The position numbers were made by a program, and so were the translations under genes. Source: Nitrospirota bacterium (GTDB taxonomy: Bacteria; Nitrospirota; Nitrospiria; Nitrospirales; Nitrospiraceae). Taken from it: a stretch of 64,000 nucleotides of DNA. Within the stretch, counting starts at the first letter, position 1, and each line of letters begins with the position of its first letter. This document shows positions 1-64,000 of the stretch, in pieces. The stretch covers positions 82,506-146,505 of the forward strand of contig JBFMAX010000009.1 of NCBI GenBank assembly GCA_040755395.1. Reading direction: 5' to 3'. The notes beneath the pieces are model-generated. The model searched no databases and was not told the DNA's origin. It saw only the letters and a list, made by a program, of their open reading frames with translations.

Positions 1-44
1 GGGGGCGGGTTTGTGCCCCCCCCCCCCGCCCTCCTCTTACAAAG
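1..44. other. G/C-rich hairpin with 12-C run
   Basis: The left edge has a G-rich stretch (1-9) followed by a run of twelve C residues (16-27), which could fold into a G/C stem just past the stop codon of the first minus-strand gene. It may act as a terminator for that gene, although no T-run follows. A homopolymer at a window edge can also reflect sequencing or assembly error. Confidence 0.3.
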
Positions 45-251
45 TCAGCTTCGGCGTTCCGGCTGAGCCTGCGTTCCCCATCCGCGGTCCCTGAGGGCCT
101 GATAGACCCCGATAAAGCCCGCGATCAGCATGACGGCGCCGACGGCGATGTCGTTCTGCATCGCGACCGTCGTGTCCGCATAGCCGAGAAGAAAGGGGGC
201 CGCGATCAGCCAGACTGCCACAAAGCTCAATAGCCAGGGCAGATAGGTCAT
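45..251 (-). CDS. small two-helix membrane protein, SPW-repeat-like
   Basis: This 68-residue protein consists of two hydrophobic segments (about residues 4-23 and 32-50) separated by a short polar loop, with a charged Arg/Gln-rich tail. The proline-tryptophan pair at the start of helix 1 and the glycine near its end resemble one SPW-type repeat, but I would not insist on that family. The start at 251 is chosen because AAAGGAGGTG lies at ideal spacing upstream; the ATG 21 bases earlier sits inside the ribosome-site region itself. It is the most downstream gene seen in a minus-strand group with an Hsp20 gene. Its function is unknown; an inner-membrane location is inferred from the helices. Confidence 0.7.
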   Translation of the reverse strand: MTYLPWLLSFVAVWLIAAPFLLGYADTTVAMQNDIAVGAVMLIAGFIGVYQALRDRGWGTQAQPERRS

Positions 252-313
252 CGGCGCATCACCTCCTTTCATGACAGACGTAAGAGAAGACTCCAGAGTG
301 AGCGGTTCCTTCT

Positions 314-784
314 TCAGCTCTGGACCGGGATCTTCCGAATTCTGTGTCTCGCCTCCTCCGTCCGCGGAAGGCGCACGGTCAGAACTCCGTGGCGACAGGT
401 CGCCTTCGCGGCCGCCGTATCGAGGCCGCTCGGCAGCGCGACCGTTCTGGTCAACGCACCGTATCGTCGCTGCGTCCAGCCGCCGTTGGACTGTTCTTCC
501 CGTCGCTCGTAGCGGATGTGCAACGCGCCGTCACGAACCGTCACATCCAAGTCACGCGGCTCGATGCCCGGCACCTCGGCGCGGACGATGACCTCGTCTT
601 CCGTTTCCTCCATATCGAGGTCGGTATACCAACTCCTGGTCGGCGACCACTCCTGATCGAACGGCGCCAGGAACAATCGATCGAACAGCCGGTTGATATC
701 ATCCCGCAGCGTCATCACCTCATGGGGCTCGACGGACTTTCGCCGCCACGGAATGAGTTCTTTCAGCTTTGACATGAGTTGCAT
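314..784 (-). CDS. Hsp20 family small heat-shock protein (1)
   Basis: This is a 156-residue small heat-shock protein, an ATP-independent holdase that binds unfolding proteins in the cytoplasm. The alpha-crystallin domain spans roughly residues 50-145, with the pattern AEVPGIEPRDLDV at the front and HGVLTVRLPR near the end, the latter matching the conserved GVLxVxxP signature. The N-terminus is short and basic (PWRRK). A start at 784 gives six bases between GGGAGG and ATG; alternative ATGs lie 6 bases upstream and 9 bases downstream. It is one of three Hsp20 genes in under 4 kb, and the three are clearly divergent from each other, so they are not a recent triplication. Confidence 0.93.
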   Translation of the reverse strand: MQLMSKLKELIPWRRKSVEPHEVMTLRDDINRLFDRLFLAPFDQEWSPTRSWYTDLDMEETEDEVIVRAEVPGIEPRDLDVTVRDGALHIRYERREEQSNGGWTQRRYGALTRTVALPSGLDTAAAKATCRHGVLTVRLPRTEEARHRIRKIPVQS

Positions 785-865
785 GCCCATCCTCCCTTCT
801 GTTGTGTGTTGTGTCGCCAGGTCCACGTTCCGGGACGCCAGGCCGAACCCCATCGCGTCGCGTCG

Positions 866-1570
866 TTAACTGTGGGCGCCGAGCCGGTCGGCCTCGGAGG
901 GTCGAGCGGTGTGCGCCGATGCTCCCTGCCGATCCGGTAGTGGAATCGGAACGTTCAACTCTTTCCGCCGGAGCTGTTCCTGAACGGCTCGGTCGCGAGC
1001 CTGTTCGAGCGACAAATCGGTCATGGTCAGCACAAGCTCGAATTGCTCGCGGCCGTCCATCAGCTTCCGAATTTCGGCCAACGTGATCCGCGTCGTGTCG
1101 TCCCTCCACACGGTTTTTCTCGTTGAGAAGATGTCCCGGCTCAGATCGTAGTCCTCCATGTTTTCGGCCACGGGACGTCCGTAGACCTGCTTCAAACGAT
1201 CCAGCAGACCGTCGTAGCCGCGAGGCACCCGATCGGGCCGATAAGAAATCGCCTGCTCGTACAGGGCGCCGCGATAAAACCGATACATCACCCGATGAAT
1301 GTACGGATCCCGCGACGCCACCGTGACCGTTTCGGTTTGCCGGCCGTTGGACGGCAGAGCGGTCTTCGCAATCTGAGGATCGGTCCTGGCCAGTTCGGCC
1401 ATGGCCATCCCCAAGCGGGCGCCCTGAAACGACCTCGGCAGCACAGACTTCGTCCGACTTTGTTCTACAGCCGTCACCTGAGCGACTCCGAGTGTCAGCA
1501 GAAAGGCCGACATGGTCGCGGCTATCCATATTGATAGTGATATTGAACGGAACCACCGCCGATACATCAT
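866..1570 (-). CDS. exported protein of unknown function, 234 aa
   Basis: The N-terminus carries a long hydrophobic stretch (about residues 8-32) after a basic start, ending near a possible signal peptidase site (VTAVEQ), so the protein is likely periplasmic. The mature part is rich in charged residues; a central segment with many Tyr and Arg (YRFYRGALYEQ) is followed by a region predicted to be mixed alpha/beta, and the last 60 residues look helical then disordered. I recognise no family. The start at 1570 lies six bases after GGAGG; neighbouring ATG codons directly before and after make it uncertain by one or two codons. It lies between an Hsp20 gene and a very small reading frame on the same strand. 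Confidence 0.7.
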   Translation of the reverse strand: MMYRRWFRSISLSIWIAATMSAFLLTLGVAQVTAVEQSRTKSVLPRSFQGARLGMAMAELARTDPQIAKTALPSNGRQTETVTVASRDPYIHRVMYRFYRGALYEQAISYRPDRVPRGYDGLLDRLKQVYGRPVAENMEDYDLSRDIFSTRKTVWRDDTTRITLAEIRKLMDGREQFELVLTMTDLSLEQARDRAVQEQLRRKELNVPIPLPDRQGASAHTARPSEADRLGAHS

Positions 1571-1601
1571 CGACATCCTCCGCAACGGCGGACGCGCCTC
1601 C

Positions 1602-1691
1602 TCATCGCGACCACCGAAAGTGCGGCCACGACATGTGCTCGAACCACTTGAATATTCTGTCCTTCCATTGACGAAACCATCGCAAGGTCAT
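1602..1691 (-). CDS. 29-residue Trp/Arg-rich micropeptide
   Basis: A 29-codon frame begins at ATG 1691 behind AAAGGAGGCGGGAGCG, a strong ribosome site with no other apparent gene to serve. The peptide has five Trp, five Arg, four Phe and no acidic cluster, starting MTLRWFRQWKDRIFKW; Trp and Phe fall on one helical face and basic residues on the other. Such a peptide would be expected to lie on a membrane surface. It ends 32 bases before the start of the exported protein gene downstream, so it could also serve as a leader peptide. The ribosome site and composition are seen; function is unknown. Confidence 0.5.
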   Translation of the reverse strand: MTLRWFRQWKDRIFKWFEHMSWPHFRWSR

Positions 1692-1738
1692 CGCTCCCGC
1701 CTCCTTTCCGTGTCAGAACCCGCGCCGGCATTCACGGT

Positions 1739-2134
1739 TTAGATCGCGACATCGGGCAGATGGTGTTTGATCAGAGTCACAATCCGTTCGGCGTCTTCCG
1801 GGCGGAAATAGCCCTTCCTGACCGATCTGTGGAGCAGATCCAAAGCCTGCTTGGCGTTGTGCTCCGCGGCAAGCCGATCTTCGCGCTGAGCCGCCTTACC
1901 GGCTTCATGCAAAAAATAACCGATGTCGTGAATGTAACGATGAATATACTCTTGTCGTCCGTGCGACGTTCCGCCGTTAATCACCGACCGGGTGAGCGCC
2001 TCTTCTACGTGCCGGATCCAGTCGCCGCTCAGGTTATAGGCGTCCTGGGCCGCCTGCAGCGGTGAGACCGCAACCCGTCCCGCCGGCGCCGCCAGCAATC
2101 CGATCACGACTAGCCCGATGACCAGCTTTTTCAC
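1739..2134 (-). CDS. exported helical protein, 131 aa (paralogue of the 3950 gene)
   Basis: A GTG start at 2134 is preferred because AGGAGGGG precedes it at good spacing and the protein then begins with a standard signal peptide (VKKLVIGLVVIGLLAAPAG), whereas the frame open further upstream has no ribosome site. The mature part, about 105 residues, is predicted all-helical and His/Arg-rich (HGRQEYIHRYIHDIGYFLHE). Its tail, KGYFRPEDAERIVTLIKHHL, aligns with the tail of the gene at 3950 (KNYYAQSDIEPIVNFIKQHV), so the two look like distant paralogues. It is probably periplasmic. It follows an Hsp20 gene on the same strand, with 92 bases between them. Function unknown. Confidence 0.8.
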   Translation of the reverse strand: MKKLVIGLVVIGLLAAPAGRVAVSPLQAAQDAYNLSGDWIRHVEEALTRSVINGGTSHGRQEYIHRYIHDIGYFLHEAGKAAQREDRLAAEHNAKQALDLLHRSVRKGYFRPEDAERIVTLIKHHLPDVAI

Positions 2135-2226
2135 GGTCCCCTCCTGTGAATTGCGAGGAGGCGCCGGCGCCGGTTTCAACGGGCTTTCACCTGGGCGCCG
2201 GCGCTCGAAAACCGAACTGACGGCCC

Positions 2227-2661
2227 TCATGTCCCCTCGATCATGATGCAGCGGGGCTTCGCTTCCTCGTACTTCGGGAACATAATGGTGAGCACGCCAT
2301 GCTTGTACGAGGCGGTGGACTTACCGTGGTCCACATAGGAAGGCAGTCGGAACGAGCAAGCGAAGGGTCCGCACGGAAATTCATGCGCGTACCAGGTCAC
2401 GTCTCCCGACGGCTCGCTCTTTCGTTCTCCTTTGATGCACAGCAACTGATCCTCCACCTGCACATCGATCTGGCTCGGCTCCATCCCGGGCAGAGCGACC
2501 TGAATGTAGAAATTATTCGCATCTTCGTACACGTTACAGTCCGGCTCCCACGCCGACTCCCAGCCGCTCACGGCGCGGACCGCCTCGTCAAAGAGCCGGT
2601 CGATCTGGGTGTCGAACGACGTGTCACGAAAAAGGGTAGGAATCTGAGTAGCCCAAGTCAT
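2227..2661 (-). CDS. Hsp20 family small heat-shock protein (2)
   Basis: This 144-residue protein has an alpha-crystallin domain at about residues 38-135 with the conserved features VALPGMEPSQIDV and HGVLTIMFPK. The arm before the domain is short and Trp-rich. Compared with the third Hsp20 gene it has extra Cys residues (NVYED, LLCIKG and RCIMI regions). AAAGGAGGGATCGGT gives a strong ribosome site for the ATG at 2661. A promoter-like element lies about 160 bases upstream, giving a long leader. The role is to hold unfolding proteins in the cytoplasm; the trigger is not shown by the sequence, though the shared promoter with Hsp20 (3) suggests joint control. Confidence 0.93.
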   Translation of the reverse strand: MTWATQIPTLFRDTSFDTQIDRLFDEAVRAVSGWESAWEPDCNVYEDANNFYIQVALPGMEPSQIDVQVEDQLLCIKGERKSEPSGDVTWYAHEFPCGPFACSFRLPSYVDHGKSTASYKHGVLTIMFPKYEEAKPRCIMIEGT

Positions 2662-2822
2662 ACCGATCCCTCCTTTCTCGATGTTGCGGTCAACGTGTTT
2701 GGATTGAAAACCGCGACGGATAAGCCCGGCGAGAGCCCACGGAAGGAAGCTGACGAACGCGCCATCCCGAATGCGGGCCTTTCACCGAACTCATCCGGCA
2801 CAGCCTGTCAACTCGAAACGAG

Positions 2823-2849
2823 AGATAACACAGAATCGACGGCCGTCAA
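2823..2849 (-). promoter_or_regulatory. promoter of Hsp20 (2), shared with Hsp20 (3)
   Basis: On the minus strand TTGACG (2849-2844) is separated by 15 bases from TTATCT (2828-2823). The stretch CTCTTGACGG-CGTCGA around the -35 hexamer is repeated almost exactly upstream of the third Hsp20 gene with the same 15-base spacer, which makes a real promoter likely. The spacer is shorter than the usual 17 bases for the main sigma factor. The expected transcript would carry a leader of about 155 bases before the ATG at 2661. Confidence 0.5.
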
Positions 2850-2882
2850 GAGGATGCCGGTCGCCGCCGGGTTGAGCCACGG

Positions 2883-2914
2883 GGGCCGGCCGGGTTCCGA
2901 AACCCGGCCGGCCC
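2883..2914 (-). terminator. 14-bp G/C stem-loop
   Basis: A perfect 14-bp inverted repeat (2883-2896 with 2901-2914) with a four-base loop lies 20 bases past the stop codon of the 56-residue membrane protein gene at 2935. No T-run follows on either strand, so it is either a weak intrinsic terminator or a 3' stabilising hairpin that separates this gene from the Hsp20 promoter downstream. Confidence 0.55.
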
Positions 2915-2934
2915 TCGCAATCGGCCGTGGTCGC

Positions 2935-3105
2935 TTACGCCGCCTTGCGGAGCGCTTGAGCAGGCGCCCCCGCCTCGCGCTGAACCTCCGTGGTGGACAC
3001 GGTGGTGGATTGGGACGACGATAAAGTCCAGATACCCGTCGCCAAGACGGCGGCCGCTCCCATTAAGGCCAACGAGGCATCGATTACGGAACTCATATCC
3101 GTCAT
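2935..3105 (-). CDS. 56-residue single-helix membrane protein
   Basis: A 56-codon frame starts at ATG 3105 behind GGGAGGTGAGCACG. It has one hydrophobic segment (about residues 10-28, ending in GIWTL) followed by a Ser/Thr-rich linker and an Ala-rich, weakly charged tail. The most likely location is the inner membrane with the tail outside, or a poorly cleaved signal peptide. It lies between two Hsp20 genes on the same strand, is bracketed by strong hairpins on both sides, and so may be its own transcript or part of an Hsp20 (3) read-through. Function unknown. Confidence 0.65.
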   Translation of the reverse strand: MTDMSSVIDASLALMGAAAVLATGIWTLSSSQSTTVSTTEVQREAGAPAQALRKAA

Positions 3106-3138
3106 CGTGCTCACCTCCCTCCGTGCGTGTTTCCGAAC

Positions 3139-3166
3139 GCGAGGGGCGCTCCGGAACGCCCCTCGC
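3139..3166 (-). terminator. 10-bp stem-loop abutting the Hsp20 (3) stop codon
   Basis: A perfect 10-bp inverted repeat (3139-3148 with 3157-3166) with an eight-base loop begins at the base next to the stop codon of the Hsp20 gene at 3167. There is no T-run, so it may work as a processing or stability hairpin rather than a classical terminator. Confidence 0.5.
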
Positions 3167-3619
3167 TCAGGCGACCTTCACTTCAATGGCCTTCGGCTTC
3201 GCCTTTTCCGATTTCGGCACGTGCAGATACAGGAGCCCGTCCTTGAATTCCGCGGACACCTTGCTGTCATCCGCAGAGTCAGGGAGGGTGAAACTGCGCA
3301 TAAACGTCCCGTAGGACCGCTCGATGCGATGATACTTTCTGCCCTTCTCCTCTTTTTCTTGCTTGCGTTCGCCTTGGATCGTCAAGACGCCTTCCTGCAG
3401 CGTGACCTTAATGTCTTCCTTTTTCACGCCGGGTAATTCAGCTTTGATGAGATACTCGCCCTCAGACTCGCTGATGTCCACGGCCGGGATCCAGTCGGCG
3501 ACGGTCAACGCTTCCTTGCTGTTGTCGCGGCGAACCGGCGGTCGGCCGAAGACACGATTGAGCCGTTCGGACAACTCCTCGAGCTCGCGAAAAGGATCCC
3601 AACGTGCAACGGTGCTCAT
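3167..3619 (-). CDS. Hsp20 family small heat-shock protein (3)
   Basis: At 150 residues this is the most canonical of the three Hsp20 proteins. It opens with RWDPFRELEELSERLNRVF, the usual class A N-terminus, carries the alpha-crystallin domain at about residues 42-135 (AELPGVKKEDIKV, GVLTIQGERK) and ends in a Lys-rich tail. The start at 3619 is fixed by AAAGGAGGGAGTAGGAGT; the frame is open another 45 codons upstream but without a ribosome site and with unlike composition. A promoter at 3779-3753 matches that of Hsp20 (2). It acts as a cytoplasmic holdase that keeps client proteins soluble for DnaK/ClpB refolding. Confidence 0.95.
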   Translation of the reverse strand: MSTVARWDPFRELEELSERLNRVFGRPPVRRDNSKEALTVADWIPAVDISESEGEYLIKAELPGVKKEDIKVTLQEGVLTIQGERKQEKEEKGRKYHRIERSYGTFMRSFTLPDSADDSKVSAEFKDGLLYLHVPKSEKAKPKAIEVKVA

Positions 3620-3949
3620 ACTCCTACTCCCTCCTTTCTGTGCCGCGGATCCGTGACGATGCGGTGTTTTCATGGTGGAATCAGCATGGAGCCTACCGGC
3701 GGAGGGTCTACCGCATTGCCCGCCGGCATCCGGCATGTCGTGACGTGCTGTCAAGTAACCTTTCTTCGACGCCCGTCAAGAGGACCGCACGACGGGCTGC
3801 GTCGCCGCACCTCGCGGGTTGACTTTCCTCCAGGCGGAATTACTCGTTGAGCTGAATCCATAGCGGGCGTCTTCCCTGTTGTCGCCGCGCCCGCCGCGGA
3901 ACGCCGGTCAATCATCAACCGTTAACCCCTAAACCAAAAGGAGGGACAT
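3620..3949. other. divergent intergenic region between Hsp20 (3) and the 3950 gene
   Basis: These 330 bases separate two divergent genes. I see the minus-strand Hsp20 promoter (3753-3779) and, in its leader, a CCCTCC segment (3706-3701 on the minus strand) able to pair with the GGAGGG of the ribosome site (3634-3629). On the plus strand the AAAGGAGGGACAT ribosome site of the 3950 gene is clear, but I find no convincing plus-strand promoter; a TTGACT at about 3819 lacks a good partner. Nothing else is recognised here. Confidence 0.5.
3753..3779 (-). promoter_or_regulatory. promoter of Hsp20 (3)
   Basis: TTGACG (3779-3774) and TTACTT (3758-3753) on the minus strand are 15 bases apart, and the surrounding CTCTTGACGG-CGTCGA is shared with the promoter at 2849-2823. 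The predicted leader is about 130 bases long. Confidence 0.5.
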
Positions 3950-4351
3950 ATGAAGAAGAAAGTCGCGGCTGCTGTGTGCGTGCTGTCCCTGCTCATTGGC
4001 GGGGTGGCGCTGATGTCGTCGACGGTCGATGCCGCGCCATGGATCTCGGCGACCGACTCGTATTCCACAACCTGGTTAAAGGACATTGAACAGGAACTTT
4101 ATAAGCAAGAATACCGGTCGGTGTTTATGAACGATCCACGGACGCCGCAAGCTTCCGTGCTCAAACTCTTGAATCGGGCCGCTGCCGCCTATGAAGCCAA
4201 GAATATGCAGTTGGCCGAACAGTTCGTTCGCGAGGCGATCGGTGTGTTGGAACAGTTGGAACAGGGCGTCGTGAAAAATTACTATGCGCAGTCGGACATC
4301 GAGCCCATCGTGAATTTCATTAAGCAGCATGTTCCGGTTAAGCTGAGCTGA
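3950..4351 (+). CDS. exported helical protein, 133 aa (paralogue of the 1739 gene)
   Basis: The protein has a classical signal peptide (MKKKVAAAVCVLSLLIGGVA, cleavage probably after VDAA), then about 105 residues predicted all-helical, with a region resembling a single TPR-like hairpin (NRAAAAYEAKNMQLAEQFVREA). The C-terminal motif KNYYAQSDIEPIVNFIKQH matches the gene at 1739, which has the same length and layout, so the two form a small family. A strong AAAAGGAGGGACAT ribosome site fixes the start. It is the first gene of a plus-strand run of tiny proteins. The likely location is periplasmic; function unknown. Confidence 0.85.
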   Translation: MKKKVAAAVCVLSLLIGGVALMSSTVDAAPWISATDSYSTTWLKDIEQELYKQEYRSVFMNDPRTPQASVLKLLNRAAAAYEAKNMQLAEQFVREAIGVLEQLEQGVVKNYYAQSDIEPIVNFIKQHVPVKLS

Positions 4352-4441
4352 GCGGACAGGCATATCGGGCAACCGGACGCGGACCGTCCGCGTCCGGGCC
4401 GGCAATTATCCGGCAATTATGGGGAAAGGAGGTAGAGAACT

Positions 4442-4576
4442 ATGTATGCAGTTGCCGCGTTGATCGGGTTGATGTTGCTGACGTGGGCCGCTGCCGTCTG
4501 GGCCACGTATGTCGATGACGAGTACGCGGATACCGGAACGGCGGCAGGTCGACGTCTGTTCCGAAAATCGGCCTGA
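4442..4576 (+). CDS. 44-residue single-helix membrane protein
   Basis: A 44-codon frame begins at ATG 4442 behind GAAAGGAGGTAGAGAACT. Residues 3-22 form a hydrophobic helix (AVAALIGLMLLTWAAAVW) followed by an acidic patch (VDDEYAD) and a basic tail (GRRLFRK). It sits 90 bases after the exported-protein gene at 3950 and before another tiny membrane protein, in a likely joint transcript. Another open frame overlaps it on the same strand from 4509 but has no ribosome site. The function is unknown. Confidence 0.65.
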   Translation: MYAVAALIGLMLLTWAAAVWATYVDDEYADTGTAAGRRLFRKSA

Positions 4577-4724
4577 ACGATTCGCCGAGCGATTGCGGGC
4601 ATGTGCGGTCCGAGTCGATTCGCCCGCTCTGACGGAATCGGCTTCGGACCCTTTTGCGCCGGCGTTCATAGTCGCCGCGCGGGCGCGGCGCAGGAAACCC
4701 GGACGTCGAGCTGAAGGGACTGAC

Positions 4725-4750
4725 GGCCGGCGAAGTCCGGCCTCTTTTCT
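4725..4750 (+). terminator. stem-loop followed by T-rich tract, ahead of a tiny gene
   Basis: GGCCGG (4725-4730) pairs with CCGGCC (4737-4742) over a six-base loop and is followed by TCTTTTCT. This looks like an intrinsic terminator or attenuator. It ends just before the AGGAGG of the 29-residue gene at 4768, so it either closes the upstream unit or controls read-through into that gene. Confidence 0.45.
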
Positions 4751-4767
4751 CACAGGAGGTTGGCCAG

Positions 4768-4857
4768 ATGGCTGAACTCTTGACGATCGGCGCGATCGGA
4801 GGCTTGATTCTGATCCTGGCGATCGCAATTTGGCGCTTTGTCCTTTTATTTGAATGA
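4768..4857 (+). CDS. 29-residue single-helix membrane peptide
   Basis: The frame starts at ATG 4768 behind CACAGGAGGTTGGCCAG and encodes 29 residues, almost all in one hydrophobic helix (IGAIGGLILILAIAIW) closed by an RF pair. Such single-helix peptides often sit in the inner membrane as partners of larger membrane proteins. The hairpin at 4725 precedes it. It ends 13 bases before the ATG of the next gene. No family recognised. Confidence 0.6.
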   Translation: MAELLTIGAIGGLILILAIAIWRFVLLFE

Positions 4858-4870
4858 AAAACGAGCTGTC

Positions 4871-5230
4871 ATGACGAACAACGGCTTATACGCGGACAAA
4901 TATGCGGAGTTCCTGGCCCGTCGGGCCAAGGCGACGGGTTACGATTTCGGCCGGGCGCCGGTCGGGAATGTTCCGCCGCCGACCGTCACATTCGCCAAAC
5001 CGCTGCGCTGGTGGTCGCTGGACCGCCCGCGGCGTTTGGCCGCGATCCTCGCCTTGCGCGATCGGCTGCAGGATGAGATTCTCGCTCTCGCGCGAGGAAC
5101 GCCGCTTCTGGCGGAAACATCCGAAGTCAAGGAATCGAGCGTCCCCGCCCGCGAGCGGAACGTCGGCTCTCGTTCCGAACGGGAACGCGCGGTACGTGCG
5201 CGCACCCGCGACCTCGCACAGGCGGCCTGA
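4871..5230 (+). CDS. hypothetical soluble protein, 119 aa
   Basis: The protein has no signal or membrane segment. The first 25 residues are Tyr/Lys-rich (LYADKYAEFLARRAK), a Trp pair (RWWSLDRPRRLAAI) marks the middle, and the last 40 residues are unusually Arg/Glu-rich and likely disordered. The ATG at 4871 has only a weak GAG upstream; an in-frame TTG at 4838 overlaps the 29-residue gene and is less likely. It is the last gene of the plus-strand run and converges on citrate synthase. I recognise no family; the Arg-rich end might bind nucleic acid or be non-functional, so confidence in the gene is moderate. Confidence 0.5.
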   Translation: MTNNGLYADKYAEFLARRAKATGYDFGRAPVGNVPPPTVTFAKPLRWWSLDRPRRLAAILALRDRLQDEILALARGTPLLAETSEVKESSVPARERNVGSRSERERAVRARTRDLAQAA

Positions 5231-5258
5231 GAGTGAAACCGCGGTGTCGGTGTCTCGC

Positions 5259-6392
5259 CTATCGTTGTTCGATGGGGATGTAGGGGCGATTGTGTTCCCC
5301 CGAATAGATCTGGTCCGGGCGAAACAGCTTGTTCTCTCGGAGTTGCTCCAACCAATGGGCCAGCCAGCCCGCCACCCGTGCGATGGCGAAGACCGGCGTG
5401 AAGAGGTCCACCTCGATCCCCATCTTGTCGTAGATGATGCCGGAGTAGAAGTCCACGTTGGGATACACGCCTTTCCCTTTGAAGACCTCCTCCGCCACCC
5501 GCTCCATTTCCACCGCGACCGCGTAGAGCGGCGACATGCCGCACTCCTTGAACAGGCGTTCGCATAAGCCCTGCAGAATGGTCGCTCTGGGGTCCTTGAC
5601 CTTGTATACCCGGTGGCCGAAGCCCATCACTTTTTCCTTCTTCGCCAGTTTGGCGTCGAGATAAGATCGGACCCTGGAGGGATCGCCGATCTCCCGCAAC
5701 ATCTGGACGACCTCTTCGTTTGCGCCGCCGTGCAAGGGGCCTTTCAGCGCACCGACCGAGGACGCGACGACGGTATAGGGATCGGCCAAGGTGGAAGCGG
5801 TGACCATCCCGGTAAACGTGGAGGCATTCATCGTGTGCTCGGCGTGCAGGATCAGACAGTCGTCCAGGATCTCGGTCCAGAGCGGGCTTGGGATCTTTTC
5901 GGTCAACATATAGAGAAAATTCTCGGCGAAGCCGAGGTCGTCGCGCGGCGGAATATAATCGTCCCCTCGGCGCAAACGCGCCCAGGCGGCGACGATCGTG
6001 GGCAGCTTCGCGATCAGCCGCACCGCCGACCAGTAATTGTTGTCGATATCCTTGACGTTCCGGCCGGGATAGAACATGCCCAGCGCCGACACGGCCGCCT
6101 GCAGCACGTCCATCGGGTGGCCGTGTTCCGGCAGGCATTTCATCAAGTCCACGATCCGGAACTTGATCCGACGATGAAGTGTGATATCTTCGCTCCACCG
6201 CCGCATTTGCGCCTGCGCCGGCAGGTAGCCGAAGAGCAGCAAATAGGCGGTTTCCAGGAACGAAGACTTGGCGCACAGCTCTTCGACCCGGATTCCGCGA
6301 TACTCCAGGACACCCCGTTGTCCATCTACATCGCTGATCGAAGACTTGGCTGCGGGAACACCGGCCAGGCCCGGCATGAAATCGTGCGGCAT
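5259..6392 (-). CDS. gltA: citrate synthase
   Basis: This 377-residue enzyme condenses acetyl-CoA and oxaloacetate to citrate, the entry step of the oxidative TCA cycle. Length and motifs fit the short citrate synthase type of many bacteria and archaea: EHTMNASTFT (first active-site His region), LHGGANEEV (second catalytic His) and MGFGHRVYK (oxaloacetate-binding His/Arg), then the C-terminal VDFYSGIIYDKMG with the catalytic Asp. The start at 6392 follows AAGGAGGACCCG; a longer frame to 6476 would begin at or before the predicted transcript start. A good promoter lies at 6508-6480. It stands alone, converging on the small gene at 4871. Confidence 0.95.
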   Translation of the reverse strand: MPHDFMPGLAGVPAAKSSISDVDGQRGVLEYRGIRVEELCAKSSFLETAYLLLFGYLPAQAQMRRWSEDITLHRRIKFRIVDLMKCLPEHGHPMDVLQAAVSALGMFYPGRNVKDIDNNYWSAVRLIAKLPTIVAAWARLRRGDDYIPPRDDLGFAENFLYMLTEKIPSPLWTEILDDCLILHAEHTMNASTFTGMVTASTLADPYTVVASSVGALKGPLHGGANEEVVQMLREIGDPSRVRSYLDAKLAKKEKVMGFGHRVYKVKDPRATILQGLCERLFKECGMSPLYAVAVEMERVAEEVFKGKGVYPNVDFYSGIIYDKMGIEVDLFTPVFAIARVAGWLAHWLEQLRENKLFRPDQIYSGEHNRPYIPIEQR

Positions 6393-6479
6393 CGGGTCCT
6401 CCTTGTTGCGAAACGGTCGACGGCGTGAGAGGCGAATCAAGCTTCGCCGAGCTGTCGCGATCCGCAACCCGCGCATCGG

Positions 6480-6508
6480 ATTCTAGGGGTGCGAATTTCC
6501 TGCGTCAA
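6480..6508 (-). promoter_or_regulatory. sigma-70-type promoter of citrate synthase
   Basis: On the minus strand TTGACG (6508-6503), a 17-base spacer and TAGAAT (6485-6480) match the main sigma factor consensus closely. The leader would be about 80 bases, consistent with the start chosen at 6392. Confidence 0.65.
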
Positions 6509-6522
6509 GGAAACTCCATGCC

Positions 6523-6551
6523 TTGAATTGCCCGCCTCCGCTTGGCATACT
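6523..6551 (+). promoter_or_regulatory. possible promoter of the 6589 gene
   Basis: TTGAAT (6523-6528), a 17-base spacer and CATACT (6546-6551) give a moderate sigma-70 match about 38 bases ahead of the ATG at 6589, just downstream of the divergent citrate synthase promoter. Confidence 0.35.
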
Positions 6552-6588
6552 GAATCCAGCCGTTGCTGATGCGGAGAGAACACGCTGC

Positions 6589-7089
6589 ATGTCCGGTTTT
6601 CTGCGGACCATGATCGCGGTCGGAGTGCTGGCGCTGCTCGCGGGCGTGCTGACGCTCTGGCGCCAGTATGAGCGGCCGGTTTCGTCGAGCGCGCCGTTAT
6701 CGGAGGCGCCGGATCCGACGAAAGTGGTCGGCTCGAGCGCGCTCAGCCACGGTGGGCCGACCGGACTGTCGACGAAGCTTGCTTTTCCCCCTCAGGAGAT
6801 GCTTTCCATTCGTCCGGGACAGCGCGTGACGTTGATTGAGTTTCCGCCGACCGAGACGGAGGCCGACCGATTCGCCGAGCCGGTGTCCGTTTACTCGGAC
6901 GTAGGTCCGGCCGCAAGACGGTCCGCCACCGAAGTGATCGTGACAAACGTCGAGACGCGTCCGGCTCCCAACGGCCGCGTCGAACAGTTTTTCCAGGTTC
7001 GGTTTCCCGACGGCAGGTCGGCGTGGGTGCACAAAAATGTGCTCCGCGTGCCCGCGTCGGGAAATGACCTTGCCTACACGGAGAGGTGA
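6589..7089 (+). CDS. membrane-anchored protein with SH3-like C-terminus, 166 aa
   Basis: One hydrophobic segment near the N-terminus (about residues 5-22) anchors the protein; a Pro/Ser-rich linker follows. The last 80 residues (from GQRVTLIEFPPTE to SAWVHKNVLRVP) have the look of a bacterial SH3-like domain, whose final WVHxxVL strand is typical, and such domains usually bind peptidoglycan or extracellular partners. The ATG at 6589 has GGAGAG upstream at rather long spacing; an in-frame ATG follows at 6610. Only three bases separate it from the exported protein gene at 7093, so the two are an operon. Confidence 0.75.
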   Translation: MSGFLRTMIAVGVLALLAGVLTLWRQYERPVSSSAPLSEAPDPTKVVGSSALSHGGPTGLSTKLAFPPQEMLSIRPGQRVTLIEFPPTETEADRFAEPVSVYSDVGPAARRSATEVIVTNVETRPAPNGRVEQFFQVRFPDGRSAWVHKNVLRVPASGNDLAYTER

Positions 7090-7092
7090 ACA

Positions 7093-7479
7093 GTGAAACC
7101 CATCACTCGGCTGTCCGTGTCGAGCCTGTTTCTATTGTTGTACGTTACAGGAATCGCGTCGGCTCAGGGGGAAACCATCGCCTTCGCCGTGGTGGCGGAA
7201 GTGCTGAAGGACAAGACGCAGGCCTCGGCGAAGATCTCGGTGGACGGGGTCGTGTTCGAGGGCAAGCTGCTGCCCGTCGAATCGGTTCAGAACAATCCGG
7301 CTTGGAAGAAGCTGGAAATCTGCCACGCGTTGAAACTGGAAGGCGTGAAGGTGGCGGAAGGGTTCAAGGTGTCGTCGCTCAGAGTGATCGACGCCGGCAT
7401 GCTGCCCATGGGTCTGCAAGGTTTCGCCGGGGACTGCCTGATCAAGAAAGCCATCGAAGTGGCGCCGCTAGTGGATTGA
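7093..7479 (+). CDS. small exported protein with a cysteine pair, 128 aa
   Basis: A GTG start behind GAGAGG gives a protein with a signal peptide (LSVSSLFLLLYVTGIASAQG, cleavage after ASA). The mature 103 residues appear beta-rich and carry exactly two cysteines (EICHALK and GDCLIKK), which could form a disulfide in the periplasm. I recognise no family. It follows the SH3-like protein gene after three bases and probably shares its transcript; a shared envelope role is an inference from that pairing. Confidence 0.7.
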   Translation: MKPITRLSVSSLFLLLYVTGIASAQGETIAFAVVAEVLKDKTQASAKISVDGVVFEGKLLPVESVQNNPAWKKLEICHALKLEGVKVAEGFKVSSLRVIDAGMLPMGLQGFAGDCLIKKAIEVAPLVD

Positions 7480-7498
7480 ATGCTGAATGTTGAATGAG

Positions 7499-7557
7499 GA
7501 ATGAGGAATGGTGAATTGAGGCGCAGGGAACCGTTGGAAATTCACCATTCCTCATTC
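7499..7557. repeat. 19-bp perfect inverted repeat with direct GAATG repeats
   Basis: Two 19-base arms (7499-7517 and 7539-7557) form a perfect inverted repeat with a 21-base loop. It is preceded from 7478 by several imperfect copies of TGAATG/GAGGAATG. The tract is A/T-rich against a G/C-rich background and lies between two convergent genes. It resembles interspersed palindromic elements seen between genes in many bacteria; it may also act as a two-way transcription stop, though it lacks T-runs. Confidence 0.7.
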
Positions 7558-7575
7558 ATAATTTCCGGACTGCGC

Positions 7576-7947
7576 TCAAGCCGCGCAGTCCGGACAAACG
7601 GTCGGTTCTTGCCCGGAGTGATATTCCTCTGCGGTAAGCGGGAAATATTGCTCACAAGCCGAGCAGGTGCGGATCTCGAAATAGGGGACGCCTTTTTCGT
7701 CGATCTCGGTCGGCAGCAACAGTTCCGCGGGATCATAGCCAAGCGTCGCGCCGTCCGAAAATTTCACGACCGCCAGGCGGATGTTGAACAGCTCGAACGT
7801 CGCCTCCTGCCCTTTTCGTTCCGGCACATGGCCGAGCACGAACACCGGCTGCCCCTTGCGTTTGGTCTTCAAGTCCCGGAGGGTCCGCTGTCTCGACGTG
7901 GCGCAGGCGAACTGGCCGCTGGCATCAGTGGTTCCGACGCTGGGCAT
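7576..7947 (-). CDS. zinc-ribbon protein of unknown function, 123 aa
   Basis: The C-terminus has two CxxC pairs (CSAC and CPDC, about residues 95-121) separated by 20 residues, a typical zinc-ribbon. The first 90 residues are beta-rich (FELFNIRLAVVKFSDGATLGYDP) with no membrane segment. The protein is probably cytoplasmic and may bind nucleic acid or act as a partner protein, but no family is recognised. GGAG lies 12 bases ahead of the ATG at 7947, which is longer than ideal. Confidence 0.65.
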   Translation of the reverse strand: MPSVGTTDASGQFACATSRQRTLRDLKTKRKGQPVFVLGHVPERKGQEATFELFNIRLAVVKFSDGATLGYDPAELLLPTEIDEKGVPYFEIRTCSACEQYFPLTAEEYHSGQEPTVCPDCAA

Positions 7948-8101
7948 ATCAGGTTTTCACTCCACACCGGCATTGCCGCGCGAAGCGAGCGGTGGACTAC
8001 CGTGCCGAGCCCTCGCTCCGTAGCCCGACGCGCTACTTAACATAGGCGAAAAAATCGCGTCAAGGTGGGTGCGGGACCCAACGAAGGAGAGGAGCAATGC
8101 A

Positions 8102-8452
8102 ATGGCCGACATCACCATCTACCAGAAGCCGACATGCACGACTTGCCGTCAGGCGGTGCAGTTGCTCAAAGACAGCGGAAAACCGTTCGCGGCGGTGAAC
8201 TACTACGACAAGCCGTTTACCAAGTCGCAGCTCAAGGATCTGTTGAAAAAGGCCGGGCTTTCGGCCAAAGAGGCGCTGCGAACGAAGGAGGAGATCTATA
8301 AGAAGCTGGGGTTGTCGAACAAGGACCTGCCGGAGGACGAGTTGATCGACCTCATGATCAAGCATCCGGATCTGATTCAACGACCGCTGGTCCGGAAGGG
8401 CGACAAGGTCATTTTGGCGCGGCCGGCGGAGACGGTGAAAACATTGTTGTGA
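8102..8452 (+). CDS. ArsC/Spx-type thioredoxin-fold protein, 116 aa
   Basis: This is the size and layout of the ArsC/Spx/YffB family. The first strand-loop-helix is ITIYQKPTCTTCRQAVQLL with a CxxC pair (residues about 11-14), and the C-terminal IQRPLVRKGDKVILAR holds the cis-proline and an Arg-Pro pair common to the family. True ArsC arsenate reductases have a lone catalytic Cys with three arginines; the CxxC here is more like Spx or YffB, so the role may be a thiol reductase or glutathione/bacillithiol-type partner rather than arsenate reduction. The start follows AAGGAGAGGAGC; an upstream in-frame ATG at 8069 lacks a site. It stands alone between minus-strand genes. Confidence 0.85.
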   Translation: MADITIYQKPTCTTCRQAVQLLKDSGKPFAAVNYYDKPFTKSQLKDLLKKAGLSAKEALRTKEEIYKKLGLSNKDLPEDELIDLMIKHPDLIQRPLVRKGDKVILARPAETVKTLL

Positions 8453-8473
8453 GCAGGACGCGCGCGCAAGGGG

Positions 8474-9793
8474 TCAGCCGTTCCAACGTTCGCCTTCCAC
8501 GCCGGCCGCGACCGCGCGGCGAGCGTTGCGAAGCGGCTTGGGCAACGCTTCTTGTGAAAGTGTTCCTCGCTTGACCAGATTGCCTCCCTCGAGCTTCGCC
8601 TGATACAACGCGCGGTACGCCGTCTTGATCACCGCATCCGGTTGGATAGCGGTGTCGTTTCGTTCTGCGACGCCGATGCTGATCGTGACCGGCAATTCTT
8701 CGAGCGTGGAATCCGCGCCGTTTCGTCGGTCCCGCCGCTTACGAACCTGATCCCGCCCGCGCAGGACGAGATCCAAAGACTCTACGGCTTTTCTGATCCT
8801 CTCAAGGTCCGCCAGCGTGTCGCCGGAGGATTTGCCCGGGAACAGCGCGGCGAAGTTGTCGCCTGCGTGGTGATAGACCCTCCCCCCGACGGATAGACCG
8901 GAGATGGCCGCAGCGACCAGACGGAGGATCTGACCGCCTACGATCTGCCCGTGCGCGTTGTTGTACGACTTGATCTGATCGATTTCGATGACCGCCACCG
9001 AATAGCGACGCCCCAATCCCTTCAGCGCCGTGTCGAACGCCTGCCGCCCCGGCATGCCGGTCGCCTCGTCGACGTAGGCGGCCTTGTAAGAGGCTTCGAG
9101 CAGCGTCATGACGAGAATCAGGCCGGCGGTCGCGAAAAAATTGGTCGGCTTCCAGCCGTACCTGGTCCCCTGCAACGCAACGAAGACGGTCAGCACCGCC
9201 CAGACGAATCCGTTTTCGATGGCGTTTCTGCGGACGACGAACCGGGACGCCTGTAACGCCAGGGCCGTCCCCGACGCCAACAGCGCCGGCTGCGCGATCG
9301 GTGTCCAGACGGTGAGAGCGGGATCGACGTAAGCGAACTCCAACGCCGCCGCGAATTCCGACGGCTCCGCACGACAAAACCCGGCCACCACCAGCGGCTG
9401 AAGCAGAATCAGCGCGGCGCGGATCCCCGTTCGCGGAGTCAACAAGCCGTCCTCGGTAATCAGGGACAGCGCAAGCAGATTCAGCGGGAGCAGGAACGCG
9501 ACGGCCTGAAAGACGATGCGGCCGACATCCGTCGTCGCCGCATCGCCGCTGGCGAAGAGCCACAACGACCTGTCCGCCAAGGCCAGCATGAGAATGGCGA
9601 GCACGATCCGGCTGCGATCGAACAGCCAGCCGAACAGAAGCCCGAACGCCAGCGTCATCAGCGGAAAGACTCCGACGAGCGGCTGAAGCCAACCGGGCAG
9701 TCCTCTGGGGCGTAGAAAGCCCAGGGCGAGGAGCAGGAGAAATCCACCCGGCATGATAAAGGAACAGGTCAGCTTCCACACCGACGCGCCCAC
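8474..9793 (-). CDS. multi-pass membrane protein with degenerate GGDEF domain
   Basis: The N-terminal half has about seven to eight hydrophobic segments, and the C-terminal 170 residues resemble a diguanylate cyclase GGDEF domain: DEATGMPGRQAFD, VAVIEIDQIKSYN, and then HHAGDNFAALF where GGDEF would be. The catalytic GGDEF is changed to AGDNF, with Asn at the usually essential Glu. No RxxD inhibitory site is seen ahead of it. A basic insert (RGRDQVRKRRDRRNG) interrupts the domain. It is likely a membrane sensor that binds GTP or cyclic-di-GMP or has lost activity. The start is uncertain: GTG 9793 follows GGGGGATCA; a GTG at 9781 and an ATG at 9754 are alternatives. Confidence 0.7.
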   Translation of the reverse strand: MGASVWKLTCSFIMPGGFLLLLALGFLRPRGLPGWLQPLVGVFPLMTLAFGLLFGWLFDRSRIVLAILMLALADRSLWLFASGDAATTDVGRIVFQAVAFLLPLNLLALSLITEDGLLTPRTGIRAALILLQPLVVAGFCRAEPSEFAAALEFAYVDPALTVWTPIAQPALLASGTALALQASRFVVRRNAIENGFVWAVLTVFVALQGTRYGWKPTNFFATAGLILVMTLLEASYKAAYVDEATGMPGRQAFDTALKGLGRRYSVAVIEIDQIKSYNNAHGQIVGGQILRLVAAAISGLSVGGRVYHHAGDNFAALFPGKSSGDTLADLERIRKAVESLDLVLRGRDQVRKRRDRRNGADSTLEELPVTISIGVAERNDTAIQPDAVIKTAYRALYQAKLEGGNLVKRGTLSQEALPKPLRNARRAVAAGVEGERWNG

Positions 9794-10012
9794 TGATCCC
9801 CCACTTCGCCGCGAGTATGCGATTCGTGCCGTCGCTTGTCCCACGCTGCGGGTGCTAGAAGCGTACCAGGGTCGCCGCGGGAAATGCGCAGAAAACGAGC
9901 CTGTCAGCAGGCATTTGGCCATCGCCGATGGACGATGAACCGGACGGTCGCCTGCGTGAGCAGGGTTGAAGGGCAGCGCAGACGGGCGGGTGTTCTCTTT
10001 TGAACGGAACGG

Positions 10013-11224
10013 TCAGGAGCGGTCGCGCGGGATGAGTCGGAGGGTACCGGTAGCAGGATCGACGGAGACCGCAATGGTTCCGGCGAGCACGCCGAGCAAC
10101 GTCTCCCCGGCTAACTGACGACGCCACCCGCGCAGAATGGGAAGGTCGGGATACGCTCGACGGCGTGCGGCTTCGGCCAGCGCCTGAAGATCGGCGGATG
10201 TGGCCAGCAGCGTCGGGGCCATGTCTTCTTCGACCGCCCGGGCTCTGAGCACAGCCTGCAGGAGCTCCACGAGGCCGGCTGATTCCGGTTCAGGTTTGCG
10301 CTCGCGCGGAATAGCCGGCCATGCGGACGGCGGTAGCGCCAGGGCATGGCGAACAACAGCCAACAGAGCCTCTCCGTTGCGTTCGATCTCAGACGGGTGG
10401 AGCCCTCGGACAGAACGCAATTCGTCCAAGGTCTTAGGCGTCTGGCGGGCGAGCTGGAGCAGCACTTCATCGCGCGCCACGCGACCGCGCGGGATGTTGC
10501 GTCTCCGCGCTTCGGCTTCGCGCCAGGCTGATAACTCGCGGAGCACGGCGGCGGCTCGCGGCTTTAAGTTGTCCCATCCGCGAATGCGCTGGTACCGGTC
10601 CTGCGGCTCCTCGGCCCGTCGCCCGATGGCTTCCCGCAGTCGGGAGAATTCCTCGTGCACCCAGTCGTGTCGGCCGAGTTTCTGCAAGCGCGACCGGAGA
10701 TGATCATAGATCGGAAGAAGGAACTGCACGTCTTCCAACGCATACGCCAGTTGCTCCTTCGTCAGCGGGCGTTGGCTCCAGTTAGTGAATGTGTGCGACT
10801 TCGCCAACTTGGCCCCGTGAAGCCGCTGCACGAGATGAGCATACGCTACCTGAGCGCCGTAACCGACCATCGCAGCGGCGATCTGTGTGTCGAAGAACGG
10901 GGTCGGGACCCGGCCCGCATATGTCGTGAACAGTTCCAGGTCCTGCCGTCCGGCGTGCAGGATTTTTTCGATTCGGGGATCGCAGATCACTTCCCACAGA
11001 CAGTCCAGCTTGCCCTGGGAGTGAAGCGCAGGAAAGTCGATGGCGGCGGCGACCTCGTCGGTGGCAACCTGAATCAGCTCAAGACGAGGGACGAACGTGT
11101 CTTCCCCCACGAACTCCGTATCGAGCGCCAGACGACCGCTTTGCCGGAGACGGCCGCAGAGTCGTTCCAGACCGGCGGCATCGGTGATGTATTGGGATCG
11201 GTGAGAGTCCGTCAACGAGGTCAT
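10013..11224 (-). CDS. rnd: ribonuclease D-type 3'-5' exonuclease with HRDC domain
   Basis: The 403-residue protein has the DEDD exonuclease core at about residues 12-180: Asp35 and Glu37 in LALDTEFVGE, the second motif LHAGRQDLELF, and the third motif YALEDVQFLLPIY. An HRDC-like domain follows (about residues 215-300), then a C-terminal region ending in a basic segment. RNase D trims 3' ends of tRNA and other small RNAs in the cytoplasm. Its ATG overlaps the stop codon of the J-domain gene upstream by four bases (ATGA), so the two are co-translated. Confidence 0.9.
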   Translation of the reverse strand: MTSLTDSHRSQYITDAAGLERLCGRLRQSGRLALDTEFVGEDTFVPRLELIQVATDEVAAAIDFPALHSQGKLDCLWEVICDPRIEKILHAGRQDLELFTTYAGRVPTPFFDTQIAAAMVGYGAQVAYAHLVQRLHGAKLAKSHTFTNWSQRPLTKEQLAYALEDVQFLLPIYDHLRSRLQKLGRHDWVHEEFSRLREAIGRRAEEPQDRYQRIRGWDNLKPRAAAVLRELSAWREAEARRRNIPRGRVARDEVLLQLARQTPKTLDELRSVRGLHPSEIERNGEALLAVVRHALALPPSAWPAIPRERKPEPESAGLVELLQAVLRARAVEEDMAPTLLATSADLQALAEAARRRAYPDLPILRGWRRQLAGETLLGVLAGTIAVSVDPATGTLRLIPRDRS

Positions 11225-11880
11225 TCCGTCGGATTGTACCGGGCGTCTTGCGCGCGAGGCGGCTCGGCGGCGCTCAAGCTCAAGTGTTCCTTGAGGAACT
11301 GATAGGCTTCGATAATCCGACGCAATTCAGGTTCTGAGCTGCGGTCGCCCTTGCGCGCGTCGGGATGAAGTTTCTTGGCGCGCTCGCGAAACGCGGCGGT
11401 CACCGCGGCCAGCGAACTGCCGTATTCCAGCCCCAAGGCGTCGAAGGCTTCGGTGGCGTTGTTGATTTCGCTTCGCACGCCGGACAGGTCTCCGCCCCCG
11501 CCGGCGGCTTTCAGGAAATCCGCCAGATTGATCCGCCGCCGGCGCCGCCGGGGTCGCTCGCGCGCTTCACTGTCCAATTCTTCCCAGCGGTCCTCGATGA
11601 ACTCGAGGCGCGCCTCCAGACGGAGGGCTCCGGACAGGTCGCAGATATGCGGCAGTTCTTCCTCGATCAGCTTCAAGGTCCGGTCGATTTCCTCCAGGCC
11701 CTGTTCGATCCGGAAGTAGCTGTCGACGCGTTCCTGCATCATGTGGTCGATCGCGAAATCCAGGCTGTCTTCGGTTTTGAGACGGAGCGACTCGATGCGG
11801 CGGCGCATCCCGGTCTGATACTTGGCGAGTTTGGCGGCGGAGAACGGCACGATTCCTCGTCGGGAACGCTTGCCCGACAT
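11221..11880 (-). CDS. C-terminal J-domain protein, 219 aa
   Basis: The N-terminal 110 residues are a long, charged helical region probably forming a coiled coil (QERVDSYFRIEQGLEEIDRT). A stretch of six arginines (about 111-116) follows. The J-domain lies at the C-terminus (about 145-205) with the HPD motif at residues 172-174 (KKLHPDARKGD), which is the contact that stimulates DnaK ATPase. So this is a class C type J-protein with the J-domain at the end, an unusual placement. It is translationally coupled to RNase D; a link between RNA turnover and chaperone action is only suggested by position. Confidence 0.85.
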   Translation of the reverse strand: MSGKRSRRGIVPFSAAKLAKYQTGMRRRIESLRLKTEDSLDFAIDHMMQERVDSYFRIEQGLEEIDRTLKLIEEELPHICDLSGALRLEARLEFIEDRWEELDSEARERPRRRRRRINLADFLKAAGGGGDLSGVRSEINNATEAFDALGLEYGSSLAAVTAAFRERAKKLHPDARKGDRSSEPELRRIIEAYQFLKEHLSLSAAEPPRAQDARYNPTE

Positions 11881-12059
11881 CTGGACGGTCGGACGGCCGC
11901 CATTCTAGCACAACAATGGGATAGGCCGCACCGCCGCGCAGGGAACGCCGTCTGGCATGCCCGGTATTGCCGGAGCGCCGAGTCCGGTGCTACACTCCCG
12001 CCCCGCCGCTGTCAGGTTGAGCGAGAGCTTCACCTCAAAATTTTCGTCATGGAGGCGTC

Positions 12060-12554
12060 ATGATCGGTATGATGCGTGCGTTCGCGATCGGGATAACGAT
12101 TACCACATGGGCCGCATCGAGCTATGCAGCCGATCCGTCCGGCTACGGCCAGCCCGGAGGAGAATTCGATATCAGAATTCCGCGCGTTCCGGCGGACCAA
12201 CTGGCTGCAGCGAAGGCGACAAAGCCGCCCTTCGCGCCGACGCCGGAGGTGCTCGCCGAAGGCAAAGCCATCTTTCTAGGCCGCGGCACCTGTTTCCAGT
12301 GCCACGGTCCGGAAGGCAGGGGCGACGGAGGCGCCGCCAAAGTGCTCCCGATTCAGCCGCGCAACTTTACCAACCCTACATTCAAAAAGCTCCGGACGCC
12401 CGGCGAGCTGATGTGGGTGCTGAAAAACGGAAGCTTGGGCCAATCGGGGAAAGTGCCGGGAACCGGCATGCTGCCGATCGTCGGGCAGTTCTTGAGCGAA
12501 GAAGACGGCTGGAAGGTCTTGCTCTATGAATTGAGCCTGGGCGGGACGGAGTGA
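12060..12554 (+). CDS. exported mono-heme cytochrome c, 164 aa
   Basis: A signal peptide (cleavage after SYA, residue 23) leads into a class I cytochrome c. The heme site is CFQCH at residues 78-82 and the likely sixth ligand is Met137 in GTGMLPIVGQ. The linker between signal and domain is Pro-rich (IPRVPADQ), suggesting a spacer. It would carry electrons in the periplasm. GGAGGCGTC directly before the ATG gives a good ribosome site. It is a single gene and converges on the malic enzyme gene after three bases. Its redox partner cannot be read from the context. Confidence 0.93.
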   Translation: MIGMMRAFAIGITITTWAASSYAADPSGYGQPGGEFDIRIPRVPADQLAAAKATKPPFAPTPEVLAEGKAIFLGRGTCFQCHGPEGRGDGGAAKVLPIQPRNFTNPTFKKLRTPGELMWVLKNGSLGQSGKVPGTGMLPIVGQFLSEEDGWKVLLYELSLGGTE

Positions 12555-12557
12555 TCC

Positions 12558-14000
12558 TTAATCCCCCGGCGCCTCGTCGCTCTGTCGGGAGCGGCGGCGC
12601 GCCACCCCCGTATCCCGTGCCGCCGCCGCTACCGCTTTGGCCACCTTCGGGACCACCTCTTTATCGAACACGCTGGGGATGATGTAATCCTCGCTGAGCG
12701 CCGCTTCCGGCACGACCTTGGCGATGGCCTGCGCGGCCGCCAGCTTCATCGCCTCGTTGATGTCCCGCGCCTGGACGTCCAGCGCTCCCCGGAAGATGCC
12801 GGGGAACGCCAGCGCGTTGTTGATCTGGTTGGGGTGATCGGAGCGGCCGGTCGCGAAGATGCGGCAACGGGGCACGGCCAGTTGCGGAGCGATTTCCGGA
12901 TCGGGATTAGCCATCGCAAACACGATCCGATCAGGCGCCATGAGATCCAGATCCTCGGGCTTCAGGATGTTGCCGACTGACAGACCGATGAACACGTCGG
13001 CGCCCTTCAGGGCGTCGTGCAGCGTGCCTTGAGGTCGATCTCTGTGGATCCACGCGCTCAGATCGTTTCTGGACGCACGCAGTTGGTCCGCTTCGCCGGT
13101 CAACACGATCCCCTCGGGCTCGCATCCAACCAGATGCGAGACGCCGGCCGCCAGCAGCATACGGCAGCAGGCGGTTCCCGCCGCGCCCAGCCCGTTCACC
13201 ACGACGCGAATCTCTTCCATCCGTTTCTTGACCACCTTGAGGGCGTTGGTCAAAGCGGCCAGGATGACGACGGCGGTGCCGTGTTGATCGTCGTGCATGA
13301 CCGGAATGTCCAACGTCGCCTTGAGCCGCCGCTCAATCTCGAAACAGCGGGGAGCGCTGATGTCCTCCAAGTTGACGGCGCCGAAGCCGGGCGCGATCCC
13401 TTGAACGATGCGCACGATCTCTTCGGCGTCCTGGGTGCTCACACAGATCGGCCAGGCGTCGATGCCCGCGAATTCCCGGAACAGCATGGCTTTGCCTTCC
13501 ATCACCGGCAGAGCCGCTTCCGGACCGAGATTGCCCAAACCCAGGATCGCCGAGCCGTCGGTCACGACGGCGACGCTGTTGTTCTTGATCGTGAAAGCAT
13601 AGGCCTTGGTCCGGTCCTTCGCGATGGCCTCCGCCACCCGGCCGACCCCCGGCGTGTACACGGTGGAGAGGATGTTGCGGGTGGTGAGCGGGAGCTTGCT
13701 TTGAACCCGGAGTTTGCCACCCAGATGCAGCAGGAAAATGCGATCCGAAGCCGACAGGACGCGGACGCCGGGCAGCGTTCCCAGCCGTTTCAGCACGCGC
13801 TCGCCGTGCGCCTCATTCCGGACGTCGAAGGTCACGTCGCGCACCATTTTCTCGGCGCTGGCCGACACGATGTCGACGGCGCCCAAGTTGGCGCCCTCCT
13901 CGGCCAGGGTGGTGGCGACTTGGGCGAACATGCCGGGCCGGTTGCCCAGCTCCAGGCGGACGGTCAACCGGTAGTTGGAATAGGGGCCTGCATCATTCAC
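12558..14000 (-). CDS. NAD(P)-dependent malic enzyme with N-terminal ACT domain
   Basis: The protein converts malate to pyruvate and CO2 with NAD(P) reduction. Residues 10-85 form an ACT domain (RLTVRLELGNRPGMFAQVA), a small-molecule-binding regulatory unit. The catalytic part follows: YTPGVGRVAEAI, the Lys of AYAFTIKNNSVAVVTDGSAI, the metal-binding NLEDISAP and MHDDQHGTA, and a Rossmann glycine pattern VNGLGAAGTACC. The C-terminal 20 residues are basic and likely disordered. A GTG is the start, with GAGG at long spacing, so the start could be a few codons off. ACT-malic enzyme fusions are known; amino-acid feedback is an inference. Confidence 0.92.
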   Translation of the reverse strand: MNDAGPYSNYRLTVRLELGNRPGMFAQVATTLAEEGANLGAVDIVSASAEKMVRDVTFDVRNEAHGERVLKRLGTLPGVRVLSASDRIFLLHLGGKLRVQSKLPLTTRNILSTVYTPGVGRVAEAIAKDRTKAYAFTIKNNSVAVVTDGSAILGLGNLGPEAALPVMEGKAMLFREFAGIDAWPICVSTQDAEEIVRIVQGIAPGFGAVNLEDISAPRCFEIERRLKATLDIPVMHDDQHGTAVVILAALTNALKVVKKRMEEIRVVVNGLGAAGTACCRMLLAAGVSHLVGCEPEGIVLTGEADQLRASRNDLSAWIHRDRPQGTLHDALKGADVFIGLSVGNILKPEDLDLMAPDRIVFAMANPDPEIAPQLAVPRCRIFATGRSDHPNQINNALAFPGIFRGALDVQARDINEAMKLAAAQAIAKVVPEAALSEDYIIPSVFDKEVVPKVAKAVAAAARDTGVARRRSRQSDEAPGD

Positions 14001-14257
14001 GGCGGCGCGTCATCCTCGCGTGTTATCGAAAGATTATCACATCTTGGCGGCTCAGGCCCAATAGGAATGGTCGACGGCTTTGTGGAAAACCGGAGCCTAG
14101 GCCCTTTCCTAGGTGACACTGTTCCCTTGCTACACCCTAAGCCTCGTCCAGTAGGAAGGCAGTTGACTTTTGCGGGAGTTTTAGATTACCGTAGCGCCCC
14201 ATCTGTCTCGGCGAATCCCTAGAATACATTCGCGTGCCGAAAGGAGGTGAACTCATC

Positions 14258-14428
14258 ATGAAGCGGATCATGACGGCGTTCTTGGCAGTCGCCATCCTCA
14301 TGGCCTTCACCGCTCCGTCCTTCGCCGGCGAGAAGAAGGAGGAGAAAGAGAAGAAGGGCGGTAAGCTCGTCCAGCTCGTGTACGGTGAGGAGAAGAAGAA
14401 GGAAGAGAAGAAGAAGGGCGGCAAATAA
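14258..14428 (+). CDS. tiny exported Lys/Glu-repeat protein, 56 aa
   Basis: A signal peptide (MKRIMTAFLAVAILMAFTAPSFA) is followed by only about 33 residues made of two near-identical units, GEKKEEKEKKGGK and GEEKKKEEKKKGGK, joined by LVQLVY. Lys and Glu make up most of the mature peptide. AAAGGAGGTGAACTCATC gives a near-perfect ribosome site, and a T-run terminator follows, so this is an independent and probably strongly expressed unit. The mature product would be a highly charged periplasmic or secreted peptide. No family is recognised. Confidence 0.75.
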   Translation: MKRIMTAFLAVAILMAFTAPSFAGEKKEEKEKKGGKLVQLVYGEEKKKEEKKKGGK

Positions 14429-14478
14429 GCGGAAAAGCACTGCGCAGCTTCACTCTCTCTATACTTGCGTTCTTTGTT

Positions 14479-14520
14479 GGCCCGCATCCCGACACCTGGG
14501 GATGCGGGCCAATGTTTTTT
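14479..14520 (+). terminator. intrinsic terminator
   Basis: A 12-bp perfect stem (14479-14490 with 14499-14510), an eight-base loop and a T6 run at 14515-14520 form a textbook Rho-independent terminator about 50 bases past the Lys/Glu-repeat protein gene. Part of the left arm (GGCCCGCATCC) is repeated just downstream at about 14526. Confidence 0.88.
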
Positions 14521-14640
14521 ATCGATGGCCCGCATCCTCACTTGGCACCGGCTCTCTTCCGCAGCGCATGAATCGGCAACCGGCAGCGGACTCGGGTACG
14601 GTTCAATCGGCCGTTGACCCACGTAGAGGAGGGTGTTACG

Positions 14641-18351
<3,711 letters not shown>

Positions 18352-18389
18352 AATTCAGCGAGCGAGTGTCGTTCAAGGAGGAGTGATCG

Positions 18390-18980
18390 ATGTCGGAAGT
18401 TCGGCCGACCAACAACGTGTTCATCTGGCTGCTGTGTCTCGGGATGCTGTCGTGGGGAAGCGGGTGCGCAAGCCGCTCGTCGTCCGTCAAGGTCGATCAA
18501 TCCCAAGAGCCGACGATGCGGACGCCTGCGGCCGAGGAGCGGGTCGCGGCGGCGCCGTTGAAGGAAATCCCGCCCGCCGAATCTCCGATCGTCTCATCCC
18601 GAGTCGCGCCTCCGCCGCCCGACCTGCCGGCCGAGCGGCCGACTGTGCGGTATCTGCTCGACATCCCGTTCGATTTCGATCAGTCCAGTCTGCGGCTTGA
18701 CGCCATTGCGATGGTCGAAGCCAACGCCAGGCGTCTCAAGGAAGACGGCGTGAAGAAGGTGCTGTTGGAGGGCCGGGCGGATGAAATCGGGACATCCGAA
18801 TACAATCTGGTGCTGGGCGAACGCCGGGCGCGGGGGGTGAAACACTATCTCGAGAGTCTTGGACTGGTGCCGCTCGTCATCGATACGACGAGCTACGGCA
18901 AGGACCGACCCCTTTGCACCCAGCACAGCGCCGAGTGTTGGCAAAAAAACCGCAGCGTCCGCTTCGTCGTCCGCGAGTAG
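18390..18980 (+). CDS. OmpA/Pal-type peptidoglycan-binding lipoprotein, 196 aa
   Basis: A hydrophobic signal ends in GSGC (Cys about 26), a plausible lipobox, so the protein is probably lipid-anchored to the outer membrane. A Pro/Ala-rich linker of about 55 residues follows. The C-terminal OmpA-like domain (about 90-196) has the expected LLDIPFDFDQSSLR front, LLEGRADEIGTSEYN (the peptidoglycan-binding Asp region) and NLVLGERRARGVKHYL. It differs from Pal in having a Cys pair (LCTQ and ECWQ). AAGGAGGAGTGATCG fixes the start. It follows the large fusion gene by 38 bases. Confidence 0.88.
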   Translation: MSEVRPTNNVFIWLLCLGMLSWGSGCASRSSSVKVDQSQEPTMRTPAAEERVAAAPLKEIPPAESPIVSSRVAPPPPDLPAERPTVRYLLDIPFDFDQSSLRLDAIAMVEANARRLKEDGVKKVLLEGRADEIGTSEYNLVLGERRARGVKHYLESLGLVPLVIDTTSYGKDRPLCTQHSAECWQKNRSVRFVVRE

Positions 18981-19116
18981 CGTTGCCTCCCCGACGCTTC
19001 CCGCGCACGGCTTCGGGTCGCCCTTTCTCTTGTGCTCTCAAACGGTTCGCTTGTCTGATCCTGCCGAAACCAGTGTGACCGTTGTTCTACCTCCCCCTCT
19101 CGCCTGAGCGTGATTG

Positions 19117-19144
19117 TTTACCCGGATTTAACAGTTCGGTGACA
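19117..19144 (+). promoter_or_regulatory. PhoB/PhoP box-like triple repeat (site A)
   Basis: TTTACC (19117), TTAACA (19128) and GTGACA (19139) are spaced exactly 11 bases apart. This matches the TTAACA-N5-TTAACA pattern known for Pho-type response regulators. It lies about 90 bases ahead of an operon that contains a PsiE-like gene, a family under phosphate control in E. coli. Confidence 0.55.
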
Positions 19145-19234
19145 AAGCTGGAACGAAGCGCCGGTATCGTCTGCCGTGTAGAAAGACATAGGCGCGAGGC
19201 CGGAGGTCGGAGTCTCTGAAGGGGGTGAATCATT

Positions 19235-19450
19235 ATGGAAGGCTTGGGGGATTCGTTGCTCCTTCTCGGTATCGCAGGTTTTCTTCTGGCTCTGCTGATC
19301 CACGCGATCAGGACCTTGATGGGGATGCGCGAAAAACTGCTCTATCCTCTGCTGCGGGTCAAGGCGCCGGACGGCGGCTTGAGTCCGATGATGCGGGTCA
19401 AGCCGGACCGTCGCGGGGCGATGCATACCCATTTGGCGTGCGCCGTCTGA
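19235..19450 (+). CDS. small membrane protein, 71 aa
   Basis: One hydrophobic helix at residues 6-25 (LLLLGIAGFLLALLIHAI) is followed by a basic cytoplasmic-type tail of 45 residues with a single Cys near the end. GAAGGGGGTGAATCATT precedes the ATG. It is the first gene after Pho box A and is followed 45 bases later by the CBS-domain gene, so it is probably the lead gene of that operon. No family recognised. Confidence 0.65.
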   Translation: MEGLGDSLLLLGIAGFLLALLIHAIRTLMGMREKLLYPLLRVKAPDGGLSPMMRVKPDRRGAMHTHLACAV

Positions 19451-19495
19451 GTCGAAAGACCGGCATTCGCCACAACAAAGGAGGCTATGGAGATC

Positions 19496-19879
19496 ATGGT
19501 AACCGTCAGCCAATTGATGACACGGGATCTGGTGACGATCGAAGCCGGCACGTCGGTGGTCGAGGTCGCGAAGTTGATGAAGGACAGGCAGATCGGCAGC
19601 GTGTTCGTCGAGCGGGACGGCGAGATCGTCGGGATCGTGACCGAACCGGACATCGTCCGAAAGGTCGTCGGGGCCGACCGCGGACCGTACTTCATCCCGG
19701 TGGAAGAGATCATGAGCGCGCCGGTGATCGGCATCGACGAGCGCCGTCCGGTGACGGAAGCGGCGGATCTGATGGAACAGCATCGGACCCGTCATCTGGC
19801 GGTCCGGCGAGGCGAGAGAATCGTGGGCGTCTTATCGGTGAGAGATCTCCTGCACCCGGTGTCGATCGATGAATTCTAG
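19496..19879 (+). CDS. tandem CBS-domain protein, 127 aa
   Basis: The whole protein is two CBS domains: the first (VSQLMTRDLVTIEAGTSVVE to VGIVTEPDIVRKVV) and the second (VEEIMSAPVIGIDERRPVTE to VGVLSVRDLLHP). Such stand-alone CBS pairs bind adenine nucleotides and control partner enzymes or channels. AAAGGAGG lies 11 bases ahead of ATG 19496 and only two bases from an in-frame ATG at 19487, so the later start is preferred. It lies between a small membrane protein and a PsiE-like membrane protein in a probable phosphate-controlled operon and may be their nucleotide sensor, an inference from position. Confidence 0.88.
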   Translation: MVTVSQLMTRDLVTIEAGTSVVEVAKLMKDRQIGSVFVERDGEIVGIVTEPDIVRKVVGADRGPYFIPVEEIMSAPVIGIDERRPVTEAADLMEQHRTRHLAVRRGERIVGVLSVRDLLHPVSIDEF

Positions 19880-19907
19880 CGTCGACCGTTCGGCGACGGG
19901 AGAATTC

Positions 19908-20426
19908 ATGGCGAAACCGGACACGGTGTTTCCGGGATTGCACTGGATTCCCGTCGCTCGGTTCTTCCGTGCGGCCGAACGCGTGGCAGAAACCGATCTC
20001 ACGGTCCTCTGGAGAAAAGGCATCCGGCTGGTTCTCAGCCTGTTGATCCTGACCATCTTGGCCGGGCTCGCCGGCGGAGTGGTCAAGACATTCCTCGACC
20101 TCCGTTTGCTGTTCCACGCCGCCGTGGAAGTCGCGCTGCGCCAGGTCATCATCGATACCTTGGTTCTCCTGGCGCTTGTGGAAGTGTTCAAGACCACCTT
20201 CGCCTATTTCTCGGAAGGGCGGGTCAAAGTGACGTTTATCGTGGACACGGTTCTGGTCATGATGCTGACCGAAGTGCTCTCGCAATGGTTCAAAGACGGA
20301 CCGTGGGCGCGCCTCGCGGTGCTGGGCGCCATTCTGCTGACATTGGGGGCGATGCGGGTGGTGGCGGTCCGATACTCGCCCACGCAGGGCGACGCCTCGA
20401 CACGGTCGCACGAGTCGCTGTTTTGA
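19908..20426 (+). CDS. PsiE-like membrane protein, 172 aa
   Basis: Four hydrophobic segments, arranged as in the PsiE (phosphate-starvation-inducible E) family, with the typical long second helix leading into IDTLVLLALVEVFKTTFAYFS and the following VKVTFIVDTVLVMMLTEVL. The N-terminal 30 residues are cytoplasmic. GGGAGAATTC before ATG 19908 is a good site; an earlier ATG at 19869 overlaps the CBS gene. PsiE in E. coli is phosphate-regulated but of unknown function. Pho box A upstream of this operon supports the assignment. Confidence 0.75.
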   Translation: MAKPDTVFPGLHWIPVARFFRAAERVAETDLTVLWRKGIRLVLSLLILTILAGLAGGVVKTFLDLRLLFHAAVEVALRQVIIDTLVLLALVEVFKTTFAYFSEGRVKVTFIVDTVLVMMLTEVLSQWFKDGPWARLAVLGAILLTLGAMRVVAVRYSPTQGDASTRSHESLF

Positions 20427-20447
20427 ATCGAACGCCGGAGGTGTGAC

Positions 20448-20681
20448 ATGGATCTTCAGACCGCGACGACCGAAACGTTGGTGATCACGATCGTGGAACG
20501 CGAGCGGACGCTCCGGCTGGATCAGATCGTCGCCCGGCTTCCGGAACTCAGTTGGAGCCAGGTGTTTCGTGCTGTGGACAGCCTGAGCCGCCGCGGGGCC
20601 ATTCGGGTGACGCGACGGGGGTTCGATTACGAACTGAGTCCCGTGCCGCGCCGGCCGCATGCGTCGTCCGGCGCCGCATGA
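20448..20681 (+). CDS. small winged-helix-like protein, 77 aa
   Basis: A compact helix-turn-helix pattern (LRLDQIVARLPELSWSQVFRAVDSLSRRGAI) is followed by a wing-like strand pair (RVTRRGFDYELSP). The size fits a small winged-helix DNA-binding or adaptor protein. CCGGAGGTGTGAC precedes the ATG. Its stop overlaps the next gene's ATG by four bases. It may regulate this operon; that is inference. Confidence 0.7.
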   Translation: MDLQTATTETLVITIVERERTLRLDQIVARLPELSWSQVFRAVDSLSRRGAIRVTRRGFDYELSPVPRRPHASSGAA

Positions 20682-21157
20682 CCTTCGTGAGTTCTTCACC
20701 GACCGATTGGCCGACACAGACGGACGAACGTTCGATGAACCACGCGCAGGATGGCTCCGGCCAGGCCGGACCGGCCGGAGGACATCGGCAGGGCCCCGGC
20801 ATCGTTGTCTTCTCGTCTTCGTTGAAACTCCTCCACAAGAACCGCCGCGCCGAGGAACTGACGGCCTTGCTGACCGCGAAGGACGCCGGCCCTTCCGATA
20901 TCATGCCTGCGGCCGTCCAGCGCGTCTGCCATTCGATATTGGAGTCCTTCTCGCGATGCCGGCCGGCGCCGGTCTGGGTCCAGGTGAGCGAGCGGCAAAC
21001 CGCCGGTGAGCCGGTCCGCTCGGTGCTGATCCGGGGATTCGGCCTTCGCAAGGACACGCACACGGAGAGCGCCCGCATCGTCATCGTCCTGGAGGAGAGC
21101 CCCTTCGGGGACACACCCACGACTCAGGCAGCTCCGCCGGCGCCTCACGCCCTTTGA
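20678..21157 (+). CDS. PAS-like sensor fragment protein, 159 aa
   Basis: After about 45 disordered residues, the segment GIVVFSSSLKLLHKNRRAEEL resembles the start of a PAS domain as found in many transcription regulators, and later strands (VRSVLIRGFGLR, IVIVLEES) fit the rest of such a fold. There is no output domain, so it may work with the winged-helix protein whose stop overlaps its ATG (ATGA). A later ATG at 20735 is possible. Function is inferred only from fold-like pattern and coupling. Confidence 0.55.
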   Translation: MTFVSSSPTDWPTQTDERSMNHAQDGSGQAGPAGGHRQGPGIVVFSSSLKLLHKNRRAEELTALLTAKDAGPSDIMPAAVQRVCHSILESFSRCRPAPVWVQVSERQTAGEPVRSVLIRGFGLRKDTHTESARIVIVLEESPFGDTPTTQAAPPAPHAL

Positions 21158-21184
21158 GTGCGGCAACAGCCTGGCTTCGCGGAT

Positions 21185-21212
21185 TTAACGCGGCCTTAAC
21201 ATGACGGTAATC
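21185..21212 (+). promoter_or_regulatory. PhoB/PhoP box-like triple repeat ahead of pstS (site B)
   Basis: TTAACG (21185), TTAACA (21196) and GTAATC (21207) are exactly 11 bases apart. TATTGT at 21233 can serve as -10, with no separate -35, as is usual for PhoB-activated promoters. The start codon of pstS is at 21266. Confidence 0.7.
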
Positions 21213-21265
21213 GTCGAGAAACATCGCCGGCCTATTGTTCCGCCGTCAAGGGGTATGGTGCGGGT

Positions 21266-22270
21266 ATGAGCGTAACCGCGGGAAGGATGATTGGTCTCGC
21301 CCTGGTTGGGGGCCTGCTGTGGTGGATGCGCGCGGCGGGCGCCGAACAAGCCGACCTGGTGAGGATCGACGGGTCCAGCACGGTTTTTCCTGTGACCGAG
21401 GCGGTGGCCGAAGAATTTCAAAAGACCAACCGCGGAACCGTGAGAGTGACGGTCGGCATTTCGGGAACGGGCGGCGGATTCAAAAAGTTCTGTCGCGGCG
21501 AAACCGATATCCAGGATGCGTCGCGGCCGATCCTGGCGGATGAAATGGCGGCGTGCCGAAAGAACAACATCCGCTACTCTGAATTGCCCGTCGCTTTCGA
21601 CGCGATCACCATCGTCGTCAGCCGTCAGAACACCTGGGCCGACGCCGTTACGGTGGAGGAACTCAAACGAATGTGGGAACCGTCGGCTCAAGGGCGGGTG
21701 ACGCGATGGCGGCAGATTCGCCCATCGTGGCCGGATGCGCCGCTCAAGTTGTTCGGGGCCGGCGCCGATTCGGGCACGTTCGACTATTTCACCGAGGCCG
21801 TCGTCGGCACAGCCAAAGCCAGCCGGGGCGATTATACGAGCAGCGAGGACGACAACACCCTCGCGCAGGGCGTTGCCAGGGACAGACAGGCCCTCGGGTA
21901 TATTCCTCTGGCGTATTTCGAATTCAGCAGGGACAAACTGAGAGCCGTCGCGGTGGATGCAGGCAACGGTCCGGTCATGCCTTCCCGGGAAACCGTAGAG
22001 AACGGGACGTATCAGCCGTTGTCCCGCCCGATCTTCATCTACGTCAACGCCGACTCGGCCCGCCGGCCCGGCGTGAAACAGTTCGTCGAGTTTTATCTGA
22101 CGAAAGCCTCGACGCTGGTCCCCCAGACGAATTATGTGCCGTTGTCTCCGCAGGACTACCGCCTGGCGCTCGACCATTTTCACAACGGCAAACTCGGGAC
22201 TGCCTTCCAGGGAGGCCGGACGGTGGGAGTCGCCATCCGGGAGCTGCTCCGGCGCGACGCGAAACTTTGA
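21266..22270 (+). CDS. pstS: phosphate ABC transporter substrate-binding protein
   Basis: A signal peptide (cleavage near AGA, residue 26) precedes a PstS-type binding protein: [19 protein letters not shown] at the front with the Ser/Thr that bind phosphate, [19 protein letters not shown] with the second phosphate loop, and [15 protein letters not shown] as the third. It captures phosphate in the periplasm for PstCAB. It is the first gene of the canonical pstSCAB-phoU order and has its own Pho box. The ribosome site is weak (GGGT region), which may reflect use of a different start in the same signal region. Confidence 0.95.
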
Positions 22271-22299
22271 ACCGGCCGGCACGCGCATCCGCCTGATCG

Positions 22300-23229
22300 A
22301 TGAAGACCGAAGGCCCGGAACCACGTTTCCAACCTGTCCGTTCGGCCGGTATCCTCCGACGACCAGGGGAGCGGGCCATCGAGGCAATGCTTCTGGCGGC
22401 GGCGCTTGCCTCGGTCGCGATCACCTTGGGCATCGTGGGAGTCCTCTTGTATGAATCGGCGGCGTTCTTTCGGCAGGTTGCGCCGTTGGAGTTTTTCACC
22501 GACACCCAGTGGACCCCCCTCTTTTCCGAGCCCCGCTACGGCATCGCGCCGCTCGTGTGCGGAACCGTCGTGACCACCGCGGTTGCGCTGGCGGTCGCCG
22601 TTCCGGCGGGGACCATCGTCGCCGTCTATCTGAGCGAGTACGCCTCTCCCCTGCTGCGGGAAATCGTCAAACCGGTAATGGAATTGTTGAGCGCCGTTCC
22701 GACGGTGGTCTACGGGTACTTCGCGCTGTTGTTCGTGACCCCTCTGTTGCAGCGCGTATGGCCGGAACTTCCCGGGTTCAACATGTTGAGCGCAGGGCTG
22801 GTCATCGGCGTCATGATCATTCCCTATGTCAGTTCGGTGAGTGAGGACGCCATGCGCGCCGTGCCGCTTTCTCTTCGGGAGGGGTCGTATGCGCTGGGGG
22901 CGACCCGCATGCAAACCGCCGTGCGCGTGGTCGTCCCGTGCGCGCTGTCTGGGATGGCGGCCGCCTATGTCCTGGCCGTTTCCCGTGCGATCGGCGAAAC
23001 GATGGTGGTGGCGATCGCCGCCGGCATGCAACCCACGTTGACCTGGAATCCGCTGGAGCCGGCCGCCACGCTCACGGCCTATATCGTCCAGGTGAGCCTC
23101 GGCGATCTGCCCCATGGAAGCATCGGCTACCGGACGATTTTCGCGGCCGGCCTCGTGTTGTTTTTGATGACCCTGGCGTTCAACATCGCCGGCCACGTCT
23201 TGCGCAAGCGTCTTTACCAGGCCTACTGA
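22300..23229 (+). CDS. pstC: phosphate ABC transporter permease PstC
   Basis: The 309-residue protein has six hydrophobic segments and the permease coupling loop ([25 protein letters not shown]), where the EAA-type motif ends in GATR and contacts PstB. The N-terminal 25 residues are cytoplasmic and Arg-rich. It forms the inner-membrane channel with PstA. It lies 29 bases after pstS. No odd features. Confidence 0.95.
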
Positions 23230-23249
23230 CGGCCTGACGCTCCTCGGCA

Positions 23250-24137
23250 ATGATGTCACGTCAACTCCGGGAAGGGTTGTTCGCGGTCGCGGGGCTCCTG
23301 ACCATGTTGGTCGCCCTGTTCGCGCTGGGCGCCCTCCTGGCGGGGCTGGCCATGGACGGGTGGGACCGCTTGTCCTGGCGCTTCTTTGCTTCCTATCCCT
23401 CGCGCTTTCCCGAACAGGCCGGCATTCTGGCCGCCTGGGTGGGCACCGTGCTCGTGATGGTCGTCACCGCGTTCGCCGCCGTTCCCTTGGGACTCGCCGC
23501 AGCCGTGTATCTGGAAGAATACGCGCCCACGCACTGGCTGACGGACCTTATCGATATCAACGTCGCGAATCTGGCCGGCGTGCCCTCCATCGTGTACGGG
23601 CTGATGGCACTGGGCCTCTTTGTGTACCGGTTCGGCCTCGGTCACAGCGTTCTGACCGCGGGACTCACGCTGGCGTTGCTCATATTGCCGATGGTGATCA
23701 TCGCGACGCGGGAAGCGATCCGCAGCGTACCGGACGGGGTGCGCGAAGCCGCCTACGCCCTCGGCGCGACCAAGTGGCAGACGGTGAAGGACCACGTCGT
23801 CCCCTACTCGATGGGAGGCATTCTTACGGGCATCATTCTCGCGCTTTCGCGCGCGATCGGCGAGACGGCGCCGCTGATCACGGTCGGCGCGTTGTCGTTC
23901 ATCGCGTTCTTGCCGCATCCTCCCTGGCAAGCGGAATTTCCGTTTGTCTCGTTCCAGTGGCTGCTGGATCCGTTCACGGTCCTTCCCATGCAGATGTTCA
24001 ACTGGGTGTCCAGGCCCCAGGAGGAATTTCATCGCAATGCGGCGGGGGCCGGGCTGGTCCTGATGGCGATGACGCTGGCCATGAACGCCCTGGCGATCTA
24101 CGTCCGCGCGCGGTTTCGCAAGCGAATCCGCTGGTGA
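23250..24137 (+). CDS. pstA: phosphate ABC transporter permease PstA
   Basis: At 295 residues with six predicted helices this is the PstA partner. The coupling loop [22 protein letters not shown] parallels that of PstC. The front half has the long periplasmic region around [20 protein letters not shown] typical of PstA, and [19 protein letters not shown] matches the conserved membrane helix. It follows pstC by 20 bases and precedes pstB by eight, within the same operon. Confidence 0.95.
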
Positions 24138-24145
24138 GCAGGACC

Positions 24146-24925
24146 ATGACGACGATGGACGCACCGGCGGTCAAAGCGGAGGTCAGGAACCTGAATTTCT
24201 ATTACGGCTCGATTCAGGCCCTCAAGCAGCTCACGCTGACCATCGCCGAGCGCCGAGTGACCGCGTTGATCGGACCGTCCGGATGCGGAAAAACGACGTA
24301 TCTGCGATGCTTCAACAGGATGCACGATCTCTATTCCGGCAACCGCTACGAAGGGGAAATCGTCCTCTACCCCGACAAAACCAATATCCTGGACCCACGC
24401 CTCGATCCGATCGAAGTCCGCATGCGCGTGGGCATGGTTTTTCAGAAGCCCAATCCGTTTCCTAAGTCCATTTACGAAAACGTGGCCTACGGCCTCAGAA
24501 TTCGCGGCCGCCAGCGCAGAAGCGCGATCGACGACGCCGTTGAACGGGCGCTCCGCGACGCCGCCCTGTGGCAGGAGGTCAAAGATCGGCTGCATGAACC
24601 CGCCTTCGCCCTGTCGGGCGGTCAACAGCAACGGCTGTGCATCGCCCGCGCCCTCGCGACGGATCCGGAAATGCTGCTGTTCGACGAGCCGACCTCGGCC
24701 TTGGATCCCACCGCGACGGTCAAGATCGAAGAGTTGGTGAATCAACTCAAGCAAAAGATTACGATCGTGATCGTCACTCACAGCATGCAACAGGCCGCCC
24801 GGGTCTCGGACTTTACCGCCTTCATGTACGCGGGATCGCTCGTGGAGTTCGACAAGACCGAGAAGATGTTCACTAATCCGTCGAATCAACTGACGGAGGA
24901 TTACATTACCGGACGGTTCGGCTGA
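24146..24925 (+). CDS. pstB: phosphate ABC transporter ATP-binding protein
   Basis: A 259-residue ABC ATPase that powers phosphate import. Walker A is GPSGCGKTT (residues 43-51), the Q-loop lies in [17 protein letters not shown], the signature is [15 protein letters not shown] and Walker B is [13 protein letters not shown], followed by the H-loop [11 protein letters not shown]. The FNRMHDLY and KPNPFP patterns identify PstB among ABC proteins. ATG 24146 has AGGA just upstream; an in-frame ATG at 24155 is the alternative. Confidence 0.96.
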
Positions 24926-24963
24926 ACGCATCACGTTTCACGTATGACGCGTCCCGAGGACTG

Positions 24964-25650
24964 ATGCATCGTCATTTCGACGAAGAACTGTTGGGCCTTA
25001 AGGAGAAGCTGCTCCTGATGGGCGGACTGGTGGAGAGCCAAATCCAGGGGGCGCTGCGCGCGCTCACCGAACGCGATGACGGACTGGCCCGTCGCGTGAT
25101 CGAGACCGATCATCGCGTCAACGCCTTGGATGTCGAGGTGGACGAAGACTGCCTTCGGCTGCTCGCGTTGCAGCAACCGGCGGGACGCGATTTGCGGTTC
25201 ATCACCACGGCGATGAAGATTTCCACCGAACTGGAACGCATGAGCGACCTGGCCGAAAACGTATCCGAGCGGGCGCTGGAACTCAATGAAGAACCTCAAC
25301 TCAAGCCCTACATCGACATTCCCCGCATGGCGAACTGGGCGATACGGATGGTGAAAGACAGCCTGGACGCCTTCGTCAACCGCGATGCGGCGCTGGCGAG
25401 AAAGGTGATCGGAGACGACGATTTCGTCGACGATTTAACCGAGCAGTTGTTTCGCGAGTTGCTCTCGTTTATGTTGGAAAACCCGAAGACGATCACGAGA
25501 GCCATCCGCCTGACCTTCATCGGCAAATACTTCGAGCGGATCGCCGACCATGCGACCAACATCGCGGAACTCGTCGTGTATATGGTAGAAGGGAAGATCA
25601 TTCGTCACACCGAACCGTCGAACAAACAGCCGATGGCCGACAGCGAGTAG
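24964..25650 (+). CDS. phoU: phosphate regulatory protein PhoU
   Basis: The 228-residue all-helical protein has the PhoU double three-helix layout with metal-site motifs: DVEVDEDCLRLLALQQPAGRDLRF in the first repeat and FVDDLTEQLFRELLSF with FIGKYFERIADHATNIAE in the second. PhoU links the Pst transporter to the phosphate sensor and prevents phosphate over-uptake. It closes the pst operon. No PhoR-like sensor kinase is found in the window, so the partner it talks to is elsewhere or absent. Confidence 0.95.
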   Translation: MHRHFDEELLGLKEKLLLMGGLVESQIQGALRALTERDDGLARRVIETDHRVNALDVEVDEDCLRLLALQQPAGRDLRFITTAMKISTELERMSDLAENVSERALELNEEPQLKPYIDIPRMANWAIRMVKDSLDAFVNRDAALARKVIGDDDFVDDLTEQLFRELLSFMLENPKTITRAIRLTFIGKYFERIADHATNIAELVVYMVEGKIIRHTEPSNKQPMADSE

Positions 25651-25698
25651 CCTCGGTACACGCCGCACGCCGGCGGACATCGCCTCTCGGCTTCGAAC

Positions 25699-27252
25699 AT
25701 GACCAAACTCGCCATTCTCGATATCGGCACCAACTCCATTCATTTGGTCCTGGCCGAGGTCGGCCCCGATCTTTCGTACAAAATTGTGGATCGCTTCAAG
25801 GACATGACGCGGCTGGGCGACGGCTCGTTCGCCAGCCGCCGGCTCTCGGACCAAGCGATGGCCCGGGGGTTCGAAGTGGTCCGCAACCTGGTGACGCTCG
25901 CCCGTAACAAAGGGTACGACCGGATCGAGGCGATCGCCACCAGCGCGGTACGCGAAGCCCGCAACGGCGGCGAGTTCATCGAAGGCGTGGCGAAACAGAC
26001 GGGCCTGACGGTGCGGGTCATCAGCGGCGCCGAAGAAGCCCGCCTCATTTTCCTCGGCGTGCGCCACAGCATCGCTTTGTCGGACCGGCCGACCTTGGTG
26101 GTGGACGTCGGAGGCGGCTCCGTCGAGTTGATGGTCGGCAACCGAGAGGCCATGCTGCACGCCAGGAGCCTCAAGCTCGGCGCCATCCGGATGAAGGATC
26201 TGTATCTCACGCGCACGCCGCCGTCGAAAGCCATGTTGCGGGACATGCACGCGGCGATCGAGCGACACTTGAAAGCCGCGTTGCAGGGGTTTCAGACCGT
26301 GCAGTACGACGGCCTGGTGGCCACCTCCGGCATGGCCGGCAACCTGACGGAGGTGATTTATCTGCGACGCACGGGCCATCCCCCTCCTCAACTGCATCTC
26401 GCCGCAGTCTCCTTGAAGGAAGTGCAGGAGGTGGAAGCGGTGCTGGCCGCCTCGAGCGTCAAGGCGCGGCTCGCCATCCCCGGTCTCGATCCCAGACGCG
26501 TGGATACGTTGTTGCCAGCTGCGGCGGTCCTGCGGATCCTCATGGAGCTCGTCGGAAAGGACGATCTGACCATTTCCGACAAGGCGATCCGGGAGGGCAT
26601 GATTTACGATTTCATCGAGCGCCATCGGGAGGGCCTCCGCGCCGAACTGGAGATCCCGGATGTCCGCAGGAGAAACGTCGTCCATCTGGCGCGCCGCTGC
26701 CAGGCGCCGGAAACCCATTCTCTGCATGTCGCCGCGCTGGCGTTGCAGTTGTTCGATCAGACCAAACCGATGCACGGGTTCGGGCAGCCGGAGCGGGAGT
26801 GGCTGGAATACGCCGCGCTGCTGCACGACGTCGGCTACCTCATCAACTCCCGGCAACATCACAAGCACGCCTATTACCTGATCAAGCACAGCGACCTGTC
26901 CGGGTTGACGGCAGAAGAGGTGGACATCGTCGCCAACGTCGCGCGCTATCATCGCCGGGCGTTGCCGAGTCCGAAGCACGCGCCCTTGGCGGCCTTGCCG
27001 GCCGGCCATCAGCGGACGGTCCAGGTGCTGGCGGCGTTGCTCCGGATCGCCGATGCGCTCGACCGCACCCATTTTTCCGTGATTCAACGGCTGACGGTGA
27101 AGCTGGGGGCGATCGTGACGATCTCGCTTCAGACCGCCGGCGACGCCGAGTTGGAAACCTGGGCCGCCCGCGGGCGCGCGGACCTGTTTGAGAAGGTCTT
27201 CCGGAGGCGGGTACAATTCATCATGCTGTCACCGGAGGGAGACCCGGCATGA
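25699..27252 (+). CDS. Ppx/GppA-family phosphatase with HD domain, 517 aa
   Basis: The N-terminal 300 residues have the sugar-kinase-type fold of exopolyphosphatase/pppGpp phosphohydrolase: LAILDIGTNSIHLVLAEV, AIATSAVREARNG and VVDVGGGSVELMV. The C-terminal part has an HD-type helical domain (ALLHDVGYLINSRQHHKHAYYL). These enzymes remove terminal phosphate from polyphosphate or convert pppGpp to ppGpp in the cytoplasm. It starts about 50 bases after phoU and overlaps the next gene by four bases, so it links the pst operon to the thymidylate-kinase-like pair. Confidence 0.92.
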   Translation: MTKLAILDIGTNSIHLVLAEVGPDLSYKIVDRFKDMTRLGDGSFASRRLSDQAMARGFEVVRNLVTLARNKGYDRIEAIATSAVREARNGGEFIEGVAKQTGLTVRVISGAEEARLIFLGVRHSIALSDRPTLVVDVGGGSVELMVGNREAMLHARSLKLGAIRMKDLYLTRTPPSKAMLRDMHAAIERHLKAALQGFQTVQYDGLVATSGMAGNLTEVIYLRRTGHPPPQLHLAAVSLKEVQEVEAVLAASSVKARLAIPGLDPRRVDTLLPAAAVLRILMELVGKDDLTISDKAIREGMIYDFIERHREGLRAELEIPDVRRRNVVHLARRCQAPETHSLHVAALALQLFDQTKPMHGFGQPEREWLEYAALLHDVGYLINSRQHHKHAYYLIKHSDLSGLTAEEVDIVANVARYHRRALPSPKHAPLAALPAGHQRTVQVLAALLRIADALDRTHFSVIQRLTVKLGAIVTISLQTAGDAELETWAARGRADLFEKVFRRRVQFIMLSPEGDPA

Positions 27253-27998
27253 CCGGTCCATCATCGGCCGGGGATGCGCCGCATCCCTATCCCGGCAAGT
27301 TGATCATCGTCGAAGGCATCGACGGATCGGGCAAGAGCACCCAGTTGCTGCTGCTGCAGAAATGGCTGGAGTCGCAGGGCCACAAGGTGTTCTTCACCGA
27401 ATGGAATTCCTCCGAATTGGTCCGCGAGACCACCAAGCGGGGGAAAAAGAACAAGACCCTGACCCCGACGACGTTCAGCCTGCTGCACGCGACGGACTTC
27501 GCCAGCCGCCTCTATCACGAGATCCTGCCGCCGTTGAAGGCCGGCATGCTGGTGCTGGCCGACCGGTATATGTACACGGCCTTCGCGCGCGACGTCGTGC
27601 GCGGCGTCTCGCCGGCCTGGGTGCGAAAGCTCTACAGCTTCGCCGTCCGTCCGGACATGGCGTTCTATTTCAAGGTGCCGATCGACGTGGCGATCGACCG
27701 GCTGCTGAGAGGCACCCGGGCGCAGTTGAAGTATTACGAAGCCGGCATGGACATGGGGCTGAGCCAGGACGTCGCCGAAAGTTTCCGGATTTTTCAGTCC
27801 AGAATCCTGGCGGAATACGACAAGATCGTGGAAGAGTTCGGGCTCATCACGATGGACGCCACCAAGGAGATCGAAACGCAGCAGAACGAGATGCGCCGGA
27901 TGGTCGCGAAGGCGTTGGAGCACTACAAGCCGCGAAGGGGCACCCATGGGAGACGCTCGCTATTTTGGCGACGGTTTGACGTACCTAAATCCGAGTGA
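27249..27998 (+). CDS. thymidylate-kinase-like protein 1, 249 aa
   Basis: This P-loop kinase of the dTMP kinase superfamily has Walker A GIDGSGKST with Lys29, and the ADRYMYTAFARD segment where dTMP kinases have DRY. The LLxATDFASRLYHE helix and the C-terminal region rich in aromatic and acidic residues differ from housekeeping Tmk. The start overlaps the Ppx/GppA stop by four bases, and the gene overlaps the next one by 53 bases, so the three are tightly coupled. Its substrate may be a nucleotide or, from context, something linked to polyphosphate. That is inference. Confidence 0.82.
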   Translation: MTGPSSAGDAPHPYPGKLIIVEGIDGSGKSTQLLLLQKWLESQGHKVFFTEWNSSELVRETTKRGKKNKTLTPTTFSLLHATDFASRLYHEILPPLKAGMLVLADRYMYTAFARDVVRGVSPAWVRKLYSFAVRPDMAFYFKVPIDVAIDRLLRGTRAQLKYYEAGMDMGLSQDVAESFRIFQSRILAEYDKIVEEFGLITMDATKEIETQQNEMRRMVAKALEHYKPRRGTHGRRSLFWRRFDVPKSE

Positions 27999-28689
27999 TT
28001 TGAAAGGAAAGCTGATCGCCATCGAAGGCACCGACGGCGTCGGTCGGTCGACCCACATCGAGTCGTTGCAGGAATGGCTGGAAGTGCAGGGCTACGGCGT
28101 GGTCACCACCGGCTGGACGCGGTCGAATCTCATGTCCAAAACGATCGAGATGGCCAAGCAGGGCAACATTCTCGACCGGTGGTCGTTCAGCCTTCTCTAC
28201 GCGACGGATTTCGCCGACCGCCTGGAACATGAAATCATCCCGGCCCTGCGCTCGGGCTTCGTCGTCCTGGCCGATCGGTATATTTACACGGCGTTCGCCC
28301 GGGATACGGTCCGCAGCGGCGACCGCCGATGGATCAGGGACGTGTTCGGGTTCGCGCTCGTGCCGGACCTCGTCTGCTATTTGCGGATCGACGTGGACAC
28401 CCTGGCGTTGAGGGTGATCGAGAGCAAAGGGATGAACTACTGGGAATCCGGGATGGATTTGAAATTGGGCGCCGATCTGTACGACAGCTTCAAAAAGTAC
28501 CAGGCGTTGCTGATCGAGGAATTCGACAAGATGGCCGAGGAGTTCGGATTCGAGGTGATCGACGCCCGTAAGCCCCCGGAGGAGATCCAGGAGGAGTTGC
28601 GGGCTAAAATCCAGCCGCTCTTGACCGGCGACGGCCGCGCGCTCCGCCGGCCCGCCCCCCCGCTTGGCGAGGTCCTGCCTCCCGCCTGA
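27946..28689 (+). CDS. thymidylate-kinase-like protein 2 with altered P-loop, 247 aa
   Basis: A clear paralogue of the preceding gene: GKLIAIEGTDGVGRST and ADRYIYTAFARDTVRSG match its partner's GKLIIVEGIDGSGKST and ADRYMYTAFARDVVRG. The catalytic P-loop Lys is replaced by Arg34, which usually cripples phosphate transfer, so this copy may be a non-catalytic subunit of a heterodimer (dTMP kinases are dimers). The C-terminus is Pro-rich and likely disordered. ATG 27946 follows AAGGGG; it lies inside the previous gene. Its stop abuts that of sixA on the other strand. Confidence 0.8.
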   Translation: MGDARYFGDGLTYLNPSDLKGKLIAIEGTDGVGRSTHIESLQEWLEVQGYGVVTTGWTRSNLMSKTIEMAKQGNILDRWSFSLLYATDFADRLEHEIIPALRSGFVVLADRYIYTAFARDTVRSGDRRWIRDVFGFALVPDLVCYLRIDVDTLALRVIESKGMNYWESGMDLKLGADLYDSFKKYQALLIEEFDKMAEEFGFEVIDARKPPEEIQEELRAKIQPLLTGDGRALRRPAPPLGEVLPPA

Positions 28690-29193
28690 TCAGGCCTTGC
28701 GCAGGGCGCGGAGCAGCCCTGGCCCCAACCACCATTGCAGGTATCCTCTGCCGGGCTTTGGAATCCCGTCGAAATGAATGAGGCAGGCGCCCGCCTTTTT
28801 GAGCGAAAGACAGGCCGCCGGCTCGCCGAAAAGCATGATCCCGGCGGTCTCGCTCAGATGGGGCTCGTGTCCGACACAGATCACACACGCATCCGCGGGA
28901 AAGGATTCCAGCAACGGGAACAATTTGTCGGGAGCGGCCCCCGGCAGCAGTTCGTCGCACAGACGAATCTCATCCTTCAACCGGAACGCCTCGTGAAGCA
29001 GTTTGGCGGTGTCATGCGCCCGTACGAACGGGCTCGACAGCAGATGGAAGGGGACAAGATCCAACCGCATCAGGCCGGAGGCCGCCTGCCGCGTCCGTGT
29101 CCGGCCCTTGTCGGTGAGGGGGCGGTCCGCGTCCCGTCCGGACCATTCCGTACGCTCCACCGCGATCCCATGACGAAAGAGCACACAATCCAT
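28690..29193 (-). CDS. sixA: SixA-type phosphohistidine phosphatase
   Basis: The 167-residue protein is a short histidine-phosphatase: catalytic VLFRHGIAV with RHG at the front, the second His in VGHEPHLSE, and the Arg in SSPFVRAHDTAKLL. SixA removes phosphate from phosphohistidine on signalling or PTS-type proteins in the cytoplasm. It is convergent with the second kinase-like gene, the two stop codons touching, and divergent from the CHAD gene. SixA, Ppx/GppA and CHAD genes are often neighbours in polyphosphate clusters, which supports a linked role. Confidence 0.92.
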   Translation of the reverse strand: MDCVLFRHGIAVERTEWSGRDADRPLTDKGRTRTRQAASGLMRLDLVPFHLLSSPFVRAHDTAKLLHEAFRLKDEIRLCDELLPGAAPDKLFPLLESFPADACVICVGHEPHLSETAGIMLFGEPAACLSLKKAGACLIHFDGIPKPGRGYLQWWLGPGLLRALRKA

Positions 29194-29202
29194 GAGGACA
29201 CC

Positions 29203-29221
29203 TAGCCCCTGGAGGGGGCTA
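29203..29221. promoter_or_regulatory. short stem-loop between sixA and the CHAD gene
   Basis: TAGCCCC (29203-29209) pairs with GGGGCTA (29215-29221) over a five-base loop. It sits upstream of both the minus-strand sixA gene and the plus-strand CHAD gene, so it could be an operator; there is no T-run. Low confidence. Confidence 0.2.
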
Positions 29222-29312
29222 CTCTACCACATCGACACAGTGGACTAAAACCATCCCGGCGTGCCTTGAAGCCTTGCGGGAGGCTTTGTTACAGTCATGG
29301 TCCCGTCACGTG

Positions 29313-30143
29313 AACCGATCGAATGCGAGCGTGGCCGTGCCGTCCCTCTCCGTCGATACCCAGGCAGCCAAGTACCAGTCGATCGTCCTTCAGGCACTGG
29401 CCGGACTGTCGGATGGAGATCGGCGTCCTGAAACCCTTCATCGCGTCAGGGTCCATTTGAGGCGACTGCAGGCCCATCTCGAGCTCGCAGGGAAGGACGA
29501 GAGCGCCGCGGTTCTGTCCCGATGTGTGTCCCGCCTCAGCCGGCTGAGAACCTTGCACGTGTTCGCCGGGTACCTCGTCCGGATCGGCGCCCCCAAGTCG
29601 GATCGCGATGCGGTTCAAGAATTGGTCGAGCTGACGTCTGCGAAGCTCCTGGAAAAGAACGTCTATGACAAGATGGAACGTGTTGTCTGGAGACATGCCT
29701 TGCCGGCGGAACCGACCAATGCCGGCTGGTTGGACAAGCGATTCGCAGCCTTGGCCCAACTCCACATGACGGTATTGGAGGAGCTTCTCGCGACGGCGTC
29801 CAAGAAGCCGCGCCGGAAACGTCTTCACGCGCTCCGCCTGCGGATCAAGTCGATCCGCTATCAGGAGGAGTGGGCTCCCGGCCGGGACCCGGCGAAAACC
29901 CGTTTCCTCGGCCGGCTGAAGGATGTGCAGACCATCCTGGGCAAGTACGAAGAGCTGGCCGAGTTCAAGAAACTGGGAGAAAAGCTCAAGCTGGAGTCGA
30001 AGCCCCGGATCGTCAAGGACTGGCGTCGAGCCCGGAAACGAGCACGGGCCGTACCGGACCGGCTCGGCTGGCTGCTGAAACGGTTGGCCATGAGGCGATG
30101 CGCCACCGAGGTTCAAGCCGCCGGCGCCGGAATGGCCGGATGA
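29313..30143 (+). CDS. CHAD-domain protein
   Basis: A basic, helical protein of about 276 residues. The CHAD hallmarks are LHRVRVHLRRLQAHLEL near the front and KRLHALRLRIKSIRYQEEW in the second half, both of the HxxRxxxRRxR type. CHAD proteins bind polyphosphate through these basic helices. The tail is very Lys/Arg-rich (WRRARKRARAVPDR). The start is uncertain: a GTG at 29313, a TTG at 29274 or a later GTG, none with a strong ribosome site. Position next to sixA and the Ppx/GppA-kinase set fits a polyphosphate-binding role. Confidence 0.82.
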   Translation, partial: NRSNASVAVPSLSVDTQAAKYQSIVLQALAGLSDGDRRPETLHRVRVHLRRLQAHLELAGKDESAAVLSRCVSRLSRLRTLHVFAGYLVRIGAPKSDRDAVQELVELTSAKLLEKNVYDKMERVVWRHALPAEPTNAGWLDKRFAALAQLHMTVLEELLATASKKPRRKRLHALRLRIKSIRYQEEWAPGRDPAKTRFLGRLKDVQTILGKYEELAEFKKLGEKLKLESKPRIVKDWRRARKRARAVPDRLGWLLKRLAMRRCATEVQAAGAGMAG

Positions 30144-30232
30144 TCCTCACGAAGCGTCGAGTGGACCGAATCGACCGAACGCCGAAGGCTCTCCTCGCCC
30201 AAGAACCGTTCGCGGTGCAGGATAAGCCACGG

Positions 30233-30598
30233 CTAGCGATCCGAAGCGGGGCGACGCTCGAGTCGATCGCCGGTCGACAGACTCTCGTCCTTGACTTGCA
30301 GCCCGATCTCGCGCAGCGCCTGCGCATAGAGCGCGCAATATTCCTTGGCCCGTGCCGGCGCTTGCTCGTATCGTTCCAAACAAGCGCGATAGGATTTGAG
30401 AAGCTGAGCCGCCTCCGTATACACCGCCGTGGCGGCTTCGGCTTGTCTGAACTGTTGGCACTGCAGCGCGGCCTCGCGGGATTGCGCGGTGTCGCCGGGC
30501 ATTTTGGCGCAGGCCGTGTCGATGTAGCGGTATCCCTCCCCGCACGCTGTCAGCAGCGAGACGCTCGCCGCGACAAGAACCGATGCGATCACTTTCAC
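30233..30598 (-). CDS. cysteine-rich lipoprotein, 121 aa
   Basis: A GTG start at 30598 behind AACAGGAGGAAGACCG begins a lipoprotein signal (VIASVLVAASVSLLTAC, the Cys at about 18). The mature chain is helical with five Cys and several Gln/Tyr (CQQFRQAEAATAVYTEAA, YRACLERYEQA, KEYCALYAQ). A longer frame reading upstream to 30886 lacks a ribosome site and is probably not used. It lies downstream of the PhoB-like gene on the same strand. Function unknown; periplasmic lipid anchor is likely. Confidence 0.7.
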   Translation of the reverse strand: MKVIASVLVAASVSLLTACGEGYRYIDTACAKMPGDTAQSREAALQCQQFRQAEAATAVYTEAAQLLKSYRACLERYEQAPARAKEYCALYAQALREIGLQVKDESLSTGDRLERRPASDR

Positions 30599-30687
30599 CG
30601 GTCTTCCTCCTGTTCTTCGGCCGCGGATAAATTCCGCGACGGCTCGCCCGCCCGTGACGGCCGTCGAACATGCATGCGCATGCCGGG

Positions 30688-31377
30688 CTAACCGGCCCGC
30701 AGTTTGTACCCCAGCCCCCTCACGGTGACGATGCATTGCGGGCGGGAGGGGTTCGCCTCGATCTTCTGGCGAAGCGCATGGATGTGCACGTCGAGGGCAT
30801 GCGCTTCCAAGGCGTAGCCCGGCCCCCACACGAGATCCAACATCTCCTGCCGCGAAAAAACCCGGCTCGGCGATTCGAGAAAGCATTGCAAGATCTGAAA
30901 TTCCTTCGGAGTGAGATCGATCTGCCGGCCCCGCACGGTGACTTCATGTCTCTCGAGATCCATGCTGATGTCGCCGATCCTCAGCACTGCGGGCGATTCC
31001 CGGCTGACTTGCTGTCTTCGAAGGATCGCCCTGATCCGGGCAACGAGTTGCGCCGGGCTCTGGCCGCACACCGTATCGTCCATTCCCAGATTGAGATCTT
31101 CGATACAGTCCTCTTCGAGGCACGCAGAGGATTGCGGCTGGAACGCGATCAGGGGGACGCCGCGGGGAATGAGGCTCTGGCGCACGTCCTGGTACCACGG
31201 AAACTGGCGATCGACGATGATCAAAAGGGGATCCTTTTCCTGGATCTCGGCCAGGACGGCGGTTTTGTGCGCGGCGACCACGACTCGATAGCCTGACTCG
31301 GCCAACCGCTGGCTCAGCGACTGCGCCAATGAGTCGCTGGCAGTCACGAGCAGAATCGGCGATTTTCCGCCGGCCAT
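30688..31377 (-). CDS. PhoB/OmpR-type response regulator with degenerate receiver, 229 aa
   Basis: The C-terminal 100 residues are a normal OmpR-type winged helix (VRGRQIDLTPKEFQILQCF, SRVFSRQEMLDLVWGPGY, DVHIHALRQKIE, TVRGLGYKL), so it binds direct repeats. The receiver is abnormal. The acidic pair after strand 1 is Thr12-Ala13 (ILLVTASDS), the invariant Lys is Gly105 (DDTVCGQSP), while the phospho-acceptor-like Asp56 remains in LIIVDRQFP. It may not be phosphorylated. TGAGGCGAAC precedes ATG 31377. A Pho-like box lies about 60 bases upstream, suggesting it controls its own gene. No sensor kinase lies beside it. Confidence 0.85.
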   Translation of the reverse strand: MAGGKSPILLVTASDSLAQSLSQRLAESGYRVVVAAHKTAVLAEIQEKDPLLIIVDRQFPWYQDVRQSLIPRGVPLIAFQPQSSACLEEDCIEDLNLGMDDTVCGQSPAQLVARIRAILRRQQVSRESPAVLRIGDISMDLERHEVTVRGRQIDLTPKEFQILQCFLESPSRVFSRQEMLDLVWGPGYALEAHALDVHIHALRQKIEANPSRPQCIVTVRGLGYKLRAG

Positions 31378-31434
31378 GTTCGCCTCACTATTTCACAATG
31401 GGGCATCACTGTAGGTCACCGGCGGCAAGAAGGG

Positions 31435-31462
31435 GTTAACCGGAAGTTAAGAAATCGTAAAC
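31435..31462 (-). promoter_or_regulatory. PhoB/PhoP box-like triple repeat ahead of the regulator (site C)
   Basis: Read on the minus strand, three hexamers related to TTAACA start at 11-base steps; on the plus strand they are GTTAAC (31435), GTTAAG (31446) and GTAAAC (31457). They lie 58 bases upstream of the regulator start codon, fitting autoregulation. Confidence 0.6.
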
Positions 31463-31659
31463 TATGCAGAAATGCGCGCGGGGCTGGAGGCCCTGGGCTA
31501 GAGATCGGAGTCTCTTCCCCCTCGCCCCGAGCTCCTTGCCTCTCGCCCAGCCTTGACTTTCATGATGCGTGGGTGGGCCGAAGGCTCATGAAGACGGTGA
31601 GAAGATTGTGGGCGCTGTCCCGGGTCGGCTGTGTGCAGGAGGACGCGCCTGATCGAGGT

Positions 31660-31698
31660 GTAACACATCTTTAACGCGATCGATACGGCGTTGAAACA
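31660..31698 (+). promoter_or_regulatory. PhoB/PhoP box-like quadruple repeat (site D)
   Basis: GTAACA (31660), TTAACG (31671), GATACG (31682) and GAAACA (31693) follow at exact 11-base steps, weakening toward the gene. They precede the second pstS-like gene (ATG 31837) with a leader of roughly 120 bases. Confidence 0.6.
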
Positions 31699-31836
31699 CT
31701 TCGCCGGTAGTGTGCGGCTGTAAACGCAGCGCATTGGCCGAGACGTGCCGTTCGTGTCGATCGGAGGATGGAAAGGCCATCCGTAACCGGATGAAACGGG
31801 CTTACGGCGCAATGTTTCCGGGACAGGGAGCGTGAG

Positions 31837-32880
31837 ATGTGCATCCGAATGACCGTTCGGGCGCTCGGGTGTTTTGCCGCGTGGGCCGCACTGGCCTGTT
31901 GGATCGCAGTTCCCTGTCAGGCCCAACTCAAACCGGAGCTGGACCTGAAGATTCCTCCGTACACGCCGGCGAGCGCCGTGTCGGGATCGCTGGTCGTGGC
32001 CGGTTCCGAGACCATGCGCCCCTTCACGCAAGGTTGGGCCAACGAACTAGGAAGGCTCTACCCGGGCGTGACGATCAAGGTTGAGGGACTGGGTTCCGAG
32101 ACCGGACCCGTGAAGCTCCTGGAACGGAAAGCCGAGATCGCCGCCATGTCGCGGCGGATGACGACCCAGGAGATCGCCGACTTCATGCAGGAGTTCGGGT
32201 ACGAGCCGACGGAAGTCCCCGTCGGGGTCGACGCGCTCGCCGTTTTCGTCCATCGGGAGAATCCGATCGCCGGGATCACGCTGCAGGAGCTTGACGCAAT
32301 CTTCTGCTTCGAAAGACGCCGCGGGATCAAGTACCCTATCGACTCGTGGGGCTTGCTCGGCCTCCACGAAGATTGGTTTGACGCGCCGATCCGTAGCTAC
32401 GGCCGCGACGGACTGTCGGGGACCGCGGCATTTTTCAAAGAACAGGTATGTGACGGCGCCGAGCTGAAGCCCGGTATGATCAAGAGTCCCGGCTCGGCGT
32501 CCGTCGTGATGGACGTGAGCAAAGACCGGCTGGGGATCGGATTCAGCGGCATCGGGTATCGCACCTCCGGCGTGCGGCCTGTGCCCTTGGCCAACGCGAA
32601 GGGCGGCCGCTATGTGGAACCGACGTTCCAGACGGCCATCGACGGAACGTATCCGTTACGGCGGAACTTTTATCTGTACGTCAACAAGCCGCCGAAAGCG
32701 GCGCCCTCTCCTCTGGTCGCCGAATTCGTGAAGTTCGCGCTCAGCCGGCAAGGGCAGGAGCTCGTGATCAAGACGGGCTACTTTCCGCTGACCACGAGCG
32801 AGATCGCCCGCCTGCTCGCGTTCTGGTCCGTTCCCGTCAACGCCGCGTCCGCCGCGCGAACGCCGAGTCCACGAAACTGA
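31837..32880 (+). CDS. second PstS-family phosphate-binding protein, 347 aa
   Basis: A signal peptide with Cys/Ala-rich core (ALACWIAVPCQAQ) leads into a PstS-like fold: VVAGSETMRPFTQGWANEL (first phosphate loop), VEGLGSETGPVKLLERKAEI (second) and SYGRDGLSGTAAFFKEQV (third). It differs from the first PstS, being closer to the PBP-like type with ETM in place of STV. The region has a Cys pair (FCFERR, VCDGAE). GGGAGCGTGAG precedes the ATG. It shares a Pho-like box and lies ahead of an unknown lipoprotein gene; it may be a high-affinity or alternative phosphate receptor. Confidence 0.88.
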   Translation: MCIRMTVRALGCFAAWAALACWIAVPCQAQLKPELDLKIPPYTPASAVSGSLVVAGSETMRPFTQGWANELGRLYPGVTIKVEGLGSETGPVKLLERKAEIAAMSRRMTTQEIADFMQEFGYEPTEVPVGVDALAVFVHRENPIAGITLQELDAIFCFERRRGIKYPIDSWGLLGLHEDWFDAPIRSYGRDGLSGTAAFFKEQVCDGAELKPGMIKSPGSASVVMDVSKDRLGIGFSGIGYRTSGVRPVPLANAKGGRYVEPTFQTAIDGTYPLRRNFYLYVNKPPKAAPSPLVAEFVKFALSRQGQELVIKTGYFPLTTSEIARLLAFWSVPVNAASAARTPSPRN

Positions 32881-32981
32881 ACCCGGCTGGACACAGCTTG
32901 TCGAACACGCCATCATCGGAACGACCGTTCCCGGGAGTGGAGCAAAACAACGTGTCAGGGCGACGGTCTCGACGGTGCTGC

Positions 32982-33704
32982 ATGCGGCCGAAAATCACGG
33001 TGTGGGTGAGCTTGTGCATCATCGCCGGCGCGGCGGGGTGCGGAACGCCGCAATTTCCCACCAAGGTGGTGTACGAGAGCGACCAGTCGTTCGTTCGGCT
33101 CGAAACCGATCAAACGGTCGCACAGGGGAATGAACACAGCCACCCGGTTTCGGTCTCCGCCGAGCAGATGGCCGCGGTCCTCGGCGGCGTCGTCGTGGAA
33201 GCACCCGTCTCCCGGATGCCCTTCTACGACGACCTGAGCCGACCGCGCCGGCATCCGGCGTTTACCGACACCGAGATCGAGTTTTTCGCCCCATTGTTGG
33301 CCGACGCGTTACAGATGGCGACGCCCGAGGAAGTGGTGACTTTTTATCAGACACGTCGGGTCTCGGCGATCCGGCGGGAGGTGACGTCCGGAGGGTTGTT
33401 TGTGAAGGGCGATCGACTCCATCTGTTCCTCAGCAATTATCGCTCGAAGACCCACTATCGAGCCGATATCGGAGTCGCCGATACGACGGATGACAGGCTC
33501 ACGCCCATGAAACCGATCGCACCGCAGGAAGGCAAACTGGATTTCGAACCGCAACACTATCGGGTGCCGTCCGCTCCCGCAGGACTGGCCCGGCTCTTTC
33601 ATTGGGACCGGCGCGAGCTCATCGTGCTCTTCCGCCAGCTTCCTCCGAGGCGCCTCTCGTCGGGGGCCGCTCCCCGTTCCGGGGACGTCTTGCCCCGGAA
33701 GTGA
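32982..33704 (+). CDS. lipoprotein of unknown function, 240 aa
   Basis: Starting at ATG 32982, the signal (ITVWVSLCIIAGAAGC) ends in a plausible lipobox with the Cys at about residue 20. The mature chain is beta-rich with many Tyr/Phe/Arg (FYDDLSRPRRHPAFTDTEIEFFAPLLADAL), and a YRSKTHYRADIG segment in the second half. A frame reading from a TTG at 32898 is less likely. The gene lies between a PstS-like and an OprP-like gene and may be an accessory of phosphate uptake across the outer membrane; that is inference from position only. Confidence 0.65.
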   Translation: MRPKITVWVSLCIIAGAAGCGTPQFPTKVVYESDQSFVRLETDQTVAQGNEHSHPVSVSAEQMAAVLGGVVVEAPVSRMPFYDDLSRPRRHPAFTDTEIEFFAPLLADALQMATPEEVVTFYQTRRVSAIRREVTSGGLFVKGDRLHLFLSNYRSKTHYRADIGVADTTDDRLTPMKPIAPQEGKLDFEPQHYRVPSAPAGLARLFHWDRRELIVLFRQLPPRRLSSGAAPRSGDVLPRK

Positions 33705-33736
33705 TCGCAGTCGCCCGCTGAATCCGCCGACGGGCG

Positions 33737-35158
33737 TCAGAAATTCCACTGCAACTGGAACCTGAGCAGATTGCCGGTCTGGAGTTGATACGGGGTCTGC
33801 ACGCAGGGGATGTTCGTGAAGAGCGGGTTGACGCAGGTGGAAGGAACGGCGCCGGCGTCCGCCGACGTGCGTTGCGTCCAGGTATACATGACGGTCAACT
33901 CGACGGCCCTGTTGAACTGATACTCCAGTCCGAGCTCGAGTTCACGGACCGAGTTGCGCGGCGAGTTCGGCTCGTGTTTCTTCCCGCCGAAGTATTCCTG
34001 GTAGCGCACGAACGGAAAAATGCTCAGGCAGTAGGTTTCGCACCGGTAGTTGTAAAAGAGCTGCAGGTAGCCGCCGCGCAAATCGCCCGTCACCACGTCG
34101 GTGCGGGCTTTGTTCAATTCGGGTCCCCGCCCGACGGTGTATTCGCCCTGAAGGCCGAACGGCTGCGGGTACAAGACGAAGTGCCACGCGACTCGTTCAT
34201 CCACGTAGTTGCCGTTGTTGGTGACGCGAGGCGAAGCCGGGGTCCCCGCCGTCAGCGACGGGTTGAGCGGCACGACCGGCGCCGTGTCCACGACGAACTG
34301 TCCGGTGTAGGCGTCCATGCCCACCTCGAAGATCTGACCGTTGGGGAATTCGTGCGGATACATGAAGTGAAACACGACGTGCTTGTTGTCGTTTCGTTCG
34401 GATTTGTTGGCGGTCTGCCCGTTGTACACCCCGATGCCCAGCATCCCGTAATCGCCGGACCCTTTCAACCCGCTGTCGACCAGCCGGCGAAAGCGCTCGC
34501 GGACGGAGGTCGGCGCGTAGTAGAGGAACAAGCCGAGATCGCGTTCGTTGAACGCGGCGCTGTTGATCGCGTCGTTGCGGTCGAACGCCAGACGGTTCTG
34601 GCTGGACTGCATGTTCTCGAACCCGAACGGCACCTTGGACTGGCCGGCCCTGATGCGCCACTCCTTGTTCTCCGTGAGAAAGAGATCCGCGTACCAATCC
34701 CGCAATTGCCCGACGTTGTTCGACCCGTCCACGGACGATGCGAAATCCGGCTGAATGTACACGAACACGCGGTCGTGCGGTTGCCCGCTGATGATCACGC
34801 GGCCGCGTCTCAGGAAGAACGTGTTGGATTTTCCGATCGACTTATCGCCCTGCTCGTTGATAAGCAACTCGTTGTTGAGGGTATGGTTGTAGCGTAATTG
34901 GCTGTATCCGCGGATGCTGATTCTTTCATACCACTTCTCGCGGACCGGCGCGTCGCCGACGCCCCGACTCTCTTCCAAAGCTTTGGCCTCCCGCTTCTCT
35001 TCCTCCGCCTTCAACTGCACCCATTCATCGATCGTAATCTGTTTTTTTTCGAGCAGGAGATCCTCGAGTTGCCCCGCCAGAACCCGGTCGCCGACCCACG
35101 CCGTTCCCAAACAGGCCACGCAGAACAGCGCCAGCCCGCACGATACCCCCCCTCTCAT
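33737..35158 (-). CDS. OprP/OprO-type phosphate-selective porin, 473 aa
   Basis: A signal peptide (SCGLALFCVACLGTAW) is followed by a short coiled helix (ITIDEWVQLKAEEEKREAKA) of the kind that precedes OprP barrels. The barrel then begins with YSQLRYNHTLNNE and has the loop pattern VRRGRVIISGQ-like FFLRRGRVIISGQPHDRVFVYIQPDF, typical of the OprO/OprP family, ending in RFQLQWNF (C-terminal Phe for barrel insertion). It is a 16-strand outer-membrane channel for phosphate or polyphosphate. A Pho-like box lies upstream on the same strand, supporting the substrate. Confidence 0.85.
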   Translation of the reverse strand: MRGGVSCGLALFCVACLGTAWVGDRVLAGQLEDLLLEKKQITIDEWVQLKAEEEKREAKALEESRGVGDAPVREKWYERISIRGYSQLRYNHTLNNELLINEQGDKSIGKSNTFFLRRGRVIISGQPHDRVFVYIQPDFASSVDGSNNVGQLRDWYADLFLTENKEWRIRAGQSKVPFGFENMQSSQNRLAFDRNDAINSAAFNERDLGLFLYYAPTSVRERFRRLVDSGLKGSGDYGMLGIGVYNGQTANKSERNDNKHVVFHFMYPHEFPNGQIFEVGMDAYTGQFVVDTAPVVPLNPSLTAGTPASPRVTNNGNYVDERVAWHFVLYPQPFGLQGEYTVGRGPELNKARTDVVTGDLRGGYLQLFYNYRCETYCLSIFPFVRYQEYFGGKKHEPNSPRNSVRELELGLEYQFNRAVELTVMYTWTQRTSADAGAVPSTCVNPLFTNIPCVQTPYQLQTGNLLRFQLQWNF

Positions 35159-35208
35159 TCACCCTCTCCCTGTCGCGCGTCGATCGGGTGGGAAAGTAAA
35201 GAAGGAGG

Positions 35209-35247
35209 GTTACGCGAACGTTACGGCCACATCGGTGCTCGGTTAAT
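35209..35247 (-). promoter_or_regulatory. PhoB/PhoP box-like repeats ahead of the porin gene (site F)
   Basis: On the plus strand GTTACG occurs at 35209 and 35220 and GTTAAT at 35242, that is at steps of 11 and 22 bases, so one phased position is not matched. Read on the minus strand they are TTAAC-like and point at the porin gene, whose start is 50 bases away. Confidence 0.45.
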
Positions 35248-35347
35248 TCGCTCGGTGGAAGAGAAAACCATGCGACCTATTTAGCACGGCCCCGGGAGGA
35301 CTTCGAGCCGTGTGGCGGCGCAACAACGGCAAGGCGCGTGGCGCGCC

Positions 35348-36469
35348 TTAGCGCTCATGAAACCGGTCGAGCAGGATGTCGACGATCCGCCGGGAAGCCC
35401 GGCCGTCCCACAAGGGCGGGGGACAGGCGTTCGAAAGGGGCGATCGCAATATTCGCTCGGCTTCTTTCACGATGGCGTCGGGAGAGACGCCCACCAGACG
35501 GTTGGTTCCGTGGGACACGGTCACCGGCCGTTCGGTGTTGTGCCGCAACGTCATACAGGGAACTCCCAGCGCGGTGGTTTCCTCCTGAATACCGCCTGAG
35601 TCCGTAAGCACGAACCGCGCCGAAGCCAGTAACGCCATGAAGTCGAGGTATCCCAACGGAGGAACGCAGAAGAGCCCCCGCTCCGGCGCCTGTTCGTCTT
35701 GTGATCGGAAAAACAGGCTGCGTTCGCCCGCGGTCTCGAGATGCCGGCGGGTGCGGGGGTGTACCGGAAAGACGATGGGTATCAGATCGGCGATGTCGCC
35801 GACTGCGGACAGCAGCCCTTTCAGCGTGTCAGGATCGTCCACGTTCGCAGGCCGGTGCAGCGTGAGTATCCCGTACCGGCCTTTGGGCAGACCGAGGCGA
35901 TCGTGGATCGTCGAGCGAATCCACCGACGATGGGACAGCATCAGGGAATCGATCATCACGTTTCCGACGAAAAAGATTTTGTGAGGAGGCACACCTTCCG
36001 CCATCAGGTTCCTCACCCCGCTGTCCTCGCTGGCGAACAGAATGTCCGAGACGGCGTCGGTGACCACTCTGTTGATTTCTTCCGGCATGGAGCGATCGAA
36101 GCTTCGCAGGCCCGCCTCGACGTGCGCCACAGAGAGTTGAAGTTTGGCGGCGGCCAGCGCGCCGGCCATTGTCGAATTGACGTCGCCTACGACGACAACC
36201 ACCTGCGGTCGTTCCCTTTCCAAAATCGGTTCCAGACGCTTCATGACTTCGGCGGTCTGGTACGCATGGGATCCCGCTCCGACTCCGAGCTGAAAGTCCG
36301 GATTGGGAATCTCCAGATCCTCGAAAAACTGTCCGGCCATGTCGGCGTCGTAGTGCTGGCCGGTGTGAACCAGAATCGGCGTGATCTGCGGATGTCTGCG
36401 CATCTCTCTGATCAGAGGCGCGATTTTTATGAAGTTCGGGCGGGCGCCGACCACGTTGAGGATCTTCAT
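35348..36469 (-). CDS. wecB: UDP-N-acetylglucosamine 2-epimerase (non-hydrolysing)
   Basis: This 373-residue enzyme converts UDP-GlcNAc to UDP-ManNAc for surface polysaccharide. It has the family motifs VVGARPNFIKIAPL, TGQHYDADMAGQFFEDL, VGDVNSTMAGALAAAKL, HVEAGLRS, PEEINRVVTD, VGNVMIDSL and TDSGGIQEE. The typical active-site residues are present and length is normal. ATG follows GGGATGACGTC. It is the most downstream gene of the minus-strand exopolysaccharide locus, after the ATPase gene. Confidence 0.94.
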   Translation of the reverse strand: MKILNVVGARPNFIKIAPLIREMRRHPQITPILVHTGQHYDADMAGQFFEDLEIPNPDFQLGVGAGSHAYQTAEVMKRLEPILERERPQVVVVVGDVNSTMAGALAAAKLQLSVAHVEAGLRSFDRSMPEEINRVVTDAVSDILFASEDSGVRNLMAEGVPPHKIFFVGNVMIDSLMLSHRRWIRSTIHDRLGLPKGRYGILTLHRPANVDDPDTLKGLLSAVGDIADLIPIVFPVHPRTRRHLETAGERSLFFRSQDEQAPERGLFCVPPLGYLDFMALLASARFVLTDSGGIQEETTALGVPCMTLRHNTERPVTVSHGTNRLVGVSPDAIVKEAERILRSPLSNACPPPLWDGRASRRIVDILLDRFHER

Positions 36470-36575
36470 GACGTCATCCCGCGGCGGTGCCGGAAGGAAC
36501 GTGCCCGATGACAGCGCCGGTATGCGGTATGAGCCCTTCGCGCAAGCGCGCGACAGCCGGCGATGACCGGGAGCG

Positions 36576-38000
36576 TCATCGCGCGCTCCGGAAGAGCCGG
36601 TGCAGGAGATGAAGGACGCGCCCCGGCCCGGCCCCGTTCGTCCGGTAAGCGGCGCGCCGGCCGGTTGCGCGATCGCCGGACAATTGGGCGAGACGATGTT
36701 CGACGTCGCGGAACGCCGGATCGCATCGGGCGATGTGACGGTAGGAGTCCAGCGCGAGTCGGCGCCGCCCGAGAGACTCGAAGGTGCGGCCCAAGAGATA
36801 ACGGATGCTGAGGACCTCTTGCCCGGAGCCGGTCGCGCGGTCCAGCGCCTTGCCCAGCGCCTCCGCGGCGTCTTCGAGGCGGCCGGCCGCCCTCAGGCAG
36901 AGGCCGGCCTGCGCGTACGCGCGAAACGCGTGGTCCGGAGTCTCGGCCGCCTGCAGAAACGACGCGACGGCTTCCTCGAAGCGCCCGGCCTTCTTCAGGG
37001 TCAGACCTCGGTCATAGAGCGTGCCGGCGGTCTGGATGTGCCCGCCCGTCTGGCGCCGATCCTGAATCGGCGGGGAGCCGGGCTCGGCCGTCGAAAAACC
37101 GTGACCAGGCGCCGGTCCCTTCGAGCGATCCGAATCCTTCTGATCCCACTCCTTGGCGAGGGTTATCAGGTCTTCCCGGTCGCGCAGCGGCAGGATGCCG
37201 CCCCTGCGGCGAGCGAGCGCCGCCTGAGCCACGAGCGTTGCGGTAATCCGCGGCGTCTGTTCGGCGAAGCCGTACGCCAGCGCCGTATCGCACACCTGAT
37301 TGATCAACCGCGGGACGCCGCCGCTCACCCGATGAGCGAGAACGCAGGCTCCGTCGCTGAAGAGAGTCGGCCGGCCGCCGGCCACGCCCAGCCGGTGGCG
37401 GATACAACCGGGCGTTTCGTCCTCGGACAGCGGATCCAGGTGGCAGTCGACCGCGACGCGCTGCGCGAATTGCGTCATGTCGGCCCGTTGCAGCAGAGCG
37501 CGGAGCGGCGGTTGGCCGGACAGGATGACCTGCAAGCATCGCCCCCGGCCGTCGTTCACGTTCGAGAGCAGGCGCAGCTCCTCGACCATCGTCGGCGTGA
37601 GATTCTGCGCTTCGTCCACGACCAATAAGACCCGCCGCCGGCGGGCGTGCTCACGCGCCAGGAAGGCCGAGAACTCGGAGAACAACCCGACGGAGCTGTT
37701 TTCGGCGTGGCTGAGACCGAACGCCGCCACGATCCAGGGCAACAAACTGCCGAGCGTGTCCTGAACGTTGGTCAACATGCCGATGGCGAAGATATCCGAA
37801 TATTGGTCCAGCAGGGAGTGGAGCAACGTCGTCTTGCCGGTCCCCGGTCCGCCGGTGATGATCACGAACCCGGCCTGGTTGAGCAGGCCATACTCCAACA
37901 GGTTCAGCGCCATCCGGTGACCGTCTCCCAAGTACAAGAATTCGGGATCGGGCGATAGAGAAAACGGCTTGGCGCGAAACCCGTAGAAGGATTCGTACAT
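36576..38000 (-). CDS. ExeA-like AAA ATPase with TPR tail, exosortase-locus type, 475 aa
   Basis: The first 270 residues are the ExeA/GspA-like ATPase found in exosortase exopolysaccharide loci: MYESFYGFRAKPFSLSPDP, Walker A GGPGTGKTT, Walker B VLLVVDEAQNL, and the HRVSGGVPRLINQVCD sensor-2 region. From about 340 on a TPR-like part follows (LYDRGLTLKKAGRFEEAVASF, AGLCLRAAGRLEDAAEALGKALD). A frame continuing upstream to 38996 overlaps the kinase gene and is not used: ATG 38000 follows AAAGGATAATC, two bases after the kinase stop. Its role in polymer export is inferred from locus conservation. Confidence 0.88.
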   Translation of the reverse strand: MYESFYGFRAKPFSLSPDPEFLYLGDGHRMALNLLEYGLLNQAGFVIITGGPGTGKTTLLHSLLDQYSDIFAIGMLTNVQDTLGSLLPWIVAAFGLSHAENSSVGLFSEFSAFLAREHARRRRVLLVVDEAQNLTPTMVEELRLLSNVNDGRGRCLQVILSGQPPLRALLQRADMTQFAQRVAVDCHLDPLSEDETPGCIRHRLGVAGGRPTLFSDGACVLAHRVSGGVPRLINQVCDTALAYGFAEQTPRITATLVAQAALARRRGGILPLRDREDLITLAKEWDQKDSDRSKGPAPGHGFSTAEPGSPPIQDRRQTGGHIQTAGTLYDRGLTLKKAGRFEEAVASFLQAAETPDHAFRAYAQAGLCLRAAGRLEDAAEALGKALDRATGSGQEVLSIRYLLGRTFESLGRRRLALDSYRHIARCDPAFRDVEHRLAQLSGDRATGRRAAYRTNGAGPGRVLHLLHRLFRSAR

Positions 38001-38002
38001 GA

Positions 38003-38863
38003 TTATCCTTTGTCCGCCGGGCGGGCTTCGTCGTCTTCCGAGAGCAGCGCGGCGAGCCGGTGAAGGCTCCGGTCCCGCCGGCCTTCCTTGTTCAGCACCG
38101 TGCCCAAGATCGGCGCGGCGCCGCCGACCAGCAGCAAGGCGTGTTCGACGTCTTCCGCCGTGGTGCGGCCCTCTTCGACGACGAGCAGCAAGGCGTCGGT
38201 GTAGGGTGAAAACGCCAACACGTCGGCCCTTCGCAGCAACGGCGGGAGATCGAACACGATGATCCGCGACGGATACCGGTGTTTGAGTTCTTCGACCAAC
38301 GCCGCCATTTTGGGCGAAGCGAGCGCTTCGGCGGAGTGCGGAAGCGGTCGCCCTCCGGGCAGCAGCACGAACCGGCCGATCCCCGGATGAATCAGCAGAT
38401 CTTCGACCGGCACGTCGTCGAGCAGATAGTCGGCCAATCCGGCGCAGTCGTCGAGGCCGAACAGCTCGTGGACGCGCGGCCGCCGCAGATCGGCGTCCAC
38501 CAGGAGCACGGTCTGTGTCGCCTCCATCGCCATGGAAATCGCCAGATTGACGGACGTCAGCGTCTTGCCCTCCCCGGAACCGGGACTGGTCACCCCCACC
38601 GTGTTCCATCCGTTCTCCCGCAACCGGTGGAGGACCTGCGTGCGAAGCACCTTGTAGCCGTCCACGAACGGACCGCGGTCGAACCCGGCCAGGACGCGAC
38701 GCTCGCGAAGCGTTTCCCGCGGGATGTCGACCGTCCTGGTGCAGGTATAGACGATGGACGGCGGAACAGGTTTCGTGTCGCGGATCCGCCCGCCCCCGTC
38801 CGGCGGGCGAGGGCGCCGCTGCTGCTGTTTGAACCGCTCGAGCGCTCGCTGCAGGCCTTCCAT
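38003..38863 (-). CDS. CpsD/CapB-type P-loop kinase of the exopolysaccharide system, 286 aa
   Basis: A polysaccharide-system kinase of the BY-kinase type: Walker A SPGSGEGKTLTSVNLA (about residues 93-108), Walker A' VLLVDADLRRPRV and Walker B RIIVFDLPPLL. It works with a chain-length protein (next gene) to control polymer length. The usual C-terminal Tyr cluster is missing: the last 25 residues have no Tyr (RDRSLHRLAALLSEDDEARP). ATG 38863 is nine bases after GGGAGG; a TTG three bases earlier has closer spacing. The first 50 residues are Arg/Pro-rich and probably flexible. Confidence 0.9.
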   Translation of the reverse strand: MEGLQRALERFKQQQRRPRPPDGGGRIRDTKPVPPSIVYTCTRTVDIPRETLRERRVLAGFDRGPFVDGYKVLRTQVLHRLRENGWNTVGVTSPGSGEGKTLTSVNLAISMAMEATQTVLLVDADLRRPRVHELFGLDDCAGLADYLLDDVPVEDLLIHPGIGRFVLLPGGRPLPHSAEALASPKMAALVEELKHRYPSRIIVFDLPPLLRRADVLAFSPYTDALLLVVEEGRTTAEDVEHALLLVGGAAPILGTVLNKEGRRDRSLHRLAALLSEDDEARPADKG

Positions 38864-38890
38864 CAATCAGTTCCTCCCGGCCAAGATCAG

Positions 38891-40633
38891 TTAAAGCCCC
38901 AGCTTCCTGAGCGCCGTGAACCAGACCACGTCCAAGGGGAGCCACAAGAAATGTCCCAACAGCGCCAGCGCGACGACCACACCCATCCCCGCCCACCGGA
39001 GGGCGCTTCTCCGCTTCGCGACGCGCGCCAGCTCCTCGTCGGTGGGCAGGTAGGGGATGACGGCGAGCGGAAACGCCTTGACGAGCCGGTTGAGCTGCGC
39101 GGGAGTGCGGATCGAGCGGTCGAGCCGTTCGGCGGCGGAACCGGCTGCGGCTCCGCCGACCGCCGCCAGCACCAACCCGAGGAAGAGCAACATCGGCCGG
39201 TTCGGGCGTTCCGGTCTCTCAGGCAAGTCGGGCGGATCGATCAGGGAAAAGCGCTCCCCTTTGCGCTGGATCTCCAGGCCCTCCGACACCTGCGCTTCCA
39301 TGAGCCTGGACCGGATTTCCTGATACTTGTGCGCCGAGCCGTCGCGATCCCTCATGAGGTCGAGATAGGCGGGCTCGATCTGCGGGGTGTTTTCCAGACG
39401 CGCGGCGTAAGCGTCCCTGCGCCGTTTCAATTCCGCCCGCGTGTTCTTGAGAGCCTTGAGCGAGGCCGTCGTCGAAGACAGTTGCGCCTGCAGGTTGATG
39501 TAGGCCGGATTTTCCGGCTTGACGGGCGGCGCGGGCGCCGGGTGCTCGCCGGCCCGCCGCAACTCCTGTTCCAAGGAGGCGACGACGCTTCGGGCCCGCA
39601 CCACATCGGGATGGTCGTCCCCGTACCGTTCGCGGAGGCCGGCCAGCCTGGCCCGTTCTCCTTCCAGCCATTTCGTCACTTCCTCGATCCCGGCCGGCGA
39701 GCCGGTCTCTTTCTCCAAGGCCTCGATCTCCTGCCGCATCCTGATGATGTCCGGATGTTCCGGAGACAGATACGCGGCGCTGCTCGCGATCTGCGCACGC
39801 AAGGCCTTGAGCCGCTCGCCGGCGTCGAGAATGCGCTCCCCGGCGGCGGAGATGATGGGCGTGTTGGGCTTGATCGTGGCCAACTCCCCTTCCAGATAGG
39901 TTTTCCGTTCCTCGAGGCTCCGGATCTCCCGATCCACGTCCACCAATTCGCGGTCGGCCTGGCTCATCAACTGCATATTCAGTTGGATCAGCTCGGGAAG
40001 CGCGCCGTCCGCTTTCTGTTTCAGCTCGGCGATCCGGCTTTCCACCTCTTCGATGTGACGGGAGAGGTTTTCCGCTTCCTGTCGGAGGAAGGCGGTGGTC
40101 TCCTGCGCGTGCCGCGCTCGGGTCTTGAGATTTTCCCCGAGAAACAGGCTCGTCAGCTCATTGGCGACTTTTTGCGCCAGTTCCGGCGTCTCTCCGTCAT
40201 AGGCCAGCGTAAAGGCGATCGTCGCCTGCGTGGGGGTTTGCGAGCGTTTGTCGATGACTTTGGCGTTGATCACGTCGATCCTGATGTCTTTGACGAACCG
40301 ATCGAGGACCTCCTCGGTGGGATGTCGTTTCCGAAGCCCCTCGTACAATCCGTACTGTTCGATGATCCGCCAGAGGGTCGAGCGGCTCATGACCTGTTGC
40401 TTGATGGTTTCGATGCGCTGGTCCGCATAACTGGTGATCGCGGACCGGACCAGGTCCGGCGGAATCTCCTGCTCTTCGATCAGAATCGTGGCGGTCGAGC
40501 GATACACGGCCGGCAGCAGAAACGCCGTCGCCGTCGCGATCCCGAAGATCGCGGCGGCGGTGAGCAGGATGGGCGCCCGGCGCCGGCGCGCCATGTCCAG
40601 AAACTCCCTCGGATCTCGCGGCTGTCGTTCCAC
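38891..40633 (-). CDS. Wzz-type polysaccharide chain-length/co-polymerase protein, 580 aa
   Basis: One hydrophobic helix near each end (APILLTAAAIFGIATATAFL and RPMLLFLGLVLAAVGGAAAG) encloses a long periplasmic coiled-coil region (about residues 170-430) rich in Glu, Arg and Ala. The front has the Wzz motif YRSTATILIEEQ. The C-terminal region adds a further hydrophobic helix. Such proteins set polymer length and are the partners of CpsD-type kinases. GTG 40633 with GGGAG upstream is preferred; a GTG at 40660 is also possible. It precedes the kinase gene by 27 bases. Confidence 0.88.
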   Translation of the reverse strand: MERQPRDPREFLDMARRRRAPILLTAAAIFGIATATAFLLPAVYRSTATILIEEQEIPPDLVRSAITSYADQRIETIKQQVMSRSTLWRIIEQYGLYEGLRKRHPTEEVLDRFVKDIRIDVINAKVIDKRSQTPTQATIAFTLAYDGETPELAQKVANELTSLFLGENLKTRARHAQETTAFLRQEAENLSRHIEEVESRIAELKQKADGALPELIQLNMQLMSQADRELVDVDREIRSLEERKTYLEGELATIKPNTPIISAAGERILDAGERLKALRAQIASSAAYLSPEHPDIIRMRQEIEALEKETGSPAGIEEVTKWLEGERARLAGLRERYGDDHPDVVRARSVVASLEQELRRAGEHPAPAPPVKPENPAYINLQAQLSSTTASLKALKNTRAELKRRRDAYAARLENTPQIEPAYLDLMRDRDGSAHKYQEIRSRLMEAQVSEGLEIQRKGERFSLIDPPDLPERPERPNRPMLLFLGLVLAAVGGAAAGSAAERLDRSIRTPAQLNRLVKAFPLAVIPYLPTDEELARVAKRRSALRWAGMGVVVALALLGHFLWLPLDVVWFTALRKLGL

Positions 40634-40670
40634 GGCGTGATTCTCCCGCCTCCCGTTCACCGAGGGCCGT

Positions 40671-41873
40671 TCAACGCGAGACGGCCAGCTTCGGCATGGT
40701 GTAGGTCAACATCACGAAGGTCGAATTGGCGCCGGCGGTCCTGGACGGATGGTCGATGTCCAATTGCGCGTATGTGTAGGACATCGTCAACGTCCACCAG
40801 TCCGTCATGCGCCAGGCGATCTTGGGAGTCGCGCTGACGTAGCGTTGATCCGGAAAACTGAACGCCAAGCCTTGCGTGGCGATACCGGACGCGAGCAGAA
40901 CCTGCCCGGTGATCGACGCCGTCACGGTTTCCGTCACGTCGCTCGAGACCGTGACGGCGGCCCTGTCCGTCTGAATCAACAGCCCCAGGCCGCTCGGGTT
41001 GATGTCGCGGCCGACATCGAGCTGCAGCGACGAGCGCTCCCCCTGTGCGCGCAGGTTCGCGGCGAACAGCCAGACCAGTTCGGAATCCTTCAAGCCGAAC
41101 TGGCTGGTCGAGACCTGCCGGGGACCGCCCGACAGCGTCCCGCTCGTGGTTTCCGAAAAGGAGTGCGTCATGCCTGCGGTCGCGCCGTAATACACCGATC
41201 TGAGCCGGGCGTCGGGCGCGGAGAAGGTCACGTAGTGGCCGGTGAATTGGACTTGATCGCGTTCGGTCATGTCGTACAACACTGCCCCGTTTCCCCCGTG
41301 GACTTGATAATCGATCAGACCCAGCCGGAAGCCGTTGTCGTAGGACGCGTCCGCGAACTGATAGCCGCCCTGCACCGACAGCTTTTCCGTCAGCGCCCTC
41401 GTCCAAGCCGGATTGACCGTCCACAGATTCCGCTGGGTGAAGCTCACGCGGACGCCGGTTTGCTGCAATTCGCCCAACAGGGTGTTGTCCCGCGTAAACC
41501 CGCCCTCCAGGCTCCAGGTATCCTGCTCCCGGCGATAACGCGCCGAGAGAGGGAAATACAGGTTCGTGAACGAGACGTCCTCGCCGCCGGTATAGCGGAC
41601 GAAATCCGCCGCCGCCTTGGCGCTCACGCGGAGAGTCTCCGTCGAGCCGGCGAACGTGACCGCGGGCGACACCCAATACCCCCACACCTCGTCGTGCGGA
41701 AAAAACGTCAACGTCAGATTGCTGTTGTAATCGCCTCTCACGCTTACCGACGGCTCGGCCGACCATTCCGCGGCCCTGACCGCGACGGCCCACGCCAAGA
41801 GGGCGATGCCCGTCAGGACGGCCGGCCACAGGCGCGGCGCACGACGGGGTCCGTGGGCGATGGAAACGAACAC
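40671..41873 (-). CDS. exosortase-system outer-membrane beta-barrel protein, 400 aa
   Basis: A signal peptide (LTGIALLAWAVAVRAAEW) precedes a chain of about 365 residues with many alternating strands (SVSVRGDYNSNLTLTFF, YWVSPAVTFAG, YFPLSARYRRE, WSLEGGFTRD) and a final strand TFVMLTYTMPKLAVSR, though the end is Arg rather than Phe. Its place in the locus, between the chain-length and Wza-type genes, matches the outer-membrane protein family found with exosortase loci. It could form the outer-membrane exit pore with Wza. GTG is the start, with AGAGG upstream. Confidence 0.75.
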   Translation of the reverse strand: MFVSIAHGPRRAPRLWPAVLTGIALLAWAVAVRAAEWSAEPSVSVRGDYNSNLTLTFFPHDEVWGYWVSPAVTFAGSTETLRVSAKAAADFVRYTGGEDVSFTNLYFPLSARYRREQDTWSLEGGFTRDNTLLGELQQTGVRVSFTQRNLWTVNPAWTRALTEKLSVQGGYQFADASYDNGFRLGLIDYQVHGGNGAVLYDMTERDQVQFTGHYVTFSAPDARLRSVYYGATAGMTHSFSETTSGTLSGGPRQVSTSQFGLKDSELVWLFAANLRAQGERSSLQLDVGRDINPSGLGLLIQTDRAAVTVSSDVTETVTASITGQVLLASGIATQGLAFSFPDQRYVSATPKIAWRMTDWWTLTMSYTYAQLDIDHPSRTAGANSTFVMLTYTMPKLAVSR

Positions 41874-41890
41874 GCGGTGCCTCTGTGCGT

Positions 41891-42514
41891 TCAGGGCACC
41901 ATGACTACGTCGCCGCGCTCAAGGAGGATGTTCTGCTCCAAATTCTTCCCTTTTCTGGCGTCGCCGTAGCGGAACCGGAAGACCCGCTGCTCCCCGTTTT
42001 GGCGGCGCACAATCGTGATGTCGTTCTCGGCGGCGAACGGCGTCAAGCCGCCCGCCAGACTGAGGGCCTGCAGGACATCGGTGTAATGCCCGACGAGAAA
42101 TTCGCCCGGCTTGTTGACCCGGCCCAACACGTAGATCTTGTAGCTCAGCAGTTTGGTCACCGCGACCGAGACGTGCGGATTGGGAATGAACTTCGAGAGC
42201 CGTTTGGCCAGATCGGTCCGCAAGTCTTCGACCGTTCTGCCCGCCGCGGGCACGTCGCCGACCAGTGGAAACGACACCATGCCGTCCGGACGAACCACGG
42301 TCTCGCGGGTCAGGTGTTCATCCTTCCACACGGAAATCATGACGACGTCTTCCGGTCCCAACAGATAGTCGGGCCCTACGGCAGGCGGCGGACCCACGCC
42401 GTTGCCGCCCGCCGCCGCGACATCGGCGAGCACGCAGACGAGCACCACCGGGAGCCAGAAGCCTGCAGAGGTCCGTCCCGGACGATGATCGGTTTTGTGC
42501 GACGACTTCCGCAT
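41891..42514 (-). CDS. Wza-type polysaccharide export protein, 207 aa
   Basis: After a signal segment (FWLPVVLVCVLADVAAAGG) the front has YLLGPEDVVMISVWKDEHL, the polysaccharide-export domain start, followed by VRPDGMVSFPLVGDVPAAG and an SLBB-like domain (YKIYVLGRVNKPGEFLVG, LSLAGGLTPFA). The short length (Wza is about 380) is typical for the exosortase-locus version. ATG 42514 lies two bases after the TPR gene stop and follows GGGG. A frame open further upstream overlaps the TPR gene and is not used. It exports polymer across the outer membrane. Confidence 0.92.
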   Translation of the reverse strand: MRKSSHKTDHRPGRTSAGFWLPVVLVCVLADVAAAGGNGVGPPPAVGPDYLLGPEDVVMISVWKDEHLTRETVVRPDGMVSFPLVGDVPAAGRTVEDLRTDLAKRLSKFIPNPHVSVAVTKLLSYKIYVLGRVNKPGEFLVGHYTDVLQALSLAGGLTPFAAENDITIVRRQNGEQRVFRFRYGDARKGKNLEQNILLERGDVVMVP

Positions 42515-42516
42515 GA

Positions 42517-44904
42517 CTACCCCTGCAATTGCGCCAAGATGGCTCGCGCTTCCGCGACGCCGGGAAAGGCTTTGCCCGAGGCGACGGCCTTCCGGAGATG
42601 GGTCTTGGCCTCCGCGGCCAGGCCGGCTTGATAATAGGCCACGCCCAAATGGTAATTCAGGACCGGATGGTCCGGCGCTTTGGAAAGGGCGAGCCGAATC
42701 ACGCGCACCGCTTCGTCGCGATGACCCAGCTTCAGGTGGACCCACCCCAACGTATCGAGGAAGAAGGGGTGCGGGGCCTGCGTTTCGAACTCGCGGCTCA
42801 AGGCGAGGGCCCGTTCCAAGCTTTTCGGATCGCCCTTATGATCGGCCAGCAGCGCGGCGAGATTGTTGGCCGCCACGAGCGCGCGCGGGTTCATCCGGAG
42901 AATCGCGTCGTACTCCTCGATCGCCCGATCGATGTGCCCGGCCTCGCCGAGCGCGGACGCCAGCAACAGGCGAAGCTCTCCGTTACCGGGGTTGAGTCGG
43001 ACGCCTTCGGTCAGAAGCTCGGCGGCCTCCGCGAGCCGCTTCTGCGCCAATTTCAAGGTGGCCAAGTTCATCCACGGCATGGCCCAGTCCGGCTTAATCC
43101 GCGCGGCCTCGCGGAATTTGGCCTCCGCCCCCGCCTGGTCCCCCCTGATGAGCAGGAGTTCTCCGAGCAGGCCCAGGGCGTAGGCGTGCTGTGGATCCCG
43201 GGCCAGGAGGCGTTCAAGCCGAGCCTGGGCTTGGGCCTGCCTGCCGAGACCGTGTTCCAATCGCACGAGCGCAAAGAGCGGTTCCGGCGCGGCGGGGACC
43301 GCGGCGGCCGCCCGCTCGAAGGCAGCCATCGCCTTGTCCCACTCTTGTCTGGCGAGCAACAGATTGCCCTCGGCAAGGTCGGCGGCGACCTCTCCGGCTC
43401 CTGCCCGGCGGAGTTTTGCGATCGTTTCCGCGGTCGCGCCCCAGTCCCGCTCCGCCGCCTGCAGATTGAGCAGCATGCCGAGGATCGCCAGGTTGTCGGA
43501 ATCCAGCTTGAGCAGGCCTTCCAATCTCGATCGAGCGTCTTTCGTTCTGCCGCCGGCGATGTCGAGATGCGCCAACGGAAGCTGCGCGTCGAGCAGGCGC
43601 GGGTTCAGCGCGACCGCTTTCTGCAGGTTCTCGCGGGCCAGGTCGGTTTCGCCGAGCGCCAGATGCGCCCGCCCGAGCAGCGTAAAGGCTTCCGCATGGT
43701 CCGGCTGGTCTTTCAGGACCGTGCGCAAAGCCTGAGTGGCCCCTTTGCCGTCCCCGCGACGGAGCGCGATCTTACCCTGGAGGAGCAAGGCGTCGGAGGC
43801 GCGCGGGTTCTCCTTCAGGACTTCCTGTAACTCCCGCTCGGCTCCTTGCTGCCTGCCCTCTTCCCAGTCCATGGCGGCCAACCTGACTCTGGCGTCCAAG
43901 GACGCGGGGCTTCTTCGTCGATCGTCGCGAACTTCTTCGTAGAGGCGCCTGGCTTTGTCCCGCTCTTGCGTCGCTTCGTACAACCGGCCCAGGGCGAACC
44001 GTATGGCCGTCGAATGCGGGAGGCTCTCTTTGGCCTCGAGGAGCGCCGCCTCGGCGTGCGGCGCGCCTCGACGGGTGGCGAGAAAGTCCGCCAGCGCGAG
44101 CCGGCGCGGCTCGCTGTCCGGGTCGGCCCGCACCGCGTCCCGCAACGCGGCTTCGGCTTTGTCGTAGTCTCCGCGTTGATCGTAGAAGCCGGCTAATTTG
44201 ACGCGATGGTCGAACACCTTGGGCTCGGCCTCCACGATGCGCGTCAGAATCTGCTCCGCGCGGGCTGCGTCTCCCATGCGGACGTAGGTCGAAGCCAGGC
44301 TGTTCAGCAGATCGAGGTCGCCGGGGTGCGCGTCGATCGCCCGGCGCAGCGCCGGTTCGGCGTCGACGGCGCGCTGCTGTGCCGCATACAGACTGGCGAG
44401 CAGCAAGACCACGTCCTTTTCGGACGGGTACTCCGCAAGCAGCGCCTCGGCCTGGACCGTCGCCTCCTGCAATCGCCCGCCGACGGCCAAGACCGCGATC
44501 TTGAGCGCCCGGGCCTGCGCGTGCCGCGGATCGGCGGCCAGGACTCTCTCCGCCGACTCCACGACTTTGTCGGTCATGCGGGCTTCCAGATAAAACTTGC
44601 CCAACTTGATCAACGCGCGGTCGTGGTTGGGCACCAGTTCGACGACACGCTGATAATTGGCGAACGCGTTACGCCAGTTTTTTTCCTTTTCTTCGACCTG
44701 AGCGAACAGGAAGTAGGCCTCGGGATCCTTCGGATCGATCTTCAGCACGTTCCGCAGGGCGACCCGCGCCTTGGGGAAATTCCCCTGCTGGATATAAGCC
44801 TGCGCTTTCGACCGATAGTTCGCTTTGCGCTCCTCCGGTCCGCCGCAGCCGGCGGCGACGATCAGGAGCAGCGCAACGGCGATGTGAACCGTTCTGGAAG
44901 TCAT
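42517..44904 (-). CDS. PrsT-like TPR lipoprotein of the exosortase system, 795 aa
   Basis: A lipoprotein signal (VALLLIVAAGC, Cys about 20) leads into about 20 tandem TPR-type repeats covering the whole chain (for example KAQAYIQQGNFPKARVALR, LASTYVRMGDAARAEQILT, LGEAGHIDRAIEEYDAILR). It matches the very large TPR lipoproteins (PrsT) encoded in PEP-CTERM/exosortase loci, probably a scaffold at the outer membrane facing the periplasm. TTAGGAGGCGGGC precedes the ATG. It forms an operon with the Wza-type gene two bases downstream. Confidence 0.92.
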   Translation of the reverse strand: MTSRTVHIAVALLLIVAAGCGGPEERKANYRSKAQAYIQQGNFPKARVALRNVLKIDPKDPEAYFLFAQVEEKEKNWRNAFANYQRVVELVPNHDRALIKLGKFYLEARMTDKVVESAERVLAADPRHAQARALKIAVLAVGGRLQEATVQAEALLAEYPSEKDVVLLLASLYAAQQRAVDAEPALRRAIDAHPGDLDLLNSLASTYVRMGDAARAEQILTRIVEAEPKVFDHRVKLAGFYDQRGDYDKAEAALRDAVRADPDSEPRRLALADFLATRRGAPHAEAALLEAKESLPHSTAIRFALGRLYEATQERDKARRLYEEVRDDRRRSPASLDARVRLAAMDWEEGRQQGAERELQEVLKENPRASDALLLQGKIALRRGDGKGATQALRTVLKDQPDHAEAFTLLGRAHLALGETDLARENLQKAVALNPRLLDAQLPLAHLDIAGGRTKDARSRLEGLLKLDSDNLAILGMLLNLQAAERDWGATAETIAKLRRAGAGEVAADLAEGNLLLARQEWDKAMAAFERAAAAVPAAPEPLFALVRLEHGLGRQAQAQARLERLLARDPQHAYALGLLGELLLIRGDQAGAEAKFREAARIKPDWAMPWMNLATLKLAQKRLAEAAELLTEGVRLNPGNGELRLLLASALGEAGHIDRAIEEYDAILRMNPRALVAANNLAALLADHKGDPKSLERALALSREFETQAPHPFFLDTLGWVHLKLGHRDEAVRVIRLALSKAPDHPVLNYHLGVAYYQAGLAAEAKTHLRKAVASGKAFPGVAEARAILAQLQG

Positions 44905-45038
44905 GCCCGCCTCCTAACCGAGCTTGCTGAGCCAGCCGCCATCTGATAACTCTTGGCGGCTGGAGAGAACACCTCTTTCTTTCTAACCTTCGCGACCCGT
45001 TCGCCCGCGTCTCGCGCCCGCCGTTGCTGTCGCTGCGG

Positions 45039-46673
45039 TCACCACCACGCGCGCAGGCCCACCCAGAACAGCATCCACAGGGACACGAGGCCGAGCCGCG
45101 CGATGCGGACCGCGCCGTTGTGGAGCAACAACTCGAACGAGAAAAACAGCACGATCAGCTTTGCGGTCAACACGCTGAGATTGATGTCGCCGACCCGCAT
45201 TTCCGGCAGGACGGGAATGATCAAAGCCAACAACACCATGAGGTAATCGAGCGGTGTCGTCTCGAACGGGCGCCCGGCGCTGAAGCGGATCGCCAGCATC
45301 ACCAGCAGCGCCAACACCATGAACAACAGGTTGAGCGGAACCCGCAGATTCCATTCAACGTCGAGCGAGGCCTGTTCGCCCAAGTACATGACGAACGCGC
45401 TGCCCACATACAGGCCGCTCCGCACCAACAGCGGCGCGGCGCGCGGGACGACGGTGAGACCCGCGAGGATCGCGATGAACAGCGCCGTCGCGCCGTAGGC
45501 CATGTCGTCGGGAACGCGGCGGACCAGGAGCACGCTGAACGCGAGCAGGAGCGGCACCGCGACACTCAACACGCGGAGGGCCGCGTCGGCCGGCCACAAC
45601 CGGTCCCCCGGACGCCGGAGACAGGGCCACGGCGGACGCTCCGCGTCGGGTTTCCGGGTGAGCCGCAACGCGCCGCGGCCGGCGTTGAAGAACAGAGCCA
45701 GAATGCCGGCGGCTAGGACGCCGTAGAGCGCCAACACCGCGCCGTCGGATTGCCAACGCAACAGGTAGGCGAGGCTGACCATGCCGGCCTGAAGCGAATA
45801 AATGAGGATCACCGCCTCGCGCTGGGACAGGCCGACGGCCAGGAGCTTGTGGTGAATGTGGTTCCGATCGGCCACGAAGGGCGAACGGCCTTCGCGGATC
45901 CGCTGGATCATGACGGCGACCGTGTCCAGGAGCGGCAACCCCAGGATGAGCGGCGCCAGGGCCGGACTGTACGGCCCGCGCGCCGGGTCCGTCAACACGA
46001 TGGACGACACGGCGAGATAAAACCCGAGAAACTGGCTGCCCGCGTCTCCCATGAAGATCCGCGCGGGGTAGGTGTTGAACCGGAGGAACCCCAACAGTCC
46101 TCCGAGTACCGACGCCATCATCGCCGTCACCACGATATCGTCCGAGAGATACGCCAGGTACGCCATGCCGGCGAAGCTGAGCAGCGAGAGGCCTCCCGCC
46201 AGCCCGTCCAGGCCGTCGGCCAGGTTGATCGCGTTGGTCACGCCCACCAGAACGAGCAAAGTCAGCGGCACGGAGACCCAGCCGGGCAGGACAAGATCGG
46301 GCCACAACGGCAGGCTGGTCAGGCGGACGCCGCCGACAAGGATGACGGCGCCGGCGGCCAGCAGTTGCCCGAAAAACTTCATCCGATAGCTGAGACCGGC
46401 GCGGTCGTCCCAGGCCCCGAACAGAAGAATGATCGCGCCGCCCAGGAGGCCGGACACGACCACGTCGTCTTTGGGGACCCACAGAAGGATCGCCGTGAAC
46501 GTCCCGGCGGCCAAGGCGATGCCCCCGATTTTCGCGACGGGACCCGCGTGAACTTTGCGGTCCCCCGGCAGGTCGATGAAATGGAACCGGCTCGCCGTGG
46601 CGACCAGCGGCGGGATCAACGCCATACAGATGATCAACGATCCGACGAAGCTGAAAAACAGCGCGCCCGACAT
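45039..46673 (-). CDS. WecA/Rfe-like undecaprenyl-phosphate sugar-1-phosphate transferase, 544 aa
   Basis: The first 330 residues are the polyprenyl-phosphate transferase: FHFIDLPGDRKVHAGPVAKIG at the front, NAINLADGLDGLAGG (Asp-Asp of metal site), MGDAGSQFLGFYLA and DRNHIHHKL (the HIHH motif). It starts polymer synthesis by moving a sugar-phosphate onto undecaprenyl phosphate in the inner membrane. A C-terminal part of about 200 residues adds six more hydrophobic helices, not present in WecA, whose role is unknown. TGAGGATCACGCC precedes the ATG. It lies between the TPR and exosortase genes. Confidence 0.93.
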   Translation of the reverse strand: MSGALFFSFVGSLIICMALIPPLVATASRFHFIDLPGDRKVHAGPVAKIGGIALAAGTFTAILLWVPKDDVVVSGLLGGAIILLFGAWDDRAGLSYRMKFFGQLLAAGAVILVGGVRLTSLPLWPDLVLPGWVSVPLTLLVLVGVTNAINLADGLDGLAGGLSLLSFAGMAYLAYLSDDIVVTAMMASVLGGLLGFLRFNTYPARIFMGDAGSQFLGFYLAVSSIVLTDPARGPYSPALAPLILGLPLLDTVAVMIQRIREGRSPFVADRNHIHHKLLAVGLSQREAVILIYSLQAGMVSLAYLLRWQSDGAVLALYGVLAAGILALFFNAGRGALRLTRKPDAERPPWPCLRRPGDRLWPADAALRVLSVAVPLLLAFSVLLVRRVPDDMAYGATALFIAILAGLTVVPRAAPLLVRSGLYVGSAFVMYLGEQASLDVEWNLRVPLNLLFMVLALLVMLAIRFSAGRPFETTPLDYLMVLLALIIPVLPEMRVGDINLSVLTAKLIVLFFSFELLLHNGAVRIARLGLVSLWMLFWVGLRAWW

Positions 46674-46683
46674 GGCGTGATCC

Positions 46684-48309
46684 TCAGTCAGGGACGTACG
46701 TCTTCAACAAGGGATGGACGAGCGCGGCGAACGCGGCGAGCCGGCTTTCCACGCCGGCCTCGTTCTCGCCGGCGCGGACCGGCGCGCTCAAGCGAACCAG
46801 CGCCCCGTCCGTCCGCCGCTGCGTCAGGGCGTCCCACAGCAGATACGCTTTCACCGCATATTCGTTCGTCAGCACGCGGTTCCGCTGCTTGAACCAGTAC
46901 AACACAAGCTGTTTGTCGTCGCCCTTTTGGATGAGCGCCCGATTGACCGTGAGACCGGGCTCCGCGGCCGACGGAGGAATCACTTCAACGTCGCGGAACG
47001 ACGAAATCTCCCATCCGCCCCCCGGAATGCAGGTTTTGGGCGAATGCGCCGACTGTCCTTTGCGTTGAGAGCGGTAGTAGGCGACGTAGAAGTTGACGGA
47101 ACCCCTGTCCGGCGCCGCGTAGTCGGCCAGGATGTAGTCGTCGAAGCGGAGCACGTCGACGTACTGTCGCTCCAGGGGATAGGAGAGGCCTGCCCAGTCG
47201 CCGACCCGCAACGGAAATTCGAGGAACGATTGCCGCGGAGGCGTCGCTTCCTCCCGAGACACGAGGCGAGGCGCGCCGACCGCGACCAGGGCGAGCAAAG
47301 CGAGACAGACGGCGTACGCCCGCGGCCACGCGCTCCGCGACGGGATGCGATTCGAAAGATCCGGCCGGGCGGGAGATTCGTGCCGCGCGGGAGCGGTCGC
47401 TCCGGCCGGATGGATGCGGGAAAGCAGCCGCATCTCGCCCAACAGCGCCAGCAGACTGGCCATGAAAAAGACCCACCCCTCGAACAGATGGAGAAACCCC
47501 TCCGCGGCGCCAGGCCCGTACAGATCGACCAAGACGCCGATGACGCCGATCCGGAACCCGTTCAGCAGGATGGAGATCGGAATACTCGAGGCCAGGAGCG
47601 TGATCCGTTTCCACATGCGGTCGCGGAACAGGTATGCGCAGAGCAACGCCAGCGACACGAGCGGAAACAGGTACCGCAGACCGCTGCAGGCCTCGACCAC
47701 CTGCAACTGGATCGGCCCGAGGTCGATCACGTTGCCCTCCCGGAAGGCCGTGACGCCGACGACCTGAAGGCAGCCGACGCCCAGCGCCGAAGACAGCAAC
47801 TGCAAACGCCCGGACAGGGCCTGGTACAGAAAATCCGGGAGCGGAATCATGGTGAGCAGATACGCCAGGGGAAAGGCCATCTCCTTCGCGCCGCGGACGC
47901 CGACGGCGCCGACCGTGAACGCCACGACGACCATCCAGAACGACAGGTGGAGGAGCACGTAGAGGGTGGCCAGCTCGCCGACGACATAGAGGCCGAGTCC
48001 GGCCGCCAGCAGCGCCGGGCCCCACCACGACCCTTGGAGTCCCGGTGTCCTGATCGCGTGTCGCCGTTCCCACACGAAGTACAGGGAGATCAACGGAACG
48101 AAGAACCCGTGCCCGTAATTCTCGTCCGTGACCCAGATATGGACCATGTACGCGAGGCTGTCGAAGTAGATGAAGCCGATCAACGGAATCGGAGCCAGCG
48201 CGGCCGCCCAGAGGAGGCGGTCGCGTGTCCGGGTTCCGGCATTCCGGTCGGCTTCGATCAGTCCGGCAATCGACGGTTTGCCGTGCGCGACGGCCGGGCG
48301 CGGATTCAT
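46684..48309 (-). CDS. exosortase fused to EpsI-type domain, 541 aa
   Basis: The N-terminal 310 residues are a multi-helix exosortase with the catalytic triad: Cys in VVEACSGLRYLFP, Arg in LNGFRIGVIG and His in GFLHLFEGW. It cleaves PEP-CTERM-type tails of exported proteins and attaches or releases them at the membrane. The C-terminal 190 residues are an EpsI-type domain (FLEFPLRVGDWAG, SVNFYVAYYRSQRKGQ, HSPKTCIPGGGWE) facing the periplasm. ATG 48309 overlaps the WecG stop by four bases; the frame open upstream to 48939 is not used. Confidence 0.93.
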   Translation of the reverse strand: MNPRPAVAHGKPSIAGLIEADRNAGTRTRDRLLWAAALAPIPLIGFIYFDSLAYMVHIWVTDENYGHGFFVPLISLYFVWERRHAIRTPGLQGSWWGPALLAAGLGLYVVGELATLYVLLHLSFWMVVVAFTVGAVGVRGAKEMAFPLAYLLTMIPLPDFLYQALSGRLQLLSSALGVGCLQVVGVTAFREGNVIDLGPIQLQVVEACSGLRYLFPLVSLALLCAYLFRDRMWKRITLLASSIPISILLNGFRIGVIGVLVDLYGPGAAEGFLHLFEGWVFFMASLLALLGEMRLLSRIHPAGATAPARHESPARPDLSNRIPSRSAWPRAYAVCLALLALVAVGAPRLVSREEATPPRQSFLEFPLRVGDWAGLSYPLERQYVDVLRFDDYILADYAAPDRGSVNFYVAYYRSQRKGQSAHSPKTCIPGGGWEISSFRDVEVIPPSAAEPGLTVNRALIQKGDDKQLVLYWFKQRNRVLTNEYAVKAYLLWDALTQRRTDGALVRLSAPVRAGENEAGVESRLAAFAALVHPLLKTYVPD

Positions 48310-49040
48310 CCGGTCACCTTCCTTTTCAGCACGTGCCAGGCGAACAACGGCAGCGCGGCCTGCCGGCCGATTCGAGTCGGTTGGGCGACCAACCGGTAGA
48401 GCCATTCGAGATGAAGGCGCCTGACCGACGCCGGCGCGCGCTTGACCCGGCCGGCGATCACGTCGAACGTGCCGCCCACCCCCTGGCACACCTTGACGTT
48501 CAACGCGGGGAGATACCGGTCGATCCAGGCTTCCTGCTTCGGGCTCCCGAGCGCGACGAACAACAGGTCGGCGCGCGACGCGTTGATGGCGGCGATCAAT
48601 CCGGGCATGTCTTCCTCCTGGAGGTATCCATGGCTGGCGCCGACGATTCGGATTCCCGGGAACCGCCGCTGCAGGACGGTCGCGGTCTGCCGGTTCACGT
48701 CCGGCGCGCCGCCGAACAAGAAGACCGTCCGCCCGGCGGCGGCAGCCCGCGCGCAGAGTCTGGGCATCAACTCCGACCCGGGAACCCGCTCGAACGATCC
48801 CAAGCCCAACAGCCGGGCGGCGAGCACAATGCCGATGCCGTCGGGAATGAGCAGATCGGCGCGGCGAAGCCGATCGAGCAGCAGAGGATCTCCGGTCGCC
48901 CTGACCACCTTTTCCGGATTGACCGCCATGATGCTGCACGGTTTGTCGCCCGCGAGCATGGCGCCGACGACCGCGACCGCTTGGTCCATCGTGACGCAGT
49001 CCACGGGGACGCCCAGGATTTCAGTACGCGCCGGCTTCAT
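48306..49040 (-). CDS. WecG/TagA/CpsF family glycosyltransferase, 244 aa
   Basis: The chain has the family motifs: VPVDCVTMDQAVAVV, SIMAVNPEKVVRATGD, DLLIPDGIGIVLAARL, FLFGGAPDVN and LLFVALGSPKQEAWID. These enzymes add ManNAc, or ManNAcA, to the lipid-linked GlcNAc, which fits the WecB and WecA-like genes in the same locus. It overlaps the exosortase gene by four bases and the upstream heparinase-like gene by 20 bases, so these are translationally coupled. Cytoplasmic face of the inner membrane. Confidence 0.94.
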   Translation of the reverse strand: MKPARTEILGVPVDCVTMDQAVAVVGAMLAGDKPCSIMAVNPEKVVRATGDPLLLDRLRRADLLIPDGIGIVLAARLLGLGSFERVPGSELMPRLCARAAAAGRTVFLFGGAPDVNRQTATVLQRRFPGIRIVGASHGYLQEEDMPGLIAAINASRADLLFVALGSPKQEAWIDRYLPALNVKVCQGVGGTFDVIAGRVKRAPASVRRLHLEWLYRLVAQPTRIGRQAALPLFAWHVLKRKVTG

Positions 49041-50979
49041 CGATCAACCGCCGAAGTCGCGCGAGCGCGGCCCCCGGCACCCATCGCCGACTTCCGTCGT
49101 GATCCGCCCGGACCACCGTGACGAACTCATGGGGCAACGGCCCTTCGTAACGGCAGCGCACCGTCGCGATGGGCACCTTGACCCCGTACGCCGGAGACCT
49201 CCAGCCGGACGGCGGATCGGTTTCTCCGCGGTGCCATGACACCGCTCCACCCGTGACGTCGATTCGGACGGCCGTCGCCCCGGACCGGAGCACGGACGAG
49301 CCGGCCTCCACAAAGGGATCGGCCCCCAGATGCCAGTTCGCATCGAGCCGATGGACGCCGCGCCCCGTCAGCCGATCCAGAATCACCCAGCGGCTCGGCG
49401 GTTGGTACAGCAGCGCCCGCCAGTGCAGGACGCCGAGCCGTTTCAGATAGCCGTCATGGCTCGCCACGAGCGCGACGCTTCCGTCCGGATTTGTGTCCCG
49501 ATGCGCGAGCCGGGTATAAAACGGCTGCGTCCACAAGAAGGCGGCTTCCTGGACGGCTTGATCCAGTCCGTCCACCGTCACGGTGTTGTGAGCGCTGGTT
49601 CCGCGGAAGTACCTCCTCCACGAAGGCTCGCCGGTGTATGTGTAAGTTCCCGGATCGATCAGGACTTCCAGGTCGTCGATGTCCAACAGGACCGAGAGCG
49701 CGTCGGCGTGGCCGTGCGCGTAGCAGGGGGCCATCCCGAGCGGCCCGTGGTCGAAGATCAGGCGCGAGCGGGCGCCGTCCGCCCGCGTGACGACTGTATA
49801 GCCCGAGGACCTGAACGTGGACGTCGCGGGTACCGGCGCCGGCTCTCCACGGGGAAACCGCAGAAACGGGGACAGCGCGTAGCCGTCGTCGCCGTCGCCG
49901 ATCGCCGGCCAACGTTCAGCCGGCCAACCGAACGCGGCGTCGAACGCCTGACTGCGCGCCACGGCCCGCTCCAGCGCCGCAGGCACGGGCCGGTTTCTCT
50001 GTCTGAGCAGGGCCACGACGAGTCGGTACAGGTCCGAGACCACCCGCTGATACCGGAATCCCTGCTCCGCGCCGCCGCCGTCGTCGAGGATCTGGTGGGA
50101 AGCTTCGTGCTCCAGCAACCGGAGTCCGGCGGCCGACCAGCCTCCATCGCCTTGCAGCTCCGGAAACAGGATACCGGCGTACACGAGCCCGGCCGCCTCC
50201 GCGACGGTATGGTTCCCGAGAGACGAACCGATGGACAGCCGGCGTCGGATGAATTCGGCGTGCCCGCGGATCAGACCTGTCACAACGGGCCACGTTCCCT
50301 CGGGATCGCTCAACCAGGGCCGGGCGATGTCGATCGCGTGACACACGGCCAAGAGACGGAGCGCGCATTCCATCGCCGAAATGTAATGAATGCCGGTGAG
50401 AAACGGGTTGGCCTTGCGCCATGACCGGAGCCGGGCTTCCAGCGACTGAACGGCGCGGCGGCGCAGGCTCGCTTCAGCCGTTCGTGAGATCAACGCCAGC
50501 GCAATCAGATGCTGAAGCCGCGCGGGCTCCCATGCAACGCGCACGTCCCCGTACGGATTGCCTTCGCGATACGGAATGCTCGCGAAGAACGTATTCGGCC
50601 AGAGCCTGCCGGTGTCCGGCGCCCGGCGCCAGATGTCCGGATCCTCACTCCATGCCCACTCATGGCCGAGCGCGCGGAAACGCCCCTCCACCAACCCCTC
50701 CGCCGAGTCCGCGAGGGCGTCGAGCGCCCAGGGCAACTCCGGCAATTGCGGTGTCGAGGCAACGCAAAACGCCAGGCGGCCGGCATCGCGGACCGGAGCG
50801 TCCGCCGTCAGCCACCCGAAGCGATGGCCGACCTGCCAGGCCTTCAGCGCGCACTGCTCGCCCGCCCGACTAATCAGTTCGGCGGGACTCATCACGCTCG
50901 CGCGCCTGGCGTACCAGGCCAGTGTCCGGGAGACACGGAAGGAATGAAACGGCATCGTTCCGGCGGCGTCAGACGTCAT
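49021..50979 (-). CDS. heparinase II/III-type polysaccharide lyase, 652 aa
   Basis: An N-terminal alpha/alpha-toroid (LARWY-type regions SLGNHTVAEAAGLVYAG with the catalytic Asn/His) is followed by a beta-sheet C-terminal half with HGHADALSVLLDIDDLEVL, IDPGTYTYTG and GTSAHNTVTVDG, the heparinase-III pattern. No signal peptide is visible, so the cell location is open. Such lyases are common in exosortase loci and may trim or process the polymer. GGGAG precedes ATG 50979, which overlaps the oxidoreductase gene by 11 bases. Confidence 0.88.
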   Translation of the reverse strand: MTSDAAGTMPFHSFRVSRTLAWYARRASVMSPAELISRAGEQCALKAWQVGHRFGWLTADAPVRDAGRLAFCVASTPQLPELPWALDALADSAEGLVEGRFRALGHEWAWSEDPDIWRRAPDTGRLWPNTFFASIPYREGNPYGDVRVAWEPARLQHLIALALISRTAEASLRRRAVQSLEARLRSWRKANPFLTGIHYISAMECALRLLAVCHAIDIARPWLSDPEGTWPVVTGLIRGHAEFIRRRLSIGSSLGNHTVAEAAGLVYAGILFPELQGDGGWSAAGLRLLEHEASHQILDDGGGAEQGFRYQRVVSDLYRLVVALLRQRNRPVPAALERAVARSQAFDAAFGWPAERWPAIGDGDDGYALSPFLRFPRGEPAPVPATSTFRSSGYTVVTRADGARSRLIFDHGPLGMAPCYAHGHADALSVLLDIDDLEVLIDPGTYTYTGEPSWRRYFRGTSAHNTVTVDGLDQAVQEAAFLWTQPFYTRLAHRDTNPDGSVALVASHDGYLKRLGVLHWRALLYQPPSRWVILDRLTGRGVHRLDANWHLGADPFVEAGSSVLRSGATAVRIDVTGGAVSWHRGETDPPSGWRSPAYGVKVPIATVRCRYEGPLPHEFVTVVRADHDGSRRWVPGAALARLRRLIDEAGAY

Positions 50980-53119
50980 ACACGGCTCCCGTTCGCAGGC
51001 TTTGCGCGGCCAACAGGCAGGCGCGGGTGACGGCCCACACCTGCTCGAAGGGAATCAACGGCGGCTTCCCGCGCGTGATCGCCTCGACGAATTGCGCCAT
51101 TTCCTCCCCGAAGCCTTTGTCGCGCTCTCCGGACTTGAACGTCCGCTTGCGGCCTTGCGCATAGAGATCGGTCCGCACGAAATCGTCCATCGTCAGGGCC
51201 CGTCCGTTGCCGAACACTTCGACCCGTTCCTTGGGCAGCACGGTATCTCCCCCTGCTGTATAAACGATCGTCCCGATGGAGCCATCGGCGAACGCCAGGC
51301 TGATGACGCACTGGTCGTCGGTGATCCCGGAGCTGTGCCGGCCGATCCTTCTAGCGTGCACCGAAACCGGAAGCGCGCCGCACAGCGCCTGAAGGTAGTC
51401 CACGAAATGGCAGATTTCCCCGAGCACGCGACCGCCTCCCACATCAGGGTCCTGAATCCAGTGCGTAGGCGGGATGGCCCCCGCATTCACCCGGTACACC
51501 ATGACCAGCGGATCGACGCGCCGGCGGAACAACGCGCGCGCCTCAGCGGCATGCCGGGAGAATCGACGGTTGAGCCCCACCATGAGCTGCAGCCCTTGGT
51601 CGGCCCGTTCCCGATACACCGCCGCGATACGGTCCAGTTCCTCCTGCGTCAGGCAGAGCGGTTTTTCCACGAACACGTGCTTGCCGGCCTCCAACGCCCG
51701 GACGACCAGGTCCGCGTGCGTGTCATGCCGGGTTCCGATCAGAACGGCGTTGACGGCGTCGTCCGCCAGGACGGCCTGCGGATCGCCGGTGCAGTACGCG
51801 GCGCGGATCCGATCGGCCAAGGCCTTGGCGGTGACGCCGGAAGCGGTGCACACGGCCCGGATCGACACGTCCCGCGCTCCCGCCAGCGCCGGGAGCAGCG
51901 CGTCCTTCACGTGCTGCCCGGCTCCGATCAACCCCAGAACCACGGAGGCCGCCGGTTGAACCGGCGACACGGCGATCACCGGCGTTTCTGGTCGCTCGTG
52001 ATTCGACGGATACGTGATCACCAGCCCCAGGCAGGGCACCGTGTTGTCCATCAGGAGCCGGTAGGCTTCTTCGGCCTGCTCGATCGGAAATCGATGGGTC
52101 ACCAGACGCTTGACATCGACCTTGCGTTGCCGGATCAGGTCGAGGAACGCTTCCATGTTGCGGGTCTCCGTCCAACGCACATACCCGAACGGATAGTCGC
52201 GCCCTTTTTCCTCGAACTCCTTGTCGTAACGGCCGGGTCCGTAGGACATCGACAGCCGGAATTCGAGTTCTTTCCTGTAATAGGGCTCCCGCGGGAGCGT
52301 CATGCCGACCGCGCCCACCACGACGACCCGTCCTTTCTGCCGGGCGATTTCCCCGGCGACCTGGACGGGTCCGTTCTCCTTGGTGCCGGCAGTGATGATG
52401 ACGGCATCGACGCCGCGTCCCTCGGAGAACGCCAGCGCCGCTTCGATGAGGTCCGGCGGGCGAACGACGGCGTCTGCGCCGAACTCCTGCGCCAGCGCGA
52501 GCCTGTCCTGGTCCAAATCCGATCCGAGCACGGAACAGCCCGCCGCTTTCAACAACTGAACCGTCAATTGACCCAACAGGCCCAGACCGATGACTGCGAC
52601 GCGCTCGCCCAAGCGCGGGTCGGCCTGGCGGACTCCCTGTAACGCGATGGCGCCGAGCGTGACGAACGCGGCCTCTTCAAAATCGACGCCGTCGGGAATT
52701 CTGACGCACAGGTTCTTCGGCACGTACACCACTTCGGCGTGAGACGCGTACTGCTGGCCAGCGCAAGCCACCCGGTCTCCGGCGGAGAAGCGATCGACCG
52801 CCTTGCCGATCCGCAGCGCCGTGCCCGCGCAGCTATAGCCCAGGGCGGCGGGGGTATCGAGTCGTTCGAACACGCGCTTCACGGTCGGGACCAGGCCGTC
52901 TCTGTGGATGTGATGGAGCACTTTGCGCACCATGTCCGGTCGCTCCATCGCTTTGCCCACCAGGCTCCTGTGCGCGACGGCGACGGTGGACTTCTCGGTT
53001 CCGGGGCTGATCAACGACACCCGATTGGCGACCAGCAGCCCTCCATGGTGCAACGGAGGCGTAGGGACATCGTCGACCTTCAACGCGCCGGTGCGGTAAT
53101 TCTGGACGACTTGTTTCAT
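50969..53119 (-). CDS. bidomain oxidoreductase (zinc-type dehydrogenase + Gfo/Idh/MocA), 716 aa
   Basis: The first 370 residues are a medium-chain dehydrogenase: AALGYSCAGTALRIG, GDRVACAGQQYASHAEVV, and a Rossmann site AVIGLGLLGQLTVQLLKAAG. The second part (about 385 to the end) is a Gfo/Idh/MocA dehydrogenase with LGLIGAGQHVKDALLPAL and the EKPLCLTQEEL motif. Such fusions act on sugar nucleotides or modified sugars in surface polymers, often next to heparinase-like genes. The ribosome site is weak. A Pho-like repeat (site E) lies about 125 bases upstream. Confidence 0.9.
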   Translation of the reverse strand: MKQVVQNYRTGALKVDDVPTPPLHHGGLLVANRVSLISPGTEKSTVAVAHRSLVGKAMERPDMVRKVLHHIHRDGLVPTVKRVFERLDTPAALGYSCAGTALRIGKAVDRFSAGDRVACAGQQYASHAEVVYVPKNLCVRIPDGVDFEEAAFVTLGAIALQGVRQADPRLGERVAVIGLGLLGQLTVQLLKAAGCSVLGSDLDQDRLALAQEFGADAVVRPPDLIEAALAFSEGRGVDAVIITAGTKENGPVQVAGEIARQKGRVVVVGAVGMTLPREPYYRKELEFRLSMSYGPGRYDKEFEEKGRDYPFGYVRWTETRNMEAFLDLIRQRKVDVKRLVTHRFPIEQAEEAYRLLMDNTVPCLGLVITYPSNHERPETPVIAVSPVQPAASVVLGLIGAGQHVKDALLPALAGARDVSIRAVCTASGVTAKALADRIRAAYCTGDPQAVLADDAVNAVLIGTRHDTHADLVVRALEAGKHVFVEKPLCLTQEELDRIAAVYRERADQGLQLMVGLNRRFSRHAAEARALFRRRVDPLVMVYRVNAGAIPPTHWIQDPDVGGGRVLGEICHFVDYLQALCGALPVSVHARRIGRHSSGITDDQCVISLAFADGSIGTIVYTAGGDTVLPKERVEVFGNGRALTMDDFVRTDLYAQGRKRTFKSGERDKGFGEEMAQFVEAITRGKPPLIPFEQVWAVTRACLLAAQSLRTGAVYDV

Positions 53120-53241
53120 AACCGGGACGCTTCGTCACGCAGGCAAGGAGAGCCGGGACTCACAGCGGTGAGCTCAGTGCCGTTCGGTGCCGGCTGCTCG
53201 CTTGCTAGGCGGGTACTCTGAACACCTGACGAAACGCAGGC

Positions 53242-53269
53242 GTTAAGCCTTGATTAAGGATGTGTTAAA
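53242..53269 (-). promoter_or_regulatory. PhoB/PhoP box-like triple repeat in the exopolysaccharide locus (site E)
   Basis: On the plus strand GTTAAG (53242), ATTAAG (53253) and GTTAAA (53264) are spaced by exactly 11 bases; on the minus strand they are TTAAC-like, beginning with TTAACA, and point at the oxidoreductase gene. The array overlaps the last codon of asnB. Confidence 0.5.
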
Positions 53270-55199
53270 AGGATGCGCCGGGTTCTCGGGTGGCGGAGTC
53301 GCGGGGCGTCTCTTCGAACCAGCAGGCGTGCCACAGGACGAGATTGAGGAGATTCCAGATCTTGAAGCTGTTGAAGCGCTTGCGCCGCCGGTGGCGGTCA
53401 AAGAGCCGTTCGATGAACGGACGGTTGAACCGCTCGGCGACCAGCGGGCTGCCGAGAATCCGTTCGCGCGCGAACCGCGTCACCGCGTCGCTCAACATGG
53501 TCGTGGCGGAGCCGCAAAATCCCTGTTTGCTCCGGAAAATCACCTCGTCCGGGATGAGGCCGCGGGCCGCCTGCTTCAGGAGATACTTCCCCTCTCCGTC
53601 GCGGAACTTGAGGGCAGCGGGGATCCGCAGCGCGAACTCCACGACGTCCTCATCCAGAAACGGCACGCGCGCCTCGACGGAGCAGGCCATGCTCATCTTA
53701 TCCACGCGCATCAAGAGCAGTTCCGGAAGTCGGTTCCGCAATTCGAGCGCGAGGATGCGATCCAGCAGTTCCCGGTCCTTGAACGGCGACGCCAGGTCGC
53801 CGATGAGCCGTCCGGAGGAGCGAGGCATCAGCCGCTCAGGCTTGAGCAAGCCGCGCTTTTCACAGTCCCAAAAGGCGACGGCGTTTCCGAGAAACGGGGG
53901 TTCCTCGTCGGCCGCCCGTCGGAGGGCATCCGCGTACTCGGCGGGCAGGAAACCTTCGAGAATCGCGTGGGCGAGTCGGCGCAGCGGGCGCGGCAGACGC
54001 TGGTACGGCCGGTAGGCGGCCCGTTCCCACCGGGCGAAGGCGTGGTACATCGAATAGCCGGCGAACAGTTCGTCGCTGCCCTCTCCCACCTGAACCACCG
54101 GGGTCCCGGACTCTCGCGCCAGCTTCGCCAGGTAGTACAGCGGCACGCAGACCGGATCGGCCAGCGGCTCGTCCTGGTGATAAGCCATGCGCGGTAGGAA
54201 CTCGATGAAGTCCCGATCGTCGATGACGATCTCGTGATGGTTCGCGCCAAACCGTTGCGCGATGAATCGGGCGTGGGCGAACTCGTTCGATGGGTCGTCC
54301 TGGATGCCGATGGAGTACGTCTCGACGGGTCGGTCCAGGAGTTCGGCCATGAGCGCCACATTCAGCGAGGAATCGACCCCGCCGCTCAAGAACGCGCCGA
54401 ACGGCACGTCGGAGACCATCCGGCGCGCCACCGCCTGCCGCAGCAGGCGGCGGAGTTCGTCCATGTAATCGCGTTCGGGAATCGCCGGGTCGTGCGGCGC
54501 GAACCGGGCCGGATCCCAGAACCGGCGCTGATGCACCCGGCCACGGCGATCGACGACAAGATAGGTCCCGCTCTCCAGCTTGGCGACGTCGTCGAAAAAG
54601 GTCCGCGGCGCCGGCGCGTTGGCGAACGTCAGGTAGTGAAAGAGGGCCTCGTCGTCGATGGCCGGTTTCGCGTCGGGATGCGCCAGGATCGCCTTGATCT
54701 CCGACGCGAAGATCAGGCCGCCGGGCCGGCGCGAATAATAGAGCGGCTTGACGCCGAGCGGATCTCGAACCAATGTGAGCGTTCTCTCCATAGCGTCGAA
54801 GAGGGCGAACGCGTACATGCCTCGCAGGCGAGCCAGGCATCCGTCGAGGCCCCACTCCCGGACGCCGTAGAGGATCACCTCCGTGTCCGTCTGCGAGCGG
54901 AACGCGTAGCGCCCGGTCGCCAGGAGTTCGTTCCGGATCTCCCGATAGTTGAAGATTTCGCCGTTGAATGCGATCCACAACGAGCCGTCGGCCGTCGCCA
55001 TCGGTTGCCGGCCAGACGGCGACAGGTCGATGATCGACAGCCGGCGATGACCGAGCCCGACGAACAGATCGCGATCCCGATGCGTGAACAAGCCGGCGTC
55101 GTCCGGACCCCGCCTGATCATGCGATCGCGCATGGCGAGGATGACGGCGTCCGGAACCACCTCTCCGCGCCAATCGAAGATGCCGACCACGCCGCACAT
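53265..55199 (-). CDS. asnB: glutamine-hydrolysing asparagine synthase, exosortase-locus type
   Basis: The 644-residue protein opens with Cys2 (MCGVVGIFDWRG) as the glutaminase nucleophile after Met removal, with FNGEIFNYREIR and the RGPDDAG loop. The synthetase half has the pyrophosphate motif FLSGGVDSSLNVAL and VGEGSDELFAGY. It transfers the amide from glutamine to Asp or, in surface-polymer loci, probably to a sugar acid or similar group. Its start directly follows the stop of the glycosyltransferase gene (TGAATG). Length matches other exosortase-locus amidotransferases. Confidence 0.93.
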   Translation of the reverse strand: MCGVVGIFDWRGEVVPDAVILAMRDRMIRRGPDDAGLFTHRDRDLFVGLGHRRLSIIDLSPSGRQPMATADGSLWIAFNGEIFNYREIRNELLATGRYAFRSQTDTEVILYGVREWGLDGCLARLRGMYAFALFDAMERTLTLVRDPLGVKPLYYSRRPGGLIFASEIKAILAHPDAKPAIDDEALFHYLTFANAPAPRTFFDDVAKLESGTYLVVDRRGRVHQRRFWDPARFAPHDPAIPERDYMDELRRLLRQAVARRMVSDVPFGAFLSGGVDSSLNVALMAELLDRPVETYSIGIQDDPSNEFAHARFIAQRFGANHHEIVIDDRDFIEFLPRMAYHQDEPLADPVCVPLYYLAKLARESGTPVVQVGEGSDELFAGYSMYHAFARWERAAYRPYQRLPRPLRRLAHAILEGFLPAEYADALRRAADEEPPFLGNAVAFWDCEKRGLLKPERLMPRSSGRLIGDLASPFKDRELLDRILALELRNRLPELLLMRVDKMSMACSVEARVPFLDEDVVEFALRIPAALKFRDGEGKYLLKQAARGLIPDEVIFRSKQGFCGSATTMLSDAVTRFARERILGSPLVAERFNRPFIERLFDRHRRRKRFNSFKIWNLLNLVLWHACWFEETPRDSATREPGASF

Positions 55200-56309
55200 T
55201 CAATTCTCCCGATGCGGCGCGCCGGCCGCCCCCGGGACCGGCCGGGGCAACCGGGCCTGGGCGATTTGCGAGAGCCAGCCGAGAAATTCCGACGACCGGG
55301 GAACGCCCGGCGGCTTGTCCGGCGAGCCGAGGAAGCGCAAGACCGCCCGCATGATGGAGCGTGGCGACTCGGGATCGAAGGTTTCGCGGGGAACCGCCAC
55401 GTCCCGCACATAATCCCGTTCCGCGGCGATGATCGGCACGTTCAAGGCGCCGGCTTCCAGGAGGGGCAACGCGAAGGATTCGCTCAAGGATGGAAAGATG
55501 AGCGCGCCGATCGAACGGTAGAATTCCGCAATCCCCTCATGGGGCAGGGCGTCGAGATTCGTCACCCGAACGCCGCAATCCCGCTTGACCTCCTCGATGT
55601 ATCGGGCCAGCCGCGCATCCATGGCCTCCGGCACGGTCAGCGCCAGCGTGGGAGTCAGCCCCTGTTCCGCCAGCAAGACGAAGGCCTCGAGGAGTCGCCG
55701 ATGGTTCTTGTGCGGCCAGGGAAGAGAAAGGTAGCCGAAATCCCAACGGGGCGACGGCCGCTCCGAGGGGACATCGCCGGAAACGGCCGGCGGGTCGAAA
55801 AACGGGCCCAGCGCAATACGTTCCCGGCGGATGGGCGTGCGTGCGAGCAGGCGGTCCCGCATGCTGGGCGTCTGCACGAAGAACAGGTGGCTATGGTCCA
55901 AGGTCAATCGGAACCAGGCCCGCTGAAACCAGATCGGGAAACGGCGAGGCCAGGACAAACGGACGCCGGGGTCGGTGCCGGCGACGTAGGTGTTCTGGAC
56001 ATAGGTCACGACGAAGCCTTTGGTCCGAAAGAGCGGCGGCACGTTCGCGAGACACAGGACCACATCATCCTCCTGCGCCGTGGCGGCCAGGAGCCGTTCC
56101 GCCCGGAGCCAGCTGCGGAGTGTAGGGTCGACCGTCGCGAGCACGGTGGCTTCGGACCCACGGATATAGTCTTCCTCGAAACGCCGGTCCCGCACGACCA
56201 TGACCTGGGAGAAATCCTCCCGGTGATCGCGCAACCCGCGGAGCAGACCGAGCAACAGCGACTTGCCGCCGCCCGCGTACATGAACGGCGCATGGATGAT
56301 CAGCCTCAT
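55200..56309 (-). CDS. GT4-type glycosyltransferase, 369 aa
   Basis: A GT-B fold: the front MRLIIHAPFMYAGGGKSLLLG and the C-terminal SESFALPLLEAGALNVPIIAAE with the family Glu-x7-Glu pattern for donor binding. There is no signal peptide; it acts on the inner face of the membrane on a growing repeat unit. It lies between asnB and a second glycosyltransferase. The ribosome site is weak (GACGAG). Sugar specificity cannot be read. Confidence 0.88.
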   Translation of the reverse strand: MRLIIHAPFMYAGGGKSLLLGLLRGLRDHREDFSQVMVVRDRRFEEDYIRGSEATVLATVDPTLRSWLRAERLLAATAQEDDVVLCLANVPPLFRTKGFVVTYVQNTYVAGTDPGVRLSWPRRFPIWFQRAWFRLTLDHSHLFFVQTPSMRDRLLARTPIRRERIALGPFFDPPAVSGDVPSERPSPRWDFGYLSLPWPHKNHRRLLEAFVLLAEQGLTPTLALTVPEAMDARLARYIEEVKRDCGVRVTNLDALPHEGIAEFYRSIGALIFPSLSESFALPLLEAGALNVPIIAAERDYVRDVAVPRETFDPESPRSIMRAVLRFLGSPDKPPGVPRSSEFLGWLSQIAQARLPRPVPGAAGAPHREN

Positions 56310-56428
56310 GGCGTGTAGTCTCGTCGTCGGTCGATCAGGGAGATACTGCGGACGCCGTCTCTATAAAAGATAGTTGTCATGGGCCTTCGGGCCGCCCCGT
56401 AGGATGCAAATCGCCCCCTCCCCGAGAC

Positions 56429-56452
56429 CCTCCCCATTTGAAAAGGGGGAGG
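56429..56452. repeat. G/C-rich inverted repeat element
   Basis: CCTCCCC (56429-56435) and GGGGAGG (56446-56452) are arms of an inverted repeat with an A/T-rich loop, set in a longer C-rich then G-rich stretch (56414-56463). It lies between the two glycosyltransferase genes, about 17 bases past the stop codon of the second. It resembles short repeat elements scattered between genes in many genomes and may stop transcription. Confidence 0.45.
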
Positions 56453-56468
56453 AGAGGGTGGGGTGAAG

Positions 56469-57800
56469 CTACGGGTTGTTCGCTATTTGCTGCTGGGCTT
56501 TTTCAAAGCAGCGATCAGCCGTCTGTGTCCGTCTCGACGCCAACAGCTCCTGCATGACCTCTCCGAGGGGTACCGACGTCCGGCCGTATTCGCGGGTGGC
56601 GGCCACACAAGCCTCTTGGGCGCCCCGTCCGAGCCGCAGCGCGACCTCGATACCTCTGGCTAGAGCTTGGGAAGTCCGATGCTCCACCAACGCGCCGTTG
56701 ATGCCGTCGCGGATGACGAGCGGCGCGACGCCGACGCGGGTGGCCACCACCGGCGTCCCGCAGGCCAGTGCCTCGAGAACAGTCAAGCCCACACTTTCAC
56801 GTTCGGACGCCGCGACGCACACGTCGGCGGCGTTGTACCAGCGCAGCAACTCGTCATGCGGGATCTTCCCGGCGAACACGACCCGCTCGGAGACACCCCG
56901 TTCGGAGACTTGCGCCCGGAGTGCGCCTTCTTCCTCGCCGTTGCCCACGATCGCCAACTGCAGATCCGGGTGATCCCGAGTTGCCGCGGTGAAGGCGTCC
57001 AGAATCAGGTGGACGCCCTTGAGGCGACTCAGCCGGCCGACGTAGAGCACGACGCGCATATCCGCCTGCAGGCCGAGACAGGCCCGCAGGTGCGGCGTGC
57101 GCGCGGAGCGCAGTGGCTTGAAGACCTCCGGATCCACGGTGAGGGGCGAGAGGCGGAAATCCTTCGCTCGCGCGGGCCACCGGGTCGTATAGAGTCGATA
57201 ACATTCCTCATCGATGCACAGCACGCGATCGGCCCGTTCGATGAGCATCGCGATGACCCGCCGATAGAGACCGAGAACAATCCTCGTCCTCGCGAACCGA
57301 TACCGGGAGCACAGAGCTCCGGCTTCCTCCACCCCGTGGACGGTGTAGACGACGAGGTGCCGCTTCGGCAGGACGAGGGGCAGCAGTTCCGGAGCATGGA
57401 GGTACACCAGGTCGAACGACCGGTCGAGCAGGCGCCGGCCGCGCACAAGGCAGGCCCAAAAGGTGCGCGCCCGCAAGGGAAGCCGCGGCCGGCGGTGATC
57501 CAAATCCTCCACCGGCACGCGATATAGGGGAATGAACGGATAGATTTCCCCGTTGATCGTGCGGGAAGACACGAGGCCTACCGGTTCCTCCGGCTTCCAG
57601 GTCAGCCCGAACAAGACCACTTCGAAACGTGATGGCTCGATCTGGGAAAGCAGACGTTTCACCGCGGTCAGCATCCCGCCGGTCGGCCGCTCGTCGAAAT
57701 CGCTCGGCAGCACCACCGCGATGCGCGGGCGCCTCCCGGGCCGAACACCCGCGGCCTCGCTCGTTTCACACGCATCGACAACCGATGCCGTCAATTCCAT
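56469..57800 (-). CDS. GT4-type glycosyltransferase, 443 aa
   Basis: A GT-B enzyme with the front RPRIAVVLPSDFDERPTGGML, the middle VVLYVGRLSRLKGVHLILDAF and C-terminal ASERESVGLTVLEALACG with the Glu-x7-Glu pattern. ATG 57800 follows GGGGAGG and overlaps the flippase stop by ten bases; a frame open on to 58748 overlaps the flippase gene and is not used. Acts on the repeat unit at the inner membrane. Specificity unknown. Confidence 0.92.
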   Translation of the reverse strand: MELTASVVDACETSEAAGVRPGRRPRIAVVLPSDFDERPTGGMLTAVKRLLSQIEPSRFEVVLFGLTWKPEEPVGLVSSRTINGEIYPFIPLYRVPVEDLDHRRPRLPLRARTFWACLVRGRRLLDRSFDLVYLHAPELLPLVLPKRHLVVYTVHGVEEAGALCSRYRFARTRIVLGLYRRVIAMLIERADRVLCIDEECYRLYTTRWPARAKDFRLSPLTVDPEVFKPLRSARTPHLRACLGLQADMRVVLYVGRLSRLKGVHLILDAFTAATRDHPDLQLAIVGNGEEEGALRAQVSERGVSERVVFAGKIPHDELLRWYNAADVCVAASERESVGLTVLEALACGTPVVATRVGVAPLVIRDGINGALVEHRTSQALARGIEVALRLGRGAQEACVAATREYGRTSVPLGEVMQELLASRRTQTADRCFEKAQQQIANNP

Positions 57801-59332
57801 ACCGATGCCTCCCCTTTCAGCAGCGATCGGAGGGCCGCTTTGTCGTGCGGATCCAATCCCAAGAGACCCAGCAGGCCGAGGTACAGGCACCCGGCCGCGA
57901 CGGCCAGCACGGGATCGTAGATCGGCTCGAGCAGCGGCTTGGTCGCCGCTAAGGCAACAGCCATTGCCGCTCCGGCCACCGCCTGTTTGACCAGTCCCCA
58001 GGAGAACGGATGAATATGATACCGGCCCCAGACCTGAATCGTTCGCACAACAACAGTCAGGATCAAGGTTCCTCCGGCCGCCACCGCTCCTCCGAGCAGA
58101 CCCCACCGCGGAACCAGCAGCGCCGCAGCCACCATGAGGCCGATCCCCAAGGCGATGGTATTGATCAGCGCCAGACGCGAATGCCCCCCCATGAGCAGCA
58201 CCACGTTGGCGGTTCCCGCAGCGCCGTAGATCACGTGCCCGACGGTCAGCACGATGAGCGGGATGGCGCCGGTGACATAAGCAGGCCCGAACAGCGCGAG
58301 GATGTCCGCGGAAAAGGTCATCACGCACACCGCGATCGGCACCGTCACCAGCCAGGTCAACCGCGAGACCGATTGAAACGTGTGGGCCAGACCGGACCGG
58401 TTTGCTCGGACCAAGGCGCGGCCGATCACCGGGGCGAAAACGGTCTCGAACGCGCTGAGCACCAGGGCCAGGATCGCAGCGGTCTGGAACGCGGCCGAGT
58501 AAATGCCGACGTCGGTCGCTCCTTTCCAGAAACCCAGCAGGAACACATCCGCGCGCGGCGCCAGCGCGTTGAAGGCGGTTGCCGCGGTCAACGGCAGACA
58601 GAACGCCCACAGCTTGCGAAGCTCGCCCCCGTGCGGGACCGCATGATCCTGCGACCGTTCGATCGCTCCGGCGACGGCGAAAGCGCTTGCCGCAACGCTG
58701 ACAGCCAGCGTCAGTCCCACGGCGCTCAGGACCCCGGAGAGCCCCCACCCCAGCCCCAGGAACGCACCGGCCAGCACAAACTTGCCGCTCGGCTCCCAGC
58801 CGTAGCGAATCGCGACCAGGGGGCCGAACCGGTGGAGGGCTTGCAGGGCCGCAAAAAGAACGGAGCCGACTGCCGCGAACGGCAGGGCGGCGCCGAAGAA
58901 CCGCAGGACCGGAACCAGTTCAGGTTCGCGATACAGGGAGAGCGAGAGCGGTCCGGCAAGGACGACGACGAACAGACCGGCCGCAAGGCCGCCGAGGCCC
59001 GTCACGGCGACAGCCTGAAGAATCGTCCGGGCAACCAGGCTCCTGCGCCCGAGCTGTATCTGCTCTGAAACGAACTTCACGACCCCCGTGTCCAGGCCCA
59101 GGACCGCGATCAGGCTCAGCGCTTGAAACAGGGCGAGGCCCAGCGAGTACAGTCCGAAGGATGAGGGACCGAGGCGGCGTGCGAGATACATGCCGAAGGC
59201 GTAGCTCAAGCCGCTTCCGAAGGCCGAAGCCAGCAGGATCACGCCGCCCGCCCGGGCGACCCTGCGGACATCCTCGACCGCGACGGAGTCGGCTTCCCCT
59301 CGTGCGCCGGCCGCGACGATGACCGTAGACAT
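57791..59332 (-). CDS. Wzx-type lipid-linked polysaccharide flippase, 513 aa
   Basis: About 14 hydrophobic helices in the MATE/Wzx layout, with GGVILLASAFGSGLSYAFGM at the front and a second repeat half starting near KLWAFCLPLTAATAFNAL. Such proteins flip the lipid-linked repeat unit across the inner membrane. AGGAGGCAGCAGG precedes the ATG at long spacing. It is upstream of the second glycosyltransferase with a 10-base overlap. Confidence 0.92.
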   Translation of the reverse strand: MSTVIVAAGARGEADSVAVEDVRRVARAGGVILLASAFGSGLSYAFGMYLARRLGPSSFGLYSLGLALFQALSLIAVLGLDTGVVKFVSEQIQLGRRSLVARTILQAVAVTGLGGLAAGLFVVVLAGPLSLSLYREPELVPVLRFFGAALPFAAVGSVLFAALQALHRFGPLVAIRYGWEPSGKFVLAGAFLGLGWGLSGVLSAVGLTLAVSVAASAFAVAGAIERSQDHAVPHGGELRKLWAFCLPLTAATAFNALAPRADVFLLGFWKGATDVGIYSAAFQTAAILALVLSAFETVFAPVIGRALVRANRSGLAHTFQSVSRLTWLVTVPIAVCVMTFSADILALFGPAYVTGAIPLIVLTVGHVIYGAAGTANVVLLMGGHSRLALINTIALGIGLMVAAALLVPRWGLLGGAVAAGGTLILTVVVRTIQVWGRYHIHPFSWGLVKQAVAGAAMAVALAATKPLLEPIYDPVLAVAAGCLYLGLLGLLGLDPHDKAALRSLLKGEASVWN

Positions 59333-59350
59333 GATGAGCCTGCTGCCTCC

Positions 59351-60490
59351 TCAGCGGACGCTGAGCCCTTCGGGCCGCGGCAACGCGAACGGGCCCGATC
59401 GCAGCGCGCGCACCTGCTCGTCCGACAACATCGTGTACAGATAGACGCCGACGCCGGTGTCGGGCCAGCGCCGCTGGATCATCGAGACCGTCTCGGCCAA
59501 CCATCGGCCGTCCCGAGGCGCGTGGCTCTGACCCGAACGCAGTTCCGTATGATCGGTGACGTTGGCGATCAACAGGGTGAGGGCGTCGGGTTCCCGCAAC
59601 CGGGCGCGGATGGAATCCGTCAACCGCACGTCGATCGTCCGGTAGTAGTCCATGCGGAACAGCGTATCCACCAATCCTCGATTGACCCACTCGACGGCGT
59701 CCTGTCCCTGCTCCGGTCCGGCCACGTCCGGAATGGCGTCGACGCTGATGACAAGACCGGGCTTGAGGCTGCGAATCCGGTGGGAAATGGCGGAGACGAG
59801 CGAGGTCACGGCCGTCTTCTGGTACTCGACCAGGGTCGGCGCGAGCCGAGGCGTCACGTTCACGATCAGCGAGTCGGCGGAAAGGCTTCTCCCGTATTTC
59901 GCAAAATAGTCCCGCTTGCAAAACTCCGTGTCGCAGAGCTTGACGGCGCGCACGTAGTCGAGGTTGACACCGTCCAGATCGTATCGGCCGGCGACCTCGC
60001 CGATCAGATCGGCCATCCATCGATGGAAGCGTTCATTATGGACGTCGAACGCGCCTTCCTCCTCTCCGCCCGCTGACGGCAGGGCCAATTCCGGATGCAG
60101 ATCGGCCTGCCGGAGGACGACCGTGAACCACGCATGCACTTCGATGCCCATGGCATGGGCAGCGGCGACAAGATGCCGGAGCGGATCGCTCCCGGCGCGC
60201 GAAACGCCGTTCACCCGCGGGTCCCACGGCGCATACTGCGACGGCCAGGTCGTGCCCCGGCCGTGCCAGACGTTCGGCGCGTAGACGTTGAACCCCGCCG
60301 CCTTGACGCGAGCGAGGGTGCGGGCCGCGCCTTCCGGAGTCGTCCATCCCGTGCTTTCGTCGAAGATCACCCGCTTTCCCGCGAAGCGGCCGCGCGCTTC
60401 GGCCGCGGACTGAAGCAGGCACACGACGCAGACCGAGCCGGCAAGGAGCGCGAACAATACCCGAACCGTCTTGACAGGCCAGCCGATCAT
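59351..60490 (-). CDS. putative glycoside hydrolase, GHL10-type, 379 aa
   Basis: A signal peptide (VLFALLAGSVCVVCLLQSAAEA) is followed by a TIM-barrel hydrolase pattern: VIFDESTGWTTPEGA, YAPNVWHGRGTTWPSQYAPWD, EVHAWFTVVLRQ, the YDLDGVNLDYVRA segment with the acidic catalytic-type Asp, and VDAIPDVAG. This resembles the GHL10 (YngK) family. It would act in the periplasm or outside, probably on the polymer made by this locus. ATG overlaps the O-antigen-ligase-like gene stop (ATGA). Confidence 0.8.
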   Translation of the reverse strand: MIGWPVKTVRVLFALLAGSVCVVCLLQSAAEARGRFAGKRVIFDESTGWTTPEGAARTLARVKAAGFNVYAPNVWHGRGTTWPSQYAPWDPRVNGVSRAGSDPLRHLVAAAHAMGIEVHAWFTVVLRQADLHPELALPSAGGEEEGAFDVHNERFHRWMADLIGEVAGRYDLDGVNLDYVRAVKLCDTEFCKRDYFAKYGRSLSADSLIVNVTPRLAPTLVEYQKTAVTSLVSAISHRIRSLKPGLVISVDAIPDVAGPEQGQDAVEWVNRGLVDTLFRMDYYRTIDVRLTDSIRARLREPDALTLLIANVTDHTELRSGQSHAPRDGRWLAETVSMIQRRWPDTGVGVYLYTMLSDEQVRALRSGPFALPRPEGLSVR

Positions 60491-61851
60491 GGCGAGAGCA
60501 ACGGAAATCGCCGCCCGGATCGAGCGCCGACCGGAACGAGCGGTTCGTAGCGGGACGGCGCAGCAGTAGCGTCAGGGTCGGCTTCCGCCTTGGCATCCGT
60601 CGAGGCCGGGCGCTCCTGGGTGCGACGGGCGAAACTGAGCCCGACCATGCCCCAAACGAACCATTGGTAGCCGGGGTACGCGCTGGGCACCAAGCCGACC
60701 GCGTCCACCAGCCACATGGTAAAGAGCATCAGAGCCCCCACTGACAAGGGGTCGGTCGCGCGCCGCAGGTCGCCCAGAATGCGGGCGCCGATGGCGAGAA
60801 GTAACCAGACATAGATAACGAGCCCCAGCGCGCCCCCATGGAACAGGATCTGGAGGTAATCGTTGTGCGCGCCGATGGCGACTTTCCCGCTGCCGAAGAG
60901 CTTGGCCGCCCAGTGAAAGCGCTCCCATTCGGCGAGCATCTCCTGCCACCCGTACCAACGGCCGGCGAAGGTCCTCGTCTTTTCGACGGCGCCGCTCAGG
61001 AAGCCGAGTTCTTTCTGATAAATCTGAAAGATGTCAGCGATCAATCCGTCGCCGTACCAGAATGCGAACACACCGCCGACTGCGGCGACAAGCGCTAGGG
61101 CCACATACTGTCTGCGAAGCAACGTCCAGCAGGCGGTCCAGGTCGCCAGGGTAAAGATGCCGGACTTGCTGTACGTCTTGAGCAGCACCGCGGTCGTCAA
61201 GCCGGTGTAAATCCAGGTCAGGAGCACGCCCGGAACATTGGTCCGCTTGGCGTACATGGCCCCGTACACCAAGACTGCGAAGATGGTTTGCAGGGCATAG
61301 ACCCGGAGACTCACGGCGTCGTGCCAGAGGCCGATGTTTCGGATCACCCCTTCGCTCTGTTCGAAGCGCCACACCGTTCCCGTCGCGAGCTGGTAGAGCC
61401 CGACGGCGACCGGGAAGAGTCCGGCCGCGGCCAGCCCGAGAAGCAGTCCCTTCACCCGGGCATCGCTCTGAAAAAATCGTTGGAGCATGTAGAAACCCAC
61501 CAGCCCGTTGAGATGCCGCAACAACACCTCCGCGCCTTCGCGAAGCCCTTGGTTGTACGCGATGAGTCCGGAAAAGAAACACACATCGGCTGCATAGAGC
61601 ATCCAGATTCCCTTGAGCGGCATGCGGCTCAGCCTCCCCTCCTCGTCGGAGAAGAGCAGATGTCCGGCGATCACCAGCGGCACGAGCGCCGCGGTCAGTT
61701 CGGTGAGCCTGAAATCGAGCAACACCGCCTGATCGAAGGTGGCGTCGATGAACGGCTTCGCCACGAAGACCAGCGGAATGCCGATGACCGGGCTCACCAC
61801 GAGGGTGAGGACCGATACACAGAAGAGCGCGGTGGCTGCGTACAGGATCAT
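60487..61851 (-). CDS. O-antigen ligase/polymerase-type membrane protein, 454 aa
   Basis: About 11 hydrophobic helices with one large periplasmic loop (WYGDGLIADIFQIYQKELGF to GKVAIGAHNDYLQILFHGG), matching the Wzy/WaaL fold, in which GAHNDYLQIL is the usual loop motif with the catalytic-type His. It polymerises or ligates polysaccharide at the periplasmic face. ATG 61851 overlaps the VPxPA protein stop (ATGA), and its stop overlaps the hydrolase start, so this is a coupled gene series. A frame upstream to 62043 is not used. Confidence 0.92.
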   Translation of the reverse strand: MILYAATALFCVSVLTLVVSPVIGIPLVFVAKPFIDATFDQAVLLDFRLTELTAALVPLVIAGHLLFSDEEGRLSRMPLKGIWMLYAADVCFFSGLIAYNQGLREGAEVLLRHLNGLVGFYMLQRFFQSDARVKGLLLGLAAAGLFPVAVGLYQLATGTVWRFEQSEGVIRNIGLWHDAVSLRVYALQTIFAVLVYGAMYAKRTNVPGVLLTWIYTGLTTAVLLKTYSKSGIFTLATWTACWTLLRRQYVALALVAAVGGVFAFWYGDGLIADIFQIYQKELGFLSGAVEKTRTFAGRWYGWQEMLAEWERFHWAAKLFGSGKVAIGAHNDYLQILFHGGALGLVIYVWLLLAIGARILGDLRRATDPLSVGALMLFTMWLVDAVGLVPSAYPGYQWFVWGMVGLSFARRTQERPASTDAKAEADPDATAAPSRYEPLVPVGARSGRRFPLLSP

Positions 61852-62477
61852 CGGCCGATCACCCCGTGGCCCCCGTTTCTCCGGCGCCTCATCAGCACAA
61901 CGGCATAGACCGCGAGCCCGCTTGTGAAGAGAACCAGGCCGGCCGGGATCGGGACCTCGGCCAACACCGCCTTGCCCTGCAGCGTGAAGGTCGCCGACCG
62001 GAGGAACGGCCGGTCGTCGAACAGATGGTCCCAGCCGATGCAAAAAGCGGCCGTCTCGGGGTCGAAACTGCCGGTGGCCACGCCCCCGATGTTCCAGGCC
62101 TTCAGATGATCACCGCGGGAGATCCCGAAAAACAGCGAGGTCACATCGACGGTGATCCGGGATCCGTCGATCATGGCCGAAGGCGGCGGAGCGCCCTGCA
62201 CTCCGCTGGTAAACAGCGAAATCGTGAACGGACCACGAGTCATCGGTGGAAAGATATCGGGCGCCGGTTGGTACCGTCCCATGAGCAGGGTGCCGTTCTG
62301 GTCAAGGACTCGACTCAGGGTGCGGCCGAAGAAGCCCACCCCGACATTCAACTCGACGCTTCCGCCCGTCAAGTCGAGCTGGGTGACGACCATGGCCTGG
62401 GCCGGGACCGCATCGAGACCTAAGAGGGTCACGAGCACGCTCGCACTGAACCAACGGGTGGTGAATGTGGGGCGCAT
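61848..62477 (-). CDS. exosortase substrate, VPxPA-CTERM protein (1), 209 aa
   Basis: A signal peptide (SASVLVTLLGLDAVPAQA) and a beta-rich middle (VELNVGVGFFGR, FTISLFTSGV) are followed by the sorting tail: VPIPAGLVLFTSGLAVYA with a helix and RRRR. This is the VPxPA form of PEP-CTERM tails recognised by exosortases. There is a short C-terminal extension after the Arg cluster (NGGHGVIGR). ATG 62477 follows AAAGGAGAATCGACC. It lies beside the exosortase locus and may be a natural substrate. Confidence 0.85.
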   Translation of the reverse strand: MRPTFTTRWFSASVLVTLLGLDAVPAQAMVVTQLDLTGGSVELNVGVGFFGRTLSRVLDQNGTLLMGRYQPAPDIFPPMTRGPFTISLFTSGVQGAPPPSAMIDGSRITVDVTSLFFGISRGDHLKAWNIGGVATGSFDPETAAFCIGWDHLFDDRPFLRSATFTLQGKAVLAEVPIPAGLVLFTSGLAVYAVVLMRRRRNGGHGVIGR

Positions 62478-62693
62478 GGTCGATTCTCCTTTCAAAAAAC
62501 AGCGATGCCCGGACGCAGACACAGCCGTCCAGGCGTGGGATCATGCGAAATAAATCCAGCAGTTGCGTCGGCTCAGGTTGATCCCGAGCTAACGCGCACA
62601 ACCCGACACGGTGCTCCGCCACACCCAAGTCGAGCCGGCACTGAATATTCCCGCGTAGAGACTCTCCGCGGAGTCTCGTCTGTTCGAACGGAT

Positions 62694-63335
62694 CTAACCC
62701 TTGCTCTTCGCGTACCTCCTGAGCCGTTCGATCCCAAGTCCGGCCAGTCCGCCGCCGAAGAGCACAGCGGTAGCCGGGAGCGGCACCGGCGCGAATCCGT
62801 CATGGGGATTGACCGCCACGGTCAGCGTAAACCTGGGGTCAAAAAACGGGTGAAAGCCATTCCCGTCCAAATCCCACTCCAAGACCAGCTTGTTGTAATA
62901 GGTGAACGGCACGACCGGGTTCTCGGAAAGGGACGCGTCGATCGGGAAGAAATACAATTGATCGGCGTAATCGGCCGGGTTGGAGAGATTGAAAATCGTC
63001 CCGGTCGAATGCTGCTTGAGAGCGAAATCGATCAACGTCCCTCCCGCGAACGCGTGAGTCCCGACCCACGAACCGGCAGGTGACAAGGACAGACTGAACG
63101 GCACGAACCCGGCGTCCTCGAGATAGCCGAAGGCATACCCGCCGAGCGGCAACGTCGCATCGATGTTGAACGTCTTGACGTGAGGATTGCTGTCGATCCC
63201 GTCGATCGCCAGGACCAGACCGGGACCGTCCACACGCAAGGGATCGAGCCCGGTCGCCGCCGCGGGCGTGTAACTCCAGAACCATGCGGCCGACGCCAGC
63301 GCGGCCGCCAGCATGGTGCTCCACCGTACCATCAT
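62694..63335 (-). CDS. exosortase substrate, VPLPA-CTERM protein (2), 213 aa
   Basis: A signal peptide (MLAAALASAAWFWSYTPAAA) is followed by a beta-rich chain (LVLAIDGIDSNPHV, GGYAFGYLEDAGFV) and the tail VPLPATAVLFGGGLAGLGIERL with basic end, the VPLPA-CTERM sorting signal. The protein would be processed by the exosortase and placed on the outer surface. GGAAGGACGCTATG precedes or includes the start codon pair. Role unknown; many such proteins are structural components of the exopolymer layer. Confidence 0.87.
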   Translation of the reverse strand: MMVRWSTMLAAALASAAWFWSYTPAAATGLDPLRVDGPGLVLAIDGIDSNPHVKTFNIDATLPLGGYAFGYLEDAGFVPFSLSLSPAGSWVGTHAFAGGTLIDFALKQHSTGTIFNLSNPADYADQLYFFPIDASLSENPVVPFTYYNKLVLEWDLDGNGFHPFFDPRFTLTVAVNPHDGFAPVPLPATAVLFGGGLAGLGIERLRRYAKSKG

Positions 63336-63407
63336 AGCGTCCTTCCCTATCCCGTCGCGGGGACGGGGGCCGAGCCCCGTCCCCGACGGTCTCGCCTGCG
63401 CGCAACG

Positions 63408-64000
63408 TTACGGCAGGTTGTTGTTCGTGTTGATGCACGGCAGCATCGAGGCCTGCGCCGCAAGACTCTTCCACTGCACCGGCCCTTTGTCCTGGTTCTT
63501 GGTCACCCGCATTTCCTGCGGCGACACCCAGAAATTGCCGACGTTAGGCAGGTTGTTGATCACCTGCGCGCTCTCCACCTGAGCGAGATAGGCATTCACG
63601 AGCGCAGCCTGGTTACCGACGGGCGGATTGTTCTCGCGGGTATTGAAGGCTTCGAACACCCAGTACTGGTGCTTGCCGCAGCGGACGTTCTCCTTTTCGT
63701 TACCCGCGTAGAGCGCTTCCGTCCGGCGGGCCCGTCCGCCGTCCACCGACACGATATAGCCAGCCGCAGGATTCAGCGTGGCGGCCTGCTCCGCTTCCAT
63801 ATAGCCGATGGCGGTCGGGTGGGGCGGGCGCGCACCCGGGTGGGGGAACGGATCGTTCGTCGGGATCGTGGGATTCGGATTCCCCTGGATGCAGTCGCGG
63901 AGGTCGTTGTTGGAAATCCCGAAATAGGTCTTCGGCGCATCGGCGAGCGTCAGATCGAACGTGCCGCTGTTGGGCGGCGACGCGCCGGTATGCTCGCTCG
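63408..64000 (-). CDS. partial gene at window edge, C-terminal part of exported-type protein
   Basis: The frame is open from its stop at 63408 to the right edge (about 197 codons), so the 5' part lies outside the window. The visible part has Asn/Pro-rich stretches (GNPNPTIPTNDPFPHPGARP), IGYMEAEQAATLNPAAGYI, QYWVFEAFNTREN and three Cys. Segments such as AIGYMEAEQ and the YWVFEAF stretch vaguely resemble the C-terminal half of PstS-type binding proteins, but I cannot be sure. It is on the same strand as the exosortase locus and 72 bases upstream of the second VPLPA protein. Confidence 0.6.
   Translation of the reverse strand, partial: SEHTGASPPNSGTFDLTLADAPKTYFGISNNDLRDCIQGNPNPTIPTNDPFPHPGARPPHPTAIGYMEAEQAATLNPAAGYIVSVDGGRARRTEALYAGNEKENVRCGKHQYWVFEAFNTRENNPPVGNQAALVNAYLAQVESAQVINNLPNVGNFWVSPQEMRVTKNQDKGPVQWKSLAAQASMLPCINTNNNLP

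Follow-up and report, generated by a model that had tools for sequence, protein, structure and literature searches.

The stretch of Nitrospirota DNA analyzed here, 64,000 nucleotides in length and hereafter called the window, carries a gene for a PhoB-like regulator at 30688..31377, a 229-amino-acid open reading frame of the OmpR/PhoB type with an ATG start. These coordinates had been given correctly by the first-pass annotation, and the gene lies on the minus strand. It stands in a phosphate and polyphosphate island. A pstS-pstC-pstA-pstB-phoU operon occupies 21266..25650 on the plus strand and is followed at 25699..30143 by a polyphosphate-type neighborhood of ppx/gppA, two thymidylate-kinase-like genes, a SixA-like phosphatase, and a CHAD protein; the two thymidylate-kinase-like genes (27249-28689, between the ppx/phoU and the SixA/CHAD genes) are adjacent and overlap. 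Divergent from the regulator gene, pstS2 (31837..32880, plus strand) encodes an orphan PstS-like phosphate-binding protein (PF12849), which scored 192.8 bits against TIGR02136, under the cut-off of 206.6. Beyond it lie a gene for a predicted lipoprotein (32898..33704, plus strand), for which no Pfam or NCBIfam match was found, and one for a Porin_O_P family porin (33737..35158, minus strand; PF07396, E 2e-30). This pstS2-lipoprotein-porin block is conserved and accompanies the regulator in most ortholog loci, and the synteny, together with the island context, supports the proposed tie of the regulator to phosphate genes. In another genome, a regulator just 25% identical to that of the window (L061:12274-12996) adjoins a pstS-lipoprotein-porin block.

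Neither a HisKA domain nor any kinase match was found in the 64-kb window, and no kinase turned up near the orthologs when the PhoR kinase region served as a BLAST query, except at one distant-paralog locus. The initial remark that no PhoR-type kinase lies near was thus borne out in the window and in the ortholog neighborhoods tested.

The C-terminal half of the regulator (residues ~132-228) matched the winged-helix OmpR/PhoB DNA-binding domain in a Pfam search (PF00486, E 6.8e-27), as expected from the earlier description of this half as intact, and the same Trans_reg_C domain was present in all 28 regulator homologs tested. The N-terminal half was delimited as a pseudo-receiver domain (residues ~7-121; 31015..31359, minus strand) by alignment with PhoB and homologs and by the (beta-alpha)5 topology of an AlphaFold2 model. 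This model, built with 28 sequences (mean pLDDT 85.5, pTM 0.53), has the strand order of a five-strand receiver followed by a winged helix, the domain order that places the protein among the OmpR/PhoB transcription regulators. Both fold and sequence searches returned OmpR-family regulators, the top PDB sequence match being RegX3 (2oqr). The protein falls outside the PhoB equivalog of NCBIfam (TIGR02154), with 140.9 bits vs a cut-off of 296.2, a cut-off that the canonical PhoB of the same genome, at 237.2 bits, does not reach either.

Alignment with E. coli PhoB placed T12, A13, D56, and G105 of the regulator at E9, D10, D53, and K105, which confirmed the residues from which a degenerate receiver had been proposed. 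In the same alignment, the switch Thr is replaced by Q80 and the beta5 Tyr by T102, and alpha3 is ~six residues shorter. From the canonical receiver set (acidic pair, phospho-Asp, Thr/Ser, Lys), the Asp alone is retained. The homolog alignment showed the acidic pair, Thr, Tyr, and Lys to be lost throughout the regulator family, with no Lys at position 105 in any of 48 non-redundant homologs. Position 56 is D in 41 of them, E in 6, and G in 1, so that the regulator and most of its homologs do not belong to the aspartate-less receiver class. All E56 sequences form a single clade in the tree, and two members of this clade (L045 and L054) retain the Pho-box-like arrays described below and the pstS-porin block. 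The domain is a pseudo-receiver in the sense of Bourret et al. 2025, yet it scored 19.6 bits against PF00072, the family from which the dataset of that paper was built, and so stays below the cut-off of 30.2. None of 28 family members came near this cut-off, a weak match being found in 6, and the receiver is therefore missed by Pfam's own cut-off. The family-wide loss of the acidic pair, Thr, and Lys, along with a whole clade carrying Glu in place of D56, supports the claim that the receiver lacks what normal Asp phosphotransfer requires, and switching of this receiver by Asp phosphorylation appears very unlikely.

Of 118 genomes in this family, 50 contained relatives of the regulator, a few of the matches being distant paralogs. 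Among the best 49 named loci, nearly all carry the label Nitrospira, Nitrospiraceae, or Nitrospirae/Nitrospirota, and N. moscoviensis and Ca. N. defluvii are among the organisms carrying homologs; two loci with other taxon labels are probably mislabelled bins. Judged by these sequence comparisons, the regulator is a Nitrospira-family trait and a lineage-specific PhoB paralog. Mean pairwise identity among the 48 non-redundant homologs is 38% for the receiver vs 69% for the DNA-binding domain, and dN/dS is 0.05-0.30 vs 0.01-0.13, indicating purifying selection on both. Since the receiver is under purifying selection, it is not decaying, and a decaying pseudogene was ruled out by the dN/dS values and the conserved length. 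The near-invariant receiver residues of the family are D56, R57, D100, and R109. Other genomes of the family contain relatives (L063:6969-8549, L064:7243-8565, L065:7599-9065, and L069:7749-9173) in which, by eye, the degenerate receiver and the DNA-binding domain are preceded by a secreted segment at the N-terminus and a hydrophobic anchor of the PEP-CTERM-like kind, a topology that looks ToxR/CadC-like. Contig C17 of the genome encodes a 105-amino-acid OmpR-type DNA-binding domain without any receiver (L007:4370-4685). Among the papers listed in literature searches that combined Nitrospira with response regulators, PhoB, or the pho regulon, none was recognized by its title as dealing with this regulator.

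A canonical PhoB was present in all 32 genomes tested, including the window's own, where it lies on another contig with a PhoR-type kinase gene after it, a pair that the first-pass annotation had missed. This kinase scored above the PnpS cut-off, and a genome without any PhoR was thereby ruled out. The first-pass annotation had allowed that its reading would be overturned by another full PhoB-PhoR pair that alone controlled these genes; the genome search that it proposed did find a full pair, which is half of this condition, sole control by the pair being the other half. The canonical phoBR genes showed no Pho box, and thus no sign of PhoB autoregulation. In the genomes G015, G046, G041, G001, G027, and G032, a further canonical PhoB, with 71-75% identity to the PhoB of the window's genome, lies ~2-13 kb from the regulator.

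The promoter of the regulator, 58 bp before its ATG, carries a three-repeat array, GTTAAC-N5-GTTAAG-N5-GTAAAC, with 11-bp repeats (31435..31462, score 20.4 with a position weight matrix (PWM) trained on other genomes only). With the same matrix, Pho-box-like arrays were found on the plus strand upstream of pstSCAB-phoU (21184..21211, PWM 23.1) and ahead of a short ORF and the genes for a CBS-domain and a PsiE-like protein (19869-20426), these two proteins being named from reading the sequence and not from a family match (19116..19143, PWM 25.1). A weaker array precedes pstS2 (31659..31686, plus strand, PWM 9.9), and its counterpart is strong in many ortholog loci, where the divergent promoters bear 11-bp-repeat arrays of GTTAAC/TGTAAC units. 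Outside the phosphate island, an array of 18.6 bits lies at 53242-53269, ~120 bp upstream of a minus-strand gene (50969-53119). At a threshold of >=9 bits, with both strands and overlapping registers counted, the window gave 16 matches vs 2 in the reversed sequence. The PWM scan covered the window and individual loci, and the genome was covered by a one-mismatch pattern search, which returned 11 matches vs 13 in the backwards control, so that by itself the pattern shows no genome-wide enrichment. The notable feature is the clustering of matches in the phosphate island, along with one before a third pstS-like gene. This gene (L078:1501-2748, contig C17) has its array ~105-130 bp upstream and is followed by a lipoprotein-like ORF.

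Of 14 family genomes classed as lacking the regulator by a strict-cut-off protein search, 13 have the same box starting 51-119 bp ahead of the pstS frame of the pst operon, and the box also lies near pstS in most genomes that have the regulator. The first-pass annotation had spoken of a regulator with its own box: the box is real, but that it is the regulator's own is not supported, as the regulator-less genomes carry it at pstS, and the own-box reading as proof of autoregulation was ruled out on these grounds. Because the same box precedes pstS in those 13 genomes, canonical PhoB is its likeliest reader. The array is most likely the general Pho box of this lineage, which would make the regulator gene a target of PhoB.

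The regulator retains the residues W184, G185, and E191 of the sigma-contact (transactivation) loop. Its recognition helix, nearly invariant within the family, lacks Arg201, the position being Ser or Ala in all 48 homologs. In the PhoB-DNA complex, Arg201 reads a guanine (PMC3973317), and binding of the regulator to the same box is therefore uncertain; its real targets may differ.

Taken together, the regulator is probably a PhoB-induced accessory regulator that would act independently of phosphorylation as a second tier within the Pho regulon. Under phosphate limitation, the canonical PhoR-PhoB pair would be activated, and PhoB~P would bind the boxes at the regulator gene, at pstSCAB-phoU, at the CBS/PsiE-like genes, and at pstS2-lipoprotein-porin; the boxes are present at these sites, and it is their reading by PhoB that this scheme presumes. 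The regulator would then be made when phosphate is short, through PhoB~P at its promoter, and, with its loop residues kept, it would probably activate or compete at these promoters or at close relatives of them. The synteny points to the promoters of the adjacent pstS2-lipoprotein-porin block as its likeliest targets. Its dimerization through an altered alpha4-beta5-alpha5 face might be constitutive and set by expression level, although the input might instead come from pairing with PhoB or from the thiols of C86, C91, and C104, metal-bound or oxidized. The earlier interpretation that such a protein would need another input, for example protein contact or a ligand, is thus partly supported: the receiver's loss of normal phosphotransfer residues, the lack of a kinase found near the orthologs tested, and the tie to phosphate genes are supported, and the own box is not.

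The three cysteines, which the first-pass annotation had missed, are encoded at 31066..31122 on the minus strand and were placed by alignments, tree, and AlphaFold2 topology in the beta4-alpha4 loop (C86), in alpha4 (C91), and at the end of beta5 (C104), a topology from which the three thiols would lie near each other in space. Each is present in 32-37 of the 48 homologs and all three together in 26, so that no thiol switch can be indispensable throughout the family. The linker holds no conserved Cys in the alignment, and the conserved Cys being in the receiver, the protein is not of the RitR type of redox sensor with its single linker Cys. As(III) can be bound by three thiols, and the window has, at 8069-8452, an ORF that by eye resembles ArsC; no arsenic cluster was seen beside the regulator gene, and an arsenic link of these thiols would be speculation.

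It is conceivable, though we doubt it, that this PhoB paralog swapped its phospho-switch for the three-cysteine site on the alpha4-beta5 dimer face. At the beta4-alpha4-beta5 edge, the site would bind a metal (or arsenite) or form a disulfide and so control the alpha4-beta5-alpha5 dimer, and metal binding or thiol oxidation would, in place of a kinase, gate a branch of the phosphate regulon; if true, phosphate uptake in Nitrospira would be tied to redox or metal state. By parsimony, both C91 and C104 arose on the stem of the family and were lost later in some lineages. Their absences are associated (Fisher p 1e-5, a test that ignores relatedness), they share 3 loss branches (hypergeometric P 0.0009), and all 5 C104 losses are confined to lineages without C91. 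C91 also occupies the position of PhoB Arg91 on the alpha4 dimer face, C104 directly precedes the position of the lost Lys, and thiol control is known in the OmpR-family regulators RitR (PMC5965902), RpaB, and ManR (PMC4361706). However, at least one Cys is missing in 22 of the 48 homologs, and the branch statistics come from parsimony on a single FastTree tree. A similarly tentative case can be made for a constitutively active or purely expression-controlled regulator whose pseudo-receiver is a mere scaffold, the activity tracking the protein level that PhoB brings about. The Pho box at the promoter and the faster evolution of the receiver would fit, as would the model set out for CmrT under CmrR (PMC12632262), but specific near-invariant residues in a receiver under purifying selection would not be expected of a scaffold.

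Somewhat less plausible is a heterodimer partner or antagonist of canonical PhoB, which would pair with PhoB receivers or occupy Pho boxes without phosphate input. PhoB is always co-resident, BldM-WhiI offers a precedent (PMC12632262), and the alpha5 dimer-face residues are largely retained (E110 in 41, A113 in 48, R114 in 32, and R121 in 48 of the 48 homologs). However, with Arg91 mostly replaced by Cys and position 101, Asp in PhoB, mostly Leu, the dimer face is altered, and the recognition helix is unlike that of PhoB. We regard it as improbable that the protein is an ordinary but inefficient response regulator whose D56 receives its phosphoryl group from a distant or promiscuous kinase: the Asp is kept in most homologs, the genome has 39 HisKA matches, and some Asp-retaining pseudo-receivers may undergo inefficient phosphorylation (PMC12632262), but the whole family has lost the acidic pair, Thr, Tyr, and Lys, an E56 clade exists, and no kinase was found in the ortholog neighborhoods.

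Compared with known systems, the regulator shares with canonical PhoB (TIGR02154) and RegX3 the OmpR/PhoB domain order, the phosphate-gene context, and W184/G185/E191, but differs from them in its score of 140.9 bits, the lost catalytic set of its receiver, the changed helix positions 193, 200, and 201, and the lack of any cognate kinase in its vicinity. RitR of Streptococcus pneumoniae, structures of which were among the fold-search matches, is likewise an OmpR-family protein with an unphosphorylated receiver and a cysteine link, but it has a single linker Cys128 and no phospho-Asp (PMC5965902), where the regulator has three receiver Cys and mostly keeps the Asp. Actinomycete GlnR, also matched in the fold search through its M. 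tuberculosis member, is an orphan of the OmpR/PhoB type that keeps the Asp but, going by the title of a reference in PMC12632262, is believed to function without a phosphoryl group on it; it serves the nitrogen regulon. C. difficile CmrT is atypical as well and is linked to a normal two-component system that may induce it (PMC12632262); it lies in an operon with that system, whereas in the present genome the PhoB-PhoR pair has its genes on a different contig and the connection is through the Pho box. The on/off mechanisms of bacterial pseudo-receivers remain a mystery according to a 2025 review (PMC12632262), and this family, with its specific new residue set, genomic context, mapped promoter box, and natural variants without the cysteines or the Asp, makes a testable case, while suggesting a second regulatory layer in Nitrospira phosphate control. 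Pseudo-receiver regulators of the OmpR family are already known in GlnR, RitR, ChxR, and CmrT; what is new, as read from the genomes, is a three-cysteine family that scores below the receiver profile and is embedded in the predicted Pho regulon.
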